Shown piece by piece: positions 1-64,000 of a stretch of 64,000 nucleotides of DNA. Position 1 is the first letter of the stretch; the number at the start of each line of letters is the position of its first letter. Made by a program: the position numbers and the translations under genes. The stretch lies in the NCBI GenBank assembly GCA_023627715.1, contig JAMAHW010000005.1, positions 682,001-746,000 on the forward strand, given 5' to 3'. The notes below the pieces were generated by a model. That model did not search any database. It worked only from the letters and a program-made list of their open reading frames with translations, and was not told the DNA's origin. This DNA is from Periconia sp. R9002. Lineage: Eukaryota; Ascomycota; Dothideomycetes; Pleosporales; Periconiaceae.

Positions 1-2
1 AA

Positions 3-1772
3 ATGGAGGAGGACGAGGGGGAAAGTGCTGCGAGGAGAGCGAGTGCCTTCCCCCGCCCAAGCGCAACAAGCAGCAAGTGCACCCAGCAGCCCGAGAAAAA
101 AGGAAGGAGTGGCGTGCAAGTACATACCCCAAAAGGCTTGAACACAGATCCTCACACTGCTTGCACGTACACACACGTATCCTCATCACGCTCACCATCA
201 CACTCTGCGCCGGGGGATCCGGCACCTTTGCACTCTCGCTCGCACTCGTGCTCACCGTCGTTGCAACCTCCACTATCCTCATCTTCGACCCCGTCCCGCT
301 TCGCCGACCGCCAACCTCTCCAGAGCTCGCTCTACGACATCGCCACCAGCGTAACGGCCATCCAGACCCAAGTAGAGTCCCTGCAGGCGCTCCTCGCACC
401 CGGGGCGCGCACTTCGGCCAAGAAATTGAAGCACGCCATGAAGGAGGCGCACCGTGACCTGGAGAGATTGCAGGGCGCAACGGAGGTGTGCGGCGATGTG
501 ACGATTGCCATGGGAGAGCTTACGAGGCAAGCATGGCGCACGTATCGGGCGCTTGTGAGGATGGAGGAGCGGGTGCTGAGGTTGGGTGCGTTGGATGGTG
601 CGGGTGGAGATGGGGGTGTTGAGAGGAAGAAGGCGACAGAGCGGGCAAGTGAGCAGGTGGTGGAGGAACAGAGGCGCAATGGTTGTGGAGATGAAAACGT
701 GAACCGTAATGGGAACCATAAAGTGAAGGGGAAGGGCAAGGAAAAAGCGAAAGAGCCGGAAGTGCGATTTGAAGCGGAGATGGAAGAATTGAAGGCTCCG
801 GAGCCACCATCGACGTACGTGCCTACTGGAGCCAATATTGCCAATATGTGGAGGGTGAAATCGGCGCCGGCATCGACAAGTCTTTATGCGATACAGGGAA
901 AGGCTCAAGAAGAGGAGAATGTGCATGGAAGTTCACCATTGGAAGGGCCGACTTCTGAGAGCTCTTGGGTGGATGCTAGTATGGAAGACCATTACGAAAA
1001 TAGCGACGAGAGAGCTCGTACATCAAGCACGGTGGACAGGGAAGATACGTTCACACAAAAAGACTGCTCGGGGGCAGTGAAACCAATCAATATGGTGTCA
1101 CAATCCGGACCAGTGCTGGTTCGAGGTCGCACCGAGGTCGAGCGCAACTGTGAGTACGAGGAGCGGACTGGGCGACCGATACTGCGCTCTCCCGACCGGC
1201 GGCGCGAGGGCAGCACAGCAAACGGATACTATGCAACGATGCTGGTGGTGCAGGGCAACAACGACGAGCGGTTTGTGATGCCCAAGCTGCGATACATCAA
1301 GATGCACGAGGTCAAGCAGTTGCACAAGTGGCTCGCGGAGAAGAAGTACCTGAAGCGGACAGGCAGCATGAGCCGGATGGAGAAGCTGTTGCAGCTACTC
1401 TTTCTCCTGCAAGAGGGCTGCCGGATTGAAACGATAGCAGTCTTGTTCTCGCGGACGCCCAGGCAGGTGCGGCAGGCGTGCAAAGAGGTGATGCAGGGGC
1501 TGCTGGAACTTCACAGCGAGACGTCGCTGCCTCGACGACAACCGACGTGCGATGGGCTCTGGAACATCAGCGTCATGTTCTTCAACGAGGAAGACAAAGT
1601 CAAACGGGCCGAAGGGTACTACGGGTGGGAGATGTGGGATATCATCAAGGTGCTGGTGACGGTGAACCTGTTCATAGGGAGGTTCCGGCAGCAAGGGCGC
1701 TTCTCGCTGGATGGGGCGTGCTACCACTGGTGGCGGGCCTTTGGAGATGGGCAGGGAAGCGTCAGACAGTGA
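3..1772 (+). CDS. Hypothetical protein with C-terminal helix-turn-helix-like segment, possibly 5'-incomplete
   Basis: An open frame of 589 codons begins at the first ATG in the window, so the true start may lie upstream. Residues 1-110 are Ser/Thr/Pro-rich and probably disordered. Residues about 110-190 look alpha-helical (SVTAIQTQVESLQALL). Residues about 200-400 are charged and low in complexity. The most protein-like part is the last 170 residues: a basic helical stretch (MPKLRYIKMHEVKQLHKWLA), then a segment resembling a helix-turn-helix (GCRIETIAVLFSRTPRQVRQA), then an aromatic-rich tail (YYGWEMWDIIKV). I do not recognise the family. The HTH-like segment resembles those that precede DDE transposase domains, but no catalytic domain follows, so this reads as a host gene. 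The coding strand is C-rich at the 5' end and G-rich from about position 550 on. Coding confidence is good; function unknown. Confidence 0.6.
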   Translation: MEEDEGESAARRASAFPRPSATSSKCTQQPEKKGRSGVQVHTPKGLNTDPHTACTYTHVSSSRSPSHSAPGDPAPLHSRSHSCSPSLQPPLSSSSTPSRFADRQPLQSSLYDIATSVTAIQTQVESLQALLAPGARTSAKKLKHAMKEAHRDLERLQGATEVCGDVTIAMGELTRQAWRTYRALVRMEERVLRLGALDGAGGDGGVERKKATERASEQVVEEQRRNGCGDENVNRNGNHKVKGKGKEKAKEPEVRFEAEMEELKAPEPPSTYVPTGANIANMWRVKSAPASTSLYAIQGKAQEEENVHGSSPLEGPTSESSWVDASMEDHYENSDERARTSSTVDREDTFTQKDCSGAVKPINMVSQSGPVLVRGRTEVERNCEYEERTGRPILRSPDRRREGSTANGYYATMLVVQGNNDERFVMPKLRYIKMHEVKQLHKWLAEKKYLKRTGSMSRMEKLLQLLFLLQEGCRIETIAVLFSRTPRQVRQACKEVMQGLLELHSETSLPRRQPTCDGLWNISVMFFNEEDKVKRAEGYYGWEMWDIIKVLVTVNLFIGRFRQQGRFSLDGACYHWWRAFGDGQGSVRQ

Positions 1773-2816
1773 TGAGAAATTGAGGATGAAGGCATCAGTT
1801 GATGATGGTGTCGCAAGCAATATCCGGTGGTGTGCGGTCAGAGTCCGAGGGAGGCAGCGCGAGGCTGCTATTCTCGGCAGGCTGGGCAGGGAGTGGTGTG
1901 GGGTGGGGTCATTGGTGGTTCAACCGGCACCGGCAGTGACACACAGGATGGAAGGGAGGCCAGGAAATGACGATGGGCATACAGTGCTGGTAGTGCAGAA
2001 CTTTCGCGAGTAGCTGGTGTATTTCGTTCATTGTTATTATGAATGATGGTGAATTGGATGTCGTGAGTATGCTGGTAAATGTGCAGCCAGTGTTGAAGCC
2101 AAAGCAAGGCAAGGCGGTGATGTGTGGTGGCGGGTTTCACGTTGATTCGCTTATCGCGAGGTTGTCCGCTCCTGCTTTTGGCTTTGTACCTGCATGCCCC
2201 CGTTTTTTGATAGTGGCGTCGCACAGGCGGCAAATCCCCGTGCCTTTTTTTTTGCATATTTATCTTTGTACAGTGTCATCCATCCATCCATCCATCCATC
2301 CATCCATTCATCATAGAAGCAAAACAGAGGCGGAGAGGCGCCATCATAGCACCAAGCGGCTAATGGTCCATGAGATAGGTAGCCAGCCGTACAACTAAGT
2401 GCCTTTAATGATGGTTATCCTCATTCATGAATGGTGGGCAAGACCAGGCGTGCAGCCAATCAAAATGCCGTGTCGCGCGAGCAGGGGTGCTTGAATGGCC
2501 TCAAAGCCCGTGCCTCCTTAATCTGCGTGCCCGCCCGTTCCATTTCGGGCCTGCCTTGCCTGCCATCTTCAAACATCCTCTCCCCGTCTCTCTTTTCCCT
2601 TTTTCTCCCCCGCGAGAATCCACTCCTTCACTCATTCAATCCCATCTCCCTACTACTAACCATCCAGTCACTCCTTTGACCCCAGCACCACCCCACACAA
2701 AGAGTGCGTCTGGCTACGTGCTACCCACACACCACACTCATTATTCTGCCAAATCCACTCATTGATATACTGTATACCCATATACACCCACCCATAATAC
2801 ACACATCCTGCCCGTC
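1773..2816. other. Intergenic region with CATC microsatellite and CT-rich promoter
   Basis: No convincing gene. It contains a CATC microsatellite near 2277-2308. From about 2560 it becomes a pyrimidine-rich stretch ending in CCCGTC just before the ATG at 2817, typical of a fungal promoter and 5' leader. Confidence 0.5.
2277..2308. repeat. (CATC)n tetranucleotide microsatellite
   Basis: About eight consecutive CATC units, followed by an imperfect CATT/CATCAT tail. It lies between the first gene and the Crh-type gene. Simple-sequence repeat, likely polymorphic in length. Confidence 0.9.
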
Positions 2817-3986
2817 ATGGTTTCGCCCTCTCTTTCCGCTGTCGCGCTCCTCGCGAGCGTCCTCCCCACTGTGTTGGCGCAAACCTTCTCCCTCTGCAAC
2901 CCTCTCAACCAGACAGGATGCCCCAATATGCCCGCCCTCGGCGCCAACCTCACCTTCAACATGAACGAGACGTACAATCCCAAAGTCTGGACGAAGCCCA
3001 GCCAGGGCGACATCGAGACCGTTGCCAATGGTTCCGTCTTCACCATCAGGAACAGTGGCGACTCTCCTTCACTGCACTCCAACTTCTACCTCTTCTTCGG
3101 CCGCATGGAAGTGGTCATGAAGGCCGCCCCTGGTCGCGGCATCATTTCTACTGCCATTCTGCAGTCCGAGGACTTGGATGAGATCGACTGGGAGTTCATG
3201 GGCGGCAACTCCACCCACGGCTTCACAAACTACTACGGCAAGGGTAACACCACCGCCGGAGGCCGTGGCTTTGAGCCCAAGATGGACTCGTCGCCCCTAG
3301 ACTCGTTCCACAACTACACCATTGATTGGACAAAGGAGCGCATTCAATGGATCCTCGACGACAAGGTCATCCGCACATTGAAGTACGAAGAAGCCCTCGG
3401 TGGAAAGAACTACCCTCAGACCCCCATGAACGTGCGCATCGGCATGTGGGCCGCTGGTGACAAGAGCAAGAATCAGCCGGGCGTCGTAGAGTGGGCTGGT
3501 GGTGAAACCGACTTCCACAAAGGTCCATTTAGCTTGGTGATCAAGTCGGTGTACGCACAGGATTACACTGATGCCAAGGAGTACTCTTGGGAAGGCATGG
3601 ACGCATCCGGCAGCTTCGACAAGGTCAAGATTATCGGGTACGTCATTTCTTGAAAAGAAATAAAGACTGCTGTACAAGATGTCGCTAACTCACTCTGCAG
3701 CAAGGACGCTGGCGAGAGGTCGCAGGTCTTCCAGGAGGCCTCCAAACCCCATGGCATGGACCGCATCAAGGCCATGAGCAGCACCACCAAGATTGCCATT
3801 GCCGGCACGGTCGCCGGTATTGTTCTCGTCGCCATTGCCCTCATCACCTTCTGCTGCATCAAGCAGCGCCGTGCCGGCCGTCGCGAGCACGCCACTTTCC
3901 AGGCCCAGGAGAATCAAGAAAAGGCCGAGTTCATGATGCACAAGCAAAACTGGCAAACCCGCGCCAGCCGCTACGCTCGCGTATAA
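2817..3986 (+). CDS. Crh-type GH16 cell-wall transglycosylase (chitin-glucan crosslinker) with C-terminal membrane anchor
   Basis: Two exons, 2817-3637 and 3701-3986, give 368 residues. The 63-nt intron has GTACGT, a GCTAAC branch site and CTGCAG. Residues 1-21 form a signal peptide ending VLA-Q. The mature N-terminus (FSLCNPLNQTGCP) is typical of Crh/Crf proteins. The GH16 catalytic signature DEIDWEF lies at residues 121-127, with E122 as predicted nucleophile, D124 as helper and E126 as acid/base. Several NxS/T sites suggest N-glycosylation. The C-terminus has no GPI signal; instead there is one hydrophobic helix (AIAGTVAGIVLVAIALITFCC) and a basic cytosolic tail of about 40 residues. Known members transfer chitin chains onto beta-1,6/1,3-glucan at the cell surface. 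There is no CBM18 chitin-binding domain. Family call is secure; the exact subclass is not. Confidence 0.9.
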
Positions 3987-5162
3987 GCAAACATTTTCGC
4001 TTGTAGTAACTTATCATGAACCACGACCTTTTTCTTTATCCTTTTTCTCTCGTAAATTCGCAAAGTGAGGACACAGAACCACGATTAGCTCTGGAGAGAA
4101 GCTGCATTCACACCGACCCTCCCCCACCCCGTCAAAAGAAAGCTTGTGGGGAGGAGAGAACGCGGAGAGACCGTTTGTAGTAGTCGGGGTAATAGGCACA
4201 GGCAGGCCTCCTATGTTTATAATCGGTTGGGCGATGCAGTGCACGGCGGTAGTAGGTGTGGCAGCAAGTTGGAGATGATGCTATCTCTCTCGATTGGTCT
4301 TTTTTTTCGTCTTTTTGTCTACATAGCCAGTATCCCTTTTATTTTATATATCCTTGAAGCCGTCTTTTTTACCAGCCTTCTTCATCCTGCGCGTCCGTGG
4401 TTCAACTTACACTTGTCAATGCACGCATCCATGCGGGTAACACTCAGGATGATCGTATACATAAACTGGATAAGATAGTCGACGTACGAGTAAGGAAACT
4501 GATCGACAGGGGCACTTTATCGAATGCGTTTTAGCGGCTTTTTAATCTCCATTCGTAGCCGAGACATGCGGCGGTGCGTGCATGTGTGCGCCACATATGT
4601 GGCACAGCACAGTCGCCTCTCGCGCGGGGCAACTGCTGAGTCGTTTGAGTGGTTCGACGTCAGACCACTTATGCTTGTTCACAACTTCATCCATGTCGCA
4701 AAGAGGATTCGTAGAACTGGACATAACATTACACGCATTTTGAAAATCACGAAAGTTTTGAACAGAAGAAGTTCGGACGAACGGTTAGGGTGAAAAAAGA
4801 AAGGAAAGAAAGAGGGAAAAGAAAGAGATAGTGTAGGTCGGAAGTGAAGTGTTTCTTGGAAATTAAGAGGGTTTTTTTTAGGAAAAGGAGAGAGAGAATA
4901 GAAGGAAGATTGGATTGGAGAGAACCGGCAAGACGAACCTTTTAAAGATCACGTTTAGGCGCTCCCTGGAATCGGATCTTGCGCTTTGAGCTATTGTGTT
5001 ATTCCTCAAGGAGAGGGGCGAGGGTCATTTATGTTTGGAGGAGTCTACAAGGGAAAAATTGGTTCATCCTTCCTCCTCACGAAGTCCGAGGATTTGGTTC
5101 AACACTCGACCGGACGATACAACACATCTCACCCACACACATACATCCCCCCACAACAAAAC
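3987..5162. other. Intergenic region with purine-rich tract
   Basis: Short overlapping open frames only, none with coding character. A strongly A/G-rich stretch runs from about 4789 to 4925 on the plus strand (repeated GAAAG/GAGA). The last 60 bases are a C/A-rich leader for the next gene. Confidence 0.5.
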
Positions 5163-6058
5163 ATGGAAAATCCAACAACAATCCCCACACCACCCTCCTC
5201 CACCGCCCCAAACTCAACCTACTCGAACCCGCTCCCCCAACCACGCCATCGCCCCCTCACGCGCGGCAGCCCAAAAGAAACCCAACTCATCGCATACCTA
5301 GACACGACAATAAATTCCGGCATACGCAAGAAAGTCGAGAACCGAGTCGTCAAGCGAGCGAGGAAAAGTGAAGCAGAATCTACCGCATCCGGGGGGACAG
5401 AAGGATACAAATCCTTCACCCAAGTCGCAAAAGACGTCGACGGCATCATAGACGTGATTTGGGTCAGTGGATCACGTACGTTCCGTCCCCCTTCCCTTCT
5501 CCCTCTCAAACCACCCCCTTCTATCCATCACACACTAACCTCCCTTCCCGCACAGCAAACCTCCAAAAACCATACCTCCTCACCCTAACCAACCTCCTCA
5601 TCGACGCGCTCCCCCTCTTCCCCGCCGCCCCAACCCCAACCTTCGCCCTCCTGGACAAACTTGATGCAGCATTCGCCTCGCTCCTCGCGGGCCACGACAT
5701 CGAGTCCGGCGCTACACTACCGGGTTTCGACGCGGGGGCTCGCGTGGTGAGTACGACGGATAAGGTGAGGATTAAGGGCGTTGTGGAGAGGGTCAGGGGG
5801 GTTGTTGCGAGGTGTGTTGTTAGCGCTGAGGAAGAGGAGGAGGAGGGGGAAGATGGGGATGTGGAGATGGCGGAGGGTGAGGAGGATGGGATGGTTAGGT
5901 TCGAAGGGTTTGAGAATGATGAGGGGGAGGAGATGGGGTTGGGGAGGGAGGATGAGGAGGATTTGGAGAGATTGGCGGGGAGGGTGTTTGAGAAGACGCT
6001 GGCGGAGTTGGGGGATGTGCTTGGGGGGGAGCCGATTGGGATTATTACGGATGAGTGA
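5163..6058 (+). CDS. Conserved hypothetical fungal protein, acidic C-terminus
   Basis: Two exons, 5163-5475 and 5556-6058, give 271 residues. The 80-nt intron starts GTACGT, has a CACTAAC branch site and ends CACAG. The splice restores a continuous frame (WVSGS-P-NLQKPYLLTL). ATG 5163 follows an A/C-rich leader (CAAAACATGG). Residues 1-40 are Pro/Thr-rich. Residues about 40-185 look helical and globular (a run around GIRKKVENRVVKRARK, then LTNLLIDALPLFP and LLDKLDAAFASLLAGHD). About 30 residues near 195-225 are almost entirely Glu/Gly/Asp/Met. I believe homologues are widespread in Pezizomycotina, some loosely labelled as meiotic recombination proteins; I see no RecA/Dmc1 Walker motif, so that label is not supported here. 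Codon choice flips from C-ending to G-ending midway. Function unknown. Confidence 0.75.
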
Positions 6059-6835
6059 GTTGGCGCGGGACGTGGGGGAAGTCCGGAGTTTTTGGGTTTT
6101 TGTTTTTGGGCTTGATGGGTTTAGGATTTGTGTGTGTTTGTGTGTGTGTGTGTTTTCTTTTTTTTTCCTTTTTCTGCTGCTGAAGTAGCAGATGATGCTT
6201 GTCCATCTAGGTATCTTCCACTTTTCCCATTGATCGTGACACTTCGTAAATCATAGGAGGACTAAGAAGCTCTACGAATTAGAAGTTCTACACCTTTTTC
6301 CCACTTACTTTTAAGGGTATACTAGCTATCCAATTGATCTAGTATGCAGCGACCCGACGTGTCATCCTTCTATAACTTACATGTAGGCCCTAAGCGTCTT
6401 AGAGACTAGCGTCCGCGCTGAGTCTCGTAGTTCTATCACGTGATATCTTTTTTTATGCATAGGTACATACTTCTTGTTTCTACATTTTTGAATGATTTTT
6501 GGAATAGGTCTAGATACTTTAAGTAGCACTAGGACTCGTGCTATAGTCATAAAGTGTCTGGCATGGATAGGTTAGGTAGGTACTAGGTAGGGAACTCATG
6601 CGGCGCCCGTGCTCAAGCGCTGGTTCAAACCTTGCGAGTTGTCGACTTGCCACCTACAATCCTACAAACACGGCCCACACCCTAGACAATTGTATCTGCT
6701 CTCTCCTATCTAACTGTCCTTGTTGAAAAGCTATTTGACCAACACAACGTATCTATCGCATCTCCTCGAGCCTCGCTCGCTACATCAACAACAGTTCGCA
6801 AATTTAAAGATCCCCGTTCTTTCTCAGTAATCATC
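6059..6835. other. Intergenic region, AT-richer, GT-repeat at its left end
   Basis: Nothing gene-like. A GT/T-rich simple stretch occurs near 6128-6175. The remainder is AT-rich and contains the TAGGTAGGTAC-type motif (around 6570-6595) that recurs between genes elsewhere in this window. The last 150 bases form the promoter and leader of the SET-domain gene. Confidence 0.4.
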
Positions 6836-9182
6836 ATGGATGTCAATACGGATCTACAAAAATTTATGAGTGCAATTGAGATGCAAAAGCAGGTCTTGCA
6901 AGATGCCAAGTCTCAGCGAGGCGAATGCCCTCGAGACCGGAAGTCAAGAAATGAAATGTATACCAATTTCATGATGACCCTCACGCACGATAGTGCAGAG
7001 CGTAAGCGTCAGAAGCAACAAGGGCTTGTTTTTTATAGGTCGACCTTTATTCCGGATGCTTACCCACCGTGTACATCCTCGGTATCTTCACTGAAGAGCA
7101 TCACGATCAAAGACTTGCGTCTCGAAACGCATCATCGTGGCAAGCTCCTCCTGCTCCGCGCTATCACCCCGCCCTTGCGTGCGACAGGAATAAATTGCTT
7201 ATTGGAAGATAAGGATGGAGACGTCATATTGCTACAAATGTGTTATCCAGATAAGGAAACGGTCCGTAAGGCCACTCAATTCGTCGATACCGGTACCATT
7301 CTTCTGGTCAAAGAGCCGTTCTTCAAGGTCTCAGCCAACGGCGGATATGGAGGACGTGTCGACCATGTGTCCGATCTCGTCGAATTAGACGGGGACGAAG
7401 CAATTGTACCTCAGGCGTGGCGGCCTCGTATATCTGAGAAAGCCATCTCGGCAGACTCACTGAAGCTCGAAGGGAATGCTGCAATAGGCCGAGGCGATTG
7501 CTGGTTTGCTATCAAGAAGTGAGATGCTCTCACCTGCCAAAGATGCAATACATGCTTACCCATGGATAGGTACACGCTTGCCCTGAAACAGCAGCCAACG
7601 GAACAAGAAGCCGAGATTATCAAACGGAACAGGTCATTGGCACTGCTGAGGACTGGTCAGTACGACGCAGCTCTGTCCGACACTGGTTTCCCAAACTTCG
7701 GTCCTTCGCCCTCGGAAAAATCGCTATTCCGTGCGTCAGAGGCGTTGTACCGTCTCGGGCGTTTTACAGAATGCCGTGAGGTCCTCGAACAACTTCGTGC
7801 CAACTACCCGGAAAACACGGAAGCAATCACTTCTTTAGTTCGCGCGAGAAAACGTCTTGCAGAGCAGAGCGATGGCAACCTCAACCTTGCTTCTCTTCAG
7901 ACCCAAGTCGCGAAGCTCGATCCCCCCTGCATGGATCGCGCTACATACTTGGGTCCTATCGAGATTAGAGACGCTGGTAGTCACGGGCGTGGAATGTTTG
8001 TCACTCGCGCGGTGGAACCTGGGGAGCTTCTCCTTTGCGAGAAAGCTTTCAGCTACGCATACGTTTCGGATCGACCGGAAAAGGGCAATGCTGAGATTAA
8101 GTTTCAGATGAGCATCGAGACGGGGCGTGCGTTTTTGGGCGGCCAGGCAGACCTCCTACAGATGATTGTTCAAAAACTGTACAAAAGTCCTTCGCTCGCG
8201 GCGTCCTTCACCACACTGCATCACGGATCGTATGTGCCCGTCGAGGCGCGGGAAGTTGATGGACAGCCTATCGTTGATACGTAAGCAAGACTCCATCATC
8301 AACACCATTAAAAAAAAACTGCTAATAGCGAACCTGTATAGTTTCCTCGCCGAAAGGATAATGTCCTTCAACGTTTTCGGGTGTCCTCAATCAAGCCTAA
8401 AAACGCACAAAGACGCCATGGCCGAAAAAAAACCCGAGACACGTCACTCCTGCGGCATCTGGCTCAACGCCTCCTACATCAACCACAGCTGCATGGAAAA
8501 CTGCCACCGCGCCTTCATCGGCGACATGATGGTCGTGCGCGCCACGAAACCCATCGAAGCCAACACCGAACTCCGGCTCCGCTACGACTCGCAACACGCC
8601 GAAGACGAAATCCACCAACGCCAGAAACACCTCCAAGAATCATGGGGCTTCACCTGCACGTGCACACTCTGCAAAAGCCTCGAGGAAACCCCGCCGACGA
8701 CGTTCGCAGCAAGACGGAGACTGTTCTCCACGCTCGATCGCATCTGTGCCGGCTTCGCAACGGACAAAGACCCCGCGCCAAAAGCCCAGCGCCAGCTCAA
8801 CTTACTCAACAGAACATACACGCGTCCCGCGAGCGAAATCCCCCGTCTAGACCTGTGGTCTGCGCAGTTCATGGTCGCGCGCATGCACATCGCGAATTCC
8901 GACCACCCCAAGACTCTCGAGGCTCTTCACAAAACGCTCGAGGCTTTGGGGTTCGTCTGCGTTGGTATGGACGCCGCCGCGTCGTCGACGCGGTTCAAGG
9001 TCGTTCAATGGGGCACTCTAGTTGATCAGGTGGTGAAGATATTTGCGGCCGCTCGCGTTGCGTTTATGGGTTTGAAGAGAGGTGAGGATGCTGAGACTGC
9101 GGATGGGTATGCGAGGACGGCGTTTCGGATCTTGGTGGGTGAGGATGGGTCTTATGAGGATACTGTGAAGGGATATCCTTGA
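6836..9182 (+). CDS. TPR-SET domain protein (SMYD/SET5-like lysine methyltransferase family)
   Basis: Three exons, 6836-7518, 7570-8280 and 8342-9182, give 744 residues. Introns are 51 nt (GTGAGA..ATAG) and 61 nt (GTAAGC, GCTAATA branch, TATAG). Residues 1-225 form an N-terminal region. Residues about 225-330 contain TPR-like helices spanning the first splice (IKKYTLALKQQPTEQEAEII and LALLRTGQYDAALSD). The SET domain begins around residue 361 with RDAGSHGRGMF and includes the NHSC motif (YINHSCMENCHRAFIG) near 511. A Cys-rich post-SET element (FTCTCTLC) lies near 570, as expected for zinc-binding SMYD-type proteins. The family uses S-adenosylmethionine to methylate lysines on histones or other proteins; the substrate here cannot be told. 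No separate MYND finger is visible. Well-supported gene. Confidence 0.88.
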
Positions 9183-10082
9183 GTGAGCGTTTGGTGGGAT
9201 CTGTTTATATATTGCGTTTCTGGTACTGGTAATATCGAGCTTTTCTTTGGGGGAATTGAGGTAGTAAGCAAGTACAGAGTTGTCCAACGAAGTGTGAACG
9301 TAATGTAGCACCACCCCTATCACATTGATATTCGAAAAACTCTTCTGGCTTTTCCCTCTCTGCTCGATAATGCTTGACAAGGTCATCCATCGCTTGGGAT
9401 ACATGGTTCTTTGATCACTGGCTGTGTTGATACCGCGAGTAATCCAATAGGTACTCTACGACGATTATGGTCTATTTTTGACGTTTGGGTTTTTTGAAGG
9501 CGGAAATCGATTTTTGGGTGTTTTGTTTCCGCACATGTGCATTGGTTTTGTCTTTCAAGGTTCCTCGGAGGATTGATGGTTCCGATACTCCTCTTCACAC
9601 ACTGTGTCTTTTGAATTTAAAAACCAATAGTAATCCACACTAAGTAACAGCATCAACATCAATGCTTGTGAGGGAGATCTTTGGTCATTGCGTGGGAATG
9701 GTGGGGGTTGAGACAGGAAGCTTGAAAGGGAATGGATAAGTGTCTGCATGGTATTGATTTTTTGTAAAGGAGTCTTGTGATTCGAAGGACGCGGCGTTTG
9801 ATTATGGGAGAAGTGGTTGAGCGGCTTTTGGCGTTGCTGTTGGGGGATCTGGGGGTGGGGTGTTCTTGATGTTTTTTTCCCTCTGTTTATAGTTCCATCA
9901 CGTCCCCCTCGTTCTGAGGGAATGGTTCTAAACACTATGACACAGAGAACACAAGCTTTCTTCTTCCAACTTTGTATAACTCTCAGCAAAAATCAAATTT
10001 TCTGCCCCTGAAAAAACATTCTGTTTGTTCATCCAAGTAAAACACAAAAAGAAATCAGTAACTGGTGCCACCTGTTCTCGCC
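9183..10082. other. Intergenic region between convergent genes
   Basis: Contains only short antisense frames without coding bias. It is the shared 3' flank of the SET-domain gene and the deaminase-like gene. Nothing recognisable seen. Confidence 0.4.
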
Positions 10083-11531
10083 TCAGTTTCGTGTAACTGA
10101 TAACCGACTTGTTGCTCGACTCGAAGCCTCAGTAGACATATACTGAACCCTTGGCTGCGCGTTTCCCTGAAGAAATTCCAAGATATCCTGTCCGTTTTGC
10201 CGAATAATCTTCGAATACATATCCCTCAACACATTCGCACCCGTTTCATTGAGATTGTCATCCGGTCCTCGGCAGCCTGGAATGATCTTGTGATGGGTAG
10301 CTGGTGGCACGTATAAATGCCTGTGGTTACAGAGCCAACTGTAGCAGAAGTAACATGCTGGCTTGCTACACCCAATATATTTGTCGTTGGCGACAAACTC
10401 CATCTCCCGAGATCTGCTGAACGCGTCGGCAATCTGGAGTTCAGCATGCACCCTTGTGACGACTGTTTCTAGATCAACCATCTTGGAGTGACTTGGTCTG
10501 ACGGATGGCGAATCAAGTTCATGAAGTCTGGCGAATGCATCCTGGTAATGCATAGGGTTGCGAGAAGCTGAGTCGGCGGAGATTCCGTGCAAGACTTCAT
10601 AAGGACTCATGGAACTTGGATGAATTCTTTTCTCAACAGTCGCTGGTGCACTGACGGTACGTATTTCGTGGACTCGCCTTAGAGAAGGGACCGTAATCAT
10701 AGCCTCGACTACTGCATTCGCCGCCGCGCGCGTTGCGCCTAGCCGCCAGACATAGTGCGCTAGCTTGCTGAAATCATCACTGGCGTTTTCTGAATATCTT
10801 TTGATGTGATCGTATTCGACATTTCTCATGTCATAACAAAATTTGATATAGACTTCCAGAGTCCAACTTGTCGGAGGCTCCGACAACTTTCTCAATTTTG
10901 CTCGTACGAGTTTCACTTTAGGGGTTAGCCCTTCGGTCTATCATTGACGCTTCATCATACCAATCTCATCTCTTTCTCTGTGTCCGAGAGACATCCTGCA
11001 CCTCGTTGCGTATCTCTGCACAATCTCCCTGTAGAACTGGATTCGGGGCATGCACTTTTCAACAGCGAGCTCGAAGATAGTGTCTTGGAGGATCATCTGA
11101 TTTTCCAAAGTCGCGGTCCTCGAGTATTCCAAAATGTTTTCCGCATAAACCTTAATGTCAACGCGTATCCCTTCGTTTGCAGCTAACCAGAGAAAGTCAC
11201 TATAGGGGAGCTGCTGCAGTGCAGCAGCCGTGACTGTAGACCCGCCTTTTTCTACGTCGCAGAGATACGCAAATGAGTCCAAGAAATCCCTTCTGGACTC
11301 GTATATCGGATCCGCGGATCGCTGCCGTGGTTTATACTGATCCTTGAATCCTGATAAAGCTTCAAAGAGCACTAGTCGAGGATATAGCTTCTTGGTTTCA
11401 TCTTCCTGAATTTGTTCCAACAACGATCTCAAAGACACCATCGTACGAGGTGCTTGGGGTATGTTAATGGCTGCTGGGCCTCGCCTCGAAACTAGCAGAT
11501 TGGCCGCCGGCTGCCGGCGATGCTGCAGCAT
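10083..11531 (-). CDS. OTT_1508-like deaminase-fold protein (nucleic-acid deaminase superfamily)
   Basis: Two exons on the minus strand, 11531-10961 and 10915-10083, give 467 residues. The 45-nt intron starts GTATGA and ends CTAACCCCTAAAG, joining ERDEI to VKLVRAKLRK. The first in-frame ATG is at 11531. The N-terminal 330 residues are mostly helical and unrecognised. The C-terminal part carries the zinc-deaminase signature: HAE at residues 347-349 (VHAELQIADAF) and CxxC at 378-381 (GCSKPACYFCYSW), followed by HRHLYVPPATHHK. This spacing and the SKPxCxxC form match the fungal OTT_1508-like deaminase family as I know it. Related bacterial proteins act as toxins or mutators on nucleic acids; function in fungi is not established. 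The accessory setting would suit a rapidly evolving role. Family call moderately strong; function unknown. Confidence 0.78.
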
Positions 11532-11958
11532 GTTCACAATGAAAAACGTTGTGCATTCGAACTGGGAGGAAATGTATAGCAGATAACTGCAACATCATTT
11601 GTAGACGCAATGATTGTTTGTCTCATAGTTTTTAGAGGCTCAAATGGCTTGCACGAATTTCGAAAGGTTTCTGCAGGTTTCGGTTGGAGTCTCAGCCTTG
11701 TCCAATTGGAAGTAACGTATGTTTAGCCGATTCGTGCTCGTGAGTGTGCAGGTTTGTGTAACAGAATGCACCATTGGAATCCTGGTTGAGACTTACACAC
11801 CTAAGTATGGAAAGCCTCGACAATCTCACTGCATCTGAATATAAAATGGTGTGGCTGTTGTCTCTTATAAGGCAGCATAAAATCAAAGTTTAAGCATTTA
11901 TAGTCTTATTATACCGGTGAACTAACTTCTATATTATGTGAGGTAGAGAATTTTGATT
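11532..11958. other. Intergenic region
   Basis: AT-rich spacer between two minus-strand genes. Only short uninformative frames. Confidence 0.4.
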
Positions 11959-12768
11959 TCAGCCTGGAAATCGAAACTCCGCCGGCGACGAACCCGCCAA
12001 CCAGACTTGCAACTCCGCCAGAGCATCAAAATCATTACTCTCGCGTGACTCCTCCACACTCGGGTCGTCCCATCCGTACGTGCCTTTTTTCTTCAAGCTG
12101 TCGAGCTTTGTCCCCGGGACACTGCTACTATCGAAGTCAATAATGACCGGAGTATCGTCCTCGCTGATCATGATATTTACGGGATTGATATCATTATGAA
12201 CCCGTCCGAGGGTATGTAAATGTCGTATGCCCGCCTCAATGCCCCGGAGATAGCGCACCGCATCCTTCCGTACCGCAGCCCGGTCTTCTGAAAGGACGAG
12301 CACCGACTTGTTGAGATGGCCGGGGTTCACTAACTCCATGAGACTCTCTCGATACTTCTGAAAACAAAGGCCAGTAATTCGTTCATTGGAAGCCTGGCAG
12401 CCGTAGTATGTTGCAAGGTTTTTATGCGGGTTTTGCTGGATAATCTCGCAAGTCGCAAGTTCCTGAAGTACGAGATTGGCGAGGTCGTCTCCCCCTTCGA
12501 ACGACAGCAATCTTGGTGTTTTGATGTAGTATTGATCAGAGCACGGCGGTGGCGGCGCGATGATGCATCCGGAGGGGAGAAGAGGGGAGTAGGATTCAGG
12601 GGGTATGGGGGAGATGTCTTTTAGTTTGTTGATGTCGACTTGACCTTTGTCTGATGTTTTTGCACAGAAAAGGCTGCCGTTTTGACGGAGGAGGACTTTG
12701 GTGTGGAGGAACTGCGGTGTTCCATCGACTAGTTCGTACACTTCAGAGGTGGCTAGGATTTCAGTCAT
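11959..12768 (-). CDS. Protein-kinase-like fold protein with atypical catalytic motifs
   Basis: A single minus-strand frame of 269 residues starts at ATG 12768 (MTEILATSEVYEL). The N-terminal lobe is short and no clear glycine loop is seen. A hinge-like stretch (TGLCFQKYRESLMELV) precedes the catalytic-loop equivalent HNDINPVNIMI near residue 192, which replaces the usual HRD...N with HND...N. The metal-binding DFG equivalent is DFDSS near residue 209, followed by GTYGWDDP in place of an APE-type segment. The protein ends about 30 residues later, so the C-lobe is cut short compared with a normal kinase of about 270-300 residues. This pattern occurs in fungal aminoglycoside-phosphotransferase/kinase-like proteins and in small orphan kinases. 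It probably binds ATP; substrate unknown. It may be C-terminally truncated. Confidence 0.65.
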   Translation of the reverse strand: MTEILATSEVYELVDGTPQFLHTKVLLRQNGSLFCAKTSDKGQVDINKLKDISPIPPESYSPLLPSGCIIAPPPPCSDQYYIKTPRLLSFEGGDDLANLVLQELATCEIIQQNPHKNLATYYGCQASNERITGLCFQKYRESLMELVNPGHLNKSVLVLSEDRAAVRKDAVRYLRGIEAGIRHLHTLGRVHNDINPVNIMISEDDTPVIIDFDSSSVPGTKLDSLKKKGTYGWDDPSVEESRESNDFDALAELQVWLAGSSPAEFRFPG

Positions 12769-13192
12769 GGTGTGGCGGAATGAAATGGAACAAAAACAAG
12801 TAACGAAGGGTGGGCGTAAGGCAGCAGATGTCGAGGCTACCGCGAAAGCTATGTATGTAGGTTGCACAACTGGTTATTTTTACGCCAAGACGGTCAGCTG
12901 ATTTGACGCATGTACTGTGCCGCAACAAATTCACAGCGCCTAAGTGGCCTTTGTGGAAGAAAGATGTTTTGAAAAATAAGAGAAAAATGTTTCATGCTCC
13001 ATATACAAGTTATATCTAGCACTACCTGCTTGTCTCTAGAAGTATTGATGTGCTAGCGGGTGAGGAGGATACATATAACACCAATAGCAGGACCTCAAGC
13101 TCTGTTTGCTCAAAGTGATATTGGCCTAGGCACGACGAAGAAAGTTACTGGTCATATATAAACGTGATTGAAACCACCCCTGATTCTTCCAA

Positions 13193-13286
13193 GTGTATAT
13201 ATACTACAACCACCTAGTCTTTCCAAGTGTATATAAACTACAACCACCTAATTCTTCTAGGGTATATAAACTACGACCACTCTTCC
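13193..13286 (+). repeat. 34-bp tandem repeat with repeated TATA-like core promoter
   Basis: Two close copies (13193-13226, 13227-13260) and a third shorter copy (from 13261) share GTATATAAACTACAACCACC. A diverged fourth half-unit may lie upstream around 13154-13180. Each copy contains TATATA(A/T)ACTAC. The array sits about 125-215 bp before the ATG at 13409, where a core promoter would be. Confidence 0.8.
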
Positions 13287-13320
13287 GTTCTCTTCCCCTG
13301 AATCTTTCTATTTAACCACA

Positions 13321-13380
13321 CTCAACCTTACCCAACTTCATCCAACTTCACTCAACCTTACTCAACCTTATTCAACCTCT
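13321..13380 (+). repeat. Six-copy 10-bp tandem repeat in the 5' leader (CTCAACCTTA consensus)
   Basis: Six consecutive decamers align exactly in register: CTCAACCTTA, CCCAACTTCA, TCCAACTTCA, CTCAACCTTA, CTCAACCTTA, TTCAACCTCT. The array ends 28 bases before the start codon at 13409 and so probably lies in the transcribed leader. Confidence 0.85.
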
Positions 13381-13408
13381 GCAAATTGAGTCTTCTCTCT
13401 CAAATAAC

Positions 13409-14146
13409 ATGCCTTCGATTCAATTCCGAAACTTCTTTGCTTCCAGGAAAACTCCTACAACACAGGCCACACCAGCGCAAACGGATTATACAGGATCTAG
13501 ACCGACGATCACACCAACATCCAAGCAAAATGAGTGTTTGACTGCTCGGATTACAAAACGGCTATCCCAAAAGCTTGATCGACTAGCCAAGCAACCTGAC
13601 CGAACAAGCATATCACATCCATACTCTACGCCAGATTCCACGCGGGAGAGTAAATCACATTCGAGAATCACCAGTCGAATCGGCTTCAAATTGTCCAGTA
13701 TCATTATTCATACTACGCCGAAAGCCAACACAGCTACCTTAAGCACGAACGACATTCATAGCTCCAGCGAACGTTCGATACCGTCCAGTGGTACGCCTCT
13801 TCTTCCACCTATAACCTCCACCGGCTCTTTCCATGTTCTCCTCCCTCACCCTGGTATGGACGAATCATGGTCCGATGTTGAGAATGCAACGACCGCAGCC
13901 GCCGCAGGCACCGATTCAATCTACGAGGTCTCCCTACCTACATCTCAGGGTGGAGCTTGTCCAGATTTCACGTCCAGTTACAATAACATCAATCGGGCAG
14001 ATGAACGCAGTCAGCAAGAACGTACAGAATCGCCAAAGGTCAAGAGCTTTGAAATCAACAAAACCGGCAGCCCGGGGAAAGATTTTGGACAAGAGATGGA
14101 GGCGCTTCTGTCGGATATTTGCTGGAGGAGCAGGTCTATTCCATGA
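13409..14146 (+). CDS. Ser/Thr-rich orphan protein, function unknown
   Basis: An uninterrupted frame of 245 residues starts at ATG 13409 after a pyrimidine-rich leader (AAATAACATGCC). The composition is Ser/Thr/Pro/Lys-rich with no signal peptide, membrane segment or recognisable domain; most of it is predicted to be disordered. A basic patch (TARITKRLSQKLDRLAK) near residue 45 and a short acidic stretch (GMDESWSDVENAT) near 150 are visible. The frame ends abruptly (ICWRSRSIP), while another frame stays open across the same point for roughly 50 codons to about 14297 (LTSLVLKIWHGLQIPSIGD). A missed intron or a frameshift could therefore join them. No family recognised; the ordered promoter repeats support a real transcript. 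Confidence 0.5.
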   Translation: MPSIQFRNFFASRKTPTTQATPAQTDYTGSRPTITPTSKQNECLTARITKRLSQKLDRLAKQPDRTSISHPYSTPDSTRESKSHSRITSRIGFKLSSIIIHTTPKANTATLSTNDIHSSSERSIPSSGTPLLPPITSTGSFHVLLPHPGMDESWSDVENATTAAAAGTDSIYEVSLPTSQGGACPDFTSSYNNINRADERSQQERTESPKVKSFEINKTGSPGKDFGQEMEALLSDICWRSRSIP

Positions 14147-14943
14147 CTTCGAGAGCAGATCTATTTTGACGAGCTTGGTTCTGAAAATATGGCACGGCCT
14201 CCAGATACCCAGCATCGGAGATCAACAGTGGCGGGATGGGAGTGTTATAGGGGACACTGTATGGCAGAATAAGGCTGCTTTTATGACTCTTGGCTAAGAG
14301 GTCTATTTACATGTTAATTGGATGCGTTGCTGTTTCTGTATGTACCCTTTCTTCTTTCTGTTTTTTTAAAAATTTAAGTCAGACCTCCATTCATAAAAGA
14401 TGATGTTTTTTTTCCTTTTCTTTCTACTTCAACCCGAGGAGGAAGTGGAGGGAGAGAAGAATTGTTCGTTGACAGTCTCAATGATCCTGACTTTGCAATA
14501 AATAGTATTGGTTAGCATAAATCAGAGTTTTGCGGTATCACGACGCCCTATAAGAGTACAACACATAAAATTAGCAAAAAAGAAATAATGGTGAAAAATT
14601 GGATTGTTGCAGCTGGCAAATTAGATCATTAGCAGTGAGCATCGTGCCGGGAGCAATATGTTCAGTGTGGGGCCAATGGGCCAATGTTCCACTCGCTTTA
14701 GACCAGCCATTGATCCCTTGTCTTCTCAATTCTCAACAAATTACTCACGATAACTATGTTAGCAGGTTAACCTCAATTTTGCATCTCTAACATGTTCAAG
14801 ATAGACAGCTTATCTAAGGATGTGTCAGGTCAGCCGAGGTAAAACCTAAGCCCAGTTGACATGTGCATGTATGCACCCTCCCGCTCTCAACATTTCATTA
14901 AGTTCATTGATCTCACCATCTGCAGCAGCAGATTCCCACCGCA
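14147..14943. other. Intergenic region, AT-rich
   Basis: The first 150 bases may be a continuation of the preceding gene in another frame. The rest is AT-rich with poly-T runs near 14361 and 14409. Nothing else gene-like seen. Confidence 0.35.
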
Positions 14944-15267
14944 ATGACGCAAATCACTCCGAAACGCATTGTTTTGAAATGTCCCGAGCGACATGGAAAG
15001 GCTCAAAATCAGATGCTTAAAACCTTCTTCAATTCACAAGGTCTCGATCTCGACCTTCTCGACAAGGATCTCTACATACATATATTATTTGAGCCGTCTT
15101 CACCTTCCTATCTGTTCTACGTCCTTGATGTCCACTGCAAAACAATCCCGGAAATCAACCTCAACCAGCTGGAACTTCAAATTTTTCAAGTTTCCAAAAG
15201 CGAGCCATTGTACGTTCGGTTTCTCCTGACCTTGATGATCACGTCAGCTCATTCATCATTGAACTAG
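14944..15267 (+). CDS. Small hypothetical protein (107 aa), doubtful
   Basis: An ATG-initiated frame of 107 codons preceded by a C/A-rich stretch (TTCCCACCGCAATGACG). The product is Lys/Leu-rich (LKCPERHGKAQNQMLKTFF, then DLDLLDKDLYIHILFEPSSP) with no recognisable domain. The amino-acid make-up is plausible for a protein, but the surroundings are gene-poor and AT-rich, so it could be a fragment of a decayed gene or a chance frame. Confidence 0.3.
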   Translation: MTQITPKRIVLKCPERHGKAQNQMLKTFFNSQGLDLDLLDKDLYIHILFEPSSPSYLFYVLDVHCKTIPEINLNQLELQIFQVSKSEPLYVRFLLTLMITSAHSSLN

Positions 15268-15356
15268 TACATTCAGAGATCTTGGAGATGTAGGCCGTAA
15301 GCAGGCTCAAGCGCGATCTCTACATACACGTTGGGGGACAGACGAACGCACCGGCA

Positions 15357-15584
15357 TCAGTCAGACGAATTAACGGGGGTGGCTCCTTCACAGACAGGAC
15401 AATCTCTAGCTATGTTCGTATCTTGAGTGTCGCGGGTAAGTGGCAAATCCCTCTGCTTTCCACTTGCCGGGGTACAGATTGTATTGTTTCGAATTGCAGT
15501 TTGGCAACGATTAATATGGTCGCGGATTTCGTGTTTGGGATTACGTTGACAAGATATATAGGTCTTACAAGCCCAATCACACAT
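15357..15584 (-). CDS. Small Cys-rich protein of a fungal lineage-specific family
   Basis: A minus-strand frame of 75 residues starts MCDWACKTYISCQRNPKHEI and ends with DCPVCEGATP. Six cysteines and one histidine (C2, C6, C12, NPKHE, RCQTAI, TICTPASGKQRDLP, CPVC) resemble a Cys/His zinc-binding pattern that I associate with short uncharacterised proteins repeated in Pezizomycotina genomes. There is no signal peptide, so it is probably intracellular. Upstream (15585-15625) is a TATA-rich stretch (ATATACTTTATATACTTTAT on the minus strand) suited to a promoter. Function unknown; the family assignment is recognition only. Confidence 0.5.
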   Translation of the reverse strand: MCDWACKTYISCQRNPKHEIRDHINRCQTAIRNNTICTPASGKQRDLPLTRDTQDTNIARDCPVCEGATPVNSSD

Positions 15585-16383
15585 TGTACTCGGGAGATAA
15601 AGTATATAAAGTATATAATACGAAATGGTTGATATTTGGTAAGCTGATATGGAGCTTACCTAGGAAAAGGGATGGAAATACTGTCTTTATATAATATTCA
15701 AGATTGAATTATGTTGTTTAGCACTGATTCGATTGGTATATGCCACCCTCGCACCTCACTGGTGTCTTTTCCTCACCGGTGCCGCCACTTACTAGGCGGA
15801 AATGCTTGCTAAGCGTTCGATTTAAGGCATTTCTACTGTGCTTCCCTGTATCTGATCGACGCTGGATGCAGCCTTCTTGCTGCCCCGCACTCGTCCTTCT
15901 ACCTTGATCACTCCCTTAATGGTCTTGCACTCATGTTGGTTGAAACAAATAGGGCAGCTGCTTTGTATGTTATTGACCATTTGGAACGTACTTGACGAGA
16001 ACTGATAGAGCTGCATATGCAGGCATAGACACAAATGAGAGGAAGAAGCGAGGAGAGATTTGAGCGCGAGGCAAAACATATACGTGTACACGTGTGCAAG
16101 ATGTATTGGGTATTGCCAGCTTTTACGCCACAGCAGCCAATAGGCGGGTAAAGTACATGAACAAAGTGAATACCATTGGCCTTGGGTCACTACATAATAC
16201 GCTTATAAGTGTACGCGTAGCCCAAACGCCTCTAAAAAGGCAACCTCTGCGTCATGTAATGTTCATACGATATCATGAGTCGATAAGAGTAGTTAATCAC
16301 GTCAATACGTCTGCTGAGAACATAGCACAGGCTGGCATGGAAAATTCACGTCGTGGTATACTAAGATAAAGGTTTATACAGAG
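15585..16383. other. Intergenic region with possible Cys-rich gene remnant
   Basis: Mostly AT-rich and without a convincing gene. A minus-strand stretch around 15822-16000 reads SSCPICFNQHECKTIKG. This could be a relic of a second Cys-rich small protein beside the one at 15357-15584, but it lacks a clear start. Confidence 0.3.
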
Positions 16384-18198
16384 CTAGATTGACTCTCCGT
16401 AAAGTTGATCGATCTCCTGCTTATACGCCTCGAGCGTAGCGTTCCTCTGCACGGTGCCCTTGCTTGCGCGCACCATAGGCTTGTCAGATTTGGTAAACAG
16501 AATCATAGCCTTTCCCACCCTTGCAAAGTCAGGAGCAAGGTCATTGGCACGCTGCACAGAGTCCCACAGCTGCTCCTGCAATGCATCCTTTTCCGCGTCG
16601 CTTTCTACCTGCACGCGCGGTTCAACGAGCCACGCAGCTGCTTTTCTGTTTGTACCTACGAGCAGGGCACATGCTACTCTTGGGTCAGCCCCGACGATAT
16701 CTTCTTGCAACGTAGGATCAATGAGTTGACCATGTGCTGTGTTGATCATATCATCCGTACGTCCGCGGTAGCGCCATAGGTGCGGTTTTTGAGGATGTGG
16801 AGAGAACAGATCCTTGGTTGCGTACCGTTGTAGCCCCGGGTTGTTGAGAAAGATGAGTTGGGCCGACACTATGCTCGGTTTTCGTTCAAGGACCAACTCA
16901 AATAGAGGCTCTGTGTTTATGGAGGTGGCAGCGGCCTCGCTCTTACTACTTTGATAGCGTTGGAAAGTAGCACCAGCAAGCTTTGAAAAACTGTAGTAAC
17001 CGGCATCATCCTGGGACTCGATGTTTAAGGGGATGTTGCCAGATTCGGTGGCTCCGTAGGATGAGTAGATTTTGACGTGAGGTCTGAGTAATTCTATCGA
17101 ATGCGGTGGGAGTGGCCCTCCAAGCCAGTTGACAAATTTGAGCCTACTTAGAGCGGAACGAGCATCATTGCTATCAGCAATTTCGGCAAGTAGAGATGGA
17201 GGTAACGTGGTTCCTTTGCATAGTGGATTCTTGTGAATTTTAGTTGCAATTTCTGCTGTTGGCAAGCTGGTGCTTGGACCGAGAATGGCTGGACTGTTCC
17301 AATAAACTGCAACAGCGGTCAGGCATAAGAGGCCCACCATCTGCGCACCGTTAGAGTTGGTAGCTTGTGTTTAGAGTCAAGGCATCTTACGTGAAATGTG
17401 GGAAACGCAAGATATTCACAAGTATCCTTGAAAATATCGGTCTGTGTCGGGGGACAGTCAGGGTCTATAGCTTTAGGGTTCGCTTGGGCAATGTACGATC
17501 TAAGAGCTGCAAAGGTATATGTGATGGGCTTGGGAAACCCTGCAAGAAGTCAATATTGAATCATCGGGAGTGCATCAAAAACAGAATTACCCGTTGAGCC
17601 AGAGGTGTGGAATACAACAAAAGGACGCTCGGGACACTCCTCCAGTGAGGTATTAAAGGCATAAACAGGGACATGTTCATGCTCGAGCCAATAGTGTTGC
17701 GGTTTGGATCGCAAAATTCTCACATCTCTTGCTTCCAAAGCGGCTGTAAAGGGTGCCGGCAATGGAACATCTGGCGCTACGATAAGAACTTTGCTTTCAG
17801 TGGTGCTGAAAAGCTGCAGCTGCGCCGCAACGGAGTTACGTGGTGAGACAAGAAAAGCCTGCAACGAGTCAGCATGAGGCGTAGTGGTTATGTAAAAGAA
17901 AGGTAAGTAATGAGCATTTTACCTTCCTCTTCACTTTGGCTGCTGCGAGCGTGAAGATAGCAGGCTGGATGTCAGATGGGCCTAGGTAAGCAATGGTTTC
18001 GAAGCCAACTCCTTCACCTAGGTTATCTCGCAACCACCAGGCACACGCATTTACTGCGTTGGCAAATGCCTTGTAAGTAACCTGGTGTAGCTCATCGGCT
18101 GTACTTGCAGATTCCGCGTAGGCACAAAACAGCTTGTCAGGTTCACTGACAGCAAGGCTGTCAATGAGGGAAGGAAGCAAAGTCTCGGAGTTGCCCAT
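16384..18198 (-). CDS. NRPS-like adenylating protein reduced to the AMP-binding domain
   Basis: Four minus-strand exons, 18198-17923, 17858-17591, 17539-17391 and 17340-16384, give 549 residues. Introns are 64, 51 and 50 nt, and each junction restores a continuous adenylation-domain reading (KVKRK-AFLVSPRNSV; HTSGSTG-FPKPITYTF; FPTFH-MVGLLCL). Adenylation motifs: FHTSGSTG near residues 174-181, YSSYGATESG near 321, YRGRTDDMI near 424, and the C-terminal KGTVQR lysine motif near 528. The protein stops at IDQLYGESI, exactly where family members continue into a carrier (PCP) domain and a thioester-reductase domain. Known relatives activate an aryl or fatty acid with ATP. With no carrier domain in this chain, it either works with a separate carrier or is a C-terminally deleted relic. 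Reading-frame integrity favours a recently active gene. Confidence 0.82.
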
Positions 18199-19690
18199 GA
18201 CGTTGAAAGAGATACCATTGCAAAAGATGACACGGGACGATGAGCTTTTTATATTGCTGGTACGTATGTTTCTATGCCTTTTACGCGCGAGATAAATCAA
18301 AGTGAGTAATCACACCGTTCAGCCAGCAAGGGTTCAGTGTTGGGTAAGCTACCAACGCCAATCCAAACTACATGTGATCAGGATCAAATGGTGGATGATA
18401 GCTCTGTGATTTCACATGAAGCAGTTAGGCAAGATGCAGTGAACCAAATATTTGAAGATGCCTCACCTCTTCGCATTCAAATTTCCATATCTTTCTCAGA
18501 CATCCCACACCTTCAAATCGTGGATAGGATTCTTCAAGAGTCGGGCAATTAGGATACACATGTCCGACTTGGACGAAGAAGAGCTACGTGTGGACCGATT
18601 TTCGAGCATTTTCGAGATACAGTTCGAACTTTGATGAGACTCAAGCAATCTCAGAGGAAGGTTTACACCGAAAAAAGGCTACGAGGAGTACTTTGTAGAA
18701 CTAGTGACAGTTCCGTGCTACCTATCTATGCAATAACCGCCTTCCTTTATGTACAGCCCCACAGACATAGATCCATTGCATACGCAAGTAAGACTCTCGC
18801 CGCAATATTACCGGTCCGATGTAACCCGTCAGGTCAGCGTTGGCATGTATCACAACGACGCCGGGGACATGCATGATAGCCTCGAGTGTCAGCAACAACT
18901 GCGCCGATACAGAAGTGGAAAGTAGTATTGCGCATAGGTGAGAAACCATCTACCTATAGTGTCGGATAAGGAACAATGGAATCTCACTAATTAATAAAAA
19001 ATTGAATCGGTTATGTGTTGGTGGAGGTACATAGTCAAGTCACTTATAGGTTTACTGACTGTCGAGATTTGGGAATGACATACCTCGGACTTTATAATAG
19101 CTAACGAATCTCTATCTCTGTAATAAACTCCTCTTTTTTACGAATCACACTTAGGTATACGTGCTACCTAACTCGAAGCTGATAACTAAGTGAGAAGGGG
19201 ATTTAACAATACTCCTAGTATGTGAGTGCAAATCATGGACTGTCGAAACCGGTGCTTTATAGTTAGTCTCGATACTATATACTACACAGAAAATACACAT
19301 GAGATATAACTGAGATAAACCTGTTGATTGAAGTCCGGGAAGGCAATCCGAGGACTAACATTGCCTTCACTACTACTTTTAAACCTACGATTTTGTTTCA
19401 CCTTAATGTACTGACTAGCCTCAACTACCAGCGCAATGCACCTTATGCACCCAGAAACTGATGCGCTTAATCAAGTTATAAGGTTGACAAAACCAATCCT
19501 ACGACACGACATAGATTGATCCAAAGTGAAACAAAAAGTCACAACATCAGATTGGCACTAAACAGCGCATTGTGACAATTCCTTGCCACAGAGATCGGTC
19601 TGTCAATAGATCCCATAGAGCATGCACACCGTCACGAAACCGACCTACAAATACGATCTCGCTATGCCATACACTTCATAGACTAAAACT
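18199..19690. other. AT-rich gene-poor region
   Basis: Upstream flank of the adenylation-domain gene, then about 1.3 kb of AT-rich DNA with frequent stops in all frames. By eye it resembles decayed sequence, possibly affected by repeat-induced point mutation, but no repeat family is identifiable. Confidence 0.4.
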
Positions 19691-19694
19691 TACA

Positions 19695-20145
19695 TCACTG
19701 GATCAACCCTACAATTCCGCAATGCGGCACCATTTTTTCCAAGCGTACCACGACAGCTTGGATCTCTTCATTGCCGTCCATATTGAAGATGAATTCATCC
19801 ATCTCATTGATATCTTGTTGGGCTGGCTCCTGTTGGGACTCTTCTTTCTGTGGCTTAAAATGTACCTGGTTGCAGAATTGCTGATCGAGATTGTGATCTT
19901 GTACTGTGTTGCGCACCTGTTGATTAGACTCATCATCGGACGTTGGCTTAATCCAGCGGAGCATCCGGAATGAATGATTTTGGAGCCGCTGGTCCGTTAT
20001 GTGGATCAGCGAGGCTGGCAAGACTTCCTTGAAGATGAGGATGATGACGACTAAGTCTTGGCGGCGGTGGGGAGAATTGGAGAAAATTTGGGGTATACGC
20101 ATTTCCGCATTGGGTAATGGTTAAGCCCAGTTTATAAATACCCAC
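19695..20145 (-). other. Possible decayed coding patch (Gln/Asp-rich)
   Basis: Two overlapping minus-strand frames look locally protein-like: one reads PNFLQFSPPPPRLSRHHPH, the other RNTVQDHNLDQQFCNQVHFK and then DEFIFNMDGNEEIQAVVV. A single intron or frameshift would be needed to join them. No family recognised; it may be part of a broken gene. Confidence 0.25.
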
Positions 20146-20422
20146 GGGCGAAAAACGTATGCGGCTAGAAATACGGTCTTACACCCTTTGCTACTTAGAA
20201 CTATAATCAAGCTTTGCCAACAAGCCCTTATGAAACACAACTCGTACGTGTAGGAGCCAGACTGTGCACCGTTCTCCCGTTTGGTATTCCGTGGCGTGAT
20301 ATCCTGGTTGACATCGAACGTAAGTGCAACAAGGTGTAGCGAAGTGCTCTCCAATTCGAACGGTATCCAGTAACTCTCGCGACGAAGCTCGCGTACACGC
20401 CCCGCCCGCAGCAAGAGGAGCG

Positions 20423-21042
20423 CTAACATTCCTTCCATCCCAACGTCAATGCTACTAGAATCCTTCCACCAACTTGACCCGCCAAGTGTCGTTCCGGCCT
20501 CCCCGTCCCAACAATCCTACCGAGGTTTTCCTCCCGGGTCCCCGACCCAGGAACACCCTTCGTCTTGTGAAGCACGGTTCCTGGAGCCACCGTCGTGATG
20601 GCAGCCCGTCCAGGAAATGCGTGGTAGGGCCTCCCCTCGGGCCTGGCGCGCGGCGCGGGGCATACGTAGTAAGACAGCAACGCGAGCGCCCCCAACACTG
20701 AGGCAGACAAACTCCGAAGCAGCCCGACGTGAAGGAACGCCCCTGGAGACCAAGGACAAATACCGGAGATATACCGTTACCCGGATCCATGGGCTCGCTC
20801 ACACCGATGAGTACGCCGCGATAAATCCGGACCACTCGCTTCTTGTCCGCGAAACATTTTTTGTGGAGGTACGAACCGTCGCCTCCAGACTGCAGGGTCG
20901 GTCGGTCACCGTAGATAACCCTACATTGTGGTCTTTGGGTCTTCGGAGGAATGTGTGGTCGTTGGGAACGGGCTTGGTTTCCTGGCGTGGATGGTTTGAA
21001 GAGTGACATTCTACATTCATTGACAACATGAACTAGCATCAT
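20423..21042 (-). pseudogene. Possible small membrane-protein gene or its remnant
   Basis: A GC-richer island in AT-rich DNA. From ATG 21042 a minus-strand frame reads KKCFADKKRVVRIYRGVLIG. A candidate intron (GTGTGA at 20804 to CTCCAG) would shift into a frame with a hydrophobic helix (LSASVLGALALLSYYVC) and a Gly/Arg/Thr-rich tail (PGTVLHKTKGVPGSGTREE) ending at 20423. Without that intron the original frame continues but becomes Arg/Pro-rich and implausible. Further plausible coding (LRRESYWIPFELESTSLHL) continues in yet another frame down to about 20250. The mixture of good fragments in shifting frames suggests a degenerated gene. No homologue recognised. Confidence 0.3.
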
Positions 21043-23337
21043 GCGCTAACCGAAATAATTCCTACTCTTGTACTGCCGAACGTAATGTGGCCGGCAAAGA
21101 AGAAGGAAACGCCTATTAGTTTTAATTTAGTAGCTCACACAAACCGCGTTTGTTGGTTTCTTCTGGTCCGGATTGCGAAGTAATGCCGTTAGTGACGAAC
21201 AATTAGAGGAGAAAGACCAGCACGGAAGCAGGCACCCATACACCTTATCATCAGTGGCTTCAAGCCCAAACGCCACGGCTGTGGACCCGTGTTCGGCATT
21301 TGCAACAGTAACTAAAGACCATTTCCCTAGTACAAGTGCATACTTTCGAGTGAGATGATAAGTGTATTTCTCGTTATCTGGCACTGATAATGTCATCATA
21401 AGGCACGAATATCAATAACAGGGAAGCCGAGTTCTCCTTGATAGCAGAGGCATATAGTAGACGATAGGATTACACGGATATGATTCAAGTCATTGAAAAG
21501 TGGTGAAGTGCTGCTAGGCTGATGTTTGGACTGCGACGACATGAGCGACCCTACGTCCCTGAGACTTTCGCATCTACATTACTCCACATAAAGCACGTCA
21601 TGCACTCACCAAGATATCATTGTCTTTAAGAGCAATACCACGATTGGAAATATAGATCTCTTGTTGTCTTGATATAAATCAAGTGCAACCAACTCTAATG
21701 CCCCGCGTTGCGTACCGTCTAGTACCCAATCTCTCAATACACTGCATATCTTTACTTTCGCAGCGATTGTTTTGAAGCCAGCTTTCCATAACTTCGACTC
21801 CTGAAACGACCATACTACGAACGTTGATTACCATAAATAAAATATGCATTATAACCTTGACTGATGGACGAGGCGATGTTGATGTTGATGTCCCGCGGTT
21901 CGCCTGACTTACTCCACCAGAGACTAGGCTAATAATCAACACTGAAACAGGTAAAAAGCAAGCTGCGCCGCTGCAGAACTTTTTGCTACATGTTATTCTT
22001 TTCAAAGTATCTTACATTTTCGCTCAAAAGAAGAGGTGGAAATGCACCATTCACACGAGCATTATATAAGCGCTGTATGTAGTAACTGCCTACCAACCTA
22101 CCCACACAATCCCCCCACTTGCTCTCCAACCCCACACTCCTATCCCCACGAAAACCTTTCTCCCCCTCGCGAAACACGCCATACCCACCAGAAGGGAAAA
22201 AAAAACTCTTCACATCACGAGCCGGACTCGGCGCAGTTGACACGCATCACGAGAATGCAGCGCCCGCGTGGATTACCCGAAGCAGAACAGCCGAGGTCCC
22301 CGGTTCCAGGTGTTTGGTCCAACAGCCTCACTGGCTGGCAGTATACCAACCGGCGACGACCACGCAACAGCGCCGCGTGAGTATCGTGCGTTACTTACAT
22401 ATATCATGCTCAAAGGGACGAAAGATGAACACGTGTGGAGCTGTCTTGTGACTCGCTACGAATTCCTTGTTTTGTTCTCTGTGTGTGTATATGTGTGAGA
22501 GCCTGAGAGGTCAGGTAACATGTAGCCGCCTAGACAATGTACATCAGCTAGGCGAACGGCCCGTCGGGGGGTTCACGCCTACATTACATTATACACATAT
22601 TTCCGTAATGAGGTGTGTATGTACATAGCTACACACCCAAAAGAAAGCAAAAGAAAACGCACCAATCCACGCACACGCAAACATGCGAGCAAATCCCTTT
22701 TCGTCTCTCCCCGAAGAAAAAAGCCAACAACAAATCCAATCAAAACCCAACCAACCACACAACGCTCTCTTCCGTTTTACCTTTCAGGCACAACTACTGT
22801 ATGTAATGACATGACATGGCGCATCGTGAACATCACACCACACAAGCACGCGTGCAGCACACACACACGCAGCATGGATGTGCGCTGTTCACCTTTCTCC
22901 ACGCGCCCGCGCAGCACAATCCATCTATCTACCTATTTCCCGAACTCGCTGTCTCACAAGGTGTTGGGAGATATAAGACCCCGAGGCTAGTCGGGCATCA
23001 CATTGGGTTCTGGAGAGTGAAGCGACACTACACTACACATATAATTACATCAATCGTCCCAGTATCTACATACATAAGTACCCACCTTATTCCAAGGAAT
23101 ATCCACCCACACACGCGGAAGCAAGGTCAAATACCTACATACCTACATAAACAAGTTTCTACATCATCACAATTACAACTACCATACCATACCATACAAT
23201 AACAAGATATATATCTACATACTTTTTCTCTGCCCCTACGTTCCTACCTACCTACCTACACTAGGTACCTACACAACCAAACCAAACCTCCCCCTCAACC
23301 TCTCACCACATATCCAACAAAACCCCCACCTCAAAAA
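21043..23337. other. Gene-poor region, C-rich toward its right end
   Basis: No convincing gene. Scattered short frames occur on both strands. From about 22600 to 23337 the plus strand becomes C/A-rich with many CACAC, CCTACC and CATAC runs, typical of a long fungal promoter and 5' leader for the microprotein gene at 23338. A GGTACCTA-type motif occurs near 23262-23272. Confidence 0.4.
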
Positions 23338-23430
23338 ATGTTCGTCCTCGAAACCCTCACCATCGTCTTCGTGACCGGGCTCAAGCTAGCAGCCGTAGGT
23401 CTAGCCTTTCGGTGGATGGCGAAGTACTAA
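23338..23430 (+). CDS. Predicted 30-residue single-pass membrane microprotein
   Basis: A 31-codon frame (including TAA) starts MFVLETLT and ends RWMAKY. It follows a textbook C/A-rich fungal leader that ends CCCACCTCAAAAAATG. Almost the whole peptide is one hydrophobic helix (TIVFVTGLKLAAVGLAF) with Trp and two Lys/Arg near the C-terminus, so it should insert as a single-span protein of the ER or mitochondrial inner membrane. Codons are GC-rich and C/G-ending (ACC CTC ACC ATC GTC TTC GTG ACC GGG CTC) in contrast to the surrounding leader DNA, which argues for real coding. I do not recognise a named homologue; size and layout recall small subunits of membrane complexes such as Ost4 or respiratory-chain subunits, but this is only analogy. 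Confidence 0.6.
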   Translation: MFVLETLTIVFVTGLKLAAVGLAFRWMAKY

Positions 23431-23859
23431 AACACACTTCACACTTCACACCCAGCGAGCGGTCGGCGACAAAGAAGAAGACATCAAACGTTTATGCAAC
23501 CAACCGACGCGTATGTCGTGCGTGGTTGCGCATGTGCAAGAGGAGAAAGGAAGAAGGAAGAAGAGCCCCCCTCGTTCGGGTTCGTTAGTCTACCCAAGTA
23601 CCTAGGTACCTACCTAGGCGAATGACGCGATTCGATCCCCCACCCCCGCGCAAAGAGGGAAACCACAGAGGGGTGCAAGTGCGCATGTCGCCATACCACC
23701 TCATCTCAGCTCAGCAAATCACCCCACCATATACCTACCTACCTATACCGCGAACTGCGTAACTACTTACAAAGGGTGCGCACCCCATCACTACACCACA
23801 CCACATCACCCTCTCTACCTACCTCCAACACCCCCTTTCCCCTCACCAACCCAACCAAC
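23431..23859. promoter_or_regulatory. Intergenic promoter region with CCTAGGTACCTA motifs
   Basis: Spacer between the microprotein and the oxygenase gene. It contains AGTACCTAGGTACCTACCTAGG around 23595-23617, made of overlapping AvrII/KpnI-like palindromes, and a C-rich leader from about 23770. No other gene seen. Confidence 0.45.
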
Positions 23860-25971
23860 ATGCCACCCCAACAACCCCCAGCACAAACCTTCACAAACCT
23901 CCCCATCCTCCCCCTCTCGCACGCCCTCAAACCGTCGACAAAACCCGCCTTCCTCCGCGATCTCCGCGACGCCCTGCTCAACGTCGGCTTCTTGTACCTC
24001 AGCGAGACGGGCTTACCCGAGACGTTGGTGCACGATGTGGTGAGGGAGTGTTATAAGTTCTTTGAGGAGTTGCCGCGGGAGGAGAAGGAGAGGATTGAGA
24101 TGAAGAATGAGAGGAGTTTTTTGGGGTGGAGTAGGGTGAGTTGTTTTTTTCTTTTGCTTGTTTTTTGTTTTTTTTTTGTTGAGGGGTTGGGGATGGTGGA
24201 GATAATGGTTGTTCGTCGATTCCTATTTCTTCTTCTCTTGTTTCTCTCCGTCGGTGGAGATATGCGGATTGCTACATACGTATGATACATACCGCTGGCT
24301 GGCTGCGGAACCATGCATGACGAGAGCAAGCAAGCGGAAATGGGCGGGAGACATTGCAAATTACGAGCTCGGCAATTATTTCATGAGGCAACGAGAAATG
24401 ACTGGATGTTGAATGGTTGGTTGGTATTAGGTAGGTAGGTACTTTAAGAGTGGGTAAGAGGAAAGAGGTTACAACACAACAAGCAAAAAACGAGATGCAG
24501 GAAGAAAAAGCAAATGCAAAACAACAGCGAAAAAAAAACGATATATGCAAAACAAGCAAAAAGAAAGAAGAAAGAACGAGCAGTAATAACAAAAAAACGC
24601 AATCATCTAGACCGCCTCTTTGCCGCGCTCTCAATATGCAAACGCCGCAATAAAAGGGACGAAGAAGAACAAGAAAAGAAAGACATGTCCCCCAATCTCC
24701 CAAAAAACGATCGATTTCGACGGAGGGGAACCATGAAAAGGAGAAGAGGGGAAATAAACAGAGGGTATCTTCAAAACTAGCCGTGACACTTCGTTAACTT
24801 CTTTCGACAACCTGCCGTGGAAACACCCATTACCCGCCGTATCTTGCATTAACTCTTTGATGATGATGTCCTTTTTGAAGCTGTCTTTCTTCTTTCCCCT
24901 TTGTTTGGTGTGTGGATTAGTACAATTGTAGAAAAGTCAGACAGCCTCCCGTTACTTTTTGTTGTTTTTTGTTGCTTTTTTCTTGTTTTTGTTCGTACAT
25001 CGCTCTTGTAGGAGCGAAAAAGTGTGCTGACGAGGATATGACAGCTCGATAATGAAACGACGGCATTCAATACCGATCATCGCGAACAACTGGATCTTTC
25101 CACCCCACAACCGCTTCCCGGTCCCACAGCACCATTGTACCACAATCTGTTGGCGCCCAACCAATGGCCATCGGAAGCACATCTTCCATCGTTTAAACCC
25201 GTGTACGAGGAGTACATGAGTCGCATGTCGGACATCTCTATGCTCTTCACCAGTCTCATAGCTGAGGCAATTGATCTCCCTGCCAACGCATTTGAAAAGT
25301 TCTTCGACAAAAACCAGCAGCACAAGCTGAAGATTGTCAAATATCCCGAGGTGGACGTGCCAGACCTTCCTGCGGGGGTTAGCGAAATAGATAGGAAGAA
25401 GTGGGAGATCAAGCGACAAGGCGTTGGTCCACACAAGGACAGCATGTTGACTTCGTATTTGCTACAGGCGAGCGACCAACCAGGCCTGCAAGCCCAAAAT
25501 GCACGAGGCGAATGGGTAGACTGCAAGCCCATCCCAGGTACTCTTGTCGTTGCGATAGGGCAGGGTATGGAGGCATTGACGAACGGTGTATGCGCATCCA
25601 CTACCCATCGTGTGTTGAGCCCACGGAAGGGAGAAGGCGCGCGATACTCGGTCCCTTTCTTCCAAGGCGTGAGCTACGATGCTCAGTTCGAAGCCATGGA
25701 TGTACCGGAGGCAGTGTTGAAGCTAAGGGACGAAGCACGCAAAGCGCGTAGAGACGACGTTGAGTTCACATTTGTCAAAGGGAAATGGGGGCATCTCGGC
25801 GAAGCAACTCTGATGAACAGAGTGAAGTCGCATCCGGACGTCGGTGAACGATGGGTGAGTCTCGGTCGGACGCTTGGGCTCGTCATATGAGATGGTGTGG
25901 GCTAACCTTCCTTGCAGTATCCAGAGCTACTAGCACAGATCCGTGCGCAGCAGGCAGCGCCCAAAGTTTGA
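23860..25971 (+). CDS. 2-oxoglutarate/Fe(II)-dependent oxygenase (isopenicillin N synthase-like family)
   Basis: Three exons, 23860-24135, 25045-25854 and 25918-25971, give 379 residues. Both introns start GTGAGT. The first is 909 nt, very long for this window, and joins FLGWSR to LDNETTAFN in frame; the second is 63 nt. The N-terminal DIOX_N-like region (residues 15-90) has FLRDLRDALLNVGFLYLSETG. The jelly-roll core carries the iron ligands H222 and D224 (GVGPHKDSML) and H280 (TTHRVLSP), plus the 2-oxoglutarate-binding R292-x-S294 (GARYSVPFF). The family hydroxylates, desaturates or cyclises small molecules in secondary metabolism or hormone turnover; the substrate is not predictable. The first exon switches from C-rich to G-rich codons. 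Confidence 0.88.
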
Positions 25972-26751
25972 TAGCGTAGTCCACTCGCAAAACTTTCTGT
26001 CGTTTACCGGCCCGCGCGCTTTGTAAACGCAAACTTTGCATTATGGTGCAATGCTTGCACACTGTTGCAGATGGGTACTGGCGAAACAATGACGTGCATG
26101 CCCAACAGTGGTCGAGGTCGTGGATAATCAAAGAACTGCCTGCCAAAATAAAGAGGGGTGCCGCGTAGCGTTAGAAATCGGCCGTAGCAATGTAATCCGG
26201 TGAACTGTGTTGGTGTGCATTGCTGCGTTGTGCAAGCTATGGGGCTCCTCCGGCGTATCGGAAGGATGAGGTGGGCATGGCGAGGTACTAGCCGCCTTGG
26301 CGTTCGACTAAAAACCTCTAAGTATGCATGGTTGGCGGCTTGCTAATGCTTGTCCTTGATGAGTGAGGATTTTCTCATACTTGTTAGTGAAGACTGCCGG
26401 TGAAGAAAAATCAAGTCGTTGCTAGGGCTGCGTTGGTTGGTCCCAGACAGATGTGGTATCGTGGGCAGGGGATAGGGGTGTATGGATCCAGGATCTAATA
26501 TCGGATAACACAACACCAATGCGATCGGATCGATCCATGGTGATAAGAAAGAAAAGATAGTGCGAGGCCAGATCAAAGACCATCGCAAGCGTGCAAGCTT
26601 CGAATGCAAATAATTAGTCGAGCTAGGAGTCGTCACCAGGATGATCAACATAGCAAGTGGAATGCAACAGCTGCAGCTCGGCTCCTCACCGCCTCCAGGC
26701 CTGGGTGTCTCAACGCCCATACTGGCTCTGGTCGAGAGTGGACTACCCCAC
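25972..26751. other. Intergenic region between convergent genes
   Basis: Shared 3' flank of the oxygenase gene and the bZIP gene. No coding or structural feature recognised. Confidence 0.4.
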
Positions 26752-28136
26752 TCAATGCTCGACCTTCATCGGCGGCTGCATATGATACATCATCTGGCCT
26801 TGCTCATTCATCATTTGGGGTTGCTGATGAGTCGAAGGAGCCATCATCATCTCGCCGGGGTGGCTGGCCTGAGGAACATAGCCCTGGTGCCCTTGACTAG
26901 CATAAGTGTGCGCGTGTTGGGAATTGTTCGTGGCAGGCGGTGCGTTCATGGGAACACTCATGTGTCGCTGGTACTCCACCGGATGAGGGGATGGGTTCGA
27001 AGTGGGTGTACTGTAGCCCCCCATCTGCATCGGTTGGGATGTTACGAGCGATGCGTTTTCCAGAGGATATGACATGGATCTGGCGTTGTTCTCCATATTG
27101 TAGGGGCTGGGGTAGGAGACGGGCTCGACTGCGTGGAGCGAGGAATCCGGCACTGAGATGGAAACCGTTGGGTGGGATGGGTGCGCTGACGGGTGAGCGT
27201 TCCAATTGTTTGGAGGATGCTCTACGTGCGGCGAGGCCATGTTGGGACCGTGGGCGTATCCATGCTGAGATTGCCAATGCGAATGTGATTGTGAGATGGG
27301 AGTAGTGGTCATTTCAGGAACTGAGTGAACACTCCTTGCACTGGCAGAAGATCTCCGCGGTTGGGAAAGAATCTGAATGCGGTCACTGGGTGATGGTGCG
27401 CCTCCTGTTGCGGAGATTATACCCGTGGATTCTGCTTTTGAAAAATTTATTAGCATAGCTCTTTTGCATAATATTAATAAATGAGGCGGACGATTTCAGT
27501 TGCTGCAGCTCGCCTAAAAGAGAAGCGAGTTGCCATTTCGGCTCAAACAAGCAAAAGCTCGGTTCGACAATAAAAAACGGGAGCGGGCCGATGACCAAAA
27601 GAGAAAGATGACAGGACAGAGAAACAAGAAAACACCGACTCGCAGCTCGACAGAGCGAGCAGTGAATGAGACGTACCTGAGTTTTCAGGCATGCCAAGTG
27701 CCTGTACCGCGTGAGAAAGTCGTGCTCGGAGAACTGCATTCTCCTGCTCGAGCTCGTCGTTACGCCGCATCAGGTCCATCATCTTGCTGGAGCCATTGGA
27801 TTCAAGCTGAGCGGTCAATTCGCGCACCTGACGCTCGAGAGTCTCAATATGATCCTTGGTTCGCTGTCTGATAGCTCGTTGAGCTTCCCGGTCGTTTGCA
27901 CGTTTGCGTTCCAATTGTGCAGCTGTCAGAGTGGTCACGCTGCGAGTGCCAGCTCTTGAAGGTCGCTTTTTGACACCAGAGGAAGCCGACATTTTTCTCT
28001 CGGAACCAGATGAATGACCCTCGTAAGATGGGGACTTCCTCATAGTTGCCATGTGAGGTGGAACATAATTGGATGTGCTCATCAGGTCGTTGCTGCGGTA
28101 GCTGATGGGGTCGCGGTACTGGAGTACAGAAGTCAT
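26752..28136 (-). CDS. bZIP transcription factor
   Basis: Two minus-strand exons, 28136-27677 and 27431-26752, give 379 residues. The 245-nt intron begins GTACGT and has a TGCTAATAAA branch region before AAAAGCAG; the join reads PENS-E-STGIIS. The basic region near residues 75-95 contains ERKRANDREAQRAIRQRTK, the N-x-x-x-Q/A-x-x-x-R type common in fungal bZIPs. A leucine-zipper heptad follows (IETLERQVRELTAQLE, then MRRNDELEQENAVLRARL). The C-terminal 220 residues are rich in Pro, Ser, His, Gln and Met (SQSHSHWQSQHGY, then MMNEQGQMMYHMQ), a likely activation or low-complexity domain. A nuclear dimeric DNA-binding protein; target genes unknown. Confidence 0.9.
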
Positions 28137-31100
28137 GAGGAACGACTCGTGTGGGAAAAAGGGTCTCGGGCAAAGCAGTGATGGTGCCAAGTCAGTAGCA
28201 GTGGGTACCGACTACGCTTTCCCGTGGAAGAGGGGGGGAGAAAGGGAAAAAACCAAAATGGTGAGGAGCTTCCTAGTGGGCTCGGGAGGAGGGATTGATG
28301 TGGTTTTAAGAGATTAGGATGTTAGAGAAGCACGGGACGGGTGAAGCACGTTCTTGAACGTGCAAAAGTGGGGTGGGTAGGGAAAGCAATGACGAAGAGA
28401 AGGGAAAGTTGATTAGAATACAAACGTCAGCCGTGATCCAAGAGGAGATCAGGATGATGAAGGATATGTATGCGGCGAGATACCAGGGTCACCAGGGCTA
28501 TAACAAGCCGCCCAAAGGAAAGGATAGCGCCCCTCGCATTGCTATCCCTGAGCCCTGGTCTCGAGTGAGCTTGACCCTGGACCGCACTAACGAGGTGCCG
28601 AGCAGTCGGTGGAGCACACGTGCGGCCTGCGGGGAAATGCAGGTGTGAAACCAGACAAAGTTTGGAGACGAGCGGCGAAGCTTGGACGAGGATCAGGCAG
28701 CCGTTGACAGAAGCGTGCAGGATGCTAAGCAGCTCGAGGCAATTGTGGCGATGCTCATTGCTCACCCCCTGGGCACATAGCGCAAGTCTGCACTGAAGCA
28801 TTGCATGGACGGCCGTGTCAAGTCGATAGCTAGCTCTGCGGCACACGGCGGGCTTGCTCTGCAGGCACAACCAAGTGCTCAGTAGAACTGGGCCGGATGA
28901 CTTCTTGATGGACACTAGAAGCGGCCATATCCTTCTAGTCTGGCAGAGCCGTGAGGTGTGGATGGGACTAAACAGGACACCGCCATGGCCTCAAAAGGCG
29001 GGAACAGTGCGTCGTGCGTCGCCGTCAGGAATTTGGGCATGGTAGTCCTGCGCAAAGGCTCGCCGGTGCAACCTAGGCGAAATCGAAATAATTGCTCGGC
29101 CCACTTCCCCTTTGAGCATTGGGAAACATGCAGCGCTCCCCGACCAATGGCTGAGATGGATAGTCGAGACCCCATCACCTAAAGTGAATGACGACGGGAG
29201 ACAGCTAAAACTCGGATCGAAAGGGCCTACGACTAGCCATGTCGAACTATTGGGGACATTTCACACTTCGTATTCAGCCCTGCCATTATCTGGTGAAGAC
29301 AGACTCTGCAGAGAAAGCACTCCTCGAGGGAATTGATAGGAACAGGAACAGGGCGGAAGCTGTATGGGGGCAATTGGAAGGAAGAGTCGCCGACCAACGA
29401 GCGAGCAACGGAGCCAGTCGACTTGGGAGCCGAGTGCAGGTACTGGCGAGGGGTGGGAAATGATGATTACGGTATGAAGTTGACACCAAAAGACGGCGCA
29501 CGGACGTCTCGCACGTGGTTTATAGAGCCAAGCTCCTTTGGGAAGCGTAGTAGAGGGCCTCATAGCCATCCTTTCCTCGCCCGGCCTAGCAGTAAAAACT
29601 TTTGCTAGGCCTATGGTCTTGCTGTGCTGACGCTCTAGTAACTTTATTTTTTTTTCTCTCTGAGCATGGGTGCTTCAATCAGATAGGCACAGGTTGATGC
29701 CCAGGCAAACTGCACGCGCATGCTGTTTGTGATTCAATGTGCTTTGCATATCGGTTCCCTTTGCTTTTTTTCTCCTGTTCCTTTTGCACCAACGGCCTAA
29801 CCAACGTTAGACCAGGGGCCTGTCGATCATTCCAAAGGTGAATCCTGAGCAATACTTGACCCTCCTTCCTTTGGTCCATTTCATCTCCCCCTGGATCCAT
29901 GGATCACGATGGTTGGGCCTCAGACCGGGATGTCGCCTGGCTGCGCGAGTTTGATCTCCCTCGGCCTCTTCCTATCCATCTCTGCGGGAAGACGCGCTCT
30001 TCCTGGCCCGGTCCCGGGTAACCAGCGCAACAGTGCCGCCGCTCTCGCTACTAATCACCGTACAAATCCTCTCCTCGTGTTCTGTTGATGGCGTTGGCTC
30101 CTGGTTGAGCTCGCGTGGTGCCCATTGCGAAAGATAACGGCTCCAGCGCGAGAGTCGTCATCTGATGTGTTTCAACCGTGTGCTGAGACGTGCAGCTTTC
30201 GCTTCATTGTACAGATTCGTAGCGTGCAGTCCAGCCCATGTAGGTGCGTACATCTAGCCGATCCTATCCTATTTCATCCTCCATCCATCCAAATACATGT
30301 CAAGTTGGTTACTTGTTACGACGAGGCTGGGACATCTGCGCCCCCACGTCGCATAACCAAAGCCTCTGGCTCACAACTAAGAATGACAGAACGTCTTTCC
30401 AAAAACAAACTGTCCCCCCACTCGAATTCATGCGCGGTGCCCTTCCAGGCTCATCGACAATTCAAATATCGTCTGCCTACAGTTGACTGCTTTTCCGTTC
30501 GAGCCATTGCCGCGCCAGGTTGGGACCCTGGCTTTTGTTCAGTTGGGAGCCGGTGCCCCGATGGAATGGCGAGTATGGGAATCCCACTCGGGATTAGACG
30601 GAAACATCTTTCCGCTCGTTACTGGCCCTTCAACAGCAGTTCCAAAACCATGCCATAACTGATACAAGTACACCGCTTCTTGAAGGCACCAGGGGTCATC
30701 ATGCAGCTGCGAGCCATTGTAGTCTAGCGCAGTGTGTTTGCGTGGAGGCTTTCCTCTCAAAAATAGGGATTCGCAAGGGCCGGTAGAGCGGATGCCCACT
30801 ATTGCGCTGCTTGGCGTCCTCCGGCGGCCGACCAAATAAGATAAGCCAGAAAGTACACTTCATGCCGTAGATCGGCTCTCGAGAACCGTAACAAACCGCA
30901 CCACACACTGTCCATTTTGGATGGCATCATTTAAAATCATACTCCATTGTGGTAAAGGGTTGGGACCGAAAGAGCGAGCTAAATGGGCTTGGGCGTTGCG
31001 CTAAATCCGCACCGGCCGATTTTCCGCGAAGAGCAGACAATACTGAGCCGCATATTGATGATAGTCGAGGAGGTCTGACCATCCAGCGCGAGATGAAGGG

Positions 31101-33212
31101 GGAGCCTGCGGTTGCCCTGGCGAGTACACCGACAAAAGCAACGAACGAAGGCAGGCAGGTGCATGCGAAAGCTTTGGAGAAGTCACCTCTCCTCGTTGAC
31201 CAACCTGAATCTTGAGGGCATCTATGATTCTCGCGGGAGATGTCGTCAACCGTGGAAGGACCTTGGCACGGGACCTTGACTGTGACTTTGAAGTGACACG
31301 TTTTAGCGTGTATTCATGGTTGGTTCAGAGAGGGGTTGTTGTTCAAACGTCGACCAAAGTCTTGATCGACTGTGCAGCCATGCAGCGAGCGGCATGAACT
31401 CTTGGGCTGGCTGCGTAATTCTGCGTGGGAAACCCCTGCCATTTCTCCTTGACAAAACTGCATTCGGATGGAGACATTGCGTACCTAGACGGCCTAGTCT
31501 CCCTCCGTAGCCAGGCACCGCGGTTAGTGTATGATGAGAATGATGAGTGAGATCCTACATCATGCAGGCTCTGGTCCGCTTTTTCTCCGCGCTCGCTACC
31601 TGCCTTGATTCTTCAAAGTTAAGTATTGCTTTGTGTGAAACTAGAGATGCACAGTCCGTGTTCGCGAAATCCTCCTTTTCTCGTGCTACTAAAAGTAAGG
31701 CGCGCAGGCAAGGATGTTCCTGTTGTATAACCGAACAGCTGCAGTGCTGGTGCGAAGATTCTGGCAGTGACATTTGCTCATGGCAGCTTGAAACGAGCTA
31801 AAAGACAAAACAGCACGCATTGACCCCTATCGCGAAAACCTCATCCACAATTCATGTCCATGGCAAGTGTGCTACTCAGGGTGAGCTATACTTGTACCAC
31901 GAACTGCTAAGAATAGCTGAAGACGGCATAATGGCAGATATGACTTACATGAGAAGAAGCGAGTGCCACGTTTAAAATTTGCCAAACGGTCTTTTGAGCC
32001 GCATGTGAACCATTGGCGCATTGCATTTCTCCGACTAGCGTACTTGCAGTTTACAGTAAACAGCTAGATCTTCTTATGCAGACAGATGCACAATTTATTC
32101 GTCATCTGCAATAGTTGACAATTGTCCGATTGATATAGCTGCGATTGATACAGAGTACATCAACAACACTGTACTGTACTGCATGTGGTGTTTGTTGTAT
32201 TCGTCCGGTAAAGCCTCGGCACACGCCAACTAGCTCAGCTCGTCTATTAGACAATCAGATTGATTGATCAATGGTCGTTGAGTCCGCCACCTACGCCTCA
32301 ATACGCAACAGCTAATGATTGATTTGATTCTATTCTCGTGCGTATTACGGTGCTTGCGTTTCGCATCGTACTGCTATCCTTGCCCAGCTGCCGTCCAGCA
32401 CTACCGTGTTTCCAAAAAAGGCCAGGTCGCACCATGCAAGAGGTGTGTTGCCTTAGCCGCAAATCTTCGGCACGTCACTCAAACTTTAATCCACGCTCGA
32501 GCAAGCGACAGCCGTATCGTCGTCCCTTGATCCCTTCACTCACTAAAGCTAACTTGCTGAATACGACGAATACCTTCATCGCCAACAGCACCTGCAGCAC
32601 ACTGTACGCTAGACGCGGGGAAGTGGAAGTCGCCATCTCTCCTCTTCAGCTTCAGCAAAATGACACCACTCTTACTCCCCTCCCTCCATTCCCCCAACGA
32701 CATGGGTATTCGACTGCAACAACGAATCGTCTTTGCACCCCCCACTCTCAAACTTTCCGCATCCTACCGACTGCACACTGCAACAACGAGCACACTACAC
32801 TTGCAACGGAGAGTGTGCCCGCGCCTGCTTTTCACACTCCCGTCTCACGACCTTCATATCACCGACTCCACCCTTCTCCCAAATGGGCTTGCCCCCTTAT
32901 CGTCTTCACCGCCGCCTTCCGTGGGCTTTTGCGAGGAACCCACTTCGTCCTTCACTCATACACGCACCCCTCCCATTGCCCACTTAGCCCAGCCTCATGA
33001 GACACAGCGTTTACATACTTGGCGTGATATTCGCAGGGCTGCCACGAGCTATGTTGCCCTAGTGAAATTAAAGTTTGCGTCGCTCCAATAAGATCGGCAT
33101 ACGCGACTCGTCCAAACAACAACGAAGCAGTGACATCGCTTCGAAGACGCCATCGCCGCTAGCTTCTGCCCTGGAAGAGAAAAAAGATTCGCCCGACCCT
33201 CCATCCAGACCA
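28137..33212. other. Large gene-poor region (about 5 kb)
   Basis: No gene supported over about 5 kb upstream of the divergent bZIP gene. Many short frames occur on both strands but none has domain content. Base composition is not strikingly AT-rich, so this looks like long intergenic/regulatory DNA more than a heavily mutated repeat. C-rich stretches with plausible but unrecognised plus-strand frames occur around 32520-33090. Confidence 0.4.
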
Positions 33213-33455
33213 CTAGAAACTCTCTAGCTTCCCATCCAGAAAATCTTGCGCCACGGCCGTATCGCCCAATTCAGAACAGTCAAAGGGTATCTTCTGCGCG
33301 TCAGCCTCGATGTAGTGGCGATAGCACCGCAATTCCACGAATGCTTCATGCGAGCCCTGGACTGTCCGGAGCTGAAGAGCCTCATGATAACGCTCTGTGG
33401 GCGACCACTTCTTTCTTGGAAAGCTGGTTGTTGATATCAGATAACCGGTTTGCAT
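33213..33455 (-). CDS. Small hypothetical protein (80 aa), possibly a gene fragment
   Basis: A minus-strand frame from ATG 33455 to TAG, 80 residues, with unusually protein-like composition (KKWSPTERYHEALQLR, then FVELRCYRHYIEADAQKIPF and GDTAVAQDFLDG). An upstream minus-strand frame (33437-33781) might contribute an exon, but no clear splice pair joins them. No family recognised; likely a fragment of a lost gene or an unannotated short protein. Confidence 0.3.
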   Translation of the reverse strand: MQTGYLISTTSFPRKKWSPTERYHEALQLRTVQGSHEAFVELRCYRHYIEADAQKIPFDCSELGDTAVAQDFLDGKLESF

Positions 33456-34270
33456 CCTGTTCCTTCGTATATCAGGTGTATAATACCTGCTTCGTACTTC
33501 TCGCCAATCGCTTGATTTCGTGGCCTTTTACTGCTCTCCCTCAAACGTCGATCGGCCAGGGCAGCGACAAAGGTCATGTAGCCAGAAATTGATATGTTCA
33601 AGGGACCCCCCGGTGGGGCATCTAACCAGTGGCCAGCGTCCAAGACTACCAGGGTGTGGAGCTGTGGCTCAGTGCTCCCTCCGCCATGCCTGCCCCTACC
33701 TCCCTTTTTTTTCAAATACACTCGTGGTCTCAAACGCCACTGGTGGCCCAGTGCCTCAACGGACGAGTATCCTCGTGCCAAGGAATCCAGTTTTGATATG
33801 TTAGGCGAATGGATTCAATGACAGTTTCTCCTTCCAGCTATGTGTGCGTTTCACTGCTGCCATATAGTGTATGTAAGCCGACGGACCTAGAACGCAATTC
33901 TTAGAGCAATCCGAAGACAGAGGCTGTGGAGGAGTTTCTGCACCAAAAGCATACGCGATACACACATTGCTACAGACTGAAAGCTAGCAGAGGTCAAGAT
34001 GGTATCGCCTCATCGCTACTGTGATCCCTACATGCACTGCTGAGGCTCAAAGCATAATATTGCTAATAAGAAGAGTCGGCGAACAGGATTCTCCGCGGCA
34101 AATCATACATCCGCACGTTGTACTACACCAGATAGGGCTCATCAGCTAACGAATACATTTCTGACTTCTGCTACCACCACTGTCGAGATTTTCTCTTCAG
34201 AGCACGGAGCCTCAGCTCCATATCGCTGACCGGAAAGTCCCCTTTTCTTTGGATCCGTCCTATATCAAGC
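33456..34270. other. Intergenic region
   Basis: Contains the unassigned minus-strand frame mentioned for 33213-33455 and otherwise nothing recognisable. It is the 3' flank of the beta-glucosidase gene. Confidence 0.35.
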
Positions 34271-36495
<2,225 letters not shown>

Positions 36496-37682
36496 GATCA
36501 CGAAAAGGCTCACTTGAACAGGACGTGAAGATGAAGGAAAAGAGGTTACATGGGACAGAACGAAGACGGCAAGCTTACGCCTGATATATATCCCGAGGGA
36601 GATGCTAGGTAACGGAGAACATTCCCGCCGCGGCCGTGGTTCTCGCAGCTTTTACACGGCCACCGAAAACTGAGCCCAATCACTCCCTCTCCATCCATCC
36701 ATTCCTCATCCCCGTTACAAGAATACCTGAAATGGATAACCTCGTGGCGATTACATGTAGAGAGGGGCTGAGTTCATTGTTCGGCACGCATTACAGACTG
36801 CACATCGACGCAATTGCTGACAACCAGACGGGTAGACGGGGCGCGGCGCATCACGGTGTGGGTTTGTTTTGTGTTATGATGTGCCCTTGCCATTGCCCAT
36901 CTGACGATGTCGTCAGGGTCCTGTTGCAAGCTTTTGGGATACTGCCGCTGGTGGCGGGGAGCAGAGCACCGCAGTTAGGAAGGCGGTCAATGGATAAATC
37001 GGGCCGTCGATTCTACCTGCCATTTAGCCAACTGGGGGGGCTCGGAGTCTCTGTTGGATGTGGGCTTTTTCTTGGTGTTGGGGACGAGTGGGATGTCCGC
37101 GGCGGGGTAGTGGGGAGACCTGTACGGACGGCATCATCAGACGAGATGGGGGGTACAATGAGGTCCTCCATGTACAGTAGTTAGTCATGTACCTCCCATA
37201 CAAGTCTCTCCGTCGTCTGTATTCGCTCTCCTTGCGCTCCGATTCAAGTATCTCTATAAAATTCACATGTACCTAAGCACGCATGTCGGAAACGTTGCTG
37301 TCATCTCTCTTGACAGCCCACGCCGTCATAGCTAGCCGGCCCCGATCCCGCCTAGCTCCCCTGCACCCGTTAGGAAACCATTCCTTTTCTAGCCCTTTCC
37401 GAAAGCTCCTAGCAATGTCAGCTTCGTGACCTTCGACAGCTCTCACTGCGAAGAGCTACAATCCAAAGCATCGTTTGTCGGAACTATGTGTCGGTTCCAA
37501 TTTTGCTTCGTCGGAACGCGGCCTCCAAGCTATTGTATATAACATGTGAAGGATTCATTCGATCCGGATTTGCGACTTGCCGATACACATTACACATTGT
37601 TCAGTTCCCTCGTCTCGATATTTGCCTATGGCCTAAAGGCTAATTCTATCCAACGTCATCGATCTCCAAACGTCAAACAATC
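36496..37682. promoter_or_regulatory. Divergent promoter region between GH1 and DUF1479 genes
   Basis: A 1.2-kb shared upstream region of two divergent genes. CATCCATCCATT occurs near 36694-36705. No gene recognised; presumably regulatory. Confidence 0.45.
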
Positions 37683-39305
37683 ATGTTCAACCCATTGCTG
37701 CATCGCTCCATCTCCAAATCCGCGGCCGCTGTGGTCAGAAGAGGCGCTGCTGCGTCTGCGAGACACCCAGCGCCTCGGCAGCTTCGTGCACTGCAGACCC
37801 AAGCCCAGACTTCGAAGCGCGAGGGCGACATATCGGATGCGTTTGCATCTCTGTCCGGGCAGGAATTCGCGCCGCTGGCCGCCGAGTACGCAGATCTTAA
37901 GACCAGGCTGATTCGAGGGAACGAGGATGCGATACGGGATTCTTGGGAGCGGCTGCTGAGGGATCTCAGAGAGGAGATTCCGCTGATTGTGGAGCGTGGG
38001 TCCAAGGTTATACCTCAGATTGACTTCAAGGATATTGATGGTGCGCATGAGGAGTTTAGCGAGGAGCTGAAGAAGAGAGGTGTTGCGGTGATACGCGGGG
38101 TGGTGAGCGAGCAGGAGGCCCTCGGATGGAAGGAAGATTTGCGGGAGTATATACAGCAGAATCCTCAGACCAAAGGTACTTTCCATCCAAATCTCACATC
38201 AATTTGAAATGCGACAAGTAGAGAGATATGTAGCTAACCCATATGGAAACCAGCCTTCCCGTCCGAGAACCCGCAGGTCTTCGAGCTCTACTGGTCCCGC
38301 GCCCAACTCCTCGCCCGCGCCCACCCCAACATGCTCAAAGCGCAACGCCTCCTAATGTCCTACTGGCACTCGTCCAACCCATCCACCCCAATCTCCACCC
38401 GGCACCCGATAAGCTACTGCGACCGCCTGCGCATGCGACTCCCCGGCGACGCCCGCTTCGCCCTGGGCCCACACGTAGACGGCGGCAGCGTGGAGCGCTG
38501 GGACGAACGCGGCTACGGCCTCGGCCACGTCTACGACGACGTGTGGAAAGGCTCATGGGAAAAATTCGACCCCTGGGAATCCAGCTGCCGACTCCCCGTA
38601 GTATCAGACCTACACCAAGGCGTGGGCGCGTGCTCAGCATTCCGCATGTTCCAAGGTTGGCTGTCCCTCTCCACGACAGGCCCCAACGAAGGAACCCTCC
38701 TCGTGAACCCGCTCCTCGCAAAAGCAACAGCATACTACCTCCTCCGACCCTTCTTCAGCCCCAAAACCGCCAACCTCGACCCGTCCTCCCCGGCCTTCCT
38801 CGACCCCTCCAACTGGACCCTCGACACGCCGCAAACCTCGTGGCTCCAAGGCGCCACGCCTGGTCGCGGCCAGGAACTCTCCCCCACCTTACACCCGCAC
38901 CTGCACCTCCCCGTCTCCATGATCCACATGCCGACCGTGAAGCCCGGCGACTACGTCGCCTGGCACTGCGACACCATCCACGCCGTCGACCGTCTGCACC
39001 AGGGCGCTTCGGACTCGTCCGTCCTGTACATCCCCGCGTGCCCCCTCACGGAGGACAACGCGCGGTACCTTGCCACGCAGTGCGATCGGTTCGTGCGGGG
39101 CGTCCCGAGCCCGGATTTTGGCGGCGGCGTCGGCGAGAGCGAGCATGGGGGGCGGGTAGGCGTGGATGCGTTTGCGGCGTTGGTGGGGGACGAGGGGAGG
39201 CGCGGGATGGGGGTTTTGGAGTGGGATGGTGAGGAGGCGGGGTTGAGTGCTGCGGAGAGGGAGGTGCTTTGGAGGGCGAATCGGGTGCTCGGGTTTTATG
39301 GGTGA
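37683..39305 (+). CDS. DUF1479 family protein (2OG-Fe(II) dioxygenase-like), possibly mitochondrial
   Basis: Two exons, 37683-38175 and 38254-39305, give 514 residues. The 78-nt intron has GTACTT, an AGCTAACC branch and ACCAG, joining NPQTK-A-FPSENPQVFELYW. The first 45 residues are rich in Ala, Arg and Ser without acids (SKSAAAVVRRGAAASARH), consistent with a mitochondrial presequence. The DUF1479 core shows HVDGGS (H238, D240) and WHCDTIHAVD (H402, D404, H407), compatible with the jelly-roll iron site of YbiU-like proteins. The biochemical role is unknown in fungi. Codons are strongly C-ending up to about 39060 and strongly G-ending in the last 80 codons. It borders the galactosaminogalactan locus but I know no link to it. 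Confidence 0.88.
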
Positions 39306-39960
39306 GGTAAGGGGTTTCTTTTTCTAAGGGGGAGTGGGAGTGGAGATGTTGTTGGTGTACGAAAAGAGGGAAGGAAGGACAGGTGGAAGGGAAGAAACGA
39401 ATTTATCTTTTTCACAACCGCGCGATGCGCGGGAGATTCTAAATCTATTTATCAATAGATATCAGTAAAATATCAATTTCTATTTTGCTTCTAGTCTTAT
39501 AATCTCTCTCTTTCGTCTTATTCTTAATTGAATTTACTCTGATCTTAACACCTGGGAAACTACCTATGTACTCTTTTTTTTTAATGGGCATTGATTAGGA
39601 AACGAACGGAGTTGAGAATTGCCCCCCCGGCGCTCCCAAAAAAGGAAGAAAGAAAGCAAGAAAGAAAAAACGATGCACGCATATATGTAGGCATGTGGTT
39701 TTAATAACCAAATCTATGTATATAACGTGATCGATGGATTGATCGCGAGCGAATGTATGGTTTTTTTTTATTTTAAGTTACTAAAGTAAAGCAGAGAAAT
39801 CCCACTTTTTTCTCCTCAAAAAAACCGCTTAGATGCAAAAATAACCATCTTATGAACGATGAAAAAAATAAATAAATAAAAGAATAGCGATAGCGAAAAC
39901 CCCATACGCAAAATGCTAAAAGAAAACCCCTCAAGCTGAAAATCAAAACGAAAGATATCT
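39306..39960. other. Intergenic region between convergent genes
   Basis: AT-rich 3' flanks of the DUF1479 gene and gtb3. Poly-T and A-rich runs near 39572-39583, 39763-39775 and 39865-39885. No gene. Confidence 0.45.
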
Positions 39961-42900
39961 CTAGAACCGCCCATACTCCACGACCTCCACCTCACTCAAA
40001 TGGCTTCTCCTGACGACACCACCTCCACCACCACCACCACCAGCACCCGTCACACCCAAGCGAACACTACCACTCCTCACACTCGCACTTGCGCTCCCCA
40101 CAACGCTCTGCCTCATCGCGACGCCGCTACTCCTCCTGCGACCATCGCTCCTATGCGGCGGAGGCACCGCAGCGTCCAACGGGTTACTTTTCGCCATCGC
40201 GTTGGCGCTGCGGAACATGTTTGCCGCGCCGTTTTTCCACGTCGAGGGCGGCGACGTGTGCTCGCCTCCTTCCGTGTGCGTCGCGTACGGGGTAGGCGAG
40301 GTGGAGTACTTGACGGGTCGTTTACCGTTAGGAGGGGCGGCGGACTGCGAGTACGTGCGCGCGGGGCGGGTAGGCATGTACTGCTGCTGCTGCGCGCCTG
40401 ATGATGAGGAGGCGTGAGGTGGTTCGTCGTAGGACCTGTTCTCCGGCGTGGTGAACGAGTTCGCGTAGTAGTGCACCGAGGAATCGGGTGTGGACGGGGC
40501 CCAGTCGAAGCTTGGTTGGAAGAGGTGGGGAGGGTATGCGGAGGAGGAGGGAGAGGCTCGCTCGTCGTCGATGTAGACGGACGAGAAGGAGGTGGTGGTT
40601 GAGTAGTGCCGCGAGACCAGCGGGGGACGTGGGTGCTGCATTTTGGCTAGCTGTGGGTCGACGAGGTTGCTCGAGGCTGTGTCGGTGGCTCCTCTTTGGG
40701 AGACCGCGGCGCGGTCTGGGTGGCGTGGGGGAGGAGGGATGATGCTGTTTCGTTGGTTGTGGGCGGTTTCGAGGCCGAGCATTTCGTAGCAAGCTTTGCC
40801 TATCCACAGCATCTGCTCGTGTTCGCGCAGGTATCGCTCACCACCGAAGGATTTTTGGACGATGTTGCGCGCCATCATGCCTAGTTTGCGGCGTTGTTCG
40901 GTCTTCTCGTACATGCGACGCGTGATGATTTCGACATCGTGGGGCGTGGGTTTGTGGGGGAGGATAGGAGCTGGTTTGTCTGCTGGGTCGTCGGCGTATT
41001 GTGCCCACTCGTCTAGCATGGCGAGGAGATTGATTTGAGCGCGCGCAAGCCCGTAGGCGTCGTTTGGCGCAACGACTTCGCTGTACCGTTTCCCGTCGTC
41101 AGGGTCTGTGAGGACTCGGAGTGAAGCACCGACGTCAGTGCAGACTACCGGGGCTCCGGTTAAGGCTGCCTCACCGAGAGCGAGGGGAAGACCTTCGGAG
41201 ACGGAAGAGTTGAGGAAGAGCCATGTGTTTGCGAGGACCATGGCCGGATCAGCTGTACCTTTCAAGGCAACACTCTGTCCTAGGCCTTTACAAGCGAGGA
41301 TCTCCTGGCACTCTGAAGAGTAAACAGGTGATTTGTTGAGAGCACCGTAGATGTCGAGTTTGTAGTCTTTGAAGCCCCACTCATTGGATATGATATCGGC
41401 AGCAAGCAATGCAGTCTTGATATCTTTGGCGAACCAGACGTGTGATAACATGGTGACTGTGGGTTGCTTCGTCTTGATTTCCGTGACGGGGGAGAATTTC
41501 TGCATGTCAGTGATGCCGTTAACAATGGGATCGACTTTGCGCTTGAACACATTGCGATGTGTAAGTTGGCCTTTGGCGCTACCGATCTCGATCTCCCAGC
41601 CAGGATTGAAGAAGTCTATACGGGTCAGCTTGTTTAGAATGAAAGGGATAAAGTCGCGTACCTGCGCATGGAAGAATCTGATCGGCATGGTGCAGAATTA
41701 AGCAAGATGTCAACTTCATCAATCCAAGTAGTGAGTTTCGGATGAAGGGTGGCAATGTGCACATGGCAGAGGAGAGATAGAGGTTGGTCTCTCGCCATGA
41801 TATGGCATGATCCCATATCTGAAGCGTGCAGTTTCGCTTGATCTTGCAAACAATTCCATAAGAAGCCGAAACGCTGTGGTGTGAAGCTTGAAAAACGTTG
41901 GGGATCTTGTCGGGTATCGGAATCGAGAAAATGAACAGATCTGTCAATGTCAGTGGTAGTTCACAAGGTCTGAGAGGTAAAGCTTACATCTGAACCACAA
42001 CTCCAAAGCAGTGTCAAGATGACTCAACGTTGGAAGCTCTGTGCGGAACCACTCCGATGGCGGTTGCGCATTGGGCATGTCATCCGCCATCCAGAGCTTT
42101 CTCCACGTATCTTTGACAATGTCGCTGGTCCAAACCTCTTTCCAATGACGAGAGTCCTGAAAGTAGGTATTCAGATTGACTAGGGCTCGTGTCGCCTGTT
42201 TGACGTCGGCTTCAGTCATATTGATGGCTCGAGCGCCGCGCACAAGTGCCGTTAAGGTAGGGATGAAGTTCATTTTGATGTCATTGATAGTAGCATCCGC
42301 AACCAGATGGTCTACCTCGCTGTCGAGCTTGTTGGTGAACATTCCATGAGAAGGGTGCATGAAGTCGAGGCCCCAGAGCGGAATGATCTTGAGTGATTCA
42401 ACATTCTCCTCAGTTTGATGTTTTGGTAGACCGAAGTCATTCGCTGATTCAACAACCATATGCCATTTAATGGTACGAAGATTGTTGATCAGATCACGAC
42501 GACAAGCCGACACACCACCACCCTCGTTTGGCCATGTCCCCGTATCGACAGCAATCACATGTAGATTATTCTCCGTATCGCGCTGTAAAGTCTTAGTCCT
42601 GGTGAAAATGACAGCATCACCACCCTGACCGAAGCTAAAGAGATCACTCATGCGAATTGCGAGGGGAGTCCAAGCGCTGATGTCGCTGGTCAAATCTGAA
42701 CTCGCCATGATTGCATCAGCATGCAAAGCTAGATAGTCTTCAGCCTTGAGTAGGCTACCGCGGTCCCGACGACGCCAATAGGGTTTCAAAAGAGTTTCTT
42801 TGCGGATAAGTTCTTCGTCGACGAAGCGGACAAGTACTCCATCAAGATCGAGACGTTTCTTCCATGCCTTCCATAATTGAGATCTAGCTCGGGAAGTTGA

Positions 42901-45900
42901 GATTTCTTGCCGCTTGATGTTGGTACCAAATACGCGCATGAAGAAGGTCGGGGTAGGTGCGGCGAAATCTAAAAGCGGGTTCTCGTCCATGAACGTACAA
43001 TGGGTCGGCTTTTTGAGAACACCAAGCCAATCATATCGGATCATATCCGGTGTATCGACAGTGTCACCATTAAGCTTGGTGGAGATGACCGGATGAAACT
43101 TATGATCGTAGAGCCAATTGCACTCATAAACATCAGCGCCTTGAACAAATGTCGCTTCGTGAACGCGAGGAGTCGGAATCCATCGTTCCATCTTCTCAGC
43201 GTGACGAACCGGAGGGGCACACCAGCTGACGTTGACAGACATATGTGGAAGTACAAACTCCGCTCTTAGAAGCTCATCGTCGTATTTAGCGTTTTTGCGA
43301 TAGTGATATTTGAAGCGAACCAAGTTCCCGTCCTGAACGTAGCTCCCAGACTCAATATGGCCTTTGTAATTGTACTGAACTTTGGCCCCAGAATCATTGC
43401 CAGATATGCAGCTCCGACTGATTGGGAGCTTGGAGTTTTGGAACTTCATGATTTTGCCAAATTTCGTAGCCCTCTTATTGGGATACTCGTAGGTAAACTC
43501 GTTGACGACATTGTTGTTCTTGTACTCTTTGCGGGAAATGATTTGCATGTTCCGGCCATACTCCGATACCCTAACGTGCCCCCAAGTGGGCTCCTGCTTC
43601 AGAACTCCTGTATAAAAGACCAGCTTGAATCTCTCGTTGGATATGCGATGAACGAAAGCAGTTTCGGTCTCTCCGTAGCTGCGGATAATGAGTCGGTCTT
43701 TTTTCTGGGATATAAGACTGCCTTTTACAGTGGATGCGAGAGCTGCAATATCTTTGCGATTATGGTAAAGGAAGAAGGGAAGCGCTCGAGACATGGCAGC
43801 GTGGCTGTATATCCAAAGTCCGGTAAGAATAAAAGTCACAGGCTTCGCAACGAAGAGTGGCGTCCTACCCAAGGCGCATTTCAGTTCTCGCTGATATTCA
43901 AGATCGGCCATGCACGCTAGTACAAAGAATTTGATCCATTGACCAAGGGTATGGTAAGCGTAGATGACTGGTGTTGTAACCGTCTTGTACACCCTGACTA
44001 ACACCGATGTAGCAGAGCGATTGAGGACTGGGTGGTGAGCTTCTTGAATATCAGCGGTAACTTGCCGATAATCTTTCTCGCTGAGCTGGCGCCCGCCACG
44101 AGATTTGAAGTAATTGTACTTGCTCACCGCCAGATATGCACCTAAATCGTATCTTGCGATTCGCGAAAGGATTGTACATGAATCTTCAGCTGCAACGTGT
44201 TTGTTTATCCAGGCCATCTCGGTATTCGTGTACGGTCCTCGAGCACCCATGCACCGCCTGAGGAACATGCGACGAATCTCGAGTGACAAATTATCCCAAT
44301 CTTTGTCGCAATCGTATCCAAAACATAGGTGGCGCAATATCTCTTTTCGACACTGGGTTTCGAACGCAGCAGCTTTAGGACCGGTCGATTCGGATGGCAT
44401 TGTACGTTTAGCGCATTCAGACACAACGTACGCGTCAGATAGTATTGAACGACAAGCTAAAATAGATTCGGTGATCTCAGCTTGATGGCGAGGCATGCCA
44501 AACATGGTTCCCGTACAAGCATGCAACAATGTCTCCGCTATAGATTGTGAGTTGCTGCTGATGTTGACCTGAGTCCCGACGGAACCCTTAAAATCCGAAG
44601 CGACGTATAGTGTCAAGTGGCCGTTTGAATAATGAGAAATGGCACGAAGCGAACTGTCATCTGTAACAGACTGCATAGGAACAATGAAGACTTTGACCAG
44701 TCCATTTTGCCAAGCGAGAACAATTCTTTGTACCAGGAACGGCATTGCTGGGTAAGCTTGCAATGCCAGTCTCGAAAGGGAGTCATGTGTACACGAAAGG
44801 AGGTTGGCGGTGATCTGGTCTCCTGGGCTACCAAACGGTAATACTCGGAAACGATTCTCTTTGGGGGCCGATCGTAGTTTTTCGGTGAAGGCCTGCAGTT
44901 CGCTTTGGCTCCAATCTGCTTCTGGCCCAGCTCCCTTATACGCGTGAAACTCCTCTTTGATCGACCAGTGGATGTGATATTGGCTGGGAAGTCCTCGAAT
45001 GTGTACAGAATCCGTTGAATGATCAGGCAATTTGGGCTTTTTGTAGCTTTCAATCTTCTCGAAGAACCACATGCGGATATCGAACGCTTCAGGTAAACCG
45101 AGCTTGGCTGTACGGAAAGATAGCAGGGCTGCAGCCCAAGTGCCGGCTGCCAATGAAATTACATTGTTGTACTGAAAACTTGTTTGCACCTTGTGAAGGA
45201 TGTTTCCGAGCACGAATCCAAGGATCACTGCTATAAGTAGTGGCATCAAAGCATGCGGCCCGGAGAATATCTTGTTGTACTGGTAAAGCAAGAGTCCACT
45301 ATAAGCCCCAACATACGCAAGGAACATGATCATGCCGTTCGACGAGCCATTGAAAATCCAAACGAGTGCCGTGCTTAAAGATAATGCCCATACATGCACG
45401 CCAACGAAGCGGCGAAGGGTGGTCCAGTATAAACGCCGTCGGAATTTCTGGTCATTTGCTTTTGCTGTCTTGATATGAGCGGCATTCTCAATGGATACGG
45501 GAGCCATTTGCTCGGAAAGTTGGTGTAAGTGCTGTGCCTTATAATCGAGAAGCACAGCTCCGATGAGATAGTAGGCCAGGCCAAATCCAACGGACAATCT
45601 CAACACTTTATTGTATTCCGTAATGGCTTCCTCCGTCAGTGCAGCGCCGAGGAGAGTGGCACTCGACTGTATTGACAAACCAACGAGGCGCCCACCATGG
45701 ACAAGATCAAGCCATCGGTCCATCAACGCTACGAGGAAGTACAAGATACCGCAGCCGATTTCGTCTCCGGCATTGCGCCAATGAATGAAAGAATTGTGTA
45801 ACCGAATGCCTTTCTGAGACTGTTGCATGCTTTCAAGGGCAACTTGTGTTTCTAAGTTCCAGGTAGAACTGAACGGAATCGGTCGTTTTGTGTCAGTGAT

Positions 45901-48900
45901 GCGGCAATACCAGTCCAATAAGAAAAGAGTAGAGTCCCAACATGATGCTAGAGTTTTCACAAAAGTATCAGTTGTGGGCTTTCTCCAGAATTGACGATTC
46001 CTCTCCTTCATGACCGCATCATAAAGCTTTGTTCGGCAGAGGGCGAGTATCGCAGGCTCGCTAAGTCCGTAGAACAATTCTTCTTCCGGAGTAAGTTCAG
46101 TCGATGGAGTGATAGAAGATGATGCGGCCGGCGAAAGTTTTTTTTCCTTGTCCTGATGTTTATCTGTAAGTCGTTAATACCGTGACTGGAGAGAAAGAAA
46201 CGTCTACACTCGCCTTCCATCTCTGAGGCTGACCCTCGCTTGGCATATTTTTTTATGTACCATTCTTTTACGTCTTTATCATTCAACGTCTTGATACTGT
46301 GGTACCACGTCACCCATTGAGTGGCAACGCGTCGAGTTCCCAAAATCAATAGGGATACGAAAACAAACAGAATGCATGGATATATGATGATGTCGTAGTC
46401 GTCAACCCATATGGTGATGATTGGTGAGATGATGAGGGTGGGAATAATGGCGATGATAACTTTTCGGCCGTTTAGAAAGGAAGACCCGGGTATCTGATAT
46501 GTAGAAAGAACTGCAAGTACTGAAAGATACGAAGTTAGAAGTAGTAGATAGAAAAAGTAAACGGCGGCTGGCTTGACACCAACAACGACTGCAATGACGA
46601 CAAAACCAACAAGGCTGGCAGCTAGGGTAAATGCAAGGCCGCCGATCAGACGAGTGAGAACAAACATGTTTGCAGCTGAGAATGCCATCGATATAAGGTA
46701 GTAGGTACCCCCAATTGAAATCCAGGTACCGATCGCCCCGGAAAGGAGGAGAGAGGTCATCAATGCTAACGTTGCATACTTTTGCTCTTCAAATGTCATC
46801 GCGACACTAAGATAGAGACCATGTCCGGTTGTTGACAGGAGTAAAATATCTGTAGATATGAGCAAAACGAGCCACTATCAACAAGTTGGTTGGGTTTGAC
46901 TTACCCACAAGCGCTGGAATCGCGAAAACGCTAAGAAACGTAAAGCGACGATATCCAGGCATCACCGAGGCCTTTTGGTTTGGGTCAATGTCGGTCTGTG
47001 CGGCGGCATAGGCAGACGCAAAGGAGGGTGCGTTGAATATCCACATTGGAGGTTGATGGTCCTGTTCATTATAGTAACTTCGATGTTTTTTGGACAGAAG
47101 TACTCCAATATCACTCGGTCGGATGTCGAAGTAAGCCTCACAACGAGACCCCAATGCAAATAGCTCTGCAAATGCAGCACTCTGGTCTGAGTATTGATTG
47201 AAAAGCGGGTTGCGATCCGATACTTCAACGTAGACTTCTTCAAATGCAGCTTTGCGTGCAGCACAAAAGATACAGAATAGAACAAAGTTAGAGACTGAAT
47301 CGATTCTCTGGCGGCTTGTGAGCTTTTCTATCGCTGAAGTGATGACATCCAGGCTTCTATGATCACGCCACCAGAGAATATTGCGGAAGCTGAGGTCGAC
47401 ATGCCTGAAGAGTGCCACAGCATCATGTCTCTCAAGACAAGGAAGATGGCATAGTCGGTACCATTTGATCCACGCGTTGACCAAATTCTCATCTATTATA
47501 TCCTCGCTTAGATAGTCCAGGTTGGCTTGTCTCTTCAATTGTCGATATGTTGGCACATCGATGAGAAGTTCCTCACATTGAGTCCGAATTGTGGTGAGTA
47601 AGGGACACTTTTCATCCCATTTGGTATGCTGGAGATGCTGAAGATAAAGGACCAAGTCCGAAGATGACAGCAGCTCAAGATCTTGGTCCATTCTTGAGGG
47701 CAACCGTTCCAGCGGTTCGAATTTGTTCAGATGCTCGTTTAAGTTATATTCAAGGAGGAAACATTGATATCTGCTGAACCCAGCTTTGCTGAGATAGGTG
47801 TGAAGTAGGGTAGATGGTAGGTCTTGGGCAGATTTGGACAGATAAATGATGAGTGACGATGTTCTCTGGTCGACTTCCCAAACAGACCAGTACTGACTGC
47901 CGCTGGGGGTATGAAAGCCAGAATCAATACCAGTATAAACACGTACTGGACGATAATCTTCGTCTTCTTCATTGGTTGCTAGGAGTGCATCCGCGAAAGC
48001 TGTCACTGCCTCGCGAGAGTCGGAGATAGTTTCCAATAGAGAAGACTCTGACCGACTGTAGGTGTAGAGTATGTCTCCTATCGCATGAAGCTCCTTTATG
48101 GTGACCTTACTTAAAAGGTTCAAGTGTCGCAATCGCGCTTGTGATTTTAGAACGTGCTCGAAATCTTCCTGGGTTGCGTTTAACCCGATTGGAAAGCATC
48201 CTAGAGAGCCGTAGCGGGTACCATCAGTGGAACATGAAAGTGGGTTAGAGTCATGTTTATCCACAACTGAGCTCCAATTGAAACCTGGCGAAAATGGCGA
48301 GATTGGCTCTGAAGTCAATAATGCGCCATTCTCATCGATGTCCGGGTACTGAACCGTGAGAGTGGAGCAGCTCGAATTCTCATCCGGCTCCGAGTCAGAG
48401 CTATCTAGGCCCGAAATGGTGCTTTGAAGAAGTGGAAACACTTCTTGTAGGGGAAGGTAATCGTCGATTATACTCGAGAATTCAGGAGCCAACTGATAGT
48501 ATCGTCAGTCAATGTTCCCAGCAGTGTGATATATACTTACGATGCGGGTAGTCCTAAATTTTTCATGAACATTCATGACTCTTCGGTCTTTCAACCACTG
48601 GAACGCGGCTAGTGGCTCCTCACACGAACGAATCTCCGCCATATCAGTCAAAGCGCATTGTCGCACAAAATATGGTAGTGCGCCATGGTAGCTGCACCAC
48701 ATATGGGCTCTGCGTGTTACAGCATGAGATAACTCGGCCTCATCTGCAATGGTATCCCACATCATTGTTATGAACGGTCGAAGGCATGCTTGTGAGACGA
48801 AAGCTTTCGTCGTCGTCTTCATCTTGTCCATTGCGAAAAAGTCTCTTCTCTCTCCATTGCGCATGATAGTCCCATTCCTCACCACAATGCCTGCTAAGTG

Positions 48901-49669
48901 ATTGAAATTGAGGTTCTCAACCTCGTGCAAGTAGTTGGGCGGGTCGACCTCCAAAAACACTCCCAACCCATGAGCGGTGAAAAGTTTGGCAAGCCCGTTC
49001 AACAATGCCATGGACACATATTGCTCCCACCCGGCTATGAGGATACCTGTAAAGTACCTTTTCTGGTCCGGTTGTCTTAGAGATTCTTCAAGGATATTAG
49101 AGACGACGTAAACCGCTCGATACTTGTCCAATTCGTTTTCCGTGGCTTTTGCAGGAAGTATTTGTGACAGATCCAGTCGAGCAATAATGTGAGGTCCGAT
49201 AACAACATTGGTGTCGTTGATCGCTTCAAGCACTCCTGACTTACGATAGTCTAAAACTACAGCGGTCCATCCTGCAAGCACTTCTCTTTCTTCATCTGTG
49301 GGTGGAGAACTCAGTGAGCCAAGGAAAACCCCAAAGGAAGATGGTTTCTCGGGAAGGGGCTCGGTTGGTCGAATACGTTTAGCACTGCGCGTTAACACGT
49401 ATATGAATTCCTGGATGGAACGAGATAAGCCATCACCCTCCGTTCGAGTCTAAACAAAAACCAAGTAAGCTTTCAAGTGCGAAATCACATGGAGGTTTTC
49501 ATATGATTCTTACTTTGAACCAGTTGCGGAATGAGTTGTAGGATATCCAGATAAAAGCAATGATTCCCATTGACCCACTCGCACAAATTATGGCTACGAG
49601 TGTGTATTCCCACCATGTCTCAAGAACTGTGCCTGAGCTAAAGGCTTGAATACCTAGGATATTCGCCAT
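39961..49669 (-). CDS. gtb3: Galactosaminogalactan synthase-like giant multipass GT4 glycosyltransferase
   Basis: Seven minus-strand exons (49669-49514, 49449-48541, 48492-46905, 46849-46208, 46163-41988, 41940-41662, 41615-39961) give about 3,134 residues; introns are 44-64 nt. Only the fourth intron (GTAGAC..TTACAG) has a weak donor. Residues 23-43 form a membrane span. Two membrane clusters lie near 870-1075 and 1190-1420. The GT4 domain with a PelF-like (DUF3492) N-terminus begins near 2299 (VDTGTWPNEGGGVSACRRDL), includes DHAISWRE and NPGWEIEIG, and has the E-x7-E donor motif SEGLPLALGEA near 2720. The tail (2,880 on) is Ser/Pro-rich with a Gly run. The family polymerises and probably exports Gal/GalNAc chains through the plasma membrane. 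Divergent from agd3, as expected for this locus. Confidence 0.88.
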
Positions 49670-50483
49670 CTCCCAGAGAGAGGCACCCTGAGGCGGGCGT
49701 AGGTGGAAATAAACAGAAGAATTGTGTGCAAGATGGCTTGGCCCAGGCTTTTGGCGGAGGGGACCGCTGTAATAGCGAAAGGGTTATTGGGCAGAACAAA
49801 AAAGCGAGCCAGTGGGAAAGAGTAAGCAGCAATGTTTCATGCTGAGCACCTTCCAGCAGTCTGCATCCACTGATTTGGGGAGGGAAAAAGAAGACGGGGA
49901 AATAATTTCCACTATAAAGGAACCGTGTCACTACGGCAGCTGAATGCCGACACGGTAGTAGCTAAGGGACAAACCGGGAGGATTCAAGCAGACAGGCTGC
50001 GTATGAGACCATCATGTGCGTGGTAAAGATGTTCGATGATCCATCAAGATTAGAATAGTACACATCGCTGGCAAATTACACAACAGCCAGCAGGGAATGA
50101 AGCAGCACGAAGCAGGGACCGACGGCAATGGAAGCATTGATGTGCTTCGAGAAACGTGCAAGAGATGGCTTGGCATCCGCAAGAGGCAGGGAGAAGCAGC
50201 GACTGGGAGTGCGTAATGGAGGGAAGAGCCTTTGGACCGGACGTCGGCAGGGCCTATCCCAGCGGAGCTTATGTGGCCAAGAATCCGGGTGCAGGCTACA
50301 GCAATCTATCTTCGACGACATGTTGAAAGTCAGCAAGAGAGGACGAGGTGCTACGATTCTGGAGGGGGATGCAGTGCGGTGTGGTTTCGAGGAGAGCTGC
50401 TAGTGGTGAATGAGACGACGTCAAGCAGAGGCTGAAAGCCGTGGCAGGGTTCGCGACTTAGCACACACTGGGTTAGCGCGCGG

Positions 50484-50495
50484 ACCGTGCACGGT
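50484..50495. promoter_or_regulatory. Perfect 12-bp palindrome ACCGTGCACGGT
   Basis: ACCGTGCACGGT equals its own reverse complement. It contains an everted CCG-N4-CGG pair and, with the upstream CGG, a CGG-N8-CGG direct pair. Such triplets are typical of Zn2Cys6 factor sites. It lies about midway between gtb3 and agd3. Binding is inference. Confidence 0.45.
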
Positions 50496-50512
50496 GCTGG
50501 TTTAAACCGGCA
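50495..50512. promoter_or_regulatory. 18-bp near-palindrome around GGTTTAAACC
   Basis: TGCTGGTTTAAACCGGCA has a perfect 10-bp core (GGTTTAAACC) and one mismatched pair over 18 bp. It abuts the ACCGTGCACGGT palindrome, sharing its last base. A candidate binding site of a dimeric regulator. Confidence 0.4.
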
Positions 50513-50960
50513 TCGCCCTTTAGCCTAACCTACCCTCCTCCACTTTCATGCCGTTAATATCGATTTACATGCATTCTGCAGCATCTTTCCCGTATAGCAT
50601 CCTGTACAGCAAGCACAGCGACCCGTACCCAGATGAAGTCCGGGGGCCATAGATGAGCTTGCGTGGAAGCTGGCCTGAACTCTCCAGCCGGTCTGAGGAC
50701 GCGTCGGCCTCAATATCTTTCTCCAGATCCACATCAGACTACCGTTGAAAAACACCAAGGTCATGAGATGTTCGGCTGTACTTCCCTAGCTTCCAGTTCG
50801 TAACAGCATTGTATGTTCTGTCGATTTGGGTCCGTTGGCCAGTGTCACGTTGCTCTGGCCCAGATGGCGAGCGTAACAACGGTACAGACATCTCAAAGTG
50901 AGATCACTTTACGATAATCTTCAAGTCAAATTTCCCTTCCTAGATCCTACTCAGACACTG

Positions 50961-50972
50961 GCCACGCGTGGC
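50961..50972. promoter_or_regulatory. Perfect 12-bp palindrome with ACGCGT core
   Basis: GCCACGCGTGGC is fully self-complementary and centres on ACGCGT, a core bound by APSES/MBF-type factors. It sits about 400 bp before the agd3 start. StuA, an APSES protein, is a known regulator of galactosaminogalactan genes in Aspergillus. The flanking bases do not fit the full published StuA consensus, so the link is tentative. Confidence 0.35.
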
Positions 50973-51373
50973 GCAAGCACCCTGCCTTCCCCACCGGCTC
51001 TTCGTCACCTACATAGTAGGTTCGCCAAGTACCCTGTCCCCTCCCCCATTGTCACATCACGTTCTTTTATACGCCAACCCCAAAAGTGAATGTAGCTCCT
51101 ACGTTACAGCGTACACCTCCAGACTCGTAGCAGTCGTCTTCGTTTCCGCCGCGTCATAGTTGTTACCCCATTCCGTTTTCGGCACCTTGCCACCTGCTTC
51201 CTGAGCCCTCGAATCGATAGTCTTGCGTCTATACGCTCCTTATGCACTTACATTTTTCCATTGCCCAATCGTGAAAGTCAAAATTTCTGCCCAGACCCAA
51301 TCCTATTAAAACGTTCTGGACCCCGAAACTTTTACATCTACATGTAGTTGCTTTTCGTCGCTACTCACTCATA

Positions 51374-53764
51374 ATGCCACGGTCCATATTCTCATGGCTG
51401 CGAGCGTGCTCCGTCACAGCACTCGTGGCCTTCTCTCCAAAAGTATTCGCCGAAGAAATATCTGCTGTTGGCGGTGTTTCCGTCTCAAGCACAATCCTCG
51501 TTATTGCACGAGACCAAACAGCTGCTCAGAATGGCGCAACCTCCGGTCTCCAAGGCTATGGGATACCGTTTGAAGTGTTGACAGTTCCCCAGGCTGGCAT
51601 CTCAAGCTTACCCAATCTCAACGCATCCGCAACTAACGGCAATTATGGAGGTATTGTCATCATCAGCGAAGTCGGCTACAATTATGACACCCAGTACTAC
51701 AGTGCTCTCACACGAGTGCAATGGAATCAGCTCTACAACTACCAGATACAGTTCGGCGTGCGAATGGTTCGTTTGGATGTGTTCCCAACCACGGATTTTG
51801 GTACCGTGAGCATCGGGGGTTCAGCAGCGGACGAACCTGTTGTCCTCACCAACGTGACAGGCTTCTCTACTGCCGGTCTGAAAACGTATGTCTACAATGA
51901 TTTCATCTTTGATTTTGATTCTATTTTTGGAATTCTTGTTTTTGAAATTTTTCTTCTTCATAATTTTCCTGCTCTGCAGACATTTACCCAATTAATATAA
52001 GTGCATACACGAGTGACTGACGGTCTTGGCAGGGGACAGAACGTCAGCATCGCGAGCATCTGGCACAACCCAGCGCAAATCACAAATACTTCAATTGCGT
52101 GGGAAGTTGCCAAATTCAATGGCGTAGGAACCGCTGCTGTCATCAACAAGATTGGAGATCGTCAACAAATGGTATGGTTCTTACCCTTCGCACTGGACTG
52201 GGCACCAAGCTCGAACTATCTGCAACACGCGTGGATCAACTGGGTTACACGGGGGTTATATGTTGGGTTTAGACGTCTTTATTTTGGCACACAAGTTGAT
52301 GATATGTTTCTGCAAACTCCTTTGTATCGCCCTGAAGGACAGACATACCGATGTAAACCAGATGATCTGGATCTGCATGTGTCTTGGCAAAAGACAATCA
52401 ACTCGAAGATGCCCAAAGGGTCCGAATATTTCATTGAGATTGGTCACAACGGTAATGGTGCTATCGAGGCGGCAACGGATACCACTGAAGGAGCGAGAGT
52501 TTGCTCGCCGAATACGGGAATCGAGTACCCTGACCAGATTGATGGACCTCCAGATTATACCAAGCCTCCAGGAACAGGCGTCGATATTTGGCCAACTACT
52601 CCAACCAAGTACGACTGGAGCCTCCAGTGCAATGAAGTGGACGAACTGCAAAACTGGTTCGCAGATGAAACCAATCGCGACGCGTTTGCGCATATCTCCC
52701 ACACATTGTAAGTAGCGCAAAACTGGGGTGTCAGCACCATCTAACTTAGGTATAGCACTCATGAGGATCTTACCAACGCCACATACTCTGATACTCTTAA
52801 AGAGATCACTTTCAACCAGGCCTGGCTGAAACAAAATGGCTTGGACGCGGCAAAGCGGTTCAGTCCTAATGGCATTATCCCACCGGCTATCACAGGTCTC
52901 CACAATGCTGATGCCCTTAAGGCTTGGAAAGACGGTGGCATCGTGAATGTCGTGGGTGACAATACACGCCCCCTACTTTTGAACACCCAAAACCGCTTCT
53001 GGCCGCTTAATACCACCGTCGCCGGGAATGGGTTCGCTGGCATCAATGTCATGCCGCGATGGGCAACAGTCATCTACTATAACTGTGATCTTCCAGCATG
53101 CACTCTTCAGGAGTGGATTGATACCTCTGGTGGAAAGGGAACCATTGATGATCTTCTGGCAAACGCCCGAGATACCGCAGTCAGGAATCTCATGGGTCTT
53201 CACTGGGACGAGTGAGTTGTCGCTCTACTCTGCATTTGACACCTGTGTTAACAATTCAACAGTTATATGTTCCATCAAGCTAATCTACGCGTGAACGACG
53301 TCCCACAAACTACTGTCAATGGCAAGAAAGGTCAATACTCTCTGCTCATGACCTGGGTAGAAGTTGTTACCGCCGAAATCATTAGACTGTAATAGCGCCC
53401 TTTCCTTCCCCTTCTAAGAACTTTTGAAGTCCTAGTCTAACAAATCAACAGCACCACTTGGCCTTTCAAGACTCTCAAACACGACGATCTCGCAACACAA
53501 TTCCTGAACCGCCAGACACGTGATCTCTGCCGACCTAGCATGACGTGGCAAACCACTGCTGATGGTAAAGGCATACAAAGCGTCACCGTCTACACTGCCA
53601 AAAGCAACAAGTGCGATACCAACATTCCCATCACATTGCCCGTCACCCCAACTTCTACCACTGGCGCTACCAAGGAGCAGATTGGTACTGATCCGCTTAC
53701 TCTCTGGGTTACTATGAGTGGCAAAGCACAGACGTACTCGTTCAGCAAGGCCCTTCCTTTGTAG
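51374..53764 (+). CDS. agd3: Secreted galactosaminogalactan deacetylase (CE18 family)
   Basis: Five exons, 51374-51885, 52033-52707, 52750-53211, 53263-53388 and 53452-53764, give 695 residues. Introns are 147, 42, 51, 63 nt. The junctions read AGLK-T-GQNVSIAS, ISHT-L-YSTHEDL, LHWD-D-YMFHQANL (split codon) and EIIR-L-TTWPFKT. Residues 1-26 are a signal peptide (VTALVAFSPKVFA). The N-terminal half is a beta-rich domain. The deacetylase core has metal-binding D260-D261 in GTQVDDMF and H391/H394 in HISHT, then HED at 400-402. Several NxT/S sites suggest N-glycosylation. In Aspergillus this enzyme partly deacetylates GalNAc outside the cell, giving the polymer positive charge and adhesion. Divergent neighbour gtb3 supports the assignment. 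Confidence 0.9.
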
Positions 53765-56616
53765 ATACATATACGCATGTACAAATTAGTGGATGTTACC
53801 CTCGCCTCGGTATGTGTGGTGCTTCCGCCAAGACGAAGGTTGTGGATGAACCGCATGCAGGAAGGGACGTGTTCCCCAAATAGTAATGCCCGATGGTGTG
53901 GTTCATCCTCTCGTTTCCAAGCATTGTTTTACGGTTCCCAAAAAAACGGCACTGAATATGTCTAGTTCTCATTGCTCAATTATCTATGCACATGTCTTAG
54001 TTCGAGTGTTGTCCGGAAGCACCGGCCATCTCTCTCTCCTGTATGTAACTGGTTTCCTTCGTTAGATCAATTTCCAAGTGTAAACATTGCTACCTCGATT
54101 GCAAAAACCGCTCAGTGCGAGTTAACCCCTCCCTATGCATCCGCTAAGCCAATTTTCAATACTCTAAAATCTCACAAAACACTGAATCCAAGCGTTGCCC
54201 GGGAACTAGACGCTCGCAGCTGCATCATCGTCAGAAGAAATACAAACAAAAAACGACATTTCGTGTGTAAATCACAAAACATCCAGGCACGTAAAGTGGG
54301 AGACTGCATGAAAGATCTTAATCCTTGCCTAAAAAACCACCCCAAGTCATCATCTATACCCGGAACCCCGAAAAAATTCCAGTTCCAATAAGCCACCTAA
54401 ACACTTGTACACTCATACATTCAAACAAGACCATACGCGCACCTCCCTACACCATGTACAATATGCACCATCATCGCCACGTACATAACGTGATCGTTTT
54501 TTTTCTAGCTTCCAGCACAGCACAGCCCCCCAGTTGAAATGCCCTCACCCACATCGGTCTCGGCCCGAGCCACAATTTATCCACTCGGACCAAGGCCTTC
54601 CCTGCTCTTCCGCGTCGTTGATCTGGATATCCAATGACGAGTGAACGTGCTGTGAACGCTGCATGTTGTGTGTTGCTTTACTTTGCTCGCTTGGGATGCC
54701 GAATTCTGGCTTCACTGCCACCACTGCTTTTGGTTTGGGAATTTGTTTAGATGTTTTGATCTTATGGTGTTACTCTAAGAAGACTTGAAGTTGTTACGTG
54801 GCTGATGGGGAAATTTTTTGAGCATTTTCCCGATCACAATCCACTTTGTATCCATAGGGGAGAAAAAGCGCTTTCGTGATTACCAGCAAACGACGCTATC
54901 GTTTTCGAAGAAGACTATGTACGTGCAAGGCTAAGGCTCTAGAAGACGGAAAGGCATGCACATCACATCACCGAAAGAGGAAAGCAAAATACTCACACAC
55001 TATTAGAATCTTGCATAACTTCCAAGTATCCAACACGAGAAACAGCTTCTTGGAACCTCTTGGTGGCATTAGCATCTTTGCAAAACCCGGGTGACAACCT
55101 GCGATCTAACGCAACGACTGCGTTATGTATTGGCACGCTGGAAGCATACGTACTAATGCGGGCAGCTATGTATGTATGCACTGCTTCAAACCTCTTTACC
55201 TTCTTCTCTCGTGTTGTTCTTGAGGCTTTTTTCTTTCTTTCTGCAATAGATGCGTGCATGCATGGAGTTCGTTGTCGTGTTAGCCTCCATCGATCTTCCT
55301 GTTGACTCCGTATTCGATCCAGAAAAGCCACTTTTTCTCGTGTCTACCCGAGGAGACGCATGGAAAATGCATGATCCATTCCTTCCAGATCTTCCTTTTC
55401 CACGCTCCGTTCCGTGTCTAAAGCATCCAGACATCCACACACCAGGCGGAAGAAGAGAAAAAAGCCCTCACGTCTTCCCTTTTCTGTCCTAGGACGTTAC
55501 TATTTAGCCCGTAAACAACGTGTTTGCCATGTTTCACGACATGTCCATATAAAAGAACATCCTTGTATACATACACCTACACCTACCCACTACACGCTCG
55601 TAAACGCACATACACGCAGGCCACTACCTCCAACTCCGCAACCAGCGCGTACGCACACTTTTCCAATACATCTTCCCCCCCTCCCAAGAAGAAATCAAAA
55701 ATCAAACAATACATCTCCATAATCACATCATCCTCTTCACCATCCCCTCCCCCCTCGCTTAGAGAAAAAAAAAACGCCCCAATCCCCATAGCGCGATCCC
55801 CGCATTCGTATCTGCAATGCACTTCGCCCAAGGTTAAAGGAGGGGGGGAGGCGTCCGGGGATCCCCTCGCGAGCGCGCCACATCTCGATATTACCCACAT
55901 ACCACGCTAAACCCGATCCAACCTCCACAGCAATCTGGAATATATTGCAATTGCATATTTTTTCTCGTGGTGTGCATGTATGTACTTTTTTCTCTTTTCA
56001 TTTGGTAAGTTCCGAGCGGCGCCCCACATGTATGTACACGCATGGATGTACAGGAAATAAGAAGAAGCACCCCACACGCGCGGAATACGAGAGGCAGTTG
56101 CAGGGGAGGGGTGTGCATTCCTGGGTATAATGCAATTTGGACGTTTGGTTAGGTGATGGAGGTGGGATGTTTTTACGTAAAATGCGGTGTTTGGGGTGAG
56201 TGGGATGGGGACAGGTGGGTTTGTTAGGTAGCTGGGAGAGAAGAGGAATGGGAAAGAAGGGTAGGTATATGGGATGTTTGAGATGGGTAGGAGATGCAAA
56301 GGAAAGATGGGAAAGAATAAACGAGTTTTGTTAGTCAGGCAAGCAGATGTAGCTAGCTACCTAGCTAACGAACTCAGCCATTGCTGGTCACGTCACGTTG
56401 CCTCCCTTCGCGGGATTCGTAGAACTGTCGTATCGTATTACTCCATTTTCTTCCCCATTGTAGTATACCATCCGCTCTTGCGATGTCGAAGGAAACGTCG
56501 CTGAAGAAAATACTTTCTTACTTGAGTTAGCTGTCTTCTCTATCACCCACAATCGCAGTAACTACATATTGAACCTCCCCCAAGAGCAAAAAAACGAAAG
56601 AAACGAAAAAATAAAA
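53765..56616. other. Intergenic region between agd3 and ega3
   Basis: About 2.8 kb without a supportable gene. Short frames occur on both strands, with C-rich plus-strand DNA at about 55430-55790 and purine-rich DNA just before ega3 (56580-56617). I looked here for sph3 and found nothing recognisable. Confidence 0.45.
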
Positions 56617-57823
56617 ATGGACACATCACCCTCCCTCAAACCGCGCGCCAAACCGCCCTGGTCCCTCCGTAAAAAGCTCTTCATCTTCATCCCCATCGCC
56701 CTCGTAGTCCTAGGCCTCGCGCTCGGTCTAGGCCTAGGCTTAACCCTCGGTCGCGCCTCCTCCTCCGACGATTCAGACGACTCAGGAATCTCATCACCAC
56801 CCCTTCCCAGCCCTACAGCACAACCTCTCTGGAGACCAGAAGTAAACTCGACCTTCCAAATCATCCTCGCCCACGCGATCCACCTCCCCAACTCCTCCAC
56901 CTCCACAACCCCAAACGTCTCCATCTACGACGTTGATCTCTTTGAAACGAGTGCCGAAACTATTGGGACGTTGCATCAGCTTGGCAAGAAGGTGCTGTGT
57001 TATTTCAGCGCGGGGAGCTATGAGCCGGGGCGGCCGGACGCGGGGGAGTTTAAGGAGGAGGATTTGGGGGCAGAGTTGGAGGAATGGCCTGGGGAGCGTT
57101 GGTTGAGGTTGGGAAGTGAGAGGGTTAGAGGCGTCATGAGGGGAAGAGTGGAGTTGGCGAGTAGGAAGGGGTGTGATGGGGTTGATCCGGATAATGTTGA
57201 TGGATTTGTGAGTATCTCCTTTTTATTGTTTATTCATGCGGTTGTGGGATTATTTGTTGGGAGAGTAAGGAGGTTGTTTTATATGTGCGTGTGTGTCTAT
57301 AACCATACGGACATGTACAATCTCTCCTTTTTTCCTACACCAAGACAAGCATCCCCGCAAAAACGTGAAAAAAACAACAACCAAAACCATCATCCCTAAT
57401 CCAAAACACCAGCAAAACAAAAACGGCCTCTCCCTAACCCCACAATCCTCGATCGACTTCCTCCACTACCTCTCGTCGCTAACCACGCCCCTCAACCTCA
57501 CCCTCGGTCTGAAAAACGCAGGCGACATCATCCCGCAAGTCCTACCCGTCGTGCACTTCTCCGTAAACGAGCAGTGCGTCGAGTACAAAGAGTGCGCTAC
57601 CTTCCGGCCCTTCATCGACGCCGGCAAGCCCGTGTTCCACATCGAGTACCCGCGGGATGCGGGGCGGAAGTTGGGGGATGATGTGAAGGGGAAATATTGT
57701 GAGGACAAGGATGCGGGAGGATTTAGTACGGTATTGAAGAAAATGGAGTTGGATGGGTGGGTGGAGTATTGTGATGGGAAGGTAGAGGTTACGGAGATGG
57801 AAGGGGAGGGTGGAGGGAGGTGA
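56617..57823 (+). CDS. ega3: Membrane-anchored GH114 endo-alpha-1,4-galactosaminidase
   Basis: Two exons, 56617-57207 and 57413-57823, give 333 residues. The 205-nt intron begins GTGAGT and ends CACCAG, joining DNVDGF to QNKNGLSLTPQ. Residues about 22-46 are a single hydrophobic span (LFIFIPIALVVLGLALGLGLG) after a basic N-terminus (PRAKPPWSLRKK), giving a type II orientation with the catalytic domain outside. A Ser/Asp linker follows. GH114 motifs are VSIYDVDLFETS, KKVLCYFSAGSYEPGRPD, and GVDPDNVDGF near residues 188-197; the C-terminal part has VNEQCVEYKEC. The family cleaves GalN-rich stretches of galactosaminogalactan and in Aspergillus is proposed to protect or process the polymer during synthesis. 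The C-to-G codon-usage flip appears in both exons. Confidence 0.9.
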
Positions 57824-60800
57824 TGGGGGAGGGGTGACGATGAAAAGGTGGTTGGACGTCTCACTCTGAGAATTTGATTTTTTTCTATTGCTTGTTGTTA
57901 AGATGCATGGGGATTAGACTATGGGTTTTCATGGCGTTGAGGTTGATACCTACTGGTATAATCGTCTCAACAAGTTTGACTTCTTCCTTCTCGCTTTTCA
58001 GGGACCCACTATCACGACGTGCAGCATGGAAATCGCGAGAGAAAGAGAGATCGAGATGTGAAGTAACGACACGCGTACACGCATCCGTACACACATCATC
58101 GAAAAAAAAAATCGTACGTGCTCCGCTCGGCGCCGAAGCAGCTCCAGAGACCGAAGTGGACCGGCGCGTATGCAGGAACAAGGTACATTTTGAAGTCGAG
58201 TTCTAGGGTGCAGCGGAGATGGGAACCAAACGGGAAGAGGTACATGGGTGCAGTGCACTTAGATGTTGTAGTTGGGACATGGGATAGTGTGGTAACGACA
58301 TAGTGTACATTGGCAGGGCTGGGTACACACGTTGGCTCAAGCATGGAAACAACTGGATCGATTTTTCCGTTGGGGAGAGCACGCAATTTTACTTTACAGT
58401 GTCAAGTTTTTGATTTCCTCTTCGCAGGTGACTAGTGAAGAGCTTTTGAGTGGAGGATTAGAGTAGAGCGGTTGGAAGGTCCGATTGTTGCGCGTAGAGC
58501 CCGTGAAGATCAACATCTACGATGGTGGATCGAGGCTCAAAAATTGATCGACAGCCACTTCCTACGAGTAATACATTGCGCAATGTGAGTTTGGGCGAAA
58601 GCTGAGAAGGTTTTTTTGGGTAGTCGATGTGCCGAAGTGACGGTGTGGACGTCCAACTTCCGCAAGCCCGTCCCTCTTACGCTGCACCATTCATACAATG
58701 CTTACCGACGCTCCTTCTTAGTTATGTAGAAGCTATTGAACATGTATGCGGACCGGTAGACGAAGCGAGTGTGGAGTGCTGAACCGAGACCAAACTTCTC
58801 AGCATGGAAAGTTACCATGTCCAAACCTTGCGTGCGTGCATCCAAGCGCTGCTCCCACAGGATGAGTGGACATACCTGGAATGTCTTGAGGTCCTTGCGA
58901 CACACCACGGTCTGGATCGCCGAATCGGGCTCCGGATCCTAGCTCCCGTAAAAGGGGCCGGGGATTAGCGATCCAGAGCGGATGAATGCGGGAAAATTCT
59001 TCGAGATCCTGAAGTGTGGCAACTTGCAGGAGGATTGACATGGGTATGAATCCGCTCTTGAAGCTGAGTGATTTTGCCTTTGGTCTTCGTTTTTCTCTAT
59101 ACAAGACGGAACTCATCGAACAGGGAGTACGCGTCCTCAATTCAATGAAGTGGAAATTCGAATATAATTTTATATAGGACGGCTTTTGAACAGGAAGAAT
59201 AGGTGTCATGTTCGCGTTACATATTGCAATCCACACGTAAAGCCGGCTGTTACATCATCACGTCTTCTCTGTCGTATACATCTCCATCATGAGATCTTGT
59301 CCTTGAGTTTTGCAGTTTGACAAGCCAATGCAGTCCAGAGGCGGACTTTGAGCGCCTCGGCACATGCACCAAGGTATTGATGTCTTTAGCGAAACACGAC
59401 TTGCCCTAAACGACATCATGTTTAAGTTCTAACCTAATCTCCGAGCTGGTTCAACACCAGGTGTTAGCCCAACACAATGCCTGGTAAAAACCCAGCTCTC
59501 ATGTGGTCAGTACGAAGTGCGCCGTTTAGCATGTATGTATGTATCCCTTTGTCCTGGGAAGAAGTATGTAGGGTTGCTAAATATAACGACTTGTTGAATA
59601 CGGGCATCAAGACTCGACATAATGAGTCGTCAAGTTTAGGAGTTCCAGAATCAAAATCCAGGCATGTAAGCTATTCTAGCTGGGCAGGCCGCATATCGTT
59701 CACGCTATAAAAGCCTTGGGATGTATGCGTTTGTGGGTCCGAGTGGTGCGTATACGAAGCAGATCCCGACTTGCTCGAAGTCGAGTAAATAAAAATGTCA
59801 CTTTGAGCCCACAGGTGTCGACATCTTGACAGTTCGTATCGGGAACCGAAGTAGTACAAATGCACGACGACGGATATATCGGCCTATGGCAGACCTGGCA
59901 CGCTGATCACGCAACTCCGGCCTGCTTATACGAGCAGTTGTTCACAATAACATCAGAAGGCAGTGACCCCACCAGTATCCTTTCAAGCCGGATGCAAGAT
60001 GCGGCATTAGCAAAACCGTCCTTTCGAAAATTTGGCACAGTTTGCTGGGGATGTCCATGCGGTGAGTGCCAATTCCAGAACGTAAAACACGATGTACAAT
60101 ATACGATTCCGAAGTCGTGGAAATTCTGTACGGTCTGCAAACACTTCGCAAGTTCTCACCTCTAAACGACCTTAGTCTGAAAAATTTGCAGCTGAAAACT
60201 TTTTCTGATGCTGGTCTTCACCGTAACAACCGCGGGAAATATTGCGGTACCACAAAATCTCATGGAAAAGACTGAGTGGATGTGTAGAATTGCGTCATGC
60301 GGCACAGTAATCCGTGTTGAGTAGAATTGATGGCTGCCCATCTCTTTGCATATAGTGATTCGCTGACAGCAGCGTGTGAGAAGATTTGTGTACATGTCGA
60401 TCAGTAGTCAGCTCAGGGGACGGCAACGGGTGGCCGAGAACTTGCGGCAGATGCTGAGTCTGCCAAGTCGGTATGGTTCAAAATGCACCGAAAATGTCGA
60501 GATCGATCACGATGGCGAAAGGTTACAGTGTGATGCCAGCGCTCAGGATACCATGACGCGGCCGGTAGTGGAAAGCCACGTCAACAAAATGAATGTGCAG
60601 TACCGAAATTTGGGTCAATTGCGGGGAAAGACTGAGGCTGTATAATGGACGTCGGTTCCGGGGGCTAAGTGACAGTGGTGAAGGGATGACCGCTGTGGGT
60701 TAAATGTCCAAGGAGACGAGGCATGGTTGAAATAGAGTGATCACGCGAATTTAGTACCGACGACATGGGCTTAGTGGCAAGGGTCTAACCACCCTCGAGG

Positions 60801-63000
60801 CACGCCTCCGCAAAAGCAGCGATAACTTTTTCATGCGGACATCGTTCGTGGTCCGCGGGGAAGATACAGGGTTAGTGAAGATCGTTGCTTATTTCACGAA
60901 CAACCATTTTTACTCGCTGACTCTGCGCGTACCTGCTGGGGAGATTTTCCCGGCGGGCTCACGGTCCGCGTGGTTTCAATACAAGAAGGATGCATACAAG
61001 TCCAGTCATCCCAGTTCGCACATTTCAACCCTAAGCTCGCCATAATACCATCTCTCTCCAGGAGAAAATGGTGTTGAAATTTTGTACTTGCTGCGATCAG
61101 CGCCTTGCAGCGCGATCTGATCTCTTGCTCAAGCCATTGCATCTTTGATAGTCAGGAACATGACGTCTAAAAACATGACGCTCGTGTCCATCGTATGATC
61201 GAACCTTCGTATAGACAGTTCTGGGCCGTAGCTGAGTCTTGACGCCCGTAAGCAATTTGTTTGCATTTTTGTTTTCACGGGCGGCATCCACAACACTGGG
61301 TGCTTCATGACTGCGCTGTACGCAGTGGACACCTCAGGATATGGCCATTCCAGCTGGCTGGATTATGCAAGCAATCAATCACCACAAAACGATCAACTTC
61401 AGTGTGGTGTAGTCTAACACCCAACTCCGAACTTGTGACTGGTGGACAAATGCTTTCCAAGGGATGTTCGGGCTCGCTCTTACCCGCATGCAAGATGAAA
61501 TGCGCGGTGGAGCTGAGGCTGGCGTCATCGTATGGGTATTGGTTTTCATGGTAAGACCTGTAAGATTGGTCTTTTGTTTGCCTCGGGCGCTCTCAATAAC
61601 AGTGTGTTGTGTAGTTTTCACAGCATAGGGCGAGAAGAAGGCCCCCACCATGTGAAGCAATTGAGCGTAGATTGATAATTTTATGGTAGCTTCCAGAGTA
61701 CTGTAGAGCAACTGCCGAGATTCAGAGAGACCCAATCCCCGGACAATAACGCCAGAGTGTTGAAGGAAATGTACCACGAGGGTCCTAAAATCAAGGTCAA
61801 CGATTTCGGCGCTGCTAAAGTCTTCACAATAGCAGAGTAGCAGCTTGAGAGAGGCTCTTCCTCTGTTTTTTGATTGAACTACATATCCTTCGATCCGAAT
61901 TTGCAGTTACGGGGGAGATGTCATGATACGAGCTCACCTCAAATTTCAAATATTTCCGGTGGAGGGTAGAGTGAGGATTCCGCTGAAAAAGTTTTTTCAT
62001 CGATTACCAATATTGCGTGGTCCCCTAGAACGTACTGGCAATTCCGCAAAGAACGAACGAAGATGCTTGAAGCACCACGTGGTGGACGCGTTGTCAACAC
62101 AACGCAAATATTACCGGATGTGTCGAAATCTTGCATACTCTGAATACAGTGCTTCCTCGACCGGAAGAAAATACCAGGGCCACTGTTCGGGTTGAAAAAT
62201 GCCGTGGACTATGTTTACGATTGCGACCCGGCCCCATCCTCACTCAGCCGCTCTTCTCTGCGGTTTGCGGCTGGAATATAGTGGGCGGCGGAAAACGCCT
62301 ACAGTTCAAAGATCGCGTCCAAAGCATCGGGAATGGATAGAGCATAAGGTGCTTGCATATCTGCATGTTGGATGTGAGGGTGTAGGCGAAGGCCTAACGG
62401 AGCGCTCCCCAAGGACAGGTGCAGCTTGTGCAGGAGGTCTGGTACGGCCTTAGCATGGCCGAGGCTCCTGCAAGTAGCATCCCGTTTTTTGAATGAGTGC
62501 ATGCCTCGAAATGACAGGGTCAAAGAGTTGGGCGGCAATAGGTGGCAGCTTTTTGCAATGTCCATGCGGCAGACTGTAAAGTTGGTTGCTGTATTCCATA
62601 ATCGATGTATGCGTTCCTAGTAGCAATCGCAAAATCTGGAGGCACCGGCAGTGAGCACAAGGCGTATGTGCAGTCGAGAGCCATGTCCTAGATATTGTAC
62701 AGGGGTCATAACCGATTGTAGGATATATTCGAAAGTGCTAGACCGACGACCAAGTTTTTGACCAAAATAAATCGGGATGAAAAGGCCGGTCTATGCCAAG
62801 AGCGGCCCAACACCCATGATATTGAAAGGTACTGGAAAAATCTTGCATCGAATATGTTCTGCCTAATTGAGAACGTGCCTGGCTATCTTACCGAAGCTTG
62901 AACGTATTTAAGTGAATTGCACCTACATCTCTTGGGGTGAACCGAGCCAAGCGCACTGATCTTTACCCATCATTCTTTGATCTTTTTGACCATTATCGTC
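57824..63000. other. Gene-poor interval between ega3 and uge3 (sph3 not recognisable)
   Basis: A 5.2-kb gap. No GH135/spherulin-4-like sequence (expected: an N-terminal membrane anchor, then a VPLYxYP-type motif) could be read in any frame. A possible coding remnant at 58702-59236 is listed separately. Other short frames show no domain character. ACACGCGTAC near 58069 contains an APSES-type ACGCGTAC site. Base composition is near the window average, so the gap is not an obvious AT-rich repeat. Confidence 0.5.
58702..59236 (-). pseudogene. Decayed coding remnant, possibly an acetyltransferase-like fragment
   Basis: Two adjoining minus-strand frames are locally protein-like. The first reads PMSILLQVATLQDLEEFSRI and GARFGDPD, then after a frame change VCRKDLKTFQVCPLILWEQ and LGLGSALHTRFVYR to a stop at 58702. 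The N-terminal pattern (VATLQDLEEFSRIH) faintly resembles the start of GNAT acetyltransferases. The needed frame change and truncated length suggest a broken gene. Family call is weak. Confidence 0.25.
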
Positions 63001-64000
63001 ATGGACTACTTTTCGCTCGAAGAGGTTGAGGCTTCCTCCCCCTCAACCTTTTCTTTGTCGACTCCAGAAACACCAGAGCTTATGCAAACTCCGGATACGC
63101 AAAAGTCAACCCTTTTCGACGACGACATTGCAGCGGATCCTCTCGATATCGCGGGAGCGAATTCCTCCTTCATCATGGTGGTCGGAGGTCTTGGGTACAT
63201 TGGCTCACACACTGTCCTCGAGCTGCTGAAAGAGAACTACAATGTCCTCATTATCGACGACCTTAGCAACTCATACGAGAGTGTGCTGCACCGCGTTCAG
63301 GCATTGGCGGCAGAGCATTTTGCAACATTGGACAATCCGATGCCTTCCCTCCAATTCAGACAGCTTGATTACCGGAGCCCCATGATGAAGACGATTCTCG
63401 CAGAGTACTCCACATACACGGCGACGCAAAAGGACGCTCCTATCCGCACTGGATCCAAGTCTGAACACAGCCCATTCTCGGCTCTGCATCGCACTGACTC
63501 GGGTATCGATATGCCTGAGGATGACGTTCCGGAAACTGTGCTCACGAGAGTCTCTCGAATCTCTGGTGTGATTCATTTCGCCGCATATAAATCCGTCGAA
63601 GAGAGCATTCGAATGCCGTTGAAATATTATAGCAACAACGTCTGCGGTCTAGTAGACTTCCTCAGCCTGCTCGAGGAGTTTGGGATTAAAAATTTTGTTT
63701 TCTCTTCATCGGCGACTGTCTACGGAGAGGGGGCCAACTGCGGTGTTCCTCTTCGTGAAGAGCTTTGCGTACACCATCACGAAACTTATAGAGACTCGAA
63801 CGGGGCGGAGCGTCACGCAATCCCGGGTGTGATGGGCTTAACTTCTCCATATGGTCGATCCAAATTCATGTGCGAAAACATCCTCGCTGATATTGCGCGA
63901 TCGGACCCATCCTGGTCCATCACAGCCTTGCGATACTTCAATCCTGTATGTCGAATCATCTGATAGCATTGGGAATACAACTAACAGGATATGATAGGTC
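63001..64000 (+). CDS. uge3: UDP-glucose 4-epimerase (cut off by the window end)
   Basis: Exon 1 is 63001-63945 (315 residues). A 52-nt intron follows (GTATGT, AACTAACAG branch region, ATGATAG at 63996-63997), and exon 2 starts at 63998, continuing YFNP-V before the window ends. ATG 63001 is preferred. NAD-binding GGLGYIGSH is at residues 62-70, the catalytic SSATVYG near 236-242 and Y284-x3-K288 in SPYGRSK. Residues 1-58 are an acidic Ser/Thr/Pro-rich extension before the Rossmann fold, and about 40 residues (TATQKDAPIRTGSKSEHSPF and onward) are inserted before the VIHFAAYKSV strand. The enzyme interconverts UDP-Glc/UDP-Gal and, in this subgroup, UDP-GlcNAc/UDP-GalNAc, supplying substrates for galactosaminogalactan. 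Location beside gtb3, agd3 and ega3 supports the uge3 assignment over a Leloir-pathway GAL10-type role. Confidence 0.85.

Follow-up and report, generated by a model that had tools for sequence, protein, structure and literature searches.

A galactosaminogalactan-type gene cluster without a linked sph3 in Periconia sp. R9002, and a predicted galactosaminidase-like barrel in its synthase

Clusters for galactosaminogalactan (GAG) were described in 28 fungal species in 2016, all but one of them Pezizomycotina, and were recognized by a glycosyltransferase, an epimerase and a deacetylase together with either a hydrolase or a spherulin-like protein (PMC4817252). The Aspergillus fumigatus cluster consists of gtb3, agd3, ega3, sph3 and uge3, and the locus numbers in that survey put sph3 between ega3 and uge3 (PMC4817252). 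GAG production by homologous clusters has been reported for Metarhizium robertsii (PMC8224951), Neurospora crassa (PMC11356417) and Verticillium dahliae (PMC13245733). Related gene sets are also described in bacteria, where operons combine an agd3 homologue, a glycosyltransferase, a membrane protein, a GH114 gene and sometimes a spherulin-4 gene; the discussion of that report includes a transfer hypothesis for these operons (PMC7229062). An analogy between GAG and Pel synthesis is likewise already in print (PMC9030451).

The window analyzed here is a 64,000-nucleotide stretch (C5:682001-746000) of the 42.9-Mb genome of Periconia sp. R9002, which is assembled in 267 contigs; DNA was also examined up to 11.8 kb past its right end. 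Homologues of gtb3 (-), agd3 (+), ega3 (+) and uge3 (+) lie side by side in it. A preliminary description had placed four GAG-pathway homologues here on these strands, and the spliced models bear this out, with Agd3, Ega3, Gtb3 and epimerase matches far beyond chance. All four genes of the described set are present; however, the window ends within uge3, and the A. fumigatus set has sph3 as a fifth gene. The proposed layout agrees with the A. fumigatus order as far as locus numbers show, where the locus number of A. fumigatus agd3 and the strands of the A. fumigatus genes are our assumption. In contrast to A. fumigatus, no sph3 is found between ega3 and uge3, Spherulin-4 genes are located on contigs C1, C20 and C61, and a second agd3 is located on C9. 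The clusters of the three non-Aspergillus fungi named above contain the same gene functions as the window locus but, according to all three papers, include a GH135/Sph gene that the window locus lacks. Three features had been overlooked in the preliminary description: the missing sph3, the second agd3 and the multidomain build of Gtb3.

A glycosyltransferase, a deacetylase, an epimerase and a hydrolase, the classes by which clusters were recognized in the 2016 survey, are all found in the locus, while the spherulin gene, which was optional there, is absent (PMC4817252). The identification as a GAG-type locus outside Aspergillus is supported, although such loci are not new, having been known since that survey. 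The locus is real and well identified, and as a cluster it is ordinary, similar gene sets being already known in many fungi. A literature search combining Periconia with galactosaminogalactan found no paper, and among the matches listed for Pleosporales genera and galactosaminogalactan none names the polymer.

Exon models were built by eye from reading frames and sequence. Introns of the four models are GT-AG, save one gtb3 intron read as GC-AG. Consensus junctions support the splicing, as does the metal-binding motif SHTFTHE, which is rejoined across an agd3 intron. All four models are open and keep their catalytic motifs. The gtb3 homologue (49669..39961, - strand) encodes a predicted GAG synthase of 3132 aa in seven exons (49669-49514, 49449-48541, 48492-46905, 46849-46214, 46163-41988, 41940-41662 and 41615-39961). 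For its fourth intron (window 46164-46213, -) the most plausible reading has a GC-AG donor, AG|GCGAGT, and the splice is uncertain by a few residues. The locus contains a glycosyltransferase of gtb3 type, the largest exon of which is single-copy in the genome. An oxygenase-like gene, recognized by eye (window 37644-39305, +), adjoins the gtb3 3' end.

A protein search with Gtb3 returned 266 proteins at E <= 0.001. Among the best 120 of these 266 matches, the closest is a Periconia macrospinosa protein (P0001) at 94% identity, many of the next-closest relatives have 58-83% identity, and relatives at 70-94% span the whole query. Many of these relatives, and most of the 70-94% set, are presumably from Pleosporales. 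The A. fumigatus protein (P0092) is 47% identical over 100% of the query.

The agd3 homologue (51374..53764, +; exons 51374-51885, 52033-52707, 52756-53211, 53263-53388 and 53452-53764) encodes a predicted secreted CBM87-CE18 deacetylase of 693 aa, with matches to PF25116 and PF25115. It aligns over nearly its whole length with solved Agd3 6nwz, the only solved chain found (E 7e-233), and the motifs SHTFTHE and HQANLR are kept in that alignment. The second agd3-like gene (C9:1-9900, minus strand, ~4000-1690) is apparently intact with introns, and HTFTHE, GDNSR and HQANMR are visible in it. No other GAG genes were seen by eye among the frames of this 9.9 kb, and the contig ends within 2 kb of the gene on one side.

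The ega3 homologue (56617..57823, +; exons 56617-57207 and 57413-57823) encodes a GH114 protein of 333 aa (PF03537) with an N-terminal hydrophobic stretch that appears by eye to be a membrane anchor. It matches solved A. fumigatus Ega3 (6ojb and 6oj1) at E ~1e-78 (1.3e-78 for 6ojb), and its GVDPDN and VNEQC catalytic stretches align to 6ojb. Further GH114 matches are present in the same genome at C4:385199, C46:164210, C54:216870 and C99:20643.

In the 5.2-kb spacer between ega3 and uge3 (57824..63000), the site of sph3 in A. fumigatus, nothing matches Spherulin-4 and no open frame exceeds 175 aa. A Pfam search of contig C5 with PF12138 (Spherulin-4) gave no match, and tblastn with two Spherulin-4 proteins from C1 gave best E values of 1.7 in the window and 7.4 in the next 11.8 kb. 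The absence of sph3 from the locus matters because sph3 is needed for GAG in A. fumigatus (PMC12054363) and MrSph is needed in M. robertsii (PMC8224951). Elsewhere in the genome, PF12138 matches six exons on C1 (two neighbouring genes), C20 and C61, which correspond to four genes.

When the four Spherulin-4 genes were compared with A. clavatus Sph3 (5c5g), the second gene of the C1 pair gave the best match (E 3.3e-59), with GIFFDETP kept. Its model shows no evident signal or anchor, and an upstream exon may exist. The first gene of the pair (C1:358001-367900, 4757-6141(+) in that piece; E 7.6e-45) has a long N-terminal tail with what appears by eye to be a membrane anchor. In this protein DH replaces the DE of GIFFDETP, and the Glu is absent in all 16 homologues found, where His, Gln, Arg or Asn takes its place; the nine named ones among them are, we assume, all Pleosporales. 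The C20 gene matched at E 3.4e-38 with an incomplete query containing a guessed junction, and the C61 gene at E 1.7e-37 with an incomplete query made of one stop-to-stop frame. The first C1 gene, C20 and C61 were set aside as sph3 in view of weaker 5c5g matches than that of the second C1 gene, the first C1 gene also being without the motif Glu. It is likely that the Sph3 step is supplied from C1, most plausibly by the second gene of the tandem pair.

Taken by homology, the genes outline a pathway in which Uge3 would provide UDP-Gal and UDP-GalNAc. The predicted cytosolic, PelF-related GT4 domain of Gtb3 would polymerize these, and the chain would exit through the membrane bundle of the same protein. 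Outside the cell Agd3 would remove acetyl groups from the chain, and Ega3 would cleave the stretches thus deacetylated. An unlinked Spherulin-4 gene, in all likelihood the second of the C1 pair, would contribute the Sph3 step. That this locus, with gtb3, agd3, ega3 and uge3 in A. fumigatus order and no sph3, makes GAG with an Sph3 step likely contributed from another contig is very probable in our assessment, although for the organism itself GAG production is a prediction from homology. The reading is supported by the gene models, the family matches, the A. fumigatus-like order, the kept catalytic motifs and the GAG made by homologous clusters elsewhere. Against it are the lack of the required sph3 in the locus and the model of the second C1 gene, which is without signal or anchor, unlike Sph3, which carries a transmembrane segment (PMC11356417).

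The absence of sph3 would also fit a four-gene cluster that makes no GAG, in which, after loss of the sph3 step, the other genes serve some different purpose or are decaying. Neither tblastn across the window and the adjoining 11.8 kb nor Pfam on contig C5 detected sph3, and the gene or its counterpart MrSph is required in A. fumigatus and M. robertsii. However, the four models are open with conserved catalytic motifs, and the Gtb3 relatives at 70-94% over the whole query (best 120 of 266 matches) speak for a gene set still in use. C1 also has an Sph3-like gene with a good match. Loss of GAG production is therefore considered unlikely, and a GAG-producing locus with its Sph3 step supplied in trans is the preferred reading.

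Gtb3 is a multidomain protein composed of an N-terminal TIM barrel, a membrane bundle and a PelF-related GT4 domain. Its topology was assessed from hydropathy and flanking charges in an alignment of 108 sequences, comprising the window protein and 107 homologues longer than 2700 aa out of the best 120. The pattern fits one N-terminal helix that enters the cell from outside and leads into a large cytosolic part spanning residues 45-872. Residues 873-1450 would hold another twelve helices, with one 36-residue stretch counted as a single helix, and the C-terminal transferase would again lie in the cytosol. The helix count is soft because V. dahliae Gtb was reported with 11 helices (PMC13245733).

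The TIM barrel is encoded by gtb3 exon 2 (48541..49449, -) and is predicted with high confidence. The fold it is predicted to have is the (beta/alpha)8 fold common to GH114, GH191 and GH166 alpha-galactosaminidases. Alpha-galactosaminidases are its best structural matches, with GH191 and PelA at the top and Ega3 lower in the ranking. Exon 3 (about 46906..48492, -) encodes a conserved domain that matched no fold, and the end of which is the start of the membrane bundle. At the sequence level, hhalign of the barrel against very small inputs (two GH114 sequences, and one each of GH114-like and Spherulin-4) gave probabilities of <=1.1%, and the Gtb3 profile matched no glycosidase in the PDB at E <= 1. 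A literature search on Gtb3 and TIM barrels found no description of a Gtb3 barrel, the barrel discussed in the available part of the source being that of Sph3 (PMC12054363).

Glu219 on strand 5 and Glu/Asp284 on strand 7 of the barrel are conserved in 108/108 sequences. No conserved acid is present in these sequences at the ends of strands 4 and 6, the sites of the acids of known enzymes, as mapped by strand order only. The catalytic residues seem altered, but with two acids kept in every sequence the barrel may still be active. The flanking charges predict that the barrel lies on the cytosolic side.

A galactosaminidase-like barrel within the synthase raises the idea that a GAG-like polymer is made here with the barrel itself having taken over the role of Sph3. 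Its best structural matches to GH191 and PelA, with Ega3 lower down, and the two acids kept throughout the alignment would agree with this. Yet the barrel is found in all 107 aligned relatives, Aspergillus species included, and A. fumigatus still needs Sph3. The predicted cytosolic position also differs from that of Sph3, which is thought to act outside, where the chain exits Gtb3 (PMC12054363), and the ends of strands 4 and 6 lack the conserved acids of the known enzymes. Such a takeover is very improbable, and an unlinked Spherulin-4 gene remains the preferred source of the Sph3 step. A different role for the barrel can be put forward tentatively, and we lean slightly against it: every fungal GAG synthase may carry a built-in, catalytically altered galactosaminidase barrel in the cytosol, beside a PelF-like polymerase. 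On this view, a fold that once cut polymer would now serve as a subunit for holding or measuring the growing GalNAc chain on its way into the channel of the synthase itself.

The C-terminal GT4 domain of Gtb3 (residues ~2272-2870; approximately 40749..42640, -, introns included) matches PF13692 above cut-off at 52.3 bits. Its best family is NCBIfam PelF (NF038011), at 71 bits compared to 42 for the next family and to a cut-off of 100; the Gtb3 homologues P0092, P0168 and P0186 are likewise below this cut-off. PF11997 scores 20.8 bits on the domain, below its 23.3 cut-off, as is also the case for P0001 and A. fumigatus P0092, whereas five of six Gtb3 homologues, selected mainly by their PF11997 label, exceed it. 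On these scores the transferase is related to bacterial PelF by sequence, and it is not filed here as PelF.

A tblastn search of 72,556 plasmids with the transferase returned three records, each with a pelF annotation, at 24-28% identity. Besides a PelF-type GT4, the three plasmid loci, two from Deinococcus and one from Kocuria, encode an Agd3-like protein, a multi-spanning protein and products annotated as endo alpha-1,4 polygalactosaminidase/GH114. In Kocuria the locus is flanked on either side by transposase genes and also encodes a Spherulin-4 protein. The Kocuria Agd3-like protein scores below both Agd3 Pfam cut-offs; that of D. ficus was compared by BLASTP and NCBIfam only. A bacterial counterpart of the GAG locus was rejected as a new claim, such operons being already described (PMC7229062). 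In the bacterial agd3/Pel operons the glycosyltransferase and the membrane protein are separate genes, whereas fungal Gtb3 has both in one chain. Regions of Gtb3 outside the transferase gave no sequence match to the compared proteins of the three plasmid loci. The multi-spanning bacterial neighbours were assigned no family by Pfam (two of three) or NCBIfam (all three). A reading of the Gtb3 membrane bundle as PelG found no support, the Gtb3 profile being without a match to these neighbours (best E 2.6).

The uge3 homologue (63001..64553, +; exons 63001-63945, 63998-64250 and 64309-64553) encodes a UDP-glucose 4-epimerase of 480 aa. The window, which ends at 64000, holds exon 1 and three bases of exon 2, and the remainder lies beyond its edge. 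PF01370 is above cut-off in exon 1. The protein matches 72 PDB sequences, with a best E of 4.4e-81 to UDP-glucose 4-epimerases and GAL10 sixth among the best 60 of 72. In this epimerase family the gate residue sets substrate size, and human GALE has Cys there; we take Cys at this position to be a mark of Uge3. The preliminary description had called the gene uge3 and not GAL10/Uge5, and a comparison of the gate residue turned up nothing against that call, as the locus epimerase has Cys and a separate GALE-like gene on C36 has Leu. The gate residue thus points tentatively to an epimerase of Uge3 rather than Uge5 type. A Leloir-pathway enzyme of Gal10/Uge5 type, beside the other three genes by chance, could draw on the strong matches to solved GAL10 and GalE proteins but is the least probable reading of all, given this Cys, the separate GALE-like gene with Leu and a position in the locus equal to that of uge3 in A. 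fumigatus.

Two more Uge3-like sequences are present on contig C124 (C124:20001-30000): an intact epimerase (4186-5532(-) in the piece), 52% identical to Uge3 and with Cys at the gate, and a degenerate-looking partial copy (989-1513(-)). Between them is a frame that by eye resembles a UDP-sugar transporter (3122-3997(+)). A RecQ-like helicase frame, such as is found near chromosome ends, was also recognized by eye at C124:10002-13592. A second GAG cluster on C124 was considered on account of the two Uge3-like sequences. No second GAG cluster was found in the genome because the gtb3 exon searched is single-copy.

As a cluster, the locus adds one Periconia-like genome to an already long list. 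The parts that deserve a second look are the unlinked sph3 and the Gtb3 barrel, of which the barrel is the only one of possible wider interest. The locus could show whether GAG can be made with sph3 unlinked from the cluster. Gtb3 has been little described, and its build, with a galactosaminidase-like barrel, some 12 bundled membrane helices and a PelF-related transferase joined in a single polypeptide, would allow the fungal GAG machinery to be compared with the bacterial Pel machinery one component at a time.
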